Shown: positions 1-64,000 of the stretch, piece by piece
Position numbering within the stretch: the stretch's first letter is position 1
Layout: the number at the start of each line of letters is the position of its first letter
NCBI GenBank assembly: GCA_009761415.1
Contig: QUOL01000011.1
Location: 434,001 to 498,000, forward strand
Length of the DNA: 64,000 nucleotides
From: Sarcomyxa edulis
Taxonomy: Eukaryota > Basidiomycota > Agaricomycetes > Agaricales > Mycenaceae
Direction of reading: 5' to 3'
Translations under genes and position numbers: made by a program
Notes under the pieces: model-generated
Databases searched by the model: none
What the model saw: the letters and a program-made list of their open reading frames with translations, nothing else
What the model was told of the DNA's origin: nothing

Positions 1-17
1 GGACTAACTCACGGAGA

Positions 18-2370
18 CTAGTACTGTTCGCTCTCCGAGTCGGTTATCTCGTCCGATTCACTACTCGCTTGGTACGATGAAGACCGCGATATTTCTTCGT
101 TGTTGTACTGGGCGTCCAGTACACAACTCAGTTTCTCCGTTTCGTAGCGGGCATAGTCCTCGGAGATGTTCATATGGGCTCTATCAAAATCGATGATCCC
201 CACCTCACCAGTATCATCGTTGACGACGAGATTGGCTGGGCGTATATCGCGGTGCTTAATACCGGCATCATGAATGCTCTTCATGGCGAGAAGGAAGGCA
301 GACCTGGATAATGAATGAATGGCATCGTCAGACTGTGCAAAGACTCCTACATGGATCCTGGATTTACCGTTCTGGAGGGGAGACGGTCGTTGCTCTGCCT
401 GTTATTTCTTTGCCTTCACGGATTTCCCGGTCCCAGAGTGAGATTCCGCCATGCCTCATAACGAGAGCCAAAGTGTACCCTTCCATATCTCGAAAAAGAC
501 CGACCGTATTCATTATTCCCTTCACATTGGCGGCTTCCAGGTGTGTGTAGATGGCGTATTCTCGTTTGAGTCTCCTACGCTGCTTGGGGTTGAAGGCCAG
601 CTTGACAGCGACATGATACACAAGATGGTGACCATCGTGTGTCTCTAATTCCATTCTTCCACCATGAAGAATCCCAGTCGCCCCGTGCCCAAGGTAGGAG
701 GTGAGTACGATAGTGAGGTATTCGTGAGGGCGGTAAAACGGCTTGTTAGAAGATGATTTATGACGCAGAAATGAAGCAGGGGCCGAAGAGTTGTATACGT
801 CGTATCGTAGATGGATCAACGCGAGGTCCCGTTTAGAGGCTTCGGTCAAGATCTGTCAAATATGTCCTTAGGGCTGGGACGGCGTGAGGATAGTAGTAGA
901 ACGATACGCACGGCTAAGTCATAGCTAGAGTTCGCACCAGCTGGGCGGGGAGTGTGTATTTTCCTTCGTTTTCGAGTCCTGGACCCCGGGCCCTCATTGG
1001 GAAGAACAGACTTGGGGTGCCGTGGGCCATGGTCTTCAGGTACGTTCAACGGAACTCTATTCACTTCGGCTTCGCTTTGTTGTGTCGCGCGGTCAATAGC
1101 GTCTTCAAGGGCGGCCACGTACAGTCCAATATGAAGCTTTCCGTAGGGAGGGTCTTTACATCGATAAGGTTTGAACAACTGCGATAGATATAATGTCTGT
1201 GTCTTTCGATGTCGGATACCGATTCGTTCATAGTTGCCACAACTGAAGAAAATCACAGTTGTGTCTTGACGAACGGCTTCAGCCCAGGCCTAGAGTTCAC
1301 GACGAATTTTCAATGTTGTCAACATGAGAGCGTGCATTCAAGACTATGCTTACATGTTGCAAAAGATGCTGCGGGGTAGCAATTCCGTACACATCTTCCC
1401 GGCATTTCTTTGCTTTTGTGTTCGATGGAGGATATATAATGGGAGAGGTATCATGTTTGGTCTCAGCAACCAGGCGTGTCTTTCGACCCATGTTCAATGG
1501 CCCTTGTCGAGAGCTGCGGTCAAGAGCTCCATTGGGGGATTTGTGATCCCTGGCACGGGTGTTTCGCCATGGACCATCAGTCTCTCGTATGCTGACAGGT
1601 ATATTCCAAGGTGCCCTCCGTCCGTCAAAGATCTTCTTCCCGTGGAACGGCTGGGGTACAAAACCCCGAGTCAAGCAAATCTGTGAATTGAAGGACCTGG
1701 ATTTTGCTACGGAGTCCATTAGCTTCAGCAGACGTTCTGCCTCGTCAGATACTGTGTTTATCATCCAGATCGCAACTTCCGGAAATCTCTCCAGTACTTG
1801 AGATACGGACTCCTTCAAATTTTCCTCGAGTTTGGGAAGGGCTGTGTAATTAATCTCTAGACAACCTTTGACAGTGCTGGCGTTCCAAGCCTCTTCATAT
1901 TCTCGGGGACGACATTTAGTCCAGACGAGGACAGAAGATAAGAGGGGAGTTCGAGGAGCAAGGAACATAGTGCATGCCAAAGTACAGCAGTATGACAATG
2001 AAGTGGTACGGAGAAGCTCGGCTAAGGAGTCCGCGTCAAGAATCGCGCGCGACCATCGCTGGCGATATCTAGCGAATGGAAACCTCCGCATGATGTCCTG
2101 ACTCCCCAGAGTTTCAAAGACTGCATCGACAGTGTCTGGAATACCGAAAAGAAGAGTAGGTAAGACACGGACGCGCTTTAGTGCAAGGCTTCGGTCGATG
2201 TGCTTATCATAGAACGATAGTGGCGGAATGAGCGGTGATGGAGATGATATACGATCTCCTTCTAGACGCGGTGGCTTGTAGTTGAGCATGCTATGCAACT
2301 CTCCAGTAGGAGTCAATTTCTCGAGGTCGGCCAAGTTTGGTTCAGGTGAAGGAGAGGAGGACAAGTCCAT
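18..2370 (-). CDS. Atypical protein-kinase-like protein, copy 1 (intact, 721 aa)
   Basis: Four exons (2370-1354, 1289-912, 852-368, 303-18) with GT-AG introns of 59-64 nt join in one frame. Exon 1 encodes a large N-terminal domain I do not recognise (motif IPPLSFYDKHIDRSLALKR). Exon 2 has a conserved GNYERIGIRHR block and ends in a basic RKRRK stretch that may be a nuclear signal. Exons 3-4 hold a divergent kinase fold: glycine loop LGHGATGILHGG, an AVKLAF lysine, HRDIRPANL catalytic loop and DFDRA in place of DFG. The C-terminus is Ser/Glu/Asp-rich. The catalytic Asp and metal-binding Asp are kept, so activity is possible; substrate unknown. It is closely related to the two genes that follow, which implies local duplication. 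Function beyond a kinase-like fold is inference. Confidence 0.85.
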
Positions 2371-2705
2371 AGTATCTGGAAGGTAGAGAGAATCGATGCG
2401 CTACTGAGAGTTCAACTGACGGAGGCCAGAATGTCACACAGGTCACGAAATCATTAGACCGTTTGGTCACGTGACTCGCGATCATCACTTGCCTGGGTCG
2501 ATTGAGCCACAGAGCAAGTACTGATCTGGTCACAGATGATAATATTTATATAGAGTAACTGCAGCAATTGGGGTATTTGCGATTGCAACATTCATATCTT
2601 TACTAGTTATACTAGGTAGTAGAACGAGGGTATGTAGAAATAATGATATATTGAAAATGAGGAGACGCGCGAAGAGAACTCGCTCACGACTCACGAGGAC
2701 TTACA
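2371..2705. other. Upstream region of kinase-like copy 1
   Basis: No gene seen. It presumably holds the promoter of copy 1 (start at 2370 on the minus strand). An AT-rich stretch with a TATA-like sequence lies near 2545-2552, rather far from the start codon. Confidence 0.4.
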
Positions 2706-2845
2706 CTAGCTGGGTGAAGAGTGTATATCTTCCTCCGTTTTCGAGTCCTTCAGTAGGAAGAGAAAACTTGGATAGCGGGGGCTTTGATCTAGAGCTATGT
2801 TGAACGATCGATAGCGTCTTCGAGGGCGGCCACGTACGGGAAGGC
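2706..2845 (-). pseudogene. Relic of exon 2 of the kinase-like family
   Basis: This stretch resembles, in the same orientation, parts of exon 2 of copy 1 (about 935-1125). Both share the block around the RKRRK codons (text like cctccgttttcgagtcc) and the block gatagcgtcttcgagggcggccacgtac. About 60-70 bp of the intervening exon is missing and no reading frame survives. It lies directly beyond the stop codon of copy 2, so it looks like the remains of another family member or of an unequal exchange. Seen by eye only. Confidence 0.7.
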
Positions 2846-5111
2846 CATATCAAGGCCAAGACTCCTCACTCTCTGAATCAGTCGATTGATCATCCTCCCT
2901 ACTTGCGTGATGCGAGAATGGTGACGGTGATACCTCTTCGTCGACACAGTTGCCGTCTAGCACAGCAATCAATTTGTTGGTTTCGTAACGAGCATTGCTC
3001 TCTGAGATATCCATGCGAGCTCTATCAAAGTCTATGATAGCCACCTCACCGGTGTCTTCGTTGACGATGAGATTCGCAGAACGGATATCGCAGTGTCTGA
3101 CACCAGCACCGTGAATACTTTCCATAGCGACTAGAAAGGCAGAGCTAAGGAGAATCCATCGTCAGATTATGTCAAGCTTGCCTCGAACAACAGAGATGGT
3201 GTGAGAAACTGACCGCTCAGAAGGCGAGATTCCCGTCACTATCCTTGTGACTGAGGGCTTTTTACCTTCGAGGTACTCTCGGTCCCAAAGCGAAATCCCA
3301 CCGTGCCTCATGACGAGAGCAAGAGTATATCCCTCCATATCCTGGAAGAGACCGATAACGCTCATAATCCCTGTGACATTGGAAGCCATCATATGCATAT
3401 AGACGCCGTACTCGCGTTCGAGTCTGGTGCGTTGTAACTTGTTGAAGGCCAACTTCACAGCGACTTGATAGACGAAATGTTGACCGTCGGAAGTTTCTAG
3501 TTCCATCTTTCCGCCGTGGAGAATTCCAGTAGCCCCACGCCCAATGCGGGAAGTAAGTTGGATGGTGATGTATTCGTGGGAACGGTAGGACTGTTGATTG
3601 GAAGCAGAATTGAGACGCAGGAAGGAGGCGGGAGCGGGAGAATTATAGACACCGTATTGCAAACGAATAAATACAAGTTTTCGTTTGCGAGCTTCTTCCA
3701 ATAACTGTGAAAATAATCAGGATCTCCTCTGAAGAGGGTAGAGCTACCGTATACGTACTACAGCATCACGTCCGGAATTTGAACCAGCTGGTCGAGCGAC
3801 GTGAGTTTTTCTACGCTTTCGGGGCCTGCGCGCCAACTCTTCGGTGAGTGGAGAGGGCTTGGTTGGGCTCGGTTCCCTATAGGTAGGTTGAACTCCCCTA
3901 GCCGCATCAGCTTCACAATGCTGAATGGCACGGTCGATAGCATCCTCAAGGGCAGCAGCATGCAGCCCAGCGTGTAACTTGCCATACGGAGGATCCTTAC
4001 ATCGATAAGTTTTGATGAGTGGTGATATATATAGTGTCTGCGAGCCTCGATGTCGTATACCAATTCGTTCATAGTTTCCGCGATTGAAGATGATCACGGT
4101 CGCGTTTTCACGGACTGCCTCAGCCCAGGCCTGGAAGACGTTCAACAGGATTGAAAACATAACTACACACAAGTAAGTGGACTTACGTGCTGTAAAATAT
4201 GCTCTGGGGTAGCGCCATTATCCAGCTCTTCCCGACGTTTTCTAGCCTGCGCTTCTGACGGAGGGTAGACAACGTGAACATCTTTCCGCTGATTCTCAGC
4301 ATCAGGATGCGTGTCCCGATTCCGTCGAGCTGAGCTTTTGACACGGGAATTCGATACTACCTTAGTGTGCGCACGGGCACGCGTATTACACCATGGACCA
4401 TCAGCAAAAGCCCGTACAGTGGTCTGGGAGCTGACGGGTATCTTCCAAGGTACCGTCCGCCCATCAAAAACTTCCTTACCAATGAACGAGGGCAAAGCGC
4501 AGCCTCTAGTTAGACAGATTTGGGAAGCAAAGGACCTGGATAATGCAACATCATCCATACGTCTGAACAGGCTCTTGGTATCCTCGGATACCGGGTTTAT
4601 CATCCAAATCACCAGCTCCCGAAATCTATGCAGGACTTGACAGACGCATTCCTTTAGATCATCCTGGAGGGAAGGTGTAATCATATGGTTGACTTGAAGA
4701 CAAGTCCTGACTGTGTCCAAGGTCCACTCTTGACCTTGGGGTGTTTTACTCCAAACAAGAAGCGGCTTCCAGTCCTGATTGCGAGCTCCAAAAAACAGAG
4801 CACATGCTAGAATGCAGCAGTAGGTTGCAGTCGTATTCTTGAGGACAAAGGCCACGTCTTCAGCGTCACGAACAGGTCGAATCGAACCTCGTTCCGTCAG
4901 GCGAGCCAGGGCGTTTGGGAGCATGCGGATACCAGGCTCCATTCCTCGCTCCCCCATGGATTTAAAGGTAGATTCGACGGTCTCTGAGACATCAGGTAGT
5001 AGAGTAGGCAGAACTCGGATGCGTTTGAGGGCGAGGTTTTGGTCAATGTGTTTGTCATAGAACAACAACGGTGAGGTGAGCAAGGGGGAGGCGCCGGCAA
5101 ATGCCGAGACC

Positions 5112-5136
5112 GGGGGGGGGGAGGGAGGGAGGGGGG
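5112..5136 (+). repeat. G-tract near the left end of the 886-bp element
   Basis: A G10 run followed by AGGG repeats, potentially G-quadruplex forming. It is followed by a segment (ccgggaactta) that recurs after the second G-tract at 5879-5902, in the same orientation, making a subterminal direct repeat. Confidence 0.7.
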
Positions 5137-5878
5137 TCTTGAGGTCCTGACCGGGAACTTACTGTCAAGTATCATATGAGGTTTTAATGAGATATCTCAA
5201 GTGCTCTGGTAAGAATTGAACCTTCCAACGCGATTTGCAGCATTAGAAATGGATTATTAGCCCGAAGAGAAGGTATCGGGACCCACGTGGGCCACGTGGA
5301 CCGCCCATTGTGGAACTTGTTCCTGAGAGACGTTACGTTTCTTCCTCACGATCGTGAGTGGCGTCTAAAAATGGCCAAGAAAAAGAAGTCGACACAGGTG
5401 AGAACTTGTTCGCATCCTATGAACCCAACAATTCACCGTTTTTGCATCTTACATATAGCCCAATCCACCTACGACTACCTCGCGACACTGTGATGTCTGT
5501 CAACTAGACATTAAACTCGGATTCGGGGGTGACCAGAATTGGCATATCCACCTCAGTAGTAAGGCTCATCGCGCGCGCGACGTCGCCACCAATATGCCAC
5601 CACCGAACACAGGCATTACACGGTTTTTTGCGCGAGTACTGAAGTCTGAGAGTCTCTTTCTTCGGTGTATCATCATGGCAAAAACTCATATCTATCCTCT
5701 ATCTAGTACCATTTGGCCTGCCGGGGTCTTCTTGACCAGCCTGAGGAATGGTTCTGTGACGATGAATGTACCAGTAATGCGGGGTTTCGTGTAGCTTCAA
5801 GTCGAAGAAAGCGCCGTGGGAATAATTAATTGTGTGCCTTGTTATCGCCTAATATAGTAATAATTTCCCTTTTGGGAA

Positions 5879-5902
5879 GGGGGGGGGGAGGGAGGGAGGG
5901 GG
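5879..5902 (+). repeat. G-tract near the right end of the 886-bp element
   Basis: Second copy of the poly-G/AGGG tract, followed by ccgggaactac about 17 bp later, as at 5112-5161. The two copies are direct, not inverted, so they are not part of the terminal inverted repeats. Confidence 0.7.
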
Positions 5903-6124
5903 TCTGGGATGCCCTAACCGGGAACTACAACCTCGGGTGGGGGAATCCTATCTTGCCTCCCCCTTGGAGGTGAGAGGCGACGACGACGATTTACGATGTG
6001 CTCTAAGGCGCGGTGGTCTATAGTTCAACACGTCTTGGAGCTCATCAGCGACAGAATTGAACTTGAGCACACGAGTGGTAGGCTGTGGAGAATTGGCCGA
6101 GGAAGAGGAGTCCATGCTGTCCAT

Positions 6125-6247
6125 GCATCGACATCGTCCCGCGTGGATATCGGCGTGCTCGGGGTTCTTCTCCTCGTAGAAACTCCCACTTTGCTCCCAC
6201 TGTTAGCACGACCGTCATACCATTAGGATTATATCTAGTCCGTCAAA
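6125..6247. promoter_or_regulatory. Shared 123-bp upstream region of kinase-like copies 2 and 3
   Basis: The start codons of copy 2 (minus, 6124) and copy 3 (plus, 6248) are head to head with only 123 bp between. Any promoters must overlap. No clear TATA box was recognised. Confidence 0.5.
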
Positions 6248-8607
6248 ATGGAATCAGGCTCTGATTCGTCTTCCTCTGATTCGGAGGCTAGCATTCACCA
6301 TAATCAAAAGCTTACCACGGCCGAGGAACTTCAACGCTTATATGACTACAGACCACCACGCCTCCAAGGAGATCCAGAATCATCTTCGTCGCCTCTCATT
6401 CCCCCTTTGTCGTTCTACGACAAACATCTCGACAAAAGTCTGGTCCTCAAACGCGTATGTCTTTCGCCCGCGCTTCTACGCGATATCCCAGACACCGTCA
6501 GCTCTGTTTTCGAATCCATGAAGGCCAATGCTATCCGTCCTTCTTACAAGGGATTCACGACTGCCTTCTTTCGAGAGCACAACGCGTCGAGTATCGGACC
6601 TATAACTAATGCTGATGTTTTGGCAGATGTTCTCGGCAGAACGACAGCGGATTATTGTCTTAGCTTGGCTTGCACGCTCATTCTTAGTCCTCACCGCATC
6701 AAATGGACTCCAGTACTCTCTTGGAGTAAGGGTGAACGAGGAAAAGAGTCATGGGTGCATGATTCGGTCAAGGCCTGTATCAAAGTCGACGATCTGACTT
6801 TATGTGACCTTACCGATGGCCCTCTAAAAGACTCTGTATCTCAGGTCTTGGATCGATTCCCTGAGGTGGTCATTTGGATGGTGAACTCGGTATCTGACGA
6901 AGCAGAGAGTCTGCTGAAGCTGATGGACAAAGTCGCATCAGCCAGGTCGTTCAAATCACAGATATGCCTGACTAAAGGCTGCCTGGGTCGGCCCTTTGCA
7001 AATGAAGACATCTTTGATGCGCGGAAGGCTTCTTGGAATATACCTGCTAAATCTAGGCGACAGGTTCCATCCGATGGTCCGTGGCGAAACACTCGTGCCA
7101 GAAACGCCCGGCTATCCTCGGAAGCACCAAAGCCAATCGGTCGACGTACTAACAGCTCAGCTCGCACGGGTCGATCGGCTCGACGGATTTCTGAGAATCA
7201 GCACCAACAAAGTCTTCCCGTTGTATATCCTCCGTCTCGAAAGCAGACAGAGAAGTGTCGAGAAGAGTTGGATGGAGACGCTCTTCCAGAGCATCTTTTA
7301 CAACATGTAAAGTAATTATTATTCTACGCCTTGTATTCTAATGACCTGTAACTTATCTTAGGCATGGGCTGAAGCTGTTCGTCAAGACTCCACTGTGATT
7401 GTCTTCAATTGCGGTAACTATGAACGGATTGGTATCCGACATCGTACGACGCAGACACTGTACTTATCCCAACTCATCAAAACATACCGATGCAAAGACC
7501 CACCGTACGGAAAGCTACACATAGGGCTGTACATGGCAGCTTTCGAAGATGCCGTTGATCGCGCCGCACAACAATGTGAAACTGGGACGATCAAAGGTGG
7601 TCGGTCAAGCATGTCTTCCCACCAAGTTCCTCTGCACTTCAAACGTTCTCTCCCTGACGATGGACCAGCACACAGGACCAGAAAACGAAGGAAGCTCCAT
7701 GATGCTCGTCCATTCTCCGACCGTAACTCCTTTGTGAATATACTTCCATTACTTCTATACATGCAATGCATTTGATATAGATATTTTACCACAGATTCTC
7801 AAAGAGGCCTGCAATCGACAGCTCGCATTGATTCATCTGCGATACGGCGTCTACAATTCCCCTGCGCCTGCTTCGTTTATCCGTCGCAACAGCACATCTT
7901 CTACTCGACATGAGTACCAGCCCGACGAATACATCACCGTTGTAGTTGATTCCTACCTTGGGCACGGTGCTACAGGAACCCTCCACGGTGGAAAAATGGA
8001 ACTGGAAACTTCTAACGGTCAGCGGATTGTGTACGACGTTGCCATCAAACTCGCTCTCAACGATGCGGAGCGTACGAGGCTTCAACACGAATATGATATC
8101 TACGTTCATATGAGAGCCGCGAACGTGACGGGTATTATGACTATTTTTGGGCTCTTCGAGGATATGGAGGGATACACATTGGCTCTAGTCATGAGTTACG
8201 GAGGTATATCGCTTTGGGATCGGGAGATTCGCGAAGGTAATGAAGTCACACACAGAGCGACGACAGTAACACCTTCTGAGCGGTACGTTCATTGTGATGG
8301 TTTCCTGCATAATCTGACTATTCCTGCACACAGGGCTGCTTTCATCCTCGCTATGGAGAGTATCTACAGTGCTGGTGTCAGACACCGTGACATTCGTCCA
8401 GCGAACCTTGTCGTTCATGACGATACAGGCGAGGTGGGTATCATAGACTTTGACAGAGCTCATCTGGACATCTCAGAAGACGAAATGCGCGACGAAACCG
8501 ACAAACTCGTTGCCGTGCTGGACGGTCAACTTGTTGATGAAGAGATATCACCTTCTCCAGTATCATTCATTCAAACGAATGAGAGTTCTGTATCCGAGTC
8601 TGAATAG
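6248..8607 (+). CDS. Atypical protein-kinase-like protein, copy 3 (intact, 730 aa)
   Basis: Four exons (6248-7306, 7362-7733, 7795-8282, 8334-8607) in frame, with introns of 51-61 nt. It has the same architecture as copy 1: N-terminal unknown domain (IPPLSFYDKHLDKSL), GNYERIGIRHR block, basic RTRKRRK stretch, glycine loop LGHGATGTLHGG, AIKLAL lysine, HRDIRPANL and DFDRA. The last intron is a multiple of three without a stop, but its GTACGT donor, CACAG acceptor and the family alignment show it is removed. Start chosen by alignment with copies 1 and 2. Kinase activity is inferred from retained residues only. Confidence 0.88.
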
Positions 8608-8828
8608 TAAAACTTGTTGGCCTAATTGTTATACATTGCAAATATATGAGATCCGTAGAGTAGAAAGTACCGTGAGACGTGAGATTAAGTACAGAAAGAA
8701 AGGGTAGTACACAGATGATTTCGCTGGGTGTCGCTGGGTTATCAGTAGAGGATAGGAATAGGATGGTCAGGGTCTGAAGGAACGTTTGTAATCCGTCAAT
8801 CCTACGCAAGCAAAAAGACTTACCGTTC

Positions 8829-10522
8829 TTAATCTTCGAAATCCAAAGCAGCTCCCGAGACTGCAGAATCGAAGTGAACGAGCCGTACAACTTCTTCCTG
8901 CTCATCCTCATCCATCACTACATCCTCATCCTCATCCTTCATCAGCTCCTCACCCAGATGCACATCACTCGCACCTAAGAAATCCAAACAGCCCCATTGA
9001 CATCCTCTCCAACGCATCGGGACCAGTCCACCCACTTTCACTCCCGCAATACAATCCTCCCACGTATACCTCTCCTCCGCATGTCTCGCAAATATCCCCG
9101 TCGACACATGTTTCTCCGAAGGACATCTCCCAATCCCTGATATCCTCCCGTCATCATCGACGTAAAATGTCGGCTCCTCAGAGTCCGTAGTATTGGGGAT
9201 GGAACCAGGAACACAAGCATTGAAGATGTCTTTGATGTTTTCAGATATGGCACGATGTTCGGGCGAGATACCCTTGAGGTCGTATTGTGAAAGGAGACAT
9301 TCTGATGGGGGGTTCGGAATTGGAGGATTCAGATCGCAAGTAAGTGTAGATGGGGAGAACAACCTCCGTAGACAGATCTCAGTCAATGGGGTGACCCTTG
9401 GTAGAGTGTGAGTAGTTGGTGATACGATCCTTAGTTCGATGGCTGAAAATGCGTCGGTACGAGAGTGAGAACGTCGAAATATTGGACTAGCGATGAAAGG
9501 ATTCGGATTGACGTTCAATTGCTTTAATGTCATCTTCAGCATTTCTGCGGGGAGGAATTTTATTTGATTGTTCCCGAGGTTTAGCTCACATAGATTGACA
9601 AGTTGAGCGATTTCAGGTGGGATGTAAGTCAACGCATTAGCTCCTGAAATTGGAATCATGATCAGCGCGGGATTATGAATACGCTCGTAGGAAAGACAAA
9701 CGCAAGATCAGAACAGTCATTCGTTTGAGACTGAACAATTCAGAGGGGAGACTCCGGATGCGGTTTCTAGATAAGTAGAGATGAATAGCGTCTTTGTCCA
9801 AGCCAACGGACGCGTCGGCAATTGAACGCGTGCGATCTACGATGGATGAACGGGACAAGCCAGAAGGACCAGGAGGAGCTGTAGTGACCCGAGTGAATAG
9901 CCTGCCGCCGTTGACGCGTTCGGATATTGCAGGGAGAACGACGAAGTCGCGCAAGTCTGATATCTTCTTGGGAATGAGTGTGAGGTTCATATCACTGCAG
10001 AATTGTTATGTATATCAGTCATCAAGATGATCGTTTAACATGCCTCAGGTTTATGTGACCCTTCCCCGTGTCAAAGACATTGTTTATAGAATCTTCCCAG
10101 ACGCGTAAGTCTCTGTCGCTTTCAGATATAGTACGTCGAAACCCTGGTTGGGGTTGAAAGGGATCGCTATCACGACTGCGGTATATCTGTCGCCGTTTAT
10201 TCGGCGTGGGCGACTGAGCGATATATGACGCGTTCGGAGGCGTGTTTTCGGGCGAGACATACTTCTTCTCGTACAGCCTTGGCGTGTATAGTTCACCTTT
10301 GGTCGAAGCTGCGAGCGGGTGATCTAGCTTGTCAGGAAGTGGAGCTATAGGTAAAGTTGGTGAGTCCAACGACATGGGCTCAAGACTGGGAGAAGATGCT
10401 GGTGATGAGTCGAAACATGGAGGGGGAGATGAGTCGGGCGACGAGGAAGAGGTACTGCCGAATGAAGAGGTTCTTTCCATGAACATTGTCTGATTGTTTT
10501 GGGGGGAAATTCGAGATGTCAC
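8829..10522 (-). CDS. Leucine-rich-repeat protein (528 aa)
   Basis: Three exons: 10522-10044, 9994-9702, 9643-8829. The N-terminal 160 residues are Ser/Pro-rich and look disordered. Three or four leucine-rich repeats follow (NLTLIPKKISDL, LYLSRNRIRSLPSELFSL, LILRANALTYIPPEIAQL, LNLGNNQIKFLPAEML), each broken across exon joins at the expected place. The C-terminal part has an RWRGCQWGCLDFLGA segment and an acidic tail. Intron 1 begins with GC (GCATGT) instead of GT; only this join keeps the repeat motif intact. Similar fungal proteins are mostly uncharacterised, so a role as a binding scaffold is only inferred from the repeats. Confidence 0.8.
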
Positions 10523-11369
10523 GCGAGTCGAATTAGGCTGTTGAAATTAGAGCGTTTAGCCAAGCAACGTCTGTGACGATGCGTGACTCGAGCTCGTTTG
10601 TGACCTCGTTTTGCTCGTTTTGCTTCCACTGCTCGTTGAAATATATATCTACCTCCGTCTCCTCCGTCATATCAGCCATAAAAAGGTACCAAATTGTGTG
10701 AGCCAACGGAAAGAACGGAGAGTGCATCATACAAGACTCAGAATTGACCTTGAAGGGCCTGGGGAAGGAATAATATGGTGCGTATTTGCCTGGTTTACGA
10801 GCAAATGGCATACGCCGACCCTCTTTCATAGTCTCGACAGATGACAAGAACATACACTGGTAGAAGTAGTATTCCAGCATCGGACCGAATCAGAACGCAC
10901 GATATCGCAGCCACCTGAGTTGTAGCACTCCAATAGCTTGCAATAGTCGTAACGACGAAGTACGTTTCACCAAGCTTCTATACGGATCCCATCGAGATGC
11001 TTTCATCGACTCACCCTCGCCCCTCGCCATGTTGTCGACAACTGCAACTCGTCCTTAAACAAACAACCTCTTGCATGACTATGACTCCAGTCGCATCTAT
11101 CAGGCACTCTGTGCACTTACTTCCCTGCCTCTGAACTACCTCACATCGAAATGATATAGAGCCAAATACGCACTGACGTAAATCTCGAGTCTTCCTGCAA
11201 AGTCCAAACAATGGCAACGAAGAACAAAGAGCCAAAGCGCGCCTCGTTTTCTTGATACACATGGCCTATAGCCAAATCCTTTGTCTTCGGCGGGGGAATC
11301 GGTGCTATTGCGGTGATGCTTTCATTTCCTTATAGTCTATAATAGCAGCGAGCGCTTCTCTTACCCATG
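10523..11369. other. Intergenic, no gene supported
   Basis: About 850 bp between the LRR gene and the small gene at 11512. Open frames here are short and lack supporting splice or motif evidence. It should contain the LRR gene promoter on its left side. Confidence 0.4.
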
Positions 11370-11376
11370 TATAAAA
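11370..11376 (+). promoter_or_regulatory. TATA box of the small gene at 11512
   Basis: A canonical TATAAAA lies 136 bp before the ATG at 11512 and is followed by a pyrimidine-rich stretch, as expected for a fungal core promoter and leader. Confidence 0.55.
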
Positions 11377-11511
11377 GCTCACCCCGGACCTTTTAGTTTC
11401 CAGCTGTTTCCCCACACACAATCATCGCCTTTCTTACCCTCTCCTCAATAGAGCCCATCCTACAGATCGGTGCCCATCATAGTCCAACTACATATACTTG
11501 AGCATCCAAGC

Positions 11512-11868
11512 ATGCCGTTCCACTTGTCCTTGTCCTACATCATTTGCACTCCCCGACACATCCGGATACCCGGAGAGATCGCACGTCCATCGCGTCCCAG
11601 TCAAAGAAAGCTGCTGTGAGCCCGTTCAATCTGATTGTAGACTTCCGTCTTGCTAACATCGATAACTCGCAGTTTCGGTATCTCGTCTCTTTGGTCGAGT
11701 CGTCTACTGTCGCCTGCACCAAAAGTACGGACGCCCGCTAAGACTTCGAAGCAGACACGTGCAGCCGAGGAAGACTCTCCACTCAAGCCAGGACCAGATG
11801 TGGCGAGAGACAGCGGTAGCACGAGTGATACCCAAGAATTAGAGAAGAAAGAAACACGCAGTCTATAG
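11512..11868 (+). CDS. Small protein of 99 aa, unknown
   Basis: Two exons, 11512-11615 and 11673-11868. The intron has a GTGAGC donor, a perfect CTAAC branch site and a CGCAG acceptor. The ATG is the first after a TATA box at 11370. The predicted product begins MPFHLSLSYII and is Arg/Ser/Pro-rich in the middle with a charged C-terminus (ELEKKETRSL). The N-terminus is weakly hydrophobic and then Arg-rich, which could act as a mitochondrial presequence, but this is a guess. No family recognised. Support comes from agreement of promoter, splice signals and frame. Confidence 0.55.
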
Positions 11869-12298
11869 GATGTAATTCCAGAGATCACCGTGTCTTTGAC
11901 GTCGGAACTTCGGCGAGTACCATATAATGACGACTCCATGGTAGTTCTGACAGTGAGTAGTGGTTTTGCAGCTTGAGATGAATGGCATCCTGGGCAGCCG
12001 TCACATACTTGGGCTTCGAGGTTGAAAACAACTGGTATCTCACGTCTCCCAACCACAGATTTACGCGTGAAACATCAATGCTCGATTTCACTCTAGCGGG
12101 AAAAAATGGTGATAAGGCAGTAAAAGTAGAAGCAAGCAATAAACATGTTCGTTTGTATCGTGCTAGGATATAACACCATAATTCCAGGGTAACAGCCTGA
12201 AACGGTTTTACGACGCAGTGAGCAAGGCAGAGCACGACTCAAGAAGTCAACCGAGGCTCGGCTCACCTCTATATAGCAAGTTTTGCGGATGTCAATGT
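11869..12298. other. Intergenic between convergent genes, no gene seen
   Basis: This 430-bp stretch separates the ends of the 99-aa gene and the phosphate carrier gene. It should hold both 3' untranslated regions. No coding signal recognised. Confidence 0.4.
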
Positions 12299-13477
12299 TT
12301 ATTTGCCACCGGTTGTTCCCATTCCCATAGCGGATTTGAAGGAATCGTAGATCCACCATTGGAATCCAGTCAAAGTACCTGAGATGAAGTCAGCAATGCA
12401 CAAAAAACACCCCAGCGTGAATGAACATACCGATCATGAGAACACGAGTTCCGAGTCCTTTCGTGGCCAAGGTAGAAATACCAACCTCCGATGCGATAGT
12501 GCCAACAGACTTGCCCTTGTTCTCAGCTTTACCGAGGAGCGAGACAAGCGAGTCGGCTGGGTGAGAAACGATAGCGCAGACAATACCAGCGAGGTAACCA
12601 GACGCGAATGTGACACCGAGTTGTGTACCTTGACCGTATGTGTTCTTGGGCTTAGTGAAGACGTGCGTGTAGAAGAGTTGGACGATCTTTTCGAAGCAGA
12701 AGAACTTGGCCATTGTGTAAGGGATCTGGTGATGATAATAATCAGCGTTAGTACCATAAATTGGCAGGTAAGTTGTTGAGACTGACCTGACGCGACCATA
12801 GAGGAACGAGGGAACCGAAGGGGAAACGAGTTTCGAGCTTGGTCTTGTTCATTTGAGCGATAGCAGCACCGAAGGATGTGGGGAAAGAACCGTTTTGACT
12901 CGTTTGAATCTTGACCTTAGTCATCTCGAGGGGGCATAGGGCGATGTCAGCGAAGACCTCGGCGGATGCGGAACCTGCGAGCCAGATAGCAGGCTTGTAC
13001 TTCTCGGCGGCCTCCTCTCCAGCCAAGTTCATGTACAAGTCTTTGAAGACCTCATAGAGACCGTACTTGAACATTCCCTGGAGAGAGTAACCGACGAATG
13101 TTGGGCCGACACCTTTCCAGATACCGTTGGCACCCTCTTCTTTCACGAGGAGTTTGAGAGCGGAGCCAAGACCGTTGTATTTCGCTGGGTTGACCTGAAA
13201 AGAAAAAGTTCACGTCGATAAGAAAACTTGAAAAGAGGAATTACGCGAGAATACATACCTGCATGTTACATTTTGCGACATCCAACGGTGTGATTCCGGC
13301 GTGGGTGACACCACAGGCCAATGCACCACCGACTAGACCCTTGAAGTAGTACGAGCCATCATGAATTACGGGACCAGAATATCTATCGCGAAAGAAAGTA
13401 AGCAAGAAGAAAGTTGTTGATTGAACAGAAAATTTTTACCTGGCGTCCCATTTGCCGGAGGGAGAAAGATGCGACAT
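12299..13477 (-). CDS. MIR1: Mitochondrial phosphate carrier (314 aa)
   Basis: Five exons: 13477-13440, 13382-13259, 13194-12787, 12725-12431, 12378-12299. This is a SLC25 carrier of the inner mitochondrial membrane that imports phosphate with protons for ATP synthesis. The three repeats carry the carrier signatures PLDVAK, PLEMTK and HPADSLVS; the last form is typical of phosphate carriers. GLVGGALACGVTHAGITPLD and the C-terminal TGFQWWIYDSFK are characteristic of the family. Length fits yeast Mir1. The first exon encodes only about 12 residues (MSHLSPSGKWDA), found from its splice donor and family similarity. Identification is firm. Confidence 0.95.
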
Positions 13478-14157
13478 GTCAATGAATTAAAGGAAGATAG
13501 AAAACGATCTAGGAGTATTTCTAGTGGGCTCGACTGGATGTCCTGTCCAAGTACAAGCGACGACGCGGAGGGGGATGTCGACGGGATGGGAGAAGTGGTG
13601 AAAGTCGCCAGCGGCGGTGTCCGTTAAATTTGGGTAAACTCCCGCAAACGGCCGAACCAATGACCCGACGCATGCACACTCATCGCACTTGCCGAGGAGA
13701 AACGCGTCCGGGGATTATTGCCCCACCATCTCCCCGGGTTTACTGAGGTATTTGTGCGGTCAACAGCGACGATAGATTGGGTATATAGTGAAACAACGTA
13801 GTATGGGTATAGAATGTATGGTATCAAGGCGATAAATAGAGTCAGCGATGGAAGTAACTACAGACAGCAAGTGTTTAGAACGTGATGCGTGAGTTCTGCG
13901 GAATCGCATGTCAGTCATGACTCGAGCAATCGAAAGATTGAGGAAACGCACATATGCATGGTCACAGTGACTCGGCCTCGGAGTCGATGCTTCGGGAGCG
14001 GAGGGGTATATATTGGGCGTTCTGGGAGACAGTAAGATATAGCAGCGGAGGGTTCTGATGTCCATGGAGAAAATAAGGAAAGACACAGGCTGTATAGACC
14101 CAAACGAGCGATGCTTTATAGTCCATTGAGATTGAGAAACGGGCGAATAGTTTCAGG
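13478..14157. other. Intergenic, carrier promoter and bZIP 3' region
   Basis: About 680 bp between two minus-strand genes. It should hold the promoter of the phosphate carrier and the 3' end of the bZIP transcript. No gene recognised. Confidence 0.4.
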
Positions 14158-14736
14158 TCAATCGTCGAACTCGGGAGAATCGACACCGCAACCCCGAAGC
14201 ATTTGTTGAAGAGTCAATGCTCTAGTTTTCCAGAGATTCTTTTCATAGGTGAGTCTTTTCACCGTGTCCTCCAGATTCTGTTGGTATTCCAGTTTTCGCC
14301 GCCGGCTCTTTCGGGCAGCAAGCGTATTCTGTCGCCGTTTCCACTCTATATGTTCCTTCTCTGACGCGTTTGGCGATGGCGCTTCCTCTGCAAGCTCATC
14401 CTCTTCGTCTCCAAATGCTTCCGGAAAAGAGCGTTTCGTGCTGTATGAAGCAGGCGCGTCTTTTCTCGACGTCGCTGACGGAGTGATGTATTGACGAGGT
14501 TGTACTGGGGCATCGAGAGGAATTAGAGACTCTGGGCTGATGTGTCGCCGTGTCCCTGTTACATGACTTCTTGGCCGAGGTGCAGGGATAGATGATGGTC
14601 CAGCGTCGGGATACTCCTGAGAAGCAGAGACAGTAGAGGGGTAGGTGTAGAACGAGGCATGATTGACGGATGGATTTGTTGGGAAAGCGTTCATATCGTC
14701 GTTCAGGTCGTTGATGTTCGTATCCATGTTATACAT
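14158..14736 (-). CDS. bZIP transcription factor, Gcn4/CpcA-like (192 aa)
   Basis: A single exon. Near residues 130-190 there is a basic region of the Gcn4 type (RRQNTLAARKSRRRK, with the N-x-x-AAR-x-SR core), followed by a leucine zipper with heptad-spaced L/L/L residues. The N-terminal part is Ser/Thr/Pro-rich and acidic (FGDEEDELAEEAP), as expected for an activation domain. Gcn4-like factors activate amino-acid biosynthesis genes. The leader is short (TATA box about 60 bp upstream), with no upstream ATGs in the interval, so the uORF control known for yeast GCN4 is not evident here. Another bZIP subgroup is possible. Confidence 0.82.
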   Translation of the reverse strand: MYNMDTNINDLNDDMNAFPTNPSVNHASFYTYPSTVSASQEYPDAGPSSIPAPRPRSHVTGTRRHISPESLIPLDAPVQPRQYITPSATSRKDAPASYSTKRSFPEAFGDEEDELAEEAPSPNASEKEHIEWKRRQNTLAARKSRRRKLEYQQNLEDTVKRLTYEKNLWKTRALTLQQMLRGCGVDSPEFDD

Positions 14737-14795
14737 GGAGTTGCGTTTTCGAGATCGGGAGTGTAGTGCGGAAGAGATAGAGGTGCCCTTGTGGC

Positions 14796-14803
14796 GTTAT
14801 ATA
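14796..14803 (-). promoter_or_regulatory. TATA box of the bZIP gene
   Basis: TATATAAC on the minus strand, about 60 bp before the ATG at 14736. The interval contains no upstream ATG. Confidence 0.55.
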
Positions 14804-15866
14804 GGTGTTCCGTCTAGGAGGCGGAGCCGCGCGAAAGTGCGAGCACAGCAGTAAAAAGCGACATTTTCGAGTTAAAATGAGTCAAATACGACGTCCAGCA
14901 GTAACATGTGTCGTGGAGGATAGGAGTTTGAACAATTGGCTTTCCAGAAAAAGCTGTGTGAGAAAATGCGCTGGCGCGCTATTTCGCACAGCAAGAAACA
15001 CAGAGTCCCACTCGCAAGATCGACGTAGACAAGTTTCGTCGTCAACATAGTATGCAAGGATGTTCGGTATGTCTTCCACGATCGTAGATACAGTATAATA
15101 ATAACACGTGGTCACTGGAAGCACTGCTCTCGTCATTGGGCGGCATTGCACAGCCTCCATCTGTTGCGACGTGCATTGGTATAGTCCGAGCCTCCGAGGT
15201 CGAGGTCGCGATAAATGAACGATGAGCGGGACCTTTATTACACAGCGAAAAGGAGGATCTACATCTCCAGGGTCGGTCTGCCAGACCTCGCCTCGAGTCA
15301 GTGTACAAAGTAACTGGCTATGTAAATGGTAAAAGACATACCTGAAAGACGTTATGAAGGCTTTAAAACCCCATTCAGGTCACCATGACACTTGGAAGAG
15401 AGCATTCAACTTCATTTAACTGCCGATGCTTTGTCCCTTGGATAGGCCAACATAAGGCCAAAAGAGACGCGTACAAGCCTCTATAGGAAAAGAGGACTTC
15501 GGATATTGTTCGATGCCCTTAGAAGTGGATAAGACAGAGCATTGCGTTCCTATCGTCGCATAGACAGGTATGAATTTCCATCGATCTCGAAGATTGGTGC
15601 ATCAAAAGTTTTCCGACGCGTTCTGAGGACGTGTAAAAAATCCGTGACCTGTCCAGCCAAAGGCAAAATGCAATCGCAGGGCGTGCAAAGAGTTCTGGCA
15701 ATGATTTCTTGGATGTATTTGAGGGAGAAGTCGAGAGAGACAGCCGCTCTAGAGTCTAAATCATGTAATTCGAGAGGACGTGTCCGAGGACGTGACGGAC
15801 TCGGAGGACAGCGTGACTCGGACTTGCCGAACGCGTCTCTCCTCCTGCCGCTTCAGGTCCTTGCAG
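14804..15866. other. Intergenic between divergent genes, no gene seen
   Basis: About 1.06 kb upstream of both the bZIP gene and the rhomboid gene. Several frames are open but none shows motifs or splice support. It must contain both promoters. Confidence 0.4.
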
Positions 15867-17446
15867 ATGTTTTGCACTCGTCTGGGGTGGACTTCAACAC
15901 AATCTCTACGAACATGGGCCCCTCGATTATCGACCAAGAACATTCATTTGTCATCTTTCCGATATTCTCCTCACATTCCAGTCCAATCTTCAAAACCTGT
16001 GACCTCGTTTCGACTCGCAACGTTGCGTGCAACTCCTGTCGGGTCATTTACTAAATCCAAGGCACTTCTTAGACCGTCTGTCAGCGCTCAAATAATGGTT
16101 AGGGTCTATCCATGTCATACCTTTCGAGCTAACACCTCGATTTCTCAGTTTGTTGTTTTCGGTTCTCTTGGCGCATTCTGGTGGGCAGAAGAGACATCGA
16201 TGGCGGAGACGCTACAGTGGGTCCAGAAGGTGTCCAAAACCACACGAAATCCTACCGTCGCAGAAGTTTTCAGAGCACGGCAAGTAGCACTAGCCAAGGT
16301 GAGTAATCACACAGGTCCTTGTTAGTGGAACTAAACGGCTTGAAAACAAAGACTCTACAAGATGGAGTAACAATTATGCAGGAATACTCCCAAATCCTTC
16401 CATTATACGTTCGTGCCCTCGTAGTGAAGACCTACGTCAAGCTAGCGCAGTCTTACCTCGATGCACCCGAAGGACGAAGAGTATCGTGGATGCTAAATGG
16501 CGTTTTCGCCCTTGTTTTCGTGGCTTTCTCAATCAAACGGCTACGGCCCATGATGAATGCCGCATTTCAGCATGACCCGTTATCTGGACGATCTTACACT
16601 CTATTCACAAGTATGTTCAGGCAAGTCAAAGTCGCACGATATCCAAGTGCTGCGAGTTGACGATAGTTCCAGCCATCCTACGCTGTTACACTTGGTATTC
16701 AACTCCCTTGCTCTTGCTGGTTTCGGTGCGTCATTCAACTCAGGCAGTTGGCTCATAACTCAATCTGTTTCTCAGGTACCACCGCTGCTACTTATCTGAG
16801 GCAAAAAGACCTTGATTACCACGTACCACAAGCGAACTCCATGTGGCACTTTCTGGCATTCTTCGTCTCAGGTGCATAGACTGCGTTCTGAACAACCTTC
16901 TGCTGCTCACTTGCTTCATAGCTGGCCTCTTTTCCGGCCTAACCTACCATCTGGTGGCCGTTAGATTTATATACCCGCGTATCATCAAAAGCCAGCTCGC
17001 GGCCAACGCAATTACAGTACCCGCCTTCGCAAAAGCGGCAGCAGCCGCTACTACGCCCGCTGCAGCACGGAAGATCCTTCCTACGGTCGGTGCATCAGGC
17101 GCCATCTACGCCTGTGTCACTCTTTCTGCACTAGCATTCCCTCAGGCGGAGCTATCACCTACCTTTCCCCCAATTTTCACCGTCTCTATACAGACTGGTG
17201 TAGGCGCGATGGTGCTGCTAGATATCATTGGTGCTATAAGAGGATGGAGGTGCGTATTTTCAGGCTCTGAGCTGTATGACGACGATCTAAGTTTTCTTTC
17301 CCAGATATCTGAATCACTGGGCTCACCTTGGCGGTGCAGCTTATGGCGTGTTATATTACTACTATGGCCCTGCTATCTGGGCATTGATCCAGATCCTAAT
17401 GGTCGACGCCTCGACTGCACAACAGAAGGAAAGACAAAACCAATGA
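15867..17446 (+). CDS. PCP1: Mitochondrial rhomboid protease (422 aa)
   Basis: Seven exons: 15867-16097, 16149-16298, 16352-16620, 16673-16725, 16776-16871, 16922-17249, 17305-17446. This is an intramembrane serine protease of the inner mitochondrial membrane; the family processes the dynamin Mgm1/OPA1 and cytochrome c peroxidase. The N-terminus (MFCTRLGWTS, then Arg/Ser-rich and acid-poor) fits a presequence. Hallmarks are TSMFSHPTLLHLVFN, the serine motif GASGAIYA and the histidine motif NHWAHLGGAAYG. The intron at 16621-16672 starts with GC (GCAAGT); only this join gives the conserved FSHPTLLHL. An in-frame ATG at 15780 is possible but gives an acidic N-terminus, so 15867 was preferred. 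Confidence 0.92.
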
Positions 17447-17870
17447 GTGGGGATGGATAGTATGCTCGAACTGTCTCCCAACGAGGAGGTTATCAATGCG
17501 CATCGTGCCCTCCGCGCTGGTGGGTGATGGTATTGCTCGTGGACGAGTTGTTGCAACCACGGAACCTTTCCTCCTGGGATTATATACTCATTGTGCAGAT
17601 TACGCCGCGTGTGGAAGAGAAGTGGACTCCAGAGGTATAGTAGATATACAGCAGTGGGAGGCTCAACTTTGATGAGAACGGATGTAGCTTTTATCCTACT
17701 TCGTTTTACGTGTAGTCAGGTCCGGACGAAGTGCACAACAAATACTATTTTCTAACTTGAGCATGCGTAAGTCGCGAAGCACTGAATGCCGCAAGCTTGA
17801 GCTTGAGCACTTACCGGCGAGTCCACCTCACCTCTCGGCAGCCTACACAGTGCTTGTATGTCCTTGCATT
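17447..17870. other. Intergenic between convergent genes
   Basis: About 420 bp between the stops of the rhomboid and methyltransferase genes. No gene seen; probably 3' untranslated regions. Confidence 0.4.
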
Positions 17871-19434
17871 TCAAAGTTTCAACGTCCCAACCCACACCTC
17901 GACCAGCGCACCACCTGCCCCCTTCCGTTCACCTATCTTCTCGAACGTTATTCCTATCTCACTCGCCATATCCCAAAGTGTCCTCTCAGCTGGATCGCGT
18001 TCTTTGTATCCTAGAATCACCACCGGCGGTTTCGCATTGACGTTGTTTTTGTTTTCGAATCGGAGTAATTTGCCTAACGTCCGGACGAGGGATGGAAATG
18101 AAGTAGTGTTGTAGGTGACATCGGCCATTCTGTATTTCGAGTTCGTTTTTGGTTTCGGGGTTGGGTTAGTACGAGAGTCGAAATGATTAAATGGCAGAGA
18201 CATTCCCCACTCACACGATAGCGTCAAAGCCTCTCTCAGAGGACCGTATATACTCCGGAAGATCATCTTCATCCCAATCTAGGACGGCTGCCTGGGGTCG
18301 CGTATGAGAATATAGGTGTTCGTTGAGTTTGATATTGTGTTCCAGCAATGGCATTGCAGATGCTATATTCATCCTCTCGTTCAACAACATGTGGGAATGA
18401 CAGTAACAGTAACTGTAGACAACTTGGACTTACCAAGATCCGTTGTGATAATTCTATCCTCACCGTGCGTCGCGATTGCTGAGCGTAGGACACTTATCGT
18501 CAATGCCACAATGCCTGTACCCGCACCTTGAGTGTGAAGGCAAGATATCTGTTAGACATCGCCTTCACGTTCACCTCAGGAAGGATGATAGCACGTACCC
18601 AATTCCAGTATATCCCTCCGTTCACTCGAAAACAACGCATCTTTCACTAAAGCCAATCCGGTGTCGACCGCGAGCGTGTCCGAGTCTTTGACATTAACAT
18701 TGCTGGCCCCAGCGATCCAAGAACTCAATCCAACACCACTGTCCCATATTTTCTGAAGAGGGACTTACGCAAGGTCAGTGAGACCCTACGGACGAATCGA
18801 AATACCGTGCAGTGCGTACCTTATCCAGATCAAACGAAGTCTGCTCCGTGATCGTCAAATATCTAGATTCACCAGGTGCGTAAGGAACCTGATAAACCCT
18901 TTCAACCCTCTCCTGTTTCCCACCCACAAAACTCGGATCCAACTTTGTACTCGAATCAAACAAGATGGGCAGAGACATAACGGGGAACGGTGTACCCCCC
19001 ACGGCAGGGGATCCCAAATTAATGGTATGTGGTGAAGCTTGCGCCTGAGTAGTCAGAACGAGACGCCATGATTGTCCGTTGTGGATACTTGGGGGTAGAG
19101 GGACTTTGATCTCTTTATAGGCTGTTGATTGTCTCCAGGTGGTTAGTTTTATGGGTTTTGTTATGCGGGGTGGGAAGGATGAGGAAGATGAGCCAGACTG
19201 AGAGGATGTGGGCTGAGATTGAGTCCACGCGTAAAAAATATCCTGAGCGCCGTCGAATGGTTCTGTTCGGAGATCATTGGCGACCTGCGGTGTGATGGAT
19301 ATGGTACCGGCAGGTGTTGCTTGTAGTGGAGGGGGACGGAGAAATGAGAGGTAGAAGAACATTTGGCGTTCTTGATTCGATCGCAAATTAGATGTTGTAA
19401 CAAAGTTTGCCGCACGGATGTCCACGGACACCAT
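17871..19434 (-). CDS. METTL21-like protein methyltransferase (422 aa)
   Basis: Five exons: 19434-18820, 18752-18599, 18526-18434, 18362-18215, 18129-17871. The family transfers methyl groups from S-adenosylmethionine to protein lysines. The SAM-binding motif LELGAGTGIVALT is rebuilt across an exon join. It is preceded by the IWDSGVGLSSWI segment and followed by IVMADVTYNTTSFPSLV, the (A)D-x-x-YN motif of this family, and ILGYKERDPAERTLWDM. The N-terminal 200 residues are less conserved, with a Ser-rich insert. Start at MVSVDIRAANF; an in-frame ATG lies upstream at 19566 in a hydrophobic stretch. The substrate protein cannot be told. Confidence 0.88.
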
Positions 19435-19621
19435 TTTTGCACTTAGTTCATGTAAAATTTGGGTATCACATATACATATGATGAGTATACCTCCTCCGTT
19501 CCGTACACATGCCATTTGATCAGGTAGGTAAGTATGTAGCAAAGAGAAAGAGAACACAATAGCCATCCAGCTCCATCCAAATTCTCAGAAGTTGTCCAAA
19601 GGGAAAGGAAACAAAGGTTGT

Positions 19622-21402
19622 TTAAAACGCGTCGTCGCCGTCGTCCGAGTCGTCTTCATCATCATCATCATCGTCGTCTTCCAACGGTATAAACCGTTTC
19701 TCGTTGCGCTAGGAAAATCCTGAATTCAGCTATTCAGATTCTACATACCGCCAGTGAAAAGACTCACGAGGGGGACAGGAATAGTTCGGTTTCGGAGGCT
19801 CATTGCCATTGGTTTCCCTGTCGAGGGAAGGGCATGGTCGTTGTTTTGGGTACTCGTATCGATTTGGACTTGTCCGGGCGCAGAAGAGTCAAGAGCAGTA
19901 GCCTTTGATAGCGGGTTACCAGGTCCAAGTCCGGGTGGTGGAAGTGAACTTCGACTTCGGGTGAGGTCGATTAGAGTCCTTGTCCTTGTCCTTGATGGTA
20001 TTGGTATGAGAGCTAGAGGAGTCGTCGAGGATTCTGTCTTGATATTGATACTAGGAGTGATGAAAGGGGTCCGGAAAGATTTCTGAGCGCGCGGACTGCG
20101 TTGCACTTGGACTTGAGACGGCGAGTGGTGGGGACGGGGATAATCAGGGTGTTCGACGGAACGTAATATGTCTTTGAGAGGGCGACGAGGGGTGTTCGTG
20201 TTGGTGTTGTCATTGCGATTAGGTGCTCGAGTTTGAGGAGAAGAATTCGAACACAGAAGACTGGGTCGTTGGATGTTGCTATATGCTCGAGGGATGGCGT
20301 TTTGGTTTTGGGGTACTTGATATCCGGATCCACGAGGGGCTAGGAACGAGTTATGTTTCGAGAGTAGTCGGGAATCCTGAGCAGACAAGCTGGGATTTCT
20401 AGACAGAGCATCAGAGTTGTCGTCTAAACGAGTCTTCTTCCTTGGAGGCATAGATTCAGGAATGAGTCCATCCGAGTTGAGAGCGGGATGAGAGCGTTTC
20501 CTAGACGGTCCTGTCGCCAGCTCTGGGATCGAAGGGTTGCATGGTACATGAGTCTGAATCGCCCGAGTCGAAGCCAAAACCGCCTCCTTGATACTATTAC
20601 AAGCAGAATCGATATGCAAAGGAACGGCTTGTAAGAGAGGCAACAATGGTAAGATCGCAGCTAGTAATTGAGCTTGTTGCTCCTGAAGCGTTTGGAGGGT
20701 TTGGGTTTGTATTTGGAGGGCTTGGGAGTGCGTTTGGCTGAGCTGAAGGTAGGTAGGTGGGTGGTTAGCAGGGATCGCAAAGTAATTATAACGACGGCAC
20801 CATTTGAACGACGTCTATCCTTTTATCCAAACTTTCTATCCGACGATCCGTAGCCGTGAGTTCTTTGCTCAGATTGTCCAGTTTATCGGCCTGAGCTGGA
20901 GTGCCTAGAGATTTCTGGAGTTCGGTTTGGCATCTATTGACTATATGCGGGGGGTCAGCTCAGCATATGCATGGATAGCTCTTCGCGATTCGGGAGCCTT
21001 TATATGCGCATATATATCTGGGCTAGCAGAGAAACACGTCTGAATTCCAGAGATAAGTTAGAGCTTACTTAGAGATACATGCTCCACAGACAACCTCTCC
21101 CGATCTTCCTCGAACAACCTCTTCACCAACACGATCTCGTTCTTCGCGTCGCCAATGCTGCCAGTCAGTTTATCCACGCGATCGGAAAACTTTTCAAAGT
21201 TGGCTTGAGTGTCGTGTAGGAGAATGCGCATTGATGTACCGGACTTGTCGAGGGGGGCGATGGGTGTGTGGGTTATGTTGGAATTTTGACTGGAAGGAAT
21301 GGCGGTGTTTTTGCGGAGGAGATGGGCCCAGAGTGCGGTTGATGTAGGAGGTCGTTGTGGGATTCGTTTAAGACTGGGAGGTGGAGTAGATGCCATCGCC
21401 AC
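19622..21402 (-). CDS. Coiled-coil protein of unknown function (511 aa)
   Basis: Four exons: 21402-21069, 20940-20801, 20742-19768, 19708-19622, all in frame. The N-terminus (SLKRIPQRPPTSTALWAHLLRKN) leads into a long helical region, residues about 60-200, with heptads (RVDKLTGSIGDAKNEIVLVKRLFEED, then Gln-rich) that should form a coiled coil. The middle is basic, Ser/Pro-rich and disordered with KR-rich clusters (PSRKRSHP, MPPRKKTR) suggesting nuclear location. The last exon encodes an almost purely acidic tail (Asp runs). No family recognised. A chromosomal or meiotic protein is a possible guess from this architecture, not a claim. Confidence 0.75.
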
Positions 21403-21612
21403 GAGGACCAGCTACTACTTAGTTGCAGGTGAGAGTTTGGGGAGGAGGACAAGAGGAGGAACGTGACCGTGGCCGTCTCGGAGGTCGAGCCGATCTCCGG
21501 TCGTCCTATGCGGACCGACCACCGAGCAGCGCGCCACACTGGTTGTACTACTTTTAGTATGGTGACTCCGTGAGTATTTCTCTTCCACGTCGCTGGAGCT
21601 CATTCTCGTCAT

Positions 21613-22170
21613 ATGCATAGCAGCGAAAATGCCACTCAGCCAGCGCCGCCATTCCCAGAAACCTATCCATTGAATACACCGCCAGGGCCTCGCATCGCAG
21701 GTCGTTGGTAGGCAAACGGCATAAGTACTCCAGCGTACATGCTAGGCTGGGTCATCGACCGTCGCTTTGCATACGATGTACTGGGCTTGAACGATCCTGA
21801 TACAAGCCTCGAACACTTCGTTCGCACGGAATTGACCTACAGGTGGTGTAAGGCGGGTCTTGGCGACAAATTTCAGTAAGTTCAAGTCCGTCACCTCTCA
21901 AGTCCTTCCCCTACATCGACTAGCTTAGAACCGTGACACTGATCATGACTCGAATGGACTAATTACAGCATATCTCCGTATCCGGTAATTATGCCAGACG
22001 ACGAAATGCCTATGTTCATCAACAAGGTCCTCGTCGGCTTTGCATTCAACTATAACAAGGAAAAGATAGCGCTGGCTTTTCAACCTGGGTTTCTGGAGGC
22101 AGCTAAAGAACTCATGGGCGGTGGGGTGGGGGATCCGGAGTGGCATCGTGTTCGTATCAATCAATGCTGA
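21613..22170 (+). CDS. Small fungal protein of unknown function with in-frame TAG or micro-intron
   Basis: Frame from the ATG at 21613 (MHSSENATQPAPPFPETYP) to 21875, then a 93-nt GT-AG intron (21876-21968) and 21969-22170. Codon 33 is TAG (21709-21711), and the same frame continues beyond it with MLGWVIDRRFAYDVLGLND and MPMFINKVLVGFAFNYN. Two very short GT-AG introns would remove the stop in frame: 18 nt (21708-21725) or 33 nt (21701-21733). Otherwise translation may start at 21739, or the gene is a pseudogene. The 3' end is also unsure: a donor at the CATCGTGTTC sequence could splice to an open frame reaching about 22,600. Divergent from the coiled-coil gene, 210 bp away. Confidence 0.6.
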
Positions 22171-22919
22171 TTCGGATTGACACGGATTTGAATGCAGTTA
22201 TCGTTATCGACGTCTAGGCGCACTCGGCAGGGGCCCTTGGCGAGTCGTCGCATACTCAAACGGACTCGGCAGGATTATGCGTCCAGCCTTTGAGTCCTGG
22301 TGGTGTAAGAATATGGGCGCATTCCGACTTGTGATCGGATGCTGGCCTCTTTCTTCCCAGCCCGAGCGATTCGATTTAGCATGTTATCTCCATCGTCTCC
22401 CCCGCACCTTCTGTAACATGCCTTGTTTGCAGCACATCCGAGCAACGTCGTTTCCACCGTCACGTCTACGGTCTTGCTCGTTCCGCTTCCAGTTCGTCTT
22501 TGTGTATCCTCCAACCGTACGTAGTCTATCATTCCCTGCTTCTGTATATCACCCATCCCCATCGGATTTACTTTTGCTTCTTCTTATTTCTGTGTTATCA
22601 CTTCGCTTCCTTTAGAAATATTTGCGCATCTATCCTCTACCTTCTAATAAATACGTGTCGACTCATCCTCATCCTGCATATCGAGCTCAGGAGCCACATT
22701 TACCTATAATCATATACTCCAAGCTCTGACCACAGTCCACACGACTCATAAGCTTACCTTCACTTGTCACGGTTCCCTCTATCTCTTATCCATCCAGACA
22801 AAGCATTGAATCAGAAAAGAAATTGGTATACATGACTCCGTATCTTACAATAGCACGCCCCTCTCCCTCCCCGCGGTATTATATAAATCGCCTCAAGGTA
22901 ACAGTGCACCATAAGAAGG
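22171..22919. other. 3' region, possible extra exon, otherwise nothing seen
   Basis: About 750 bp between the small gene and the Dcr2-like gene. A Trp-rich open frame at about 22,250-22,400 (MRPAFESWWCKNMG) could be a last exon of the small gene, but the joining splice is uncertain. The rest is pyrimidine-rich with no coding signal. Confidence 0.35.
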
Positions 22920-25673
22920 TCACGGTGCCCCATAAGCAGGTCCACTAAGCACCATCTCATCCAAAATCTCATCCATTTCCGTGCGTTTATACGTTCGAAT
23001 GGTCTCTCCGTAGTTTGAAATGTCGTAGATCCTGAATCGACGGTCGAATCTGTATGGAATGAAGTGGCGTGGTGTTAATAAGAAAGAAAAGGAAAGAAAA
23101 AAGAGAGGTCGATCAAGTAGAATGAACGAAACGAACCCGATTTTGCCGTAGCCGGAGTATGATCTGTGCGTGAATATAGTCGTCAGAAGTTTGAAAGAAG
23201 AGAAGTCATGGGCCGATAAATTGTACTCACCCGCCACCTCCAAAGCACAACCAAACCCCTTTCACGCGTCTACAATTCTCTGTAACTGCAGCACAAACCC
23301 AAACCCATATCAGCAAACCGCACCTCACCCACTACACCCGTCGATGCAATGAGAGACACATACCATGACAATGCCCATTCCCAACAGCCTTAACCTCCAA
23401 CGTACCCCCACCCGCCACATGATCGCTCTCCAACGCCTTCTGAATCCCCTTCTCGAAGAACCCGTCGCTTCCCTTCGCGTAGCTTGGTCCTTCGAGGCCT
23501 TGGAGGCCTACGTCTAGGGGCTGGCCGGTGAGGGGGTTGGTGTCGGCTTTGGTGTAGGATTCTGGTCTGTGGGTGTGGTGAGATGTATGTTAGGTTAGGA
23601 TGAGAGAGGGGAAAGTTAAAAAGGGGGAAGATATGGGAGGGAGTGAGACGAGGAGACGAACAATGGTATATGGAAGAACATGAGTGCGTTTGGTTTAGCG
23701 AGTCTCTTGGATTGGGGTACGAGTTGGTCTGATTGGCGTTTTTTATCCTTGTCCGTGTCCCAGAGGTCGCCTAGGTCTTTTGTGGTGTCTGGAGTGAATG
23801 GCCGTTCGATGGGCTTCATAGAGCCTGGGCGAATTGTCGTGTCACTCGGTGGGCTCTATATGGACGAATAGTATAGACGTACCAGATTCTTGCAGGAACC
23901 AATCTATTTGACTCTGGAAGAGAGATGATATGATATGAGTGTGATGAACCAAACTAAACGGAGATGCAAGTGAAGTGATAGAACGAACCTGCCGTATCCA
24001 GTCGTATGCCGTAGGCGTCCAGAACCCAAACCAATCAAATGTGCCTTTGGAATACGATCCGGAATCCAGGAAGTACAGCGTCAAAAGGTGGGTTTTAGAC
24101 CTACTCCCACCCACCTATCCATTAGCAGTAATTCTCCCATCAATCGATACGATAGCGTAGTGGAGATTCGGACTTACGCATCAGCACTCTTGACCTTCAA
24201 CACATAATTCCCAACACCATGTACATCCCTCGGACCCGCCTCGACCAGATTATAAGGTAACCCCTGCATCATCCTCATCTGTTCCTCCTTCGTCGCCCCG
24301 TTCTCATCATCGTGGTTCCCGAATATAGCTGCCCACGGAATCCCCCTTTCGGTGGCGGCAACAGCGAACTTCGCCAACACGCTCTTCGGGTCCCAAGATG
24401 TTCCTTGACCGTTCAGTTGGTCTCCACTGAACACGACGAGGTCGGGTTTCTCGGCATCTAGGACGTGCCCCAGAAGCGTTGAGGTGAGGTTATCGGAGTG
24501 GGTGCATGTTGAATCGGGGGGCACGTCGTGGCATTTGCCACGGGAGACGGAGAAGTGGAGGTCTGCGATTTGGAGGATTTTGAAACGGCCTTCGTGGGTG
24601 AAGTGGAGGGGGGGTGCTTTTGGTGGTGCTGCACGAAAAGAATCATGAGGCAGATGTCTGACCAAATGATTTGAACATACTGACATTTAACGCCCCGTCG
24701 ATAAGTCAACCAAACCTCATCCATCCTCCCTTCCTGCTCAGGCGTAATCGCCGGGTCGAGTTTCTCGAACCCATACCATGGCACGTCTTCACCGAACAAA
24801 ACGTCCAATTCAGTGATCACCTCCACTTGTCGATCATCTGCTGTCATTTCGCGGATGGTCTTGCCGATGTGATACCAGAGGTAGAGTTTCGGTACACGGG
24901 GGACGCCGTCGCGGATCGAGAGGTCGACTTTGTGCCAGTGATCGCTCTCGGGGTTTGGGGATGGGGATTTGCCTTCGGGGAGGAGACGGAGGGAGTTGAT
25001 GAGTGGGATGTCTTGTCTTCGCGTACGGCGATACCATATGTTCTGGAAATATGTTAATGGCTTATTACGATCGAATGAACTCGAAGGTACTTTCCCCAAA
25101 CTTACAAGATACCACATCCCCGACTGCATATTCAGATTTCGTTCAACACGGACCCATTTCCCTTTGATAGCATCCTTCTCGCTCGTACTAGCTGGCGCAC
25201 ACATTTCGCCGGAGATGGTAGGGCTCACCATACACCGCGTGATCGCAATTTCAGAAACTACTCTCCAAGTCAAAGTCAAGTCAACATACAGGACACGGTT
25301 ACACTATGTACGCACGGCCGGTATCATGAGGCAGCAGAGGTGCCCAGACGTCCAGAGGGAGACTGGCAGCGTCTATCTTGGTATCATCAGAGCTTGTACC
25401 CGTGACGTTCCACCAATCAACACCCTCTGGCAGTGGTACATCGAAATCGATGTCTGTGCTCGGGTTTGTTTGTACAGTACCATCTTGATCAGATATTGAT
25501 ATCGAGACGGTATCCCAGGATTGCCAGCCCAAGCGTTGAATTAGACCTGGTCCGGTCGTTGGTTGATATAGGACGAAAATGAAGGTGAGTAGTGATGAGA
25601 AACATATTATGGCTGCCATTGGAACACATATGGAGCGCAGGAATCGGAGGAATCGGTATAGATTGAACGCCAT
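22920..25673 (-). CDS. DCR2: Dcr2-type metallophosphatase
   Basis: About ten exons from MAFNLYRFLRFLR at 25673 to SGPAYGAP and the stop at 22920. One N-terminal membrane segment (residues about 17-37) anchors the protein. The catalytic domain shows calcineurin-like phosphoesterase motifs: ILQIADLHFS (D-x-H), VVFSGDQLNG (GD-x-x), IFGNHDDE (GNHD) and a C-terminal NGHCHV histidine motif. Order and spacing match yeast Dcr2, a phosphatase linked to cell-cycle entry and to Sic1 and Ire1 dephosphorylation. Clear joins include 25316/25260 and the acceptor before SYSGYGKIG. One join, after VLKVKSADA, needs an AG slightly downstream of the first one. No broken motif was seen. Confidence 0.88.
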
Positions 25674-26013
25674 CGTGTCTGAGAGTGCTCTGCGACTCTA
25701 GGATGCGCCTGGTGGCGATTGTTGGTGAAAAGAAAGCAGAATTAAAGAGTTATAGGAAGACCAGTTGAGCAATGAGGATCTTGGTACGAGTGACCGAGGC
25801 GAACAGTGACAGCAGTGACACGCACGCACGCACAAGTGTCACACGCTCTCACACGCTCCACCTCCTAGCCGTGACACCCATCGAAGGCGATGCTATTCCT
25901 GGCCCATCTGTCCGTAGGCTGTTCATATAAAACGCTGATACATACCCCGCAGCTAAACTTGACCCAAATCCTTCCTCTTTCTCCTACCAACTCATCTGGA
26001 AGTTGACTAGACT
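25674..26013. promoter_or_regulatory. Divergent promoter region between DCR2 and the 26014 gene
   Basis: 340 bp between two start codons on opposite strands. It contains short CACGCACG and CACACGCTCT simple repeats at about 25,818-25,860 and an AT stretch at about 25,925-25,935. No specific site is assigned. Confidence 0.45.
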
Positions 26014-27985
26014 ATGAGCTTAGACCAGAACCTGTTCACGCTGAACGTGACGCCGAACAAGAATGACCCGAACGTCGTTGATCTCATCGATCCCTCTGGG
26101 ACGATACATTATAGGAAGCAGAGGATGCCTGGGAGCGTTTATAAAGTTGAGGTGTATGGTGTGTATCACATTATAAATCATGATCTCCTAGTGGTATTCA
26201 CGCTGAACTGCATTACTTATGTGTTTAGATCCCATGTCGGAATCCCTATTAGCTACAGCGACCGCACCAGCATCCACGAGTAAACACAAGACGTTGGAAT
26301 TATACAATCCCAGTACTGTCGTTGAGCTCAAATATACAGGGACTTTGTCGTTTCGGTGGTCTTTCAAGTGGGAAGAGTGAGTTCTTCGATACCTTGGTGC
26401 GAAATGAGTTGAATATATCTGACGCGACCGGCCGTGTATCTATGACAGACATGAATTCGAATGGAAACGCGAGGAATGTTACATGATTCGTAAACCAGAC
26501 CCACCTGTCTTGGTCGTCGTCACTAAAGAGCCTCCCGGTCGATTGAAGACTACAGCTATTCAGATCCTGGATTATAATCTAAATCGGTTCGTACATAACC
26601 CATCCTTATTGATTATGTCTAGTCTGACCACCATGTGTCCAGGTTCGACATCGACGATAGAAAAGGATTAGAGATCGTCATGCTAACAGCACTACTGACA
26701 TTCCAAGATGCGAATGAGACTTACCATGCACCCTCATCTCAGACTGAGGCTAACGCACCGACGTCGACTTCGACTTCACCTCTGAACACCCTAGCAAGCT
26801 TAGGAATGGGACGGAAGACATCTGGGGATATAACCACTCGAAAAGGATCAGCGTCTTCCACTTCGGATACTTCTCCGCCTCTCCCACCACCTCGACCAGC
26901 GCCGAAGGCCGGTGTGGATCGTATAGCTGAGATGCAGGCTATCAGGGGACAGTTTAATGAGATTACGGTGGAGGATGAGGGGAGTGTTGAGGATTATGCG
27001 CAGTATTGCTGGACGTTACTGCAGGTGCGTATGGCTGATCACTCTCAACTCTCACTTGTTTTAATCATAATCCTCATGTAGGACGACGCGATGCTATTTG
27101 TGACCCTCCGTTCATCTGCCCCAGATCAAGTCCCCAAAGTTCTACAAGTAGTCGAACAGACGAAACGTATACGACATAAAGCTGGCGCGTTAAACCCATA
27201 GGGACACTGGCATTTACTGAAACTAACCGGTAGTCACAGGTTTATCAGATGATCACGAATTAAACCAATACGTTCTATACGACACCGAGAAACCGAAACG
27301 AATTGTACTCGACGATTCCAAGGGCAAGGCGTATAAACCGCCAGAAAGTCTTACCATCCATCTCAGCAAGATTCCCATGCCCGAGTTGCAACCCAAAGCG
27401 ACTGCGCCAGAACCTCATCATGCTACCAGCGCGAAGCAAAGCAAAGAATTCAAAAAGGAGGAAGAGAAAGCGAGGAAAAAGGAGGAAAAGCTGAGAAAAG
27501 GTCGGAAAACATGATCCTTCAACATTCGGATCCTTATGTAAACCCGCTTTTGTTTCGCCTTCTCATTGTCAATAGCAGGATCGCCTCCCGCAGCACCTAT
27601 ACCCAAGTCTTCGCACTTGCACGTCCAGGCCCACCAAGTCCATCCATACCAGCCCTCACCATCACCATCTCAGCTGAACAACCCATCAATCTACGTTGCG
27701 CCCCCACCACGGCGTCCTTCTCCCCGTCCACCACCACATCCGCATCCGCAGTCGTCACCGCCATTCCCATCTCTATCACCCTCTCCTAGACCCGCATCAA
27801 ACGCTTACGCCTCAGGCTCAGGCTCTAGCCATCGTGTAGATGGTCCCAATCCCTATTACGCAGCAGTTGATCCTGCTAGCGCTCATGCTTGGACACCGCC
27901 TCCGCCTCCTGGTCCTCCTCCCGACCAGCCAGGAAAATCACGTCCGTTATCTGGGATATTCGACATGTTCAATCATAAGCGGTGA
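26014..27985 (+). CDS. Conserved fungal protein of unknown function (521 aa)
   Basis: Seven exons: 26014-26158, 26229-26376, 26449-26586, 26643-27024, 27082-27166, 27240-27500, 27579-27985, all in frame. The first 190 residues form a compact domain with LELYNPSTVVELKYTG, RWSFKWEEHEFEWKRE and RFDIDDRKGLEIVMLTALL. The alternating beta pattern and F-x-W-K-WE core resemble tubby/scramblase-like folds of fungal proteins, but this is only an impression. A disordered Pro/Ser region, a charged helix rich in KKEEEK, and a Pro-rich tail ending GIFDMFNHKR follow. The tail could bind SH3 or WW domains. Not recognised as a named gene. Confidence 0.78.
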
Positions 27986-29484
27986 ACCCGAACCAAGCCC
28001 CGGTCCCGGTTGTGTGAGTTGTGTGTGTATAATTTATGATGAAAGACTTACCCTATCGTGCATATTGATGTATCATACGAACATTTGGACATTTGGACAT
28101 TTGGATTATCTGATCATGTTTTTATCCGCTGCTTGAATTCCCGTTTGCCCTTGGAATTCCCGTTTGCTTGTCACCCGAGGCAACGTTTGTGGTGCGCCAG
28201 TTCGAGGTCTCGTCGACTTGGCTCCAAGATATACCCAGCTAGCCTGAATGTTATATTTCTCGGTATCGACTCCAACTCCAACTCCACTATCCAGCCGCCT
28301 AAGATACAGAATAAGGATAATCATACAGCGCCACCAATTGCCAGGGCCCCGCTCCTTCGCTCCAAGCAACACGAGTTGTCTCCTCGTTCGTTCGCGTATG
28401 TAACCTACGCCACGCCGGAACATGATGCCTTTCCGTCGGGACATCATCCGACCCCCCACGCACATCAGCATCACGACATTGACCAATGCCGGATGCCGAG
28501 TAGGTGCCGAGAGTTGCTTGGTTCTATCCCCTGAACCAAACAACCTCTCCCAATAATATTGCTTCCGGTCCGAATGCCGCACTTCCCCTCACGGATGCAT
28601 TTCCTCACGCGAGTATCATGATTAGTCAGATGATGGCACTGGCAGGGGTGATCGATATCGGGTTGATTCATTTTCAAAATTTTGAGGCGAGCCTGACCGA
28701 GCGCTGGAGGAACGTGTCACGTCGAGCGCTCATTCTGATCGGAGTCAATCAATCTCACAATGCTAGCAGCGCATTGTATCCGCAGCGACAGCGGCAGCCA
28801 GCTAAGCCATGTACAGCAATGACCACGAAAATCGGACCGAAGATGGTTTGTAACGGATGTATCTCATTATTATTGCAGAACATACACGTAGATAGTAGTG
28901 GTATGTGGAGGATAGAATTGAAAGTTTATATCTTTGCAAGAAGGAAAGCAAATAGCATATAGCGTATAGCGATATCGATAGTTTGTTGGTCGGTCATGAT
29001 GGTTGGTAGGTAGTGTAGCCAGGCTAGGTTGTTATACAGAAGAAAAGGAAAGAAAAGAATTTACACGGAAACGGAAGGTGAAGTTGAGAAAGATATGCGA
29101 ATGAATGAGAGGATAATGTATAAAGTATAATGCTAAGTAAAACAAGGGGTCAATGCGAAGGAAGGAAGGAAGGAAAGAATGTACGTTGGAGGCCTCAAGG
29201 GGCATAGTAAGGTGAGAGATATCGATGCAAGGAGAGAGACGGTGCTTTTTTACACGATGGCACAAAATAAAACAACAATGGAAGGGAATGGAACGAAGGA
29301 GTTGGAGGATGCAGGAGAGGAATGGATATAGAATGAGTGTGGGAGGGTGGTCAAGCATGCCCAGTGATGACGATGCGGACTGAAACCCGGATGTGGCGAG
29401 CAGCGAAGCTCAGCATATCAACGGCAACAACAGAGTGTCGACGATGATGCGTGCGGTAGTGGTGAAGAATGGAAGGTCTCCCGT
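27986..29484. other. Intergenic, about 1.5 kb, no gene supported
   Basis: This lies between convergent genes. Long open frames occur on both strands at 28,058-28,582, but they overlap each other, lack motifs and splice partners, and look like chance. A short tandem repeat (acatttggacatttgg) occurs at about 28,080-28,105, and a GAAGGAAG run at 29,158-29,175. Confidence 0.4.
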
Positions 29485-30839
29485 TTATGAGACGGTAACA
29501 CCTCCCAAGCCCCGCCACGAATTCCACGAACTACCCATAGCGTCAACGTCTTTGTTGAGAGCATTGGAATAATCGAGGTCCATGAAGCTAACTCGTTGGT
29601 GGTGATGTTGTTGTTGTAAGGGATCCTTGAAATCGATGAAGGACACAAGAGGGTTCCCTTGACCCCAACGTGTTCTACGAGGCGAGGAAGCAGCGTCAGA
29701 TTGTGGTCGCGATGGGGAGGAGAAGATGGGGAGAGGAGGAGGTGCAGGGAAGGAATGGAGGATGGGTGCGGTCTTTGGCGCGTAGATGGGAACGAGGATC
29801 GATTCATCGTCGTCATCCGAATCGAGGAGACGTAGACGAGCCAGGACCAACTCTTCGTCATCTAGTTTGTGGGAGATCCGGTGCACGCGTTCTTTGAGTT
29901 CCTCGTCGTCGTCCTCTTCGTTCGAGTCCAACTCGTCATCCGCGTCCCCTTCTGCCGAGTCTTCGTCTTCGTCCTCGTCGTCACTCATACTCATAAAATT
30001 ACGCGCGACCTTTTTATAAGGTACGCGTTGAGCTGATTTGGAACGACCTTCGAGGCATGCGAGAGCGTCGGATCGGTTGGATTTGCGATGGGATGTGGAT
30101 ACGGTGGATATAGTCGTTCGGGACGCGGATCTCGTGTGGGGTTTCGAGGACGGTGAGACGGTGAGAGTGGCAGTGGAAGTAGATGTAGATGCAACGACGG
30201 ATCGCGGAGGGAATTGGAAGGCCGACAAGCGTTCTTCAGATTCAGGCGATGGAGAGGAAGGGAGAGTGGGTGATGAAAGTGGGAGTGGCGAAGGGAGTTG
30301 GGAAGTCGATGCTCTAGGGGAAGATAGGAAGAGGGGTGGGAGATCGGGTAGGGATGAGATGGGAGCAGGCTTTGGTGATGGAATCGTCCGTGAACGAGAG
30401 GAAGAACGCGATGAGTTGGAGTTGTGAGTGAATGTCTTTGTGCTGTGAAAAAAACTCTCCCGTAAGCACGACAAGAAAAAACAAGGAACACGAAAGATAT
30501 GACGCACCATATTGGTGGGAGTCTTCTCGACATGGAAGAAGTTTCCTGCCGTCTGAGACTAACAGTCCGAAGTGTCTGACTCTCGGCAAGATCAAGCGAC
30601 AAAAAAGACCTATATTCAACCACATCGCGTTGTGGTTGGAGAGCGGAATAGTATGTGGAAGATTCAACGGTAGGAGACTGGGTTTGGGTGGTATCAGTTG
30701 GAAGACTTCCTCGACGAGGACCCGGGGCCATCACTGGAGACGCAGAACGCGAGGAACTGCGAGAAGAAGCGGGGGATGATTCGGACAGGAAACCCGAGGT
30801 GAAGAATGGGGAATATGGGGAACCTGTGTAGTTGAACAT
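29485..30839 (-). CDS. Low-complexity fungal protein of unknown function (429 aa)
   Basis: Two exons, 30839-30508 and 30442-29485, with a 65-nt intron. The product is mostly disordered: Ser/Pro-rich N-terminus (FNYTGSPYSPFFTSGF), a basic patch (SDALACLEGRSKSAQRVPYKKVARNF), a long Asp/Glu run (residues about 245-285), then a helical segment (RVHRISHKLDDEELVLARLRLLD) and a C-terminal motif VSFIDFKDP..RVSFMDLDYSN. The two VSF-(I/M)-D repeats near the C-terminus could be short binding motifs. No enzyme signature. The frame and splice are consistent, but function is unknown. Confidence 0.7.
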
Positions 30840-33800
30840 GTTTAGTTGGCTGGGGAATGTCGAGGAGGGGAAATGGTGAAATTTGCAGGAGGAGTGGGTG
30901 GCGGTACTTATACGGTACGGGGTGAGGCGACTGTCATGACGGCAATTTATTTATTTTATTTGGCGCGTTTTTCGGTTAAAGATGATGCCAGGGGAAATAA
31001 AGTTCGAAGATCCGGATTTGGAGCGATTTGGATTGGAGAGATCTGAGATAAAACGGAGTTTTTTTTTGGGACAGGATTAGGACGGGTCGGCAAGGAAACT
31101 GCCTCGACCCCCCAAGCCGACTGGCAGTTCTCGTTTGGTCATTGGCCCGATTCGAGCGAGCGGAGCAGGTGGATGAGGAGTATGCCACTCAGCGCGTGTC
31201 CAGCAGAGGAGGAGGAGGAGGAGGCGAGCTTCCTCGTCGCGTCGCGTCTCGTCGTTGTACCACGCGATGTCCAGCAGCCACCAGCCTGAACATAGTCCCA
31301 GCCAGTCCCAACCCATCCTACTCTACCCGTCCACCGGCCTTGTTCTGTCCCATTCTACTCCCCCTACTCGCCGATACCTATCTATATCGCGCCACAAACA
31401 TTATTTCATCAGCTGCCCCAGACAGGCCTATTATAAATAATCATAGTACCTCCTTCGTCACCTAATACCTCATAGATAAGTAAGTCCAAATGTCTCGCAT
31501 TTACCATGCCTCCAAGAGTCTGAGATTGACCGATAAGTTGCCCGAAAATAACGCTGACCACACTGATACTTCTTCAATGAATCTCTTCTATAGGCCCACC
31601 TCCCGCCCGCGATCCGCCAGTCCATACCACAGTAGATTCGTTTTTGTGTCTCATTAAATCTCACCTCCCATCGACCTTCCCTTCCAATACTCCCTCCCGC
31701 GCATCTTCCTGCATACGGCATCTCATATTCCCCGACCGTCAAGGATGTTGCCATGCCTATACCCAAAAAAGGACTCATGGGAACTCGTTACTCCCTACTG
31801 AGAAGATTCAAACTGATTTTGGAACGAGGCGGCGGCGCACCAAGATCTTCCTTTCCTTTCGTGTTCCACAATTGAACTGGCCTTCCTTATTCCCACCCGA
31901 GGGTGCCACTGTGAGTTTCGAATTCGCTGCAGGGAGAATTCGTTCGGGCAGATGCCCGACTGACCGCCAGCGCTACGCCCAGCCGTCTGCCAGTGCCAAC
32001 TGGATTGATGCACGTTTTGAACGCGTACATACGCTTTTCCCCGCGTAAAACCACTGGGTACAGGGACTGAGGAAAGCCGTACCGAAACCCGAAGTATGCA
32101 CCTATCGTCGGGTAAGCACCCACTCGCGTTACCGGTGCATGCATGCATGCAGGTATCTATCTGATCCACTGGCACGAAGTACGACACGTCTCACTTATAG
32201 TGCATGTCTTCTCAGTCAAGTCATAATGACTATTAGATCAAACTACATTCCTAGATCTTCTCTGTGGTGCGGGCCATCAACATCTATCTTGCTTCTCTTC
32301 TTCTTCCAAACCTTCCCGTCAAACCCTCCCTCCCTTATTCCTCACTTGGAATATTCAATTTTCGTCTTAGCCCTTGTCTTGTCCTTGGGAGTAGGACCCT
32401 ACCCCCATCATGAATCATGATGATGCCCAACGTACACTGGCACCCTATTGATCCATGTTCCGTCCATGTTCATCTCATTATTTATAGGATTTTTTACACA
32501 AACCCCAAACGAAACGTGAAAGACACGGACCACGGCCCTCACGACAACCACAGCTGACTGGCGCTGACTACCAGCGCTGTTGGATGTTCATTTTTTCCTT
32601 CCCTCTTGGAGTATTACATTGGTTGCCGCCTCGAGGTCAAGCACGATCCCGCACTGACCGTAGCGAGTCTCATATCACCATGTCAGTAAATACGTGTATC
32701 GTGTATCCCAATTCCCAAATACCTGGAGGAGATCAATTGATGAACGGTACACTGTTACAGTTAGACAATTAGAATCTGCTGCAGGATATCCACGCACACA
32801 CTTGTGGCATCAAAACACGATTCTCTTCGAAGCCTATCATTGTCAAACTAGCGTTCGAAGATCCCGTCTTTCGCTTCACACCTGTCCCAGATCGCGTTGA
32901 CCACAATGCCAGCAAGTACATAATTGAAAAGATAGATAGAAGCGTTCTCATGCTAAACACCAGTCTATTGTGTGGGTCGCTTCGAGCATCTTTTTGATTG
33001 ATTTGACGCGCGTTCGAAAATCTAAACACGCTGCTCGTCTCTTTGTCTAACGCGTCCCTCTTGGTACCACTCACCTAATTGTGAGAGGTTTCAATGCAGG
33101 GGTATCATCGACCCACTATCGATAATCCCTCCTCCTACCGTCCCGAAAAATGGCGTGTTTTCTGTTATTTTTTAAGTGGGAACGAGCGTCAGCGCTGAAA
33201 CGATGATCTTCACGACGCGCGCCTCGAGGTTCCTAGCGCTCAAAACCTCGTTGACGCTGTTGAAACACGATCGTCCGGACTCCGGATATAAGTATCATAG
33301 GGTATAACGCACCGAGGAAAAAAAGCTGCCGCTAGGGCCTGAGGCCTTTCGTGGGGACGGGGTCGATGGGTCTAAGTCAGATCAGGCACACATTACATAA
33401 TCACTCCATAACAGGATATTGTCCCGTCTCGGCCGGTTGTAGCCCCAATTATAGCGATATTTTCGGTGATCCGAAACCTCTATATGGTAAGAGCTCCAGG
33501 CATCTTCGCAATCCCTGATTTTTGGGGAGGCCAGAGGGCTTTTCCTGATCTGAAAAAATTAGAGAAGAGCGATAGAAGTACATATATCACTGTGAGATTT
33601 ATATAGAGAAATACAAAGACTTGAAGTAGTTTTCGGAAGCACTACAGCCTGGGGCACACCATTTATTCAATAATTTGTCTCATTTAAAGCAACATGGAGC
33701 CAGGAAAAAAATAGCATCCAATTTCGGGTACCTATATCTATTTTATGAAGCCCTAAAATCTATCTCAAGGTTGCTATATATACCGTGCACGAGGTGTATC

Positions 33801-34929
33801 AGGCAGGATTTTGATTTCGGATTTAATTTTTTACACAAAATGTTAAGTCTCCGATCAATTACGGCTGATACCTATTACATAATAATCACTTTATGGCAAA
33901 TCTCCGGTGATCTCGGCGACTTTCCGAACCTTCGTGCTCACTGTTCGAGACAGCGAGCACGCGTATCCCCTCCTTCCTCTACCTCTCTGCCTAGTTTTTT
34001 CTGTATAATACCCTCACATGTACTTGTAGTGTATTATCAAGAATATATTTCGCTCTGAGAGGCTCTCAGAAGGCACTCAAATGGATATACATGATTATTG
34101 ACAAGAAAATATAATACTCTACATTAGAGACGTTAGGGGGAGATCCGAAGCGGTATAGTGGTAGAGTAAAATGATGTATACATGGGGGAGCAAATATATG
34201 AGGTCCTAAGTACCAGGGGAAGGGGGGAAAGCGGACATATGTCCATTCTTGAGGGCAATATCCATTCCCAGTAATCTCTGGAGATGGAGAGACGTGTACA
34301 AAGGTAGGGATATGGTAGAGAGTCATACATGGAGGTATTGTGATAAGGGGGAAGGGAATAGGACCAGTGGTACGGAGTAAATTCGATATTTTGAGGGTGG
34401 AGGAGATGAGGTGACCCACCAGGGTATTCCAAGCCACACCTATGTCCAAATTCTCTATAGAACATCCATTGGAGGTTAAAATAAATGGGGGAACACCTTG
34501 GTTTGTCTCTGGAAGGGGTGAGAGGGACAGAATAAAAGGGGGAAGTGGGAGACTTATCTTGCAGAAAGATAGGCTCTTAAGTGTCCAGGAAGCTCACCAA
34601 TGCTCTACAACCAATACATATCCCTTTAAAATACATCACTAGGCTGTAAACTCTGTCCCCTAGTTTACTACGTGACCGTGACATCACATATACTTCCGCG
34701 TGTGACCATTTCTTACCTTACCTTTTACCACCACCGTATCCCTCCATACTCGCATTTTCAATATATGCAACGTTCCTGTTTTGTCAGATCCTCTCTCTCT
34801 CAGTGTTAGCTGTCTCGAAACTGACAGCTTTCCATAGGCACCCAGTGGCTTGGAGTCATGTGGTGGGTCTATAGATGTATGAAGGGATGCATTGAGAGTG
34901 TGATACGACCGTGGTTGTTTGTGACAACG

Positions 34930-35610
34930 ACGTGTGATGTTCCTCGTAGACGCGCGTTCTCATGGTAAGCACCGGCCATGGACGAGTAGTAAGTCCTGTC
35001 GGTAGGACTGGCAAGCAGTTGCTCGCATACTCAGGCAAGGAGGGCGGGGATTAACCAGGAGATCGGTTCTTCAGACAAGCTTTTTAGTGTAAGTTAGGCA
35101 TGTCAAAAGAGTAGTAGTTTAGATTGATATATCGACGTTTCGGAATATAAGTAAAAGGTAAAGTAATTAGGTACAAACAGTCCGCAAGACCAGCGGGTCG
35201 GACATGTCACGTGGTTAGTAGCATAGTGCTATCACAGAGAGTGATGTTGTTGGAGGGCTCTTTGTATTGTCACACTGTGATACGAACCGGTGCATTGGTC
35301 CGGGTTCGGGTAGAAGCCCGAGTAAGGCACGAACGCCGAGAGGCTGAACGGAACTGTGACCCTGTAGCAGGGAACCTGTGACCCTGGTTGGGGAGCTGGT
35401 AACCGGGCTACGGGAGTAGTTACGCGTACTCAGGCCTCGATGGCGGGGATTAACCTGGATCTCCACTTACAGTCTATTTAGATAGCATGTACGTTGTGGT
35501 TATTGATTAAGGTTCTACTGAAAATACTACAAGGCTATGTACTGCTAATCTAACATACACAAACAAGTCCATGGACATGTCACATGATACTAGTGCTATC
35601 ACACACACAC
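34930..35610. repeat. Diverged duplicated segments, spacing about 370-400 bp
   Basis: Matching pieces recur in the same order: ggcggggattaacc (about 35,043 and 35,440), acatgtcac followed by gtgctatcac (about 35,205 and 35,578), and actcaggc before the first. The copies are strongly diverged. They may be the remains of an old LTR or of a tandem duplication. Confidence 0.5.
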
Positions 35611-36077
35611 GGGCAAAGGATTGTTGTCAAGGACATATACAGAGAATCATTAGCATGTAAATAGTCCATCTCAAGACTGAAGAAACATACCATGGGGTAG
35701 AACACATGTAAGGATGTGAAAGGGTGAGACTGGCGGATTTCAATGTTTTTGGCCATTGTAGAAATAAATGTGACAGTGGAGGGTCTAGGATATTGGTGTG
35801 GCTGTTCCTTTATTCCTTTCTTTCCTACGTATCATTCATGCCCTATGATTTACTTTCAGACCTAAATGGTCATTTATCTTTTTCTTTCATTATGAACCCC
35901 CACCTTGTCACGCGTCACATAGTCATGTAAACGCTGGCCAAGCGCCGGAACAAATCTTAGCATCTTATCTTCATAACTCATCCCTCTAGCCTAAGTTCTC
36001 ACGTCGACATCTCCGTGTCTAACTTCGGGCCAGAGGCTGTCAGGGGAGTAAATGCCCGGAACCCAAGTTGATATCAA

Positions 36078-36102
36078 GGTGGGGATATTCCATATCCCCA
36101 CC
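36078..36102. repeat. Perfect 11-bp inverted repeat with 3-nt loop
   Basis: ggtggggatat and its exact complement are separated by tcc, making a hairpin-forming palindrome. It lies in the gene-poor tract, with no gene close by. Confidence 0.75.
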
Positions 36103-36531
36103 AGCTCTATATACTACATCTGTGTGGGAGTATCCTACCAGGTATGTATGAATGATATCATCGCTGACTGATGTATAAGTAAGTGGTAACGAAGGGATGA
36201 GTAAGACTGGAAGAGGTCATGTGATGGATGCATGTGGTGGTAAGGTTGATGTGAGGAGCGCGTACAGTAAGCAATAGCTAGAAGAGATGCCAAGGCGTAC
36301 CACGTAAGCTCCCATAGAGCTGGACATACCAAGATGTTCCATTACAGAGGCCTCGCGAGGTAAGTAATAGTACAATAAGGGCTACTGATATAATCTACAT
36401 ACAGGAGCCTTCTTATCTTGTCTCTCAAGGACTGCCTGAGAGATTAGAGAACAGAGCATACGTTCGAGGACTGCTTGAACGGCCTCTGTTCTTGTGAGCT
36501 AGGAAGGGTGATATTAGTTCCTCTAATGCGG

Positions 36532-38279
36532 TGTGAGGATGCCAGCATCCCCAGCCAAGGAATCGACAACTATACAACAACCTACTCTTATGCGACTCCC
36601 CAGACATAGCTAACTACAGAGACACTGGTGGTATTACCACAAACGACTTACTTTTCGAATGACCGAACACTGAAAGACACCAAGTACCCGCTACTTGACG
36701 GTTCCTCCCCGAAAGCGGCCTCTTCATCCACTCACGAAACGCTAACCCGCCTTCGGTCACGTCTCAGAACGTTTTGGAATACCTGAAATCACACACGAAC
36801 AACTTCTCCGAAGGAAATCTACCGCCAGAACCCAATTCCCTATCGTCGTTTCACCTGACCGAAGGCCCAATGTACTCGATCACCTCTCCGCAGCCCCCTA
36901 GATCCTTCGGACAGATCCCAAATCGTTTCAGTAGGCTCCCTTTCACCTCTAGAAGACCTCATCGAGAGATACTTCACCGATAAAACATTGCCACCAGTCG
37001 ACATACCGCCAACGTGATGCTTACTGCCCTGAGCTGTTCTTCCTATCAAATCGGACATATTCCCTTTACATTGTGATCTCAATTCACACCTTTCCATGCA
37101 TCTGGACGCCTCGTTAAGACCTCCGTCCACCCTGACCAAGTGGTGCTACGGAATATTCTTCCCTCTGTGTTTATCACATGACACAGCACTTGTAAGCGAG
37201 GTATCGCCCGCTAACAAAGACACTACAGGTCTCCGCCTAGCAACCCACATCAAATTCACTCTTCTCGGACAACTTTGGCCGTCGCATCTTGGAAAAATCT
37301 ATCGGAAGCTCCCCATCATCCTGCTCACTCGGACATGTTTCATCCCTTCACAAATTCACCTTGCAACGCTTTCAGAAAACACCTCAGGCCCTAACCTTTC
37401 ACACTGAGCGAGGTTCGGACACATCAAAACCAATACCGGATCTGTTTCATCATTGGAGATCTCGGGGACCTTGGGATGGCACTCGGGGTGAAGAATTAGG
37501 CAAGGACAGGGAAGGAATTCATATATAAAGTAGGATAGGACATGGAGAAGGGTAGATAGAACCAGTGTGGACGAGAACCAGAGGAACATACCCGAATCGA
37601 CCAACTACTCAGTCACTCTCTATAGGAATTCTATCTCTTTCTCACACTTCTGAAACCGAGACAAGGAACGATTACAGGAGTCGGTCAAAACAAGAGAAAA
37701 AGGACTTGATTCAGTCGGCAGTACCACTCGCGGAACAAAGGAAGCTCTCCGAAATCAGTCCAGAGCTGTCCGAAACCCTCGAAGCTCTCCGAAATCAGTT
37801 CAGAGCTGTCCGAAACCTTCGATAGCTCTCCGAAGACGTTTTACAGCTATACAAAGCATCGGTCAGCTCACCAAAAGCTGTCCGAGGCCCTCGTAGGTTC
37901 TCCAAGAACGAACTTATAGCTGTCCGAAGCCCTCGATAGCTCTCCGAAGACGTTTTATAAGCCGTCCAAAGCATCGATCAGCTCTCCGAAAGCTGTCCGA
38001 GGCCTTCGTAGGTTTTCCAAGAACGAACCTATAGCTGTCCGAAGCCTCAAAACGGCCTACCGAGAACGAACCTACGAGTCCGAAGCTTACCTTACGCCTA
38101 ATCATCTCATACCCACCTCACCACCGTTTTACGAACACATTATCCAAACACAAGTCACTGGGCATTAGGATTTCTCACTACGTAAAATCCCCTCCGAGAA
38201 AACGTCACCTTACCCCCTAGAGGCGAACTATAGTTAGGAGTCTAGCACATCTACTCCTAGCGCCGCAGTCCTCATCACA
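36532..38279 (+). repeat. Left (5') LTR, 1,748 bp
   Basis: Nearly identical to 46463-48210 along its whole length. Scattered substitutions are present, for example accgataaaac versus accgacaaaac. It contains internal tandem repeats. Open frames inside it show no motif. Confidence 0.92.
37741..38048 (+). repeat. Tandem repeats in the left LTR (about 40-bp and 114-bp units)
   Basis: Two copies of a 40-bp unit (gaagctctccgaaatcagt...) are followed by two copies of a unit of about 114 bp starting gatagctctccgaagacg at 37821 and 37935. All are built from the word (a)gctgtccgaa / gctctccgaa. Confidence 0.8.
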
Positions 38280-38281
38280 AC

Positions 38282-38299
38282 TGGAGCCCACCGCGAGGG
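38282..38299 (+). other. Primer-binding-site candidate
   Basis: TGGAGCCCACCGCGAGGG starts 2 nt after the left LTR. TGG pairs with the CCA end of tRNAs, and the complement (…GCGGTGGGCTCCA) looks like a tRNA acceptor stem with U as discriminator base. Which tRNA is unknown; no tRNA gene with this end was seen in the window. Confidence 0.65.
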
Positions 38300-38634
38300 G
38301 GATTGAAAGCCTCTTCTTAGGCCTTCCAAAATACCGCGATTATCCGTTAAAAATATCCATAAAACGACCTCTCCAAAGAAACTGCACCGTTCACCGTTAC
38401 CACCGTCAATAAATCACAGATGGGTCTCATCCCAGACGCTTCCTTCCAATCATAGACATCACGCATAAAAGGAACTACTTCTCTACCCTATCCACAGACA
38501 TTACTTCCAACGACTATATTAAAACGAATATACGTCTCTCAGTCTCCGAAATTAAAAGAAACGGAACCGTGGATTATTTTCTTATAAAAAATACATAGGA
38601 AACAAAAATATTACTTTCAATCCGAACTACTATC

Positions 38635-40369
38635 TTACGCGGTATCGGCCTCCTCCTCCTCAAAAATAAACCCGTACTGGTCCTCAACTTGCGATATTGC
38701 AGCGTCGATAACACCCGACAACTGATCACGGATGACCGGGGCGAGCTTACCGAAAACCTCGACACCAGCAGCGCCGTCAAGAATCCTGACCTTCAAGCCG
38801 TCAACCATTGACTTCCACTTTCCTCGGCGACCTGTGGCCTGTTGACCCTGGGAGACGGACGGGGGATTGACCGAGGAAGGTCCAGATGGCTCGACAATAC
38901 CCGTATCATCGAAACCTTCGAAATGACTCGCGAACTCTCGCTGAAGAACGGTCTTGCGGGTTTCCGGAATACGCATCTCACCAAAAGAAATTGGAATCTC
39001 GGACAAGGTATCACTGGGTGCCGACTCCGCAGCATGGTGACCACCAACGAGCTTGGGTACTACGAATAAAGAAAGCAGTAAATTTAAGGGAAACGCGATT
39101 CCTGGAACAAAACGCACCACGTATTTTCAAAGACGCAGACTGGGATCCTTCGACAACAACCGGTGAAGTCTCGCGAGCCTTTCCTTTCCCTTTACCTTTC
39201 GAAGGCATTTCTTGGCGCTCGCTGATAGTCGAAGGGCCAGGGAGACTGTTGGAAGTTTCGAAGACGGGAGCGGTTTTCTTTGGGGCAATAACGATTTCCC
39301 CCAGTTGAATCGCTTGGGAAAGGTCAAGGAGGCCTTCGCCCTCGTGTATATCACAGCCGATCCTTCGAGCAAAACACCGGTCGCAGGCGTGGCTACGATG
39401 CCCGTTGCAGGTCACGTTGTTCTTAATGCACGCGCTACAACGCCAGTCCTGTAAAGAAAGATATGGGGCTTAGAAAGAGTTAGAACAAAAGGGAGGAAAC
39501 GTACTAGGTGACGGATGAAATAAGGCTGATGGGCCTTTAGGATACGACCTGCTCTCTTTGAAGAAATACCCGGGGGTTTCTTGATAGGAACTACGCGAAT
39601 TTTGGAAGGACCTATAACTTCGACGCGAGGACGAACGATGTCGGTACTAAACTCCTCCCTTGGGCGCTTGACTCCGCGAGGATGCCTGACCCTCACTTCA
39701 GGAGACGATACGTCTCCCTCGGAACTCTCGGGGTTGACCGCGGAACCAATGGTTGCTGGGGGTGGATCTGTCGCGTGAACTGTGGCGACGCCGCTGGGAC
39801 CGGAATCGGTATCATCGGCTGAAAAGAATAAATCGAAATCAGTCAAAGGAGGACGGGAAAGCGGGAACTGACTTACCAAGCTCATCGATCTCGTCCTCGG
39901 ACAAGTTGGGAAACTCGGAAGTCCCCAGTATCTTTTCAAAGCTACCGTACCACGGAGCAGGAGTCTCTTCCTTAGCAGGAAGGAAGAGGGGAGTGCGACG
40001 AGCGGGGAGATTATATTCGAGCGCCTCTAAGAAAAAGTCGGGAATGACGACCAGCTGGCGAACAAAGCCAATGATATCGTCATCCAAGGCAGGGAAATCG
40101 TCGAAAGCTGGAGGAAACGGAGGCGTCCACCCAATGTGTAGGAAAGCCACACAAGCTGAGTGGAGCTCCTCGCGACTTCTCGCGGTAGCCGGACGGAGCG
40201 CCTCAATCAGACCATACTCGGCGCCTGAAATCCTCCGTGTCGACCTCATGGAGTCCGAAACCTGTGCTGGAACCTTGGTGGTAGGAAGGCCACCGGATAG
40301 CGCGAGGTTGAAGGCCTCAGAGAACGTAAAATCGGGAGCGACTTGTGACGTAGACGACGATAGAGGCAT
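38635..40369 (-). CDS. Zn2Cys6-like cysteine-cluster protein of the LTR element (gene A, 520 aa)
   Basis: Four exons: 40369-39877, 39818-39505, 39448-39118, 39059-38635, all in frame with introns of 56-58 nt. Around residues 272-300 there is a cluster C-x2-C-x6-C-x7-C-x2-C-x6-C (CSACIKNNVTC ... CDRCFARRIGC), matching the spacing of fungal Zn(II)2Cys6 DNA-binding domains; it is crossed by no intron. The N-terminal 160 residues are helical, with a WTPPFPPAFDDFPALDDD segment. The C-terminus has a helical, acidic end (IFEEEEADTA). It could be a transcription factor or a nucleic-acid-binding protein of the element. It is antisense to the LTR orientation and does not resemble genes B-F. Confidence 0.8.
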
Positions 40370-41187
40370 GGGAATAGTCTTAGGAGGTAATGGGAGAGGT
40401 GATCGAGACGCGTTTGGTGCTGGAAAAATGGTGGGCAGAGGGCGATTGAGAATTGATCGATAAAGTTCGAAAGTGATTCCATACCTCGGCGATCTCGTTT
40501 CGGGTATCTCCAGGCACGTGTCGATCTAATCGCGCTTCGCATCTCGCGGCGGCACCAAACAAAGGAGAGGCCGATGCCAAACACCCACTGGTAACCGAAG
40601 GATCGGACAGCCTAAAGGAGATCGGGCTCGATCACATCGAAAAACGAAGAAAGTCGAGACCGGAGAACAACAATCATGGAGATAAAAATCGTCGGAGCAA
40701 GCATATCCAGGCGAACAAGCACGATTGAAAATGAAATAATGGAAGTCATCGAACATAAAAAGTTAAGGGTTAAACGGTACCCAGGAAGTCGATAAGAAGA
40801 ACGAACGATTAAAGCAAGCACGAAACGGACAAGTTTGCGCCATGGGAGTCATAAACCCATAACGGATAGAGAGCGACGGCTCTCCTGTATACAGTGACGA
40901 AATACTGCGAAAAGACACGGACGATAAACGATCGGAAGAAATTGGAAGAAAAACGACTATGCGGGGTTCGGAGACGGTAGATCTGGCTGGCCAGCGGATC
41001 TACTGACGCAGACCGAACCCAATTATGCGCTGATATGATTAAAAGTATGCAACTCACAATGTTTTACAGATTTACGAGGAGACCGAGACGCTGGGTCTCA
41101 CACTATGCAAAATTATGAACGAATTATGCGCCTGTTATCAGGCATTTATTTTACAAGAGACAAGGAATCGGAAACTCATCGGACGGT
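40370..41187. other. Interior of the LTR element, no gene supported
   Basis: About 820 bp between gene B and gene A. It must hold the promoter of gene A and perhaps a noncoding first exon. No TATA box comparable to those of genes B-F was found directly before gene A. Confidence 0.4.
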
Positions 41188-42123
41188 CTACAGAATGGTA
41201 GTATCAGGTACCGCTCCAGCTCCTCGACGATTAGCCCTTGCCCCTCCGCGACCTCTCCCACGCGTCGCAGCGTTCCGAGGATCTACCTGTCCGAAAGCTC
41301 CAGGACCGAAATGAACTTGGTGGAGGCCTCCGAGACGAGGATCGGGAACGTCTCCATGAAGACGGACCTCTTCAAAGCCCTCTTTTACGGGAAACCTCGC
41401 GACGAAGGGGACAAGAGGATATTGAGGAGCGGGAAGAACAGGATTGGGAACGAAAGCCGCCCGCAATCTGAGCAGGTCGTTAACTTGCTGCTGCTTCATT
41501 TCGGGGAGCACGCCGTACACGTTGTACGCATCGGACGACTCAAATCCATCGAAATCCAGGGCAGTTCCGACGTATCCGACCTAGAAAAAGACGAAAAGAA
41601 ATAAATCAACGAAGAATGAGAACCAAGAAATATGTAAAACGTGCCTGGGCAACCATCTCGCTCTTCACCGACGACAAAAGATACCCAATGTTCCTAACGT
41701 TGACCGCAACGTAGTCCCCCTCGAAACCAAAGTTCTTCAGAAAGAACTCGAGCATGGCGACGGTAGTGGTGGCTTGAGCGGGAATTGGAATGGTATCCCA
41801 AGAGCCTGATTTAATGGCCTCGGAGGCTCGGAGTTTCATAGCTTGATGCTGGACGGACGATGTTGAAAGAGGAACGATGAAGGAAAAACAAGCGAGCCGC
41901 TTACTACGTAATTGACGATCCGGGTGAGGAGGGTCCTGACCCAGAGCCTTTCCTCGAGAGGAACGTCCGTCGGACACCTCCCATTTACGGAGAGATGAAC
42001 GATGCCTAGGAGGCTACGAATTGACCGAGACCAGATGGTGGTCGGAGACCTCTCATTTTCGAGGTCGGGATCCTGGGGATTTTCGGGAAAGCGATTTGCA
42101 GACAAACGGAGAATAAAGGACAT
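41188..42123 (-). CDS. Antisense paralog family, gene B (271 aa)
   Basis: Three exons: 42123-41905, 41848-41645, 41580-41188. Intron 1 is phase 0, at the same relative place as in genes C-F. Intron 2 starts with GC (GCACGT). After intron 1 the protein reads AMKLRASEAIK, then IPIPAQATTTV, NFGFEGDY and VGTALDFDGFE, matching gene F (PFPKEAVTAV, VGFSGDQ, FGVAFDYIEAD). The last exon adds a Pro-rich stretch and an RGRGRGGARANRRG tail typical of RNA-binding RGG regions. No named family recognised. A TATA box lies 52-60 bp before the ATG. Confidence 0.78.
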
Positions 42124-42174
42124 CGTTGATGGAACTTTACTGACTTAAGGATCAGAGCAAACGATTTGGGGAGG

Positions 42175-42183
42175 TTTATATAT
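42175..42183 (-). promoter_or_regulatory. TATA box of gene B
   Basis: ATATATAAA on the minus strand, 52-60 bp before the ATG at 42123. Confidence 0.6.
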
Positions 42184-42224
42184 GCAGACTACAATAAGTG
42201 GCATATGATTCTGGGAGCGTTACT

Positions 42225-42943
42225 TTACTCCGTCGTTTCCTCCTCCGACCCTGGCCAGTCCTCCGCGTCGCTATATCCTGCACCTTCGGACTCCCCCTCG
42301 ACTACGACAACGCGCTTAGGTACGACCCTTTCGAGGAGATCGAGACGGATCGATCTGGTCATCGCGCTTTCCAACGCGGCATCCCCGGGCTTCTCGTACT
42401 CCGGCCAATCGAAGGCATCTTCAGCCGACGCGTAAGCTGCCAGGGCGCGTATGCTAAGCTCGGTAAGAGCTCGGACGGCTTCGACCTCCCAATGAATGGG
42501 GCTTGCTGGCTGAATTCGGACAGCCCGACAAATCAAGCGCAAATGGCTGATCGTTCTATTCATCTCGGACGGAATCGTGTATAATCGTCTGTCCTGCTTG
42601 TTCAGGTCCTGCCACTGGCTGTGGAAGTGGACCTGTTACCGATCAAGTGAAAACCCGTTAAACGATAAGATCGATAAGGGTCGAGTTTAGACCAACGTAC
42701 CGCGAGGAGCAACACGATTTGCGCATTGCAGTAGTAGGGAACCCTCTCGCGACCAGTTAAAGCTACGAAGTAGCCATCGGGCCCGAGTTCACGGAATATA
42801 AAATCGGCAACGAGGCCGACAGCGGGGCGCAGGAGGCACCTGAGATAGTGAATCATTCCGTCACGATCAAGGATATCGAACGTTGCTGCCTCTTGGGCAA
42901 GAGTGTTCAAAAGGACTTGGTGTAGGGGTTCCATAATTTTCAT
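42225..42943 (-). CDS. Antisense paralog family, gene C (216 aa)
   Basis: Two exons, 42943-42701 and 42632-42225, joined in phase 0. The family core HYLRCLLRPAVGLVADFIF lies in exon 1. After the intron come a helical stretch and IPSEMNRTISHLRLI, aligned with the IPSE/VPSE motifs of genes D and E. The C-terminal end is acidic (EGESEGAGYSDAEDWPGSEEE). The gene ends about 100 bp before gene B starts. Function unknown; support comes from splice signals, a TATA box and similarity to its neighbours. Confidence 0.75.
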
Positions 42944-42980
42944 GGGCTCTGCGGTGACCTGTACGGAGGAATTGATTCAC

Positions 42981-42991
42981 CCTTTTTATAC
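42981..42991 (-). promoter_or_regulatory. TATA box of gene C
   Basis: GTATAAAAAGG on the minus strand, 38-48 bp before the ATG at 42943, inside the 85-bp gap after gene D. Confidence 0.65.
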
Positions 42992-43028
42992 TAAAAATAT
43001 CGCGCTATTCAGCTATCGGACACCCCTT

Positions 43029-43624
43029 CTACTTGCCCGTACCCTCCCCTGCCAACCGTATCACGAACTCCGGAAATTCCACGGCAACTGCCTCTCGGTG
43101 CATTACAGGGACGATAGACCAAAGGAACTCCTTCGTTAAATCCTTCCTCTTCACAAGTACATCCTCATCGTACCCGAGCTCAACTCCGTGATGGATAAGG
43201 AATAGCTGCACCATGCTTGCGAGGCGCAACGCTTCTGACGGAACCACGGCCTCGTCTCCTCGGCCAATTGCCGTCACCCTATCCCTAAACCGTAGAATGG
43301 CATCCTAGAAGACGTAAGGTTAACACTCCGAAGCTCACCGAGTGAACCACGGACGCCTACCAAATGATCCAACACGATGCGGAACCAGCCTTTCGTCTCG
43401 CTCCATATGATTGGTTCAACGGTGTCTCTCGGGGAACTCGTTATAAGATAAGCCGCGTACCCCCGCTCGACGATCTCCATCATAGGGCGGAGGCGGAACC
43501 GAAGGAAATTTGTAAAGCCCTCGGTAGGAGCGAAATCCCCGGCAAGAACTTCAGGAGGATGAGCGTACGACAAAAACTCGTCTCGGAGAGCTTGAGTAAA
43601 CGATGAACTAACGACATGCGACAT
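43029..43624 (-). CDS. Antisense paralog family, gene D (179 aa)
   Basis: Two exons, 43624-43361 and 43304-43029, phase 0. Exon 1 carries TEGFTNFLRFRLRPMMEIVERGY, the clearest example of the family core. Exon 2 carries DAILRFRDRV, VVPSEALRLASMVQLFLI and EFPEFVIRL, which align with ELIVAYRQRA, KIPSEVSRMMEFSLIV and EYPEFEDLV of gene E. Mostly helical by appearance, with no enzyme motif. No known domain recognised. Confidence 0.78.
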
Positions 43625-43666
43625 TTTGGCTGGAATAACGATGGCTATCCTGCGCCAGCTGGCGTT

Positions 43667-43675
43667 CTTTATACC
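43667..43675 (-). promoter_or_regulatory. TATA box of gene D
   Basis: GGTATAAAG on the minus strand, 43-51 bp before the ATG at 43624. Confidence 0.65.
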
Positions 43676-44685
43676 TCATCGGACTTAGGACTGACGTCTC
43701 GGACCGATAAGAGGTGTCCGAACGGACTCCGTGCAGCCACTGTTAACCGTTGGATTTTCCGGACCGTGCCTTATCAGAAGCAGTAAAGACGCATGTTCTT
43801 CGGTATAGATGCTCACGGAACGATTGCGAATGCCACATGCAAAAGAACACGAGCTGGCCGCCACGTCGCGCCGCTACCCTGGGACCATCTTTTCGACTAT
43901 TGTCGCAGGTCCTTGCCTCACCTGATACACTTCGCCGTGTCTCGTTCCTTCGCAAAGATTTCGCAAGATCGCGGTCACATCACCCGCACACGTATTAACC
44001 CGCACAGTCTCAACTGCGCCGTAAGAACAACGACGATCAGGACGCAAGCCACCTCGATCTAAACGGCCATGACTTCATGAAGCCACTGGCGCTTGACGGC
44101 TGTCGGCTTTGAGCGCTGTAGAAATGCAACTGCATCATCTTGAAGAAGAAAACAGCATCTTGCGCCGGCCGAGTTATTGAACGGGACGAGAAGATCATCC
44201 TGACATCGCATATCGGCGAGGCTACGGAAGAACGAAATGATGACCAGGCCACTGAGCGATATAGCGAAATGTAAAGGAGAAAAGCTCTGAAAGCATTAAT
44301 AACCTCTCTCCGTTCTCATCTCACTCGCCTCCCCTCTGAACTTTCCTCTCATCAAGAGCCGCTGACGGAGTTACGAACTGTCCGCGATTCAAATGTCTGC
44401 GCACAGCGGGTGGAATCATCGGACATCGGTACCCTTTATAAAGGAGGTTGGGAGGCTGCCCGAGATCGTTGTTGCCCTCCGGACTGACAGTGCATTCCAT
44501 AAACTACAAGATCTCTGAACACGGCACGCGAAAGGAGTGTTTACCCATTAAAGTACCAACGACGACAAAAACCCCCTCGGTCACATCCAGGAAAGCTTCC
44601 CCGCTACGCGTGCGTTCTGAAATGTGAATTTCCGACTATTAGTATCCCTCTGAGGGGCCCAAAGAACGAGACCGACGGCGCCTGC
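43676..44685. other. Interior of the LTR element between genes E and D, nothing supported
   Basis: About 1 kb. No further copy of the family core was found on either strand. A CTAAT branch site and a TTTCAG acceptor near 44,615-44,655 suggest that gene E may have a short third exon here. Confidence 0.4.
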
Positions 44686-45272
44686 TTACCAGAACACCAG
44701 GTCCTCAAATTCGGGATACTCCTTTGCCCCGCCAGTCAATGAAGCGTTAACGTCGGCCTCATCTTTTAGTGACTGAAGCATTTCCCTCCTCTGACCGACG
44801 CTGCTGAGGGCCCAGTCCCCGTGAAATCCGACCTTGTCATAAACGATAAGACTGAACTCCATCATACGGGATACCTCTGAAGGAATTTTAAATTCGGCGG
44901 CGTTGGCATCGGTCCTGGCCCGCTGACGGTATGCAACGATGAGTTCCTGCGCAGAAGGATTTTTTAGTATCTCTGCGTTGCCCCCGCTGAAAAAACGGTG
45001 GAAGCCCGTACAACGTTCTCGACGAAAAACCGCATAAGCCGCCTCGACAGCGTATACTGCCCGATAACGCTATCGGTGTCATCGGGAAATGCTGTCACCC
45101 TATGGGGAAGCGTCGCCTGGATGACACCGAACATCATACGAAGACGTTTGCGAAAGAATCCATCGAAGCCCTCGTGCGGATAGAACACGGGTCGAATGAA
45201 GGACGGGACGTTCAGCGTCATGAAGTAGTCGCAGAGTCTCTCGCGAGCCATTTGCATACTGCGGGCAGGCAT
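44686..45272 (-). CDS. Antisense paralog family, gene E (about 173 aa)
   Basis: Exons 45272-45012 and 44946-44686, phase 0 join. Exon 1 has HEGFDGFFRKRLRMMFGVIQ (family core); exon 2 has ELIVAYRQRA, KIPSEVSRMMEFSLIVYDKVGF and KEYPEFEDL. The ATG lies only 8 bp beyond the stop of gene F, and its TATA box sits inside gene F. The 3' end is uncertain: the reading stops at TAA at 44686, but a GTAAGC donor overlaps that codon, with a plausible branch site and acceptor downstream, so a few extra residues could replace the end. A fused F-E protein was considered, but no in-frame join with good signals was found. Confidence 0.7.
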
Positions 45273-45280
45273 TTCGATTT

Positions 45281-46303
45281 TCAACACGAAAGGACTCGTC
45301 GTTTATATGTACATGAAGACTGCATGCCCTCGATCACCTCTCCGAACCCTTCCCTCTTCTGCCGCCTCATGCCCCCGACAAGGTTTAGTCCCTGTTCAAT
45401 AATCGCTGCCCCGCCAATCAAACCGTTCCTCTCCTCTTCGGATAACGTCTCCAAAAGCAGGCGAAATGCCCCGTGTGTTGCCAAGCTGCGAGTGGCTGGA
45501 CTGTGCCTCTCCGATCAGCTCGTTGCCGCACCGCTAAAGTGTCAGAATTCTTACCGGACAAGGCCCTTTCTACCTCGGCCACCTCCATTTCTTCGTCCTC
45601 GTCGTCCGTTGCAATACTTATGACGGATATGCCTTCGACTTCGTTGTTAGCCGGATTCTCTTCCCCTTCGAGGCTGTTGCCCCTGTCCGTACTAATCGTA
45701 CCATCTCGATGTACCCTGGGACCGCTGTATGGATGCTTCTTCAACACGGCATGCGCATGGAACCGACCACGCGGGTCCGCCTCGATGTAATCGAAAGCGA
45801 CGCCAAATGTCGATCGGCGGGCATATTCTTCTATGAAGTACAAGATAACGTCGATCTTATGTGCCTCGTCCTCGTCCTGATCCCCGGAAAACCCTACGAC
45901 GTGGACACATCGCTGCACCTGGTAAACGGCGGTCACTGCTTCCTTGGGAAACGGCTCCGTGGTATCGTCCATGCACCTCCCCTTCAGTACCCATCTAAGT
46001 CTGAGCATGAATACCTTAACCTTCGCAATTAGCACGGACCCCCCTGAAAGGCGCACACGCACTCACCATGTGCTGGCACAAGATTTTAACGTGCTTTCTC
46101 AACGTGTATACACCGTGACTCGAGAACTCCGGAAGGAGAACGTCCGCCACAGCATCTTGAAAAATGCAGCTGACGACTAGGTGAACCATGGGACGGATAT
46201 TGTTACGCAGGTATCCGAGGAAAGTTGCCATCGTAATATCGCCATCTATCCCGTCCAGATCGAGGCAGCGCGTAAAGAAGAGTTCTTTTGCTATGGGATC
46301 CAT
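45281..46303 (-). CDS. Antisense paralog family, gene F (303 aa)
   Basis: Three exons: 46303-46067, 46014-45555, 45495-45281. Exon 1 has GYLRNNIRPMVHLVVSCIF (family core). Intron 1 is phase 0, with a GTGAGT donor, CTAAT branch and TTAAG acceptor; this acceptor was chosen because it gives FMLRLRW in line with AILRFRD of gene D. Exon 2 has PFPKEAVTAV, VGFSGDQDE and FGVAFDYIEAD, matching gene B, then an acidic stretch (ATDDEDEEMEVAEVE). Exon 3 is helical (GAFRLLLETLSEEERNGLIGG). Function unknown. Confidence 0.75.
45301..45309 (-). promoter_or_regulatory. TATA box of gene E, inside gene F
   Basis: CATATAAAC on the minus strand, about 29-37 bp before the ATG at 45272, within the last codons of gene F. 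Confidence 0.5.
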
Positions 46304-46348
46304 CTGGCTTGTTGCTTTCAGGAAAGCCCTGGCTGTCTTGACCTTGGA

Positions 46349-46356
46349 ATTTATAG
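46349..46356 (-). promoter_or_regulatory. TATA box of gene F
   Basis: CTATAAAT on the minus strand, 46-53 bp before the ATG at 46303 and about 110 bp from the right LTR. Confidence 0.6.
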
Positions 46357-46453
46357 CTCCTTGGCCGGTCGTCCTTGCCCTGTTTCGGTCACGGACACGC
46401 TGTTGTGTTTGCCCTCCGGATGATCGACCGGGGACGGTCGATATTTAAAAGTT

Positions 46454-46462
46454 AGGAGGAAG
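46454..46462 (+). other. Polypurine tract candidate
   Basis: AGGAGGAAG directly abuts the start of the right LTR (TGTGAG), where plus-strand DNA synthesis would be primed. It is short for a polypurine tract but correctly placed. Confidence 0.6.
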
Positions 46463-48210
46463 TGTGAGGATGCCAGCATCCCCAGCCAAGGAATCGACAA
46501 CTATACAACAACCTACTCTTATGCGACTCCTCAGACATAGCTAACTACAGAGATACTGGTGGCATCACCACAAACGACTTACTTTTCGAATGACCGGACA
46601 CTGAAAGACACCAAGTACCCGCTACTTGACGGTTTCTCCCCGAAAGCGGCCTCTTCATCCACTCACCAAACGCTAAACCGCCTTCGGTCACGTCTCAGAA
46701 CGTTTCGGAATACTTGAAATCACACACGAACAACTTCTCCGAAGGAAATCTACCGCCAGAACCCAATTCCCTATCGTCGTTTCACCTGACCGAAGGCCCA
46801 ATGTACTCGATCACCTCTCCGCAGCCCCCTAGATCCTTCGGACAGATCCCAAATCGTTTCAGCAGGTTCCCTTTCACCTCTAGAAGACCTCATCGAGAGA
46901 TACTTCACCGACAAAACATTGCCACCAGTCGACATACCGCCAACGTGATGCTTGCTGCCCTGAGCTGTTCTACCTATCAAATCGGACATATTCCCTTTAC
47001 ATTGTGATCTCAATTCACACCTTTCCATGCATCTGGACACCTCGTTAAGACCTCCGTCCACCCTGACCAAGTGGTGCTACGGAATATTCTTCCCTCTGTG
47101 TTTATCACATGACACAGCACTTGTAAGCGAGGTATCGCCCGCTAACAAAGACACTACAGGTCTCCGCCTAGCAACCCACATCAAATTCACTCTTCTCGGA
47201 CAACTTTGGCCGTCGTATCTTGGAAAAATCTATCGGAAGCTCCCCATCATCCTGCTCACTCGGACATGTTTCATCCCTTCACAAATTCACCTTGCAACGC
47301 TTTCAGAGAACACCTCAGGCCCTAACCTTTCACACTGAGCGAGGTTCGGACACATCAAAACCAATACCGGATCTGTTTCATCATTGGAGATCTCGGGGAC
47401 CTTGGGATGGCACTCGGGGTGAAGAATTAGGCAAGGACAGGGAAGGAATTCATATATAAAGTAGGATAGGACATGGAGAAGGGTAGATAGAATCAGTGTG
47501 GACGAGAACCAGAGGAACACACCCGAATCGACCAACTACCCAGTCACTCTCTATAGGAATTCTATCTCTTTCTCATACTTCTGAAACCGAGACAAGGAAA
47601 CGATTACAGGAGTCGGTCAAACAAAGAGAAAAGGACTTGATTCAGCCAGCAGTACCACCCCCGGAACAAAGGAAGCTCTCCGAAATCAGTCCAGAGCTGT
47701 CCGAAACCCTCGAAGCTCTCCGAAATCAGTTCAGAGCTGTCCGAAACCTTCGATAGCTCTCCGAAGACGTTTTATAGTTATACAAAGCATCGGTCAGCTC
47801 ACCAAAAGCTGTCCGAGGTCCTCGTAGGTTCTCCAAGATCGAACTTATAGCTGTCCGAAGCTCTCGATAGCTCTCCGAAGACGTTTTATAAGCCGTCCGA
47901 AGCATCGATCAGCTCTCCGAAAGCTGTCCGAGGCCTTCGTAGGTTTTCCAAGAACGAACCTATAGCTGTCCGAAGCCTCTAAACGGCCTACCGAGAACGA
48001 TCCTACAAGTCCGAAGCTTACCTTACACCTCATCATCTCATACCCACCTCACCACCGTTTTACGAACACATTATCCAAACACAAGTCACTGGGCATTAGG
48101 ATTTCTCGCTACGTAAAATCCCCTCCGAGAAAACGTCACCTTACCCCCTAGAGGCGAACTATAGTTAGGAGTCTAGCACATCTACTCCTAGCGCCGCAGT
48201 CCTCATCACA
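46463..48210 (+). repeat. Right (3') LTR, 1,748 bp
   Basis: Nearly identical to the left LTR, with the same ends and the same internal tandem repeats. Confidence 0.92.
47672..47979 (+). repeat. Tandem repeats in the right LTR
   Basis: Counterpart of 37741-38048, with the same 40-bp and roughly 114-bp units. Confidence 0.8.
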
Positions 48211-48446
48211 GCGTGACACAACCAGATATAGCAACCTGTAAGTAACCGTGGCCACTTTCTCTTGTGAAGTTTGGGCTAGGAACAGCCTCAGAAATTGGAC
48301 TGGTTGTGCCAGAAGCTTGACTTGAAGCAAAAATGAATTTTTTGATACCCAACGAAACAAAATTAGGCCAAAAACAGGTCAAAATGAGGCTCAAATCAAG
48401 CTAAGATTAGGGTTGCGGGTAAAACTCAGACGAGGTAAGATACCTA

Positions 48447-48505
48447 GTAATTTACCAAGTCGATTTCGGGGCTGAGGTATATTACTGTAAATTACTGTAA
48501 ATTAC
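48447..48505. repeat. Left subterminal repeats of the hAT element
   Basis: Three copies of the 9-mer GTAAATTAC or its complement, at 48447-48455, 48487-48495 and 48497-48505. Such subterminal motifs are typical transposase-binding sites in hAT elements. Confidence 0.75.
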
Positions 48506-48554
48506 ATCTTTTCCCACGCTTTTAGCGCATTTTTTCCCCGCCAAAACGAAGGCA

Positions 48555-51500
48555 TTACGCCCAGTCCTCGAGCTCGTATGCCCCTCCGTCCTCCTCCTCG
48601 TCTACGTTGAGATAGTCAGGAACCTCGCCATCCTTCAATACCAGTGGTTTGTCTGCAAGAAAGTCCTTCAGAATGGTGGAGTTGAGGTCAATATCAGAAT
48701 CATCGATCATGAAGGTTTCGCATGGCTTGATGACCTCCGGAGGACCTAGCCAGTCCTCGTCACCATCGTCAGCATCATCAGCATCACTCAAGCTCTCACC
48801 CTCATCCTCATCAATACCCCGGACGACCCTCTGGATATCGTAGAACTTGACAATCGGGCGCGGGTGAGCATGTGCGCGAGACTGTTGACCGTAAATGTAT
48901 AAGTAGAGTAAGAATAGACACAATCAGCACGTACCTTGATCTCGCCGCGATAAAACGACCGTATTTGAGTCATGGCCATGAGAGTATCCACCTTTTGTCG
49001 ATTGCGCAACCCCGTGTTCAAGAACGTCACGACGGAGACCGATCTTTCGTCCGCCATGGAATGAGGAACAGCGGAGTAGAGCTTGATAGCGAGTGCCTAT
49101 GGATAGACAGGCATATTAGACTGGCGACGAAAAGAATTGACGGAAACTCACGGCTAGAATGCTCGCGTTAGGTACTTCACTCAGGGCCTCCCACCAACTC
49201 AGCGGTGTCTGATGTTGGGTCAGTGGTGCACTGAACGGATGACCGTGAAGAGAGTACGCTTTGAACTGAGATTTGTAGGCATTCGTGAAAGCCCGCTGTT
49301 TCCCCTTCCAAGCTGTGAACACAGGATTCTCGCCGTGTTCGATCTCGAGAATTGCCAAAGACAAAAGATACCGCCCGATTTCGATAAACGTTGCAGGATT
49401 CTTGACGCCCTCTGGAACTTTGGGAGGTGCTTTGCCTGGGATGGTGATCGAAAACGCGAGTGCGTTGGGCTTGCGGAAGATTGGTGAGTTGACATAAGCT
49501 GTAAAAGACATGTAAGTTCGATTTCCGAAGGGAATATAGAAGATAGCTTACTAGGATTGAGGTAGAATGCCGCACGGTGAGCATTGCTGGGTCCATCGAC
49601 AAAAAATTCACGCCAACGACTGTTGACAATCCCGCGAACCTGCGCCGATACACTATCTGGAAGCCCCGCAGTCTCCAGTGTGCACTTCATGTGAGCCGTG
49701 ACCGCGAGCCAGAAGAGGTAAACATCCGCAGGGTTGGTCTCGAGAGCCTCAAGGCACTCGATTGCTTTGGCAGCACCTTCTCCAATGGCAATGAGCTGGT
49801 TGAGGGTCAGTTCGAATTGAAGAGTGGCGGGTGAATTTCTTTGATAGAGATGGTTCCAATCCTGTAATACCATCCATAAGTAGTCAGCAATACGATAGAT
49901 ACAAGAACTTGAGCATCAGAGCGCACCTTGACCACAACTGAACCATTGGAAACAAGTTCTCGGATGGCGACTAAAGATCGACGAAGGGATATTGCTGACC
50001 AGATGGTAGAACCAAAGCGTGTCTTCCCAATGCTTTCTAATCCTGCGCCAAGATGCATCGCCTGCCGAAGTTTTTTCAAGGCACCTCGCCCCGAATTGGA
50101 ATGGCTAAAAAATGTTAGAGTTCCACGCAGAGGACCGATGGTCTAATAAACATATTTGGATGTCAGTGCCAACAATATAGAGCATCGCGAGCAGAAAAAC
50201 GACGTACTTCTTTGAAATGCGGAAGCTTGAGGATATCCTTGATCATGTTGTTCAGGTGATGGGCCGGGTCTGGTAGATTTAGCATGGTCTTGATGACACT
50301 GCAGATTATCTGCCGTCCGACACGAGTATTGCCAGTGTTGTCTGAGGATACAGCACAAAACCGTGACCTGCCAATGGTGTCCAACACCTGAGATAAGGCT
50401 CGGTGATGAGTAACAACTCCGGAGAAGCAATAATTACTAGAACGTACACCGAGAACATATTGGGCCACCCATTCACCTGTATGCGAGACATCGGTACATT
50501 CCTGCCCTTCCAGCAACATAACTCTGCGTGCTTTGGTGGTCGCGTGCACCGTATAGAACGATTCACCAGCCCGAGAGGTTCCTCCGTCGAACGAACACGT
50601 TATGTTCGTCTGAGTCTTGAGATGTGCGAGCTGCATTGTACGTACACGTTCTTGCTCCCCCATGATGTGGCTATCGTTGAGTGTCGTTCTCGAAGCAGGT
50701 GCATAACTGGGACTGGCGATACGGAATATATCCTTCCAGACAGTAAGATCGGCAACTGAAGGAGGGATTCCCGCGACGCAAAACAGTTTGACGATGGCAA
50801 AGTCGAGCCTTTCGGCAATTTGCTTGCGGCCCATCTCGCCAAAAAACATGTGAGCTGGGGTAATGCCTAGTTCGCCGGACGTTGGGGGTAGCAGAAGTTT
50901 ATTAGCAGCATCCGAAGCTGCGACTAGTGCTCCAGGTGCGGCTTCTCCACTCTCTCTCGATGCAAGCTGGCGTAGAGCTGGTGTTAGTTTCAAGCAGCGC
51001 TTGCAGTGCGACAAGACGCGGGCAGTGGTACGGGGAGCCCAAGTTTTCTCGCAGCCCTCGCCGATACACTGATGTTTCCTCGCAGTTATCGAACTCGAAA
51101 TCTCAAATGTGAGTTTGTCGAGAACATCCAGTCGAGGACGTCCCCCATTTGCTGGCGCTGGTGGTTCTATTTGCTTCTACATACCCGGATGGTGAGTTAA
51201 CGTCAAACGATTTTATATTTTGCCTGAAGACTTACTCGTTTGACACCCTTTTTGTTCTGCAAAACGGCCACTACCGAAGACGATGGCTGCGCAGGTGGGC
51301 AGAAAAATGCAGTGATGGGGTTATCGGTACAGTCAGACTGTCCGGCAATGCGTACTCGTTTTGCAGGAGGTTTCTGTGGGGAAACGGAGAGCCTTGCAAG
51401 TGTTTTGTGCAACTCGTCAGGCGTCGAAAGGTCAGTGGGCGTGCTAGGTCGAGAATCAGGTGGTGACTGAAGCACGGTCTCGCGAGCTACTGCCTTTTTG

Positions 51501-52895
51501 AAGGGACTCTGAAGGAAGTCAAGGTGAGTCAAATATCTCGAATTTCGGTGCTTGTACTAGGCTCACTATACTGTGGAACACATCCACAATCCGTCGGAAC
51601 ATAGCCAGCCGCCCAAGGTCACACTCGACTGGCTTAGACGCCGTGATGAGGGAGTTATTGTCAGGGAGGTAATAGTGGGCCAGGGCATTGAAACTGAGGA
51701 TTCCGCACGAGTGCCCGTCAACTTGTGGAGAGCATGGCAGGTTGACCACTTGTGGGGAGCATGATGGGTTGACAACTTCGGTGGCAGGTTCAGATGAGGA
51801 AGTCCCTTCAATCATTGGTGCGACGTCGGGTCTATGTTGAGCTAAAAACCACCGTAGAGCTTCGACCGTATCCAGGTCAGGTGTCTTTCCCAATGGATCT
51901 CCGTATACAATCTGTGGTTGCTCTTCCCCTCGCATCTCAACTACTGCCGTCACCCAGTGGTTATTTCCTGTATGGTACATCCCACCGAACGATTTGTCAT
52001 TCTGCAAATCCGCACCGAGTTTCTGCAACGCCCCTCGGGCATTTCGATCGTACGGAGTGCCATCGATTCGGTTCTTGTAAGCATTGACAAGACTCCATGA
52101 AAGTGATGTGTCGATGATCTTTGATTTGAATAGATTCTTCTGTTGTAGGTCATATTCGAGATTTTGAAGCATGAGATCTATATGAATGCTACTCATCCAC
52201 TCCCTCCCAAAAAACCCCAAGAGCCTATCCTTCGTATAACCGTTGGTACCGCCTGTATTCCCACAGGGGATAGACCCACTGAACGATAACTCCTTTAGGC
52301 ACAGACGTGTTGCTGCTATACTTGGACGGCACAGCTTCGCTTTGAATGCTGATCTTTCGAGCCATGCATGGGCTTTCTTCCACATGTCTATCGCCAGCTT
52401 CATGTCATAGAGTGTTCCCCAGTAAGTAACAATCCATAATGGCAGCAGCTCTCTGGATAAAGGTACACATATAGATTCAGCGCCATCAAGCCAAGCCTGC
52501 TCGGATTGACCCAGAAGATCTTCTACCACTATTTTTGGTGGTACGATCGTCTTCCGGATGAGGCGGACAAGTTCTCCGCTGTTGTCCTGTTGGGAATTGT
52601 TGATGGTAAAAGCCGAAAAGAAGGTCGCTGTGAGACTGAAATCGATGGGGACTGCAGAATCCGCAAAAGGTGGGAAATCGAAGGTAATGAGGTCGGTGAC
52701 TGATAGAGAGTCTTTTGGCACAATCATATCCCAAATTGCTTGGGGGACATCAAGTAGGGACCGGGCGTGATCTTGAAAGACAGCTGGAACATTGCAGAAA
52801 AGATGCTGGTTTCCTCGCCACTTGGTCTGTTCGGATGAGGCCATGAGTTGAGACCGATGAAAAAAATGGCCATCGAGCGGCGGCCCATATTGCAT
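48555..52895 (-). CDS. Ulp1-type protease / zinc finger / hAT transposase fusion (1,290 aa)
   Basis: Nine exons: 52895-51567, 51508-51236, 51176-50448, 50387-50208, 50142-49927, 49861-49552, 49498-49152, 49096-48935, 48881-48555; all joins keep one frame. Residues about 230-445 form a C48 cysteine protease: NNHWVTAV (His313), VYGDPLG (Asp332), DGHSCGI (Cys397). Residues about 570-595 hold a BED-like finger (C-x4-C ... H-C-x2-C). The transposase follows: CSFDGGTSRAG (first Asp), SSDNTGNT (second Asp, about 793), DPAHHLNNMIKDI, and a C-terminal dimerisation block (WWEALSEVPNASILA, then HSMADERSVS). The acidic tail starts near residue 1,200. The protease could cut SUMO or a similar modifier; this is inference. 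Confidence 0.92.
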
Positions 52896-53055
52896 GACTA
52901 ATCAATCTCATCTCTCGACCCGTGTGTTTCTCTAGTATATGATATATAGATGTGCGGGTACGTCTCAGAGGTAGTGCAGACATATACAGACGTTGGTGAT
53001 CTGATGAGGGTTTTATACTTATATACACCCTCATATCCAGCCATGTATATAACAT

Positions 53056-53100
53056 GTAAATTACAGTAAATTACATGGTAATTTACACGATGTAATTTAC
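53056..53100. repeat. Right subterminal repeats of the hAT element
   Basis: Four copies of GTAAATTAC or its complement, at 53056-53064, 53066-53074, 53078-53086 and 53092-53100, mirroring the left end. Confidence 0.75.
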
Positions 53101-53132
53101 ATGCCAGTTTCACCCCCAACCCTAGCTAAGAT

Positions 53133-54970
53133 GTAATTTTTGGATCACCAGGCATCAGGAAAAAAACTGAAGAAGGAGGAAGAAAATCTGTATTTTTGGT
53201 CGCTTTGCAAGTAGTTCAGCCCATATTCGGAGGGTTTTTGAAGGGCCCTGAGTTAGCAACCAGGCCTCGGTGACGCGTGACGTCACGCCAAATTAGCAAC
53301 GCAACGGACCCCTTGTGACGCGTGACCGTTGGTACGATACAGAGGGCTACAGTAGGCTTCTGGGGACACTATGACATATAGACAACATTACCTACATTTT
53401 TTTGAAATTGTAAAATTCAAGGTCCTCGAGAGTCGAGACCCACTTACCAAGTTTGCGACACATTTCGTGGCATGCCATAACTGATGTCGATCTAGTGACC
53501 TCACCTCTAAACAGACTGATCACATTGCTCTTATAGACTATGATATAAAATTGGATGAACCAGCTGCCAACCTGTGTTCTCTGAGATTTTGAAGTATGCG
53601 ACTCCAATATCATAACTGGTACATTCCGAGGGCATCGTATGCCACCGTACCAGCATAATGTCATAGACACATGCATCTTCTCGTATAGTTTTGGCAACTT
53701 CTCGTTGACTTCTCGTCTCCCGAGTTATGTCATCTAGATGTCTTTGTACAGCGTTACTCTTCGTTGCTGCTGAAATTTGTTTGATCTGCGTTTCAGTATC
53801 CCCGTCGTGATTCTTTAGCACTCCTCTGTATCGAGAAGCTTCAGGTCAGACGCTTGTGCGCAATCGGTATTTCTCCGGTTTTGCGTGTCATTTTATTGCT
53901 CCGTGTTTTGTTTGCGCTTCAAATCATTGATGCCGCGTCGTGCAATCCGTGCTTGATTAGTCCAGGGAGCTCGTAGCCCAACAGGACTGTATATCGGCGC
54001 CGAAAGATCATGATGTTCCCATGCCGTTTCAGGTCGCTCCTCACCATGATTGCCCCTTAGTGGCATAAGCGAGTTTTGAAGAAAGGATCATCCAACGCGC
54101 GTTCACCAATGTCGACAAACGCGGGCGATGCTATGCATCGCTCTGTGATGAGACCCGGATGAGGATTCGACCATCGATCTCTTTGTCGTCCGTATGCCGT
54201 CACAACGTCTCCCACCTGTTACTCGGGGCTGCTATCATCACGGGTGAGCGGTGAGCGCTTGTGCCACAAGCGGTGGCAGAGTCACAGCTTGTCAGTATAT
54301 TGAGCGCCTGGATTCATTTCAGCTGAACATCCCGAGCCTCGATGGCAAAAAGGGGGCATGAAGAGGATCGCGCGCGGACGAGATCAAGACGATGGCAATC
54401 GGTGGCACTTGTCAAGGTATCGGAGAGCTCGCCGCTGGTGGCGATGTTAGATGAGGGGTCCGAGTTGATGTCAAAGGATCACCATAAGTGAGTGGTGAGC
54501 GCTTGAGCCACAAGCGGTGAGGATGTCGAGTCTGCTCGATAAGTTGTACGCCCAGAGTCAGCTCATCTGAGTAACGCCTTGTGGAAAGAAAGAGATCATG
54601 AGAGGACCACGCGTGAACAGAGATCAAGGCGGCATTGTGTGGCACTCGATTTCGGAGAGCCCGCCGCTGGTGGCGACGAACGACAGAAAAGAGCTCCAGG
54701 TCGATGTCAAAATACGCTACTGGTATGATGAAAGGAGCATACAATGGAGGGAGAAAGATTTGAACGACTGTGGCAGTGGCGGGACGAAGTGGGGTGTGGG
54801 CGGAAGCAAAACGAAACACAGCATCCTTTATACCCCAGTGCGGAGTTCTTGTATTTTCAGACTCCGAGAGCACATGACGTCGAAATTGATACTCAGTTAA
54901 GGCGTACTTCACGCTAAGAGATTTGAGGGAGCCCATGCATGGACCGCCGAACGAACGCCAACTGCAACCA
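53133..54970. other. Intergenic, 1.8 kb, no gene supported, with an internal duplication
   Basis: A minus-strand frame at 53,531-53,821 (HLDDITRETRSQREVAKTIRED) looks protein-like, but no splice join gave a convincing continuation. It may be a gene remnant. The right half holds a diverged duplication of about 240 bp. The end at 54,970 is the 3' side of the pantothenate synthetase gene. Confidence 0.4.
54240..54680 (+). repeat. Diverged tandem duplication, period about 240 bp
   Basis: The order ggtgagcgcttg.gccacaagcggtg, then gatcaag.cg..., then ggagagc.cgccgctggtggcga occurs at about 54,245-54,445 and again at about 54,490-54,680. No coding frame is shared. Confidence 0.65.
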
Positions 54971-56152
54971 TTATCCCAGTATCTTATTAACATCCCCTAG
55001 TATGAGGTTATCGATCAGTCGCGTTTCGTCTACCCACAACGCGCCACTCAAGATCACAGGATCCTCCTCTACGTCGCCCATTTTAGAGTGCGATTCCACC
55101 ACGTCAAACGTCCGTGAGTTATTGAACTCCACATAATCCAATCGGATCTGAACACTTATGTTCTTCGCAATAATTTCTTGTCCCTTCGCATCGATGACCT
55201 CGACAGCTCTTTTTATACAAGATTCTTTGGTTTCGCCGTTCTTCCACGCGTTCTCGGCCGCTTGTAGTGCAGCGCGTAATGTAGGCGCGACTCGTCGCCC
55301 TTGTGGTGTGAGATATGCGTTTCGGGACGATAGTGCTAGTCCGTCGCTTGAATCACGCGTAGTCGGGACGATGTGGAGGTGTTCCGGGTCAGGATGAGAA
55401 AGCAGGAGATCTTTGCATAGTCGTCGAAGCAGGAGTGCCTGTTGGATGTCTTTCTGACCGAAATAAGTGTTGGTTGGCTTGAAATTAATTTCTATGATTA
55501 GAGAACGGTCGAAAAAGAATAGATGCACTTGCTACTCACCTCAATGACGTTGAACAGTTTCGTGACAACAGTAGCAACTCCTCTGAAGAACGTAGGGCGA
55601 CTCTGGCCTTCCATCTGATGTCCGTATCCTTTTACTTCGACGAAAGTCCCTTTTTGAGCGGAAGTATCTTGGCTGATACCTGATGGGTACATTTCTGGTA
55701 CGGTAGGAAGAAACACCGCAGATGGTGTCCGCACGATAGAGGATCCAGGTACCGCAACGCGTTGTGCAGTCAAAAGCTCGATGTCACCGGGTAATGTGCG
55801 AGGGTATGTAGCGAGATCTTCGTGTGGTGCAAATTGAGCTGGATTGACGAAGATGGACAAGACCGTCAAGTCGTTCTCTGCCAATGATCGTTTCACTGTT
55901 GAAAGACATCAGCGAATATCAGGTTACGGTATATTGGAAAATATGCTCACCCAGAGAGAGGTGACCTTCATGTAGTGCGCCCATAGTCGCCACGAAGCCA
56001 ACTGACTTTTTCTCGTCGTATGCCTTTCGCCTCCATTCGCGAAACGACGCTACAGTCGTCAGAAGGGGGATCGAAGACTGAGGTAGAGCTGAGGTCGACA
56101 TGACTCGAAATGCAATATTCGTCGTCCGATTAGGAATCAGAAAACGGGACAT
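54971..56152 (-). CDS. PAN6: Pantothenate synthetase (354 aa)
   Basis: Three exons: 56152-55951, 55895-55540, 55477-54971. It joins pantoate and beta-alanine with ATP to make pantothenate, the precursor of coenzyme A. Motifs are VGFVATMGALHEGHLSL (nucleotide-binding HxGH), SIFVNPAQFAPHEDLATYPR, FFRGVATVVTKLFNVIEP and TYFGQKDIQQALLLRR. The acceptor of intron 2 was set at TTTCAAG so that FNVIEPTNTYFGQKD is restored. The start is the ATG of MSRFLIPNRTT; the first 25 residues are basic and hydroxylated and could be an organelle presequence. The ATG of MSTSALPQSS further in is an alternative. Confidence 0.94.
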
Positions 56153-56395
56153 CGTGGCTTTTATACTTTCGGGTGGGCACGGTGAGTACCTTTTGGTCGT
56201 ACGACTCGTACGATGTCGATTGAAAATCACAGTCGGACATCGTGATAGCTGGGAGCAAAAAGGACAACCGGATACTGTAATTGTGGCACTGCCACCTAAA
56301 GCGTCTAAAAATAGTCGCGCCAGACAAAGCCTGACATCCGGTCCCTCGAACTTCGAAGTTCACTCTTGTCTCCTGCCACCTCAGATTCCACAATC
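56153..56395. promoter_or_regulatory. Divergent promoter of PAN6 and the Eaf gene
   Basis: 243 bp between opposite start codons. It contains a TATA-like TATAAAAG on the minus strand at about 56,158-56,165, very near the PAN6 start. No other site was identified. Confidence 0.4.
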
Positions 56396-57941
56396 ATGGC
56401 CACCGATAATTCCTGGATGCCCGCCTCAGGGCGCCACTCTGTAGGCATTGGAGGCTCTCTAGCTCGTGCTCTGAAAGCCCGTAAAGGCACAGCACCAGCC
56501 CCAAAACGTTCTAATATACCAGATCGCGACTTTTACTCTTTTCGATGTTCGTATCGTCGTATCGCCTCACAGTCTAATGATCTCAAAGTTATCTGTTCTT
56601 CCCAGATAACTTTAAGCCACCATCATTCGATCCCACAAAGCCAGGGAGCATGAAGCTCAACCAGGGCAAGGATTCGATCGCCGTTAGCGTGGAGCATCCT
56701 AGTACAGAGGTACGTTCCTCGCACTATGATACCTCCATACTTGCTGATGCCATGCATTGGTTAGCCCGGAGAAGCTCATTTGTATGATGGCCACGCCGCA
56801 CGCGCCAAAGAATGGGATTGTGTGCTCATCTACGACGAAGAAACTGGAGTAAGTCCTTATTGTATCCACGAAAGGTCTGAACAGCCTCTCTGACCAATGA
56901 CTATGTCCAGACATATACATTAGAAAAGTTAGACTCCTGCATCACCATGAACCACGACAAGAAAATCACGACCAGACCATCGGCTTCCCGTACGTGCGAA
57001 GCTGTCTATCAAACTAGCCTTGATTGTCTGATCTACGATATATAGCACTACCGCCTCCCATTGCTCCTCCCAGAGCCACTTCCAAGTCCAGCTATGATTA
57101 TCTGACAGCCTCATTAGATCGTGACCTTCTCGACCTGGTAGGGGAGGTAGATGCGGATGGAGAAACCGACCACGACGAGCCTGTGCATACTAACTACCAG
57201 TACCGTCGAGAAGAAGAGGAGGAGGAAGGAGAGGAAATTGAAATTCCTCCTGCACCTGCACCGAAGCCCAAACCTCCAGCTCCACGGGCCAAACCTCGAC
57301 CGTCCGACGTCCCCACAAAACCGCCGCCACCAATGAAACTTGCTCCATCCAACAAAGGGAAAGCTAGGGCAAAGAGGGATTCCGAAGTAGCGTCATTGGA
57401 CGTAGAAGAAGAAGACTTGGAATTCGGGAAACCCGCTCGTCCAGCTCGCCCTACGAAGCGAGTTCGATCTTCTCCACCCCCGCAAGCGCCTGTGTCGTCT
57501 GGTCTTGCTCTACCAGGCTCAGCGCCTGTCTATGCCGCTCCGTTACCACCCCCTTCAAGACCCGCGGCTGTCACTGCCCGTGCTCCCTCGCCACAAGCCT
57601 TCGCGTCAGATTCCGAAGAGGACTGGGACGTAGTTGCCGCGGCTGTGCCTACGCCGAACAATAATAGTGTTCTCGAGATAAACCTCGGAGCCTCCGATGA
57701 TGGAAATGTCAACGATAACGAGAGCGAGGAGGAAGAGATCGATATGAATCTCTTCCAACAGGAGATGGACGAGCACCTGGAGGAAGCCGACGACGACTTC
57801 CTCCTTAGAGCAGTCTCGCCTGAACCAGACTATCCTGCGCCTCCTTCTGCTCGTCCGCTTTCCCTGAACGCGTATGCAGGTGGTGGGGTTGCTGATGTTA
57901 GCGACGATGATTATTCGTCTAGTGATAGTGAAGATGATTGA
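56396..57941 (+). CDS. ELL-associated factor (Eaf) family protein (437 aa)
   Basis: Five exons: 56396-56546, 56606-56709, 56765-56848, 56911-56989, 57046-57941. The N-terminal EAF domain (residues about 45-125) shows FYSFRYNFKPPSFD, KPGSMKLNQGKDSIAVSVE, GEAHLYDG and the diagnostic KEWDCVLIYDEETGTYTLEKLDS. Eaf proteins bind ELL and stimulate RNA polymerase II elongation. The long C-terminal part is Pro-rich, then acidic (EEEEEEGEEIE; SEEEEIDMNLFQQEMDEHLEEADDDF), ending in a Ser/Asp tail, as in other fungal Eaf proteins. All exon joins fall inside the conserved domain and preserve it. Confidence 0.9.
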
Positions 57942-58406
57942 TGGACGTGTACTCTTTCTCCTAATTTATATACCTTACATTTTTCTCTCAACCTCTTCCT
58001 CGAATCCTCACTTTACAATCTATACCAATCCTATTGCTTCATCAAATTACGTGCTATGTACCGTACGCATAGTCCGACAAAGTAGCAAATAACTAAGAAT
58101 GAAACAAAAGTCCTCCCAACAGCTATGTAGCGAGCAAAGCCGTCATTGCACAGCTAATGATGAAAAAAATCAGGACGGAAGATGAATTAAAACAGCCTAC
58201 GCTGTGCTATGAAAAAATGAGCAAATGAATAGCTATCGGGGTTGCATCTATCAACCCAAACGCAATGTCCATTAAGAGTCGTACCCGTTTACATCCCTTG
58301 TATGAAAATAAAATGTCCCCTCAAATGAATGAGTGCCAGTGGTTCACCCTCCTTCAATGCCCGACTTGTTCAATCCTCCAAACAAACTTGTGTTCAAGTG
58401 TCTTAA
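57942..58406. other. Intergenic between convergent genes
   Basis: About 465 bp, AT-rich, between the Eaf and Rds1-like stops. No gene seen. Confidence 0.4.
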
Positions 58407-59892
58407 TCAAGCAGAGGTCGTGGAGTTGCTGCTGACAGTAGACCAGCCGTTAACAGTGACCTTCCCGTCTGCAGAAACACCGGTGAAGTCGCTTGGTCCT
58501 GAGGAGAGTTGACTCGATGATGCAGAAGAAGCGGAGTCGACTGGAGATGCAGTGGCTGCGGAGGCGTTAGAAGAATCAGTGGCGGTGGCAGTGGCAGAGG
58601 CGCTGGCGATGATCGAGGAGGCATCAGCAGGGGAGATCGTTTGAGTGGTGACACTCTGGTCGGACGACTCCGTGCTCGAACCGGAGGAAGAGCCAGAAGA
58701 AGAAGAGCCAGCGCGGACCATCATCTCGAGCAACTCGGGGACGGTATCGATGAATGCCATGGTGGGACCTGCAACGAGTTGGGAAGTAGCTCTGTCACGG
58801 ACGTTGTTAATCAAGGGTTGATCGTCGCTGGTGATCCAGATCGCAACGGGGCCGTTGATGCCTGAGGGTACAATGCAGCTGTCGAAGGGAAGCGAGATGG
58901 AATTAGGGAGACCTCCAATCATCATTTGGCAGAAAAATCCCTAAATGGGAACAGAAAAAAGCGTGTAAGAAAGTGCCCCACAGGTCAATGGAGGTAGCTT
59001 ACGCTTGTGTCAACACTGCTGTTGATAGCAGCTGATGAGAAGGTCAACTGCGTTCCAGGGGCAACGGTACCGGTGTTGGTGATGGAGAGACTAGGGTTGG
59101 CTGTGATACGTAGAAGCTCGGTCAGTAACAATCGCGACGAACTGTCTTGATCATTGCATACCTGGGATGCCAACATCACATCCTGAGATGAAAGCACCAG
59201 CGATGGCAAGAACTTCACTTGGAGTAAGAGGGATATCGAATGCAGATGGGATTGCAGTACCCCCAGAGAGGACGTTAAGGATGGTCTGGTGACGGGCTTC
59301 TACGGTCAAGATGGAGGCAGCAGCATCCAAGAAGACAGGGTCCGTGATGAGAGTAGCTCCTCCGAGGTATGCAGCGACACCGACGTTCTCCACTACACGT
59401 GCGGTAGCAGCCATGGTGGCTACGTCAGTCAGGACGGACGAGAAGTCGAATGTGCAGCTGGAGGAGACGAGTGTGGATACGCCCAGCGATTGTAGAGAAG
59501 TCTATGTATCGAATGTTTCGTCAGTGCGATCAGTCAAACAGATTGATAAATCTGGAAAGTACCTCGATGAATGAAGCGTGCGTCGATTCGTCAGATTGGA
59601 TACTTGTGAACTGCTGGATAGGAATTTGGGCGGACGTGAAGCCAGCTGAGATGAAGTCTGATTCTTGGAATTGGGCAAGGGCCTGAGTGTAGAATTGTGT
59701 CTCCAGTTGCTCGAGGACATCCGCGAATTCTGATTAATTCGATTCAGAATTAGAGACCCTCTCAAAGCAGCAACGCAAAATTTGCTCACGGAAAACCAAG
59801 AGATCAGCAGCCGCTCTCTGAGTTATGCGCGCTGGGGCGGCCGAAACCAAGAGGGGCGCAGCCAAGGCGAAGATAGACGTAGAATAACGCAT
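58407..59892 (-). CDS. Secreted Rds1-like ferritin-fold protein (413 aa)
   Basis: Five exons: 59892-59790, 59729-59563, 59501-59162, 59100-59003, 58940-58407. A signal peptide is clear (MRYSTSIFALAAPLLVSAAPA). Residues about 35-200 form the ferritin-like helical domain of fungal Rds1 proteins: FADVLEQLETQFYTQAL, a QSDESTHASFIE helix, VVENVGVAAYLGGA and SILTVEARHQTILN, supplying Glu/His pairs in the usual positions. An extracellular domain with paired Cys and a long Ser/Thr/Ala-rich stalk follow. S. pombe rds1 responds to stress and starvation. The Ser-rich end lacks a hydrophobic GPI tail, so secretion or wall attachment is inferred. Confidence 0.85.
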
Positions 59893-60910
59893 TTTATTTG
59901 CTCGTTGCTACCGGAGTGAATGAAGAGGCCTGCTTAAAGAATGTGGGAGGTTGGAAAGGCAAAATTGAACCAGGGGGCGCGACCGGGCAGCCCGAAAAGA
60001 AATACTGGAGGACGTGTTAGACAGCGAGCGGATAAGAAACAAACGGAATCACTCACTAGGGCGTCGAAAAGGGGAAGGGAAGAAGGGCGAAGAGGGTGGC
60101 CTGTCACGACGAGTTCAATCAGCTTTTGTATGATCCTGTAACATGGGAATAACCCAAGTCAACGGTGCTTTGGTGGATGATTTGATTGGTTTCGGCTCAG
60201 TCGGTCAGCCCGGAAGTGAGCATTTTGACATCTCCATGACAACTTCTGGTTGGTCGTTCTGCTCAAATCATTGGAGGTTAGTACCCGTGGTCCAACATGT
60301 TAGTGTCGACATTTGTTCGACTGCAGAGCCCATGCAAAACCAAATGTTGATGCGTGCTCGTCGACTACGCGTCGACTTCCAGTCAGAGCCTTTCGGAGGC
60401 GTCGAAATGAGAATTGGCTCGTTTAGTTGAGATCAGTGCCTGTGGTAGCACTTCACATGGTACTTTTATCTGGAGGACCCCGGGATATGTGACATACCAA
60501 ATGACCATATATGGTGCTATAGCTTCCGGATCGGGTGCTATTTTGAGGTACGGCCTACCTTCGGCATCAAGAGTACCCGGGGGCCTGTGATGCCGATGAG
60601 ACTTTCAATAAATAGATCCATTGCAACAGAACCAAAAAGACTGGCCAATATACTTCGTCTGCCTATTTTAAACCCATGGAGGAATGGAACAAGATGTCGA
60701 CGAATCATTAGTTAGCAGGATTGCACAGACACTCGGACAGATCGGAGCATGCTAGTCAGAGTGGGCAGCGTACTGATTCAGATAACGTTCATGACTAGCT
60801 GAGGTATGGCGAGGATCGCCTGTCTTGTTCATGAATGTCATGAATGATGAACGGAATGGACGTCGGACAGCTGTACATGACTATTGATGGATGCGAAGTG
60901 TCAAAACCCC
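59893..60910. other. Intergenic, about 1 kb, no gene seen
   Basis: It holds the promoter of the Rds1-like gene at its left end and the 3' side of the carboxypeptidase gene at its right end. No coding or repeat structure recognised. Confidence 0.4.
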
Positions 60911-63125
60911 TCAAAGGTCATGCCGTGCCAACCATCTCGCAATCAACGCAAGAGATTCCACTGGTTTATCATGCGGGACTTGAAAAAGATCGTGATGTAT
61001 CAGTTTAGGACTCGATTCGCGGATATAGAAGACTACTCATCATATGTCCAGCTCCGAGCACGGTGACAAACGTCAATGGTCCTGATGACTTTGTTTCTCC
61101 CGCTTTCTTGCCGTTCACGGTCCAGTCCCGCCACTCTTCCGCCTTATAAGCATCGTGCCCGCTCCATTCGAGCTTGTCCACCCACAACTTGTTGGCAACC
61201 CAATTGCATTGCCAATCATACGTACCCGCTTAGATGAGGACACGAAGGCCTCGGTCGAGTAGACCTGCGACATAATATTGTGTCGGGACGACCCATTTGT
61301 CCATGTGGGCGTTGAAGTTCTGTCCAACGATCCCAGAACATGCAGAGAAGTTGGACGGTGTCTGCACGCCTAACAGTTCCCTTATGTCGGGTCGATCGAG
61401 GTAAGCTTTGATGACGGCGTTCTCCAGGTAGCACAGACCTCCTCCCTCGCACATCTGATGGGGACGATAGCACAGGAGTGATCAGACGGCTAAAACTAGG
61501 TACGATAGTCTTGATGTTTACCTTTGATATGTCGTAGTTATTCCTCCCTACAAAGAACCGTGAGATGCAGTGAGTCACTATGGTAAAGTTGTAATCAGGG
61601 TGTGGTAGCATGGACGTACCACTAGCTCGCAATGGCGCAGATAATTCACTGTCGCAAAAATTGACCGCTGCACCACAATTCATAGAATCAAACTGGTCAA
61701 TACAAGATTCGCGCATAGCTTTCTGGCATCTTGGCAGCTGGAAAGATTAGATCAAGAGGTCAAGTCAAGTTTAAGTCTCGTCTGCAATCGTAGGCCTACC
61801 GCAGATTTCATCCGAACACATGTCCCAATGCTTTGGAATGGAATATCTAATGCGGCCTTTCCACATTCAATCGCATATCGCCCTTCGTACAGCCTGCGTA
61901 CAGGAGACATTTCAAGATCAGGACCGGATCAATTGGTGGGATCAAAAAACACAAAGACCTACGTCGAGATGTCGGTGATACCGTTGCCAATCAGGACACT
62001 CTGAAGGTTCAGAGTAGGGAGCCCTTTACTCTTAGCTATCTGGTTCTGGTCGTATATATCGCTTGCGAACACAGGCAAGTATCGTCCCTAGCAAAGGTGA
62101 GTCAATTCGTTGAGCACGACATCGATGTTGGTGGTCACAGACCGGCTTACCCCGTATGACTCTCCAGCTAAGTGAAGGGGCCTCCCAGAGAATTGTCGGA
62201 AAGTCTCGAAGAAAATCGTGATGAAAGCGTGTATGTTTTTGGAGGCGTCCTCTGTTGTCTCCACGGTTTCGCCGTAGTCAGCGTACGAGAAGCCTACCCC
62301 GACTCTGTTGACTCGTCAGTCGCGAGTATGAAATGGAAATACAAGATAATATTGTTCACGGTTGGTCGAGAAAGAAGATGTTCGCTTCTTCATTCCAGCC
62401 GTGAGGATTGAACAGTGTGCCGTTCGACGATACGTTCTTCATATCGATGCTGCAGGGACCTGTATCCAGTCCGAGTCAGGCGTGGTCTTCTCTCACATTG
62501 CATGCATGCCATCCATACCCAACTCCATGAGAAGACCCATTGCAGAAGAACATCCAGGTCCTGAGAAGGATAAGCAATCAAGACAAATTATGAGTGTACT
62601 CGGAGACCCGCACCTCCGTTAATCCACATCATCACGTCGTCTTACATATTATCGATACATCGATTGACTAGACGCTGAACCTCGAAAAAACAAACGTACC
62701 CGTGTCGGGAGACCTACGGCTTTCAAAGAAATAGAAAAACATATGCTTCGCTCCGGCATCAACGTCGAGATAGCCAGTATACACACTAGACGCATGGTAT
62801 GGCGTTCACACCGTAGTCGCATCTGTAGAATTCGGACCGACACGTACTTCACTGTAGGGTCGCAAAATTCCGTCTTCTTGACGCGTACTCGATGGTCGGG
62901 AAACCGGGGATGAGACAAAGCAGTAAACTGATCATGAGGTATAGCAGATAAGTGAAGATTGACGACCTCGGATGCGGTTGTATTCGCGAGGGGTATACCA
63001 TGGACCTGGTGCCCGATAGGTCCTTGAAGGTGCTCATCGGTGAGTACCTGCTGGGTATTGGCGATAGCCTCGCCTACGAGGAGCAGCGCAAGTGCAAGAG
63101 ATTTCAGAGAAATCAAGCCTAGCAT
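60911..63125 (-). pseudogene. Serine carboxypeptidase (S10, carboxypeptidase Y type) with an in-frame stop
   Basis: Twelve exons from MLGLISLKSLALALLLVGEAI (signal peptide, start 63125) to the stop at 60911. Motifs are FCDP, VYTGYLDVDAGAKHMFFYFFE, WINGGPGCSS, NIFFLDQPVGVGFSY, the serine motif LAGESYGGRYLP, the region of the catalytic Asp (AGTYDWQCNW) and the His motif VLGAGHM. The codon before AGTYDW, normally Tyr in the LIYxGxYDW block, is TAA (61230-61232). This would cut the protein before the Asp and His of the triad. All other exons are open and spliced normally, so it is either a very young pseudogene, an allele, or a sequence error. The last intron gives GHMMIPHDKP, one residue longer than usual. 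Confidence 0.85.
61230..61232 (-). other. Nonsense codon TAA in the carboxypeptidase gene
   Basis: Reads CTC ATC TAA GCG GGT on the minus strand, where the family has Leu-Ile-Tyr-x-Gly. No splice site nearby could remove it. Confidence 0.85.
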
Positions 63126-63365
63126 TTCAAACCTCGGACAGTGAGAAGATACCTGAGAGAGATGGTGGTATCTCACAGACGAACTTCGAAGTGAAAGTCA
63201 AGCCGGTGAGGGACCCGGGGATCGAAATTCCGATTTGGGAATATATTCCCACAGTATCGAGGTGGATAATTTTTCGACCTTTCGTGTCCAGAAAAAACTT
63301 GCTCCGCCAAAAAACGCGTCCCCCCCTCCTTCGGTCCCCGTCTTCGGTGTTTATAGGCCTGCAAG
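63126..63365. promoter_or_regulatory. Divergent upstream region of the carboxypeptidase and NOP58 genes
   Basis: 240 bp between two start codons on opposite strands. No TATA box clearly assigned to either gene. Confidence 0.45.
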
Positions 63366-64000
63366 ATGTTGGTACTCTACGAAACTGCCATGGGCTACTG
63401 CCTGTTCAAGGTCTCCGATACCGCAAAAATAGAGAGTGCAGATGTATGGGAGGAGTTCGAGACCCCGGAGAAGGCTAGCAAACTGTGCGTATCTATATGT
63501 CCTTCGGTGTATTGGTGGTGGTGGAGGTGGAGTAGTGGTGTTGTATGAGGGCAACGTCTCATGATTTGACTACTGAACATTTTTTGCTCCTGTTAAAGGT
63601 TAAAACTCAAAGCCCTACATCGCTTTACTTCGACTGCGACGGCCGTGGAAGATATCACCGCTCTCCAGGATGGAAAAATTGGAAAAGGGCTGAAGAAATT
63701 CTTGTCTGATGAAGTCGTCGATAAAGGCAAAGGCAAAGAGTCGCTCTTGGTTATTGACCCAAAACTTGGTTCGTCTTGTGTGCTAGTATATCATGTTCGT
63801 ACGAGACTAATACACCGACTGTTCCAGCCAAAAGCATCTCCAAAAAACTCAGCATTAGTGTCAGTATCCCTGATGACGAGACACAGCACGGTGACCTATG
63901 GAGAGGTATCCGTAGTCAAATTGCGACTTTATTGAATGGACTGGATCCCAAAGACTTGGCAACAATGAGTCTGGGTCTCAGTCATTCGCTTTCCCGGTAC
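63366..64000 (+). CDS. NOP58: Nucleolar protein Nop58, N-terminal part (runs off the window)
   Basis: Exons 63366-63484, 63599-63768 and 63828 to the window end. MLVLYETAMGYCLFKVSDTAKIE and the following KLLKLKALHRFTSTATAVED, IGKGLKKFL and LLVIDPKLAKSISKKLSISV match the N-terminal domain of Nop58. The last visible residues are the start of the next helical block (MSLGLSHSLSRY), as in Nop56/Nop58. Nop58 is a core protein of box C/D snoRNPs, needed for rRNA 2'-O-methylation. The Nop domain and KKE tail lie beyond the window. Confidence 0.93.

Follow-up and report, generated by a model that had tools for sequence, protein, structure and literature searches.

The window analysed here, a stretch of 64,000 nt from Sarcomyxa edulis (GCA_009761415.1, contig QUOL01000011.1, positions 434,001–498,000 of the forward strand), contains an LTR element without pol. 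Very probably this is a non-autonomous element whose autonomous counterpart is a 17.5-kb Ty3/gypsy element in the same genome. All six genes in its interior run antisense to the element, and the autonomous sibling carries a matching antisense cluster alongside gag-pol.

A plus-strand LTR element without pol

The element, at positions 36532–48210, is a genuine LTR element whose interior lies exactly at 38280–46462, between a 5′ LTR (36532–38279, plus strand, beginning TGTGAG and ending CATCACA) and a 3′ LTR (46463–48210, plus strand) of 1,748 bp each. An 18-nt primer binding site (PBS; 38282–38299, plus strand) shows exact complementarity to the 3′ end of tRNA-Lys, CCA included; this tRNA pattern has six zero-mismatch sites in the genome, and the backward control has none. 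On the other side of the interior, a purine-rich tract (46447–46462, plus strand) adjoins the 3′ LTR. Paired TG...CA LTRs, a PBS after the 5′ LTR and a polypurine tract before the 3′ LTR characterise LTR retrotransposons, and the LTR ends, PBS and purine tract therefore set the polarity of the element as plus, in agreement with the first-pass annotation. The 5′ LTR additionally holds a plus-strand TATA box, TATATAAA, near 37522, and TCCGA-rich imperfect repeats at 37748–38079.

Genome-wide Pfam searches gave 111 RT, 34 RVT_2 and 85 rve matches, none of them inside the window element. PF00078, however, fails to detect the sibling's own RT, which weakens this screen as a negative, and the conclusion therefore rests also on a tblastn search of the element with the sibling pol, which returned nothing better than E = 2.9. 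The gag and PR-RT-RNaseH-IN genes that define an autonomous Ty3/gypsy element are thus found in the sibling and not in the window element. The original claim of an interior devoid of pol holds in this respect, with one qualification: a remnant of about 150 nt, homologous to the 5′ end of the sibling's gag, lies in a gag 5′ end/leader segment common to both elements (38295–38456, plus strand; ~70% at the nucleotide level, 41% at the amino-acid level, E = 0.002). This short gag segment, a possible RNA packaging signal, was the only one of the gag-pol remnants that the annotation had named as evidence against itself. Large retrotransposon derivatives (LARDs) have long LTRs and a big interior without coding capacity; assignment of the window element to this group was ruled out by its six genes under purifying selection.

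Six spliced antisense genes

The interior holds six spliced genes, A–F, all on the minus strand: A (38635–40369; 4 exons, 519 amino acids), B (41188–42123; 3 exons, one GC-AG intron, 271 amino acids), C (42225–42943; 2 exons, 216 amino acids), D (43029–43624; 2 exons, 179 amino acids, with 31 near-identical genomic loci), E (44686–45272; 2 exons, 173 amino acids) and F (45418–46303; 2 exons, 277 amino acids as read). Five of the six have a TATA box 35–59 nt before the ATG (57–59 nt for B, 47 for C, 49 for D, 35 for E and 52 for F), and a search upstream of gene A found none. From their protein sequences, B–F look like a set of diverged paralogs, with D and E sharing 26% identity (E = 4e-9); the assignment is weakest for C, whose best match within the six-protein set is F (E = 0.009). 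A Pfam scan of A–F up to E = 1 found neither a retroelement domain nor TRP28 (PF04195), its only match being Zn_clus on A, sub-threshold at 13.2 bits where the family cut-off is 21. The A–F products would be accessory factors serving the element, with the B–F set apparently diverging fast.

Zn(2)-Cys(6) clusters have the spacing C-x2-C-x6-C-x5..12-C-x2-C-x6..8-C. Gene A, with C-x2-C-x6-C-x7-C-x2-C-x6-C, conforms to it, and the six cysteines are kept in all 11 aligned rows of A and its sibling homolog A′. From this spacing and the sub-threshold Zn_clus match, the gene A product is predicted to be a Zn-cluster-like, probably nuclear regulator. A PDB sequence search with gene A gave no match, and models of it were of low confidence (pLDDT 41 for exon 1 and 49 for exon 3). 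Binding of A to the LTR repeats was considered and set aside as a weak idea: TCCGA/TCGGA occurs 20 times in the LTR versus 5.4 times in shuffled sequence (none of 500 shuffles reaches 20), but tandem repeats located downstream of the LTR TATA box inflate this number, and CGG/CCG by itself shows no enrichment (52 versus 47.1; 102 of 500 shuffles reach 52). TCCGA/TCGGA is also present in the interior, at 41 per 8,183 nt versus 110 per 52,320 nt outside.

Among the copies compared, full-length open frames were found for A in 9 of 10, the remaining one being cut, for B, C and D in 14 of 14 each, and for E in 13 of 13, with zero amino-acid changes in E. The window F is frame-shifted near its C-terminal end relative to all 13 other compared copies, and E is fragmented at one C25 locus and also at C12, where the gene contains a stop. 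The dN/dS of A was 0.12–0.18 at a dS of 0.59–1.01 in seven diverged comparisons, in which the copies are related and the values not independent, and the summed pN/pS of B–F was 0–0.17. Indels in A come in threes and intron positions are retained. Exons 1 and 3 of A contain 0 stops in the gene frame versus 7–50 in the other frames, in a frame control that covered four exons of a set of six, all but D exon 1 and F exon 2; the mirror plus-strand frame also had a low ratio, 0.15–0.38, but contains stops. The minus-strand proteins are under purifying selection, which bears out the six minus-strand genes first predicted for the interior. From conserved frames, splice sites and TATA boxes we infer that A–F are real genes with promoters of their own and spliced transcripts.

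An autonomous sibling with gag-pol

The autonomous sibling, at locus C1, has the order LTR, PBS (tRNA-Lys), gag-PR, RT-RNaseH-IN, antisense A′ and B–F, LTR; its LTRs and 5.6-kb module were identified by match, and its 5′ half was read. Both gag-PR (PF13975, 5e-8) and RT-RNaseH-IN (recognised by Pfam, and matching Ty3 Gag-Pol at 7e-34 and PFV integrase at 2e-13) are in sense, and A′, the homolog of A, lies antisense with B–F between pol and the 3′ LTR. The LTRs of the two elements are 97–100% alike and their PBS is the same. They also have in common the B–F 3′ module, at 40861–46462 in the window (98–99% overall, 94–100% in 300-nt bins); left of 40861 they show no DNA alignment, the leader excepted. 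Near-full-length copies of the sibling pol (96–100%) occupy 13 loci, and one of these copies contains a stop; A-type exon 1 was found at 15 loci and the A′ type at 15.

The window element thus has the LTR, PBS and target-site duplication (TSD) type of an autonomous family but lacks its pol, the 4-bp TSD being based on pol-less copies and a deleted sibling at C34. These are the features of a non-autonomous Ty3/gypsy partner, and the distinct type of mobile element that had been suggested gives way to this assignment. An RT found between two family LTRs at C2 was rejected as a partner, as it is part of a different gag-pol element that sits nested within a copy of the window element.

Recent insertion and possible exchange between copies

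The genome contains at least 40 LTR matches (of 110 candidates) and at least 21 interior matches (of 38), both lower bounds; so many copies exclude a conserved single locus, which the first-pass annotation had listed as a finding against a mobile element. The insertion-site comparison that it had recommended gave perfect 4-bp TSDs (GCGC, ACGC, GCGT and ACGG) in four of the six elements for which the two flanks were read. In these four copies, three pol-less and one the deleted sibling, the LTR pairs differ at 0–1 positions, and the family is, judging from these sequences, recently mobile. The window 3′ LTR is 97.6% identical to the window 5′ LTR, versus 99.94% to the corresponding 5′ LTR at C12. 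The LTRs of the two copies pair crosswise with 0 and 1 differences, and their flanks, GCGG/GCGT in the window and GCGT/GCGG at C12, likewise match crosswise, a pattern that may reflect either a real exchange or a swap made in the assembly.

Relatives of the antisense cluster

Genome searches with D, E and F, in which all candidates were scored, found near-identical copies and eight diverged clusters, and nothing else. The D-E-F order is the same in all eight, four of which lie antisense near a related pol (72–86% identity). Because the sibling has the cluster between pol and its 3′ LTR and the diverged clusters keep the order, the antisense cluster is, by its arrangement, an inherited accessory region, and the idea that it replaced gag-pol is not supported.

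A database search with the full spliced A protein found no homologs at E ≤ 0.01; an exon-1 alignment search for A found four. The split between A and A′ predates these database relatives, which are short sequences of 54–67% identity and fall on both sides of it. A corresponding search with B–F alignments gave three short proteins, one equal to the start of window gene C and two gene-B-like, and IMG/VR scans with pol and A exon 1 gave no relatives.

Discussion

In the mechanism that we propose, the LTR promoter would produce a plus-strand RNA that is packaged and copied in trans by the sibling Gag-Pol. Such copying is probable because the two elements share their ends and insertions are recent, with LTR pairs at 0–1 differences, and it is favoured by the finding that a sibling with gag-pol has the LTRs and PBS of the window element. 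Of the earlier suggestion of a gene cargo copied in trans, the trans part is thereby upheld, and the cargo part is not supported, given the inheritance of the cluster. The six minus-strand genes would fire from their own promoters and their transcripts would be spliced; their introns would survive retrotransposition since the copied RNA is of the opposite strand, where they are not introns. The window copy would have kept an old, diverged A and the shared B–F module and lost gag-pol except for the gag 5′ remnant. Partner and sibling would still be recombining, probably by template switching, with gene conversion as the alternative, so that LTRs and B–F would be kept uniform and the A region would stay lineage-specific.

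It is very unlikely that a non-autonomous LTR element instead took up a reversed host gene cluster and now spreads it. In favour of this, the cluster's own introns and TATA boxes are host-like and no A–F gene has a retroelement Pfam domain, but the genome searches with D, E and F gave only near-identical copies and the eight diverged clusters, half of these are antisense near a related pol, and the same cluster is present in the gag-pol sibling; a very old capture by an ancestor of the element may have taken place. A distinct class of mobile element with a true polarity of minus would explain why all six complete genes are on that strand, yet the exact tRNA-Lys PBS and the polypurine tract read plus and the gag-pol of the sibling runs in sense relative to these LTRs, which leaves this idea a vanishingly small chance. 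Antisense transcripts are able to regulate retroelements, according to a passage in PMC7264820, and the frame shift in the window F and the broken E genes at C12 and C25 would suit frames that are chance or decaying relics, with the RNA alone mattering, for instance as an antisense regulator. Purifying selection, indels of A in threes, retained intron positions and the stop-free gene frame of two exons make this highly improbable, although an RNA role alongside the protein role is possible.

The pol-less element could also supply the sibling with a needed A-type protein or with additional B–F dosage, the two forming a bipartite, split retroelement. Pol-less lineages retain A under purifying selection, the A/A′ split is older than the database relatives on both of its sides, and the numbers of loci are equal; against this, A serving its own lineage explains the selection equally well, the sibling owns A′ and B–F, and the database relatives are short, and we consider such dependence unlikely. 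Unlikely too is that the two element types are a long-lived split retroelement, one segment having gag-pol, A′ and the antisense cluster and the other the A-type gene and that same cluster. In it, A and A′, separate since before their hosts diverged, would act as lineage-specific regulators, of LTR expression or packaging for example, and the pol-less member would be a maintained partner and no mere parasite.

In plant Ty3/gypsy elements of the Retand, Grande and RIRE2 kind, antisense ORFs are described that follow pol and precede the 3′ LTR (PMC11963269, PMC7264820; for RIRE2, PMC7264820), the position that the antisense genes occupy in the sibling. The antisense region of such elements is reported there to be kept in most copies, with non-autonomous versions and a proposed DNA-binding regulatory role (PMC11963269, PMC7264820). 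In the relevant passages these plant elements have one to few ORFs, with introns unmentioned, and the Retand ORF usually has a TRP28 domain; here, a fungus has six intron-bearing genes without a TRP28 match, B–F apparently being paralogs, and keeps them in a partner without pol. Boty/BcGypsy1 of Botrytis cinerea, compared by description only, is likewise a fungal element with an additional antisense gene, brtn (Zhao 2011, as cited in PMC7264820 and PMC8365987), a single one as cited against six here. In rice, Dasheng and RIRE2, its putative autonomous counterpart with an antisense ORF, form a similar non-autonomous/autonomous pair, for which chimeric elements occur; the passages of PMC5473765 describe Dasheng just as non-autonomous, whereas the partner here keeps antisense genes under selection.

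Elements with one antisense gene close to the 3′ LTR are already known (Retand, Grande, Boty), and what is new is a six-gene, intron-bearing antisense array that selection maintains in a partner without pol, not a new class of element. Antisense genes of LTR retrotransposons are treated as ORFs of unknown function in the review PMC7264820. Their role for the retroelement becomes testable with this array because it is spliced, under selection in a pol-less partner, common to the sibling and matched by diverged counterparts in the same order. The array also suggests a route by which intron-bearing genes may endure in a retroelement, namely by lying antisense to the RNA that is copied, and the genome, with several very recent insertions, offers a setting for autonomous/non-autonomous dynamics.

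Polarity and gene content of the pol-less element

The two plus-strand LTRs of the pol-less element (LTR1, 36532–38279, starting TGTGAG and ending CATCACA; LTR2, 46463–48210) enclose an interior of exactly 38280–46462, as the first-pass annotation had it. The plus-strand polarity assigned there is borne out by the PBS, which starts 2 bases 3′ of LTR1 and is complementary at all 18 nt to the tRNA-Lys 3′ terminus with its CCA tail, and by a purine tract directly 5′ of LTR2. In the 35.6-Mb, 40-contig assembly, which has the window at C3:434001–498000, the 21-base tRNA pattern has six sites without mismatches and the backward control pattern has none; the four of these six sites that were read all have a tRNA-Lys fold with an intron. 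The LTR contains one TATAWA site on its plus strand and two on its minus strand.

Hand-built models agree with the earlier placement of all six genes on the minus strand: A (40369–38635; four exons, 519 aa), B (42123–41188), C (42943–42225), D (43624–43029), E (45272–44686) and F (46303–45418). Their nine introns are 52–68 nt long; in seven of them, of the GT..AG type, a pyrimidine precedes the AG, and the exceptions are a GC-AG intron in gene B and one ending AAG in gene F. A TATA box lies 35–59 nt upstream of the ATG in five of the six genes, and the same scan found none ahead of gene A. Across the interior, TATAWA occurs seven times on the minus strand versus 1.9 in shuffles, and four times on the plus strand versus 2.3 (50 shuffles for each strand). 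Genes B to F look like diverged paralogs, with C the weakest member: within the six-protein set for which E-values were computed, D matches E at 26% (4e-9), B matches F (3e-4) and E (7e-4), and C matches F (0.009). A Pfam scan matched no family to genes B to F, and gave Zn_clus for gene A at 13.2 bits, below the cut-off of 21.

Coding conservation of the antisense genes

Of ten fetched copies of gene A, nine are full length and one is cut; indels come in multiples of three, and nucleotide identities are 76–99.9%. Frames are intact in all 14 fetched copies for each of B, C and D, and in all 13 for E. In none of the 13 other copies does gene F have the length it has in the window copy, whose F is therefore frame-shifted near its 3′ end (45418–45540). 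Outside the fetched set, gene E is in pieces at two loci, one on contig C12, where it also has a stop, and one on C25.

Because the copies share ancestry, the following selection values are not independent: seven diverged full-length copies of gene A gave dN/dS of 0.12–0.18 at dS of 0.59–1.01 against the window copy (two of the seven being identical in value), a partial copy gave 0.10, and two near-identical copies had too few changes (one synonymous and one nonsynonymous; none and two). Summed pN/pS was 0.21 for A (ten copies), 0.10 for B, 0.17 for C, 0.08 for D, 0.00 for E and 0.11 for the first 740 nt of F. A six-frame control on six diverged copies covered A exons 1, 3 and 4 and B exon 3. 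In the gene frame, A exons 1 and 3 were free of stops, with ratios of 0.12 and 0.16, against 7–50 stops in the five other frames; the six gene-frame stops each in A exon 4 and B exon 3 are read as the terminal stop of the six copies. Plus-strand mirror frame ratios were low too (0.25, 0.29, 0.38 and 0.15 for the four exons), but with 9–28 stops. Judged by such conservation, the antisense genes A–F evidently encode real proteins.

An autonomous sibling carries gag-pol

A Ty3/gypsy element of the same genome, the sibling, lies on contig C1 between family LTRs at 2004806–2006553 and 2020540–2022287 (97%), with 14 kb between them. Its right 5.6 kb are 98% identical to the window module of genes B to F, and its left part comprises a PBS identical to the window's, followed by a sense gag-protease frame of 878 aa (PF13975, 5e-8) with a basidiomycete-type DUF4100 match in gag. 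This match and the short introns are read as fungal features. A second sense frame, of 1,280 aa, matches RNase H (1e-14) and an integrase zinc domain (3e-17) and, in the PDB, Ty3 Gag-Pol (7e-34), RT/RNase H 4ol8 (7e-26) and PFV integrase (2e-13); an antisense homolog of gene A, A′, lies 3′ of it. With 36 of 175 candidates scored, sibling pol is near full length (96–100%) at at least 13 loci, one with a stop. Exon 1 is A-type at 15 loci and A′-type at another 15, each type having one additional partial locus, and gene D has 31 near-identical loci, with exon 1 stop-free in all. A C34 element retains most of gag and A′, with most of pol gone.

Given the sibling's content and this locus survey, the window type is the sibling minus gag-pol, with a separate A lineage of its own. 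The first-pass finding of an interior without pol thus stands as a loss of gag-pol relative to the sibling, but not as a complete one: ~150 nt after the PBS are a gag remnant, ~70% identical to the 5′ end of the sibling's gag (41% over 58 aa, E 0.002 at protein level). This remnant may contain a packaging signal. Further relatives of the sibling's pol (29–53%, frames to 2,103 aa) occur at C16, C22, C12:702753, C21, C13:460864 and C4:60565.

Copies, crossed halves and mosaic history

Further copies are present in this genome, with target duplications, the comparison of which the first-pass annotation had named as a check. The LTR gave at least 40 genomic matches at 97–100% identity (40 of 110 candidates scored) and the interior at least 21 (21 of 38 scored), these comprising nine (nearly) full-length copies including the window's, three with most of the interior and nine with the right 5.6 kb only. 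Perfect 4-bp TSDs flank four of the six elements with both outer flanks read (GCGC and ACGC on C34, GCGT on C2, ACGG on C8); these are three pol-less copies and one deleted sibling, with 0, 0, 1 and 1 differences between paired LTRs over ~1,748 sites.

The window copy is flanked by GCGG/GCGT and a C12 copy by GCGT/GCGG, so that their target duplications match crosswise. LTR1 and LTR2 within either copy are only 97.6–97.7% identical, and crosswise identity is 100% (window 5′ versus C12 3′) and 99.94% (window 3′ versus C12 5′). Because both LTR identities and target duplications are crossed, the elements at 36532–48210 and C12:2607993–2619666 represent a reciprocal swap of halves, caused either by recombination (a translocation running through them) or by a swap made in assembly. 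At C2:1481001–1507000, a different gag-pol element whose frame exceeds 2,600 aa interrupts an element copy; at C8:10786–27336, one copy is nested in the tail of another, with the TSD ACGG inside the outer copy's gene E and more family LTRs nearby.

Comparison in 300-nt bins, with the window copy as reference, showed that the A region is 98–100% identical in copies C11 and C38:1738708, and that the other seven full-length pol-less copies are 71–93% identical in most bins left of ~40380, 90–99% in the first bin to its right and 94–100% beyond. Siblings, where alignable right of ~40380, have the same high identity, and over 176 nt the leader of a C8 pol-less copy matches the sibling's at 94% identity. 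Such a mosaic is the expected trace of gene conversion, or of recurrent recombination between RNAs packaged together.

Age of the gene cluster and of the A/A′ split

The genes D, E and F, each used as a query, led to one and the same set of eight diverged clusters (D 40%/27%, E 33–39%, F 41–48%), in which the D-E-F order is kept and exon breaks, known from match coordinates, fall at or near the same places. Four of the eight (C12, C34, C23 and C16:312030–315295) have, no more than 13 kb away and on the opposite strand, a pol 72–86% identical to the sibling's; among the matches listed, the nearest such pol is 20 and 30 kb from the C4 and C2 clusters, and none is near those at C9 and C16:7477–10742. 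The D-E-F arrangement is evidently older than the window/sibling family. An alignment search of 5.8 billion proteins with A exon 1 found four relatives, three 56–67% to A and one 51–54% to A′. The tree separates A from A′ with 100/100 support, with nine of 13 inner branches open and branching within the A side without resolution. As relatives fall on both sides, the A/A′ split predates divergence from their sources.

Proposed mechanism and precedents

LTRs, PBS, PPT, TSD, sibling gag-pol and conserved intron-bearing antisense frames are directly observed features. On the proposed mechanism, plus-strand RNA from the LTR would be packaged and copied by the sibling's Gag-Pol, and genes A–F would be expressed from their own minus-strand promoters, their products serving the element. 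Their introns would survive copying since they stand in reverse orientation in the RNA that is copied. Since A and A′ both keep six cysteines spaced as in Zn(2)-Cys(6) proteins, our best guess, with weak profile and model support, is that gene A may encode a nuclear regulator.

Antisense genes in LTR elements are already known: two papers cite brtn of Boty as a fungal case alongside them (PMC7264820, PMC8365987), and a third describes Dasheng/RIRE2 as a non-autonomous/autonomous pair with chimeras (PMC5473765). Full-text searches, which cover few subscription papers and whose hits were read mainly as titles and abstract openings, listed no antisense array of several spliced genes in a partner lacking pol.

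Elsewhere in the window, several diverged repeats, direct and inverted, lie at 1057–8607 (71–80% over ungapped segments) and may represent a local gene family. Within this range, the frame 7828–8607 matches a protein kinase (PF00069, 6e-9); a further frame, 50163–51014, has a weak, below-cut-off DUF659 match (5e-6), possibly a transposase relic.
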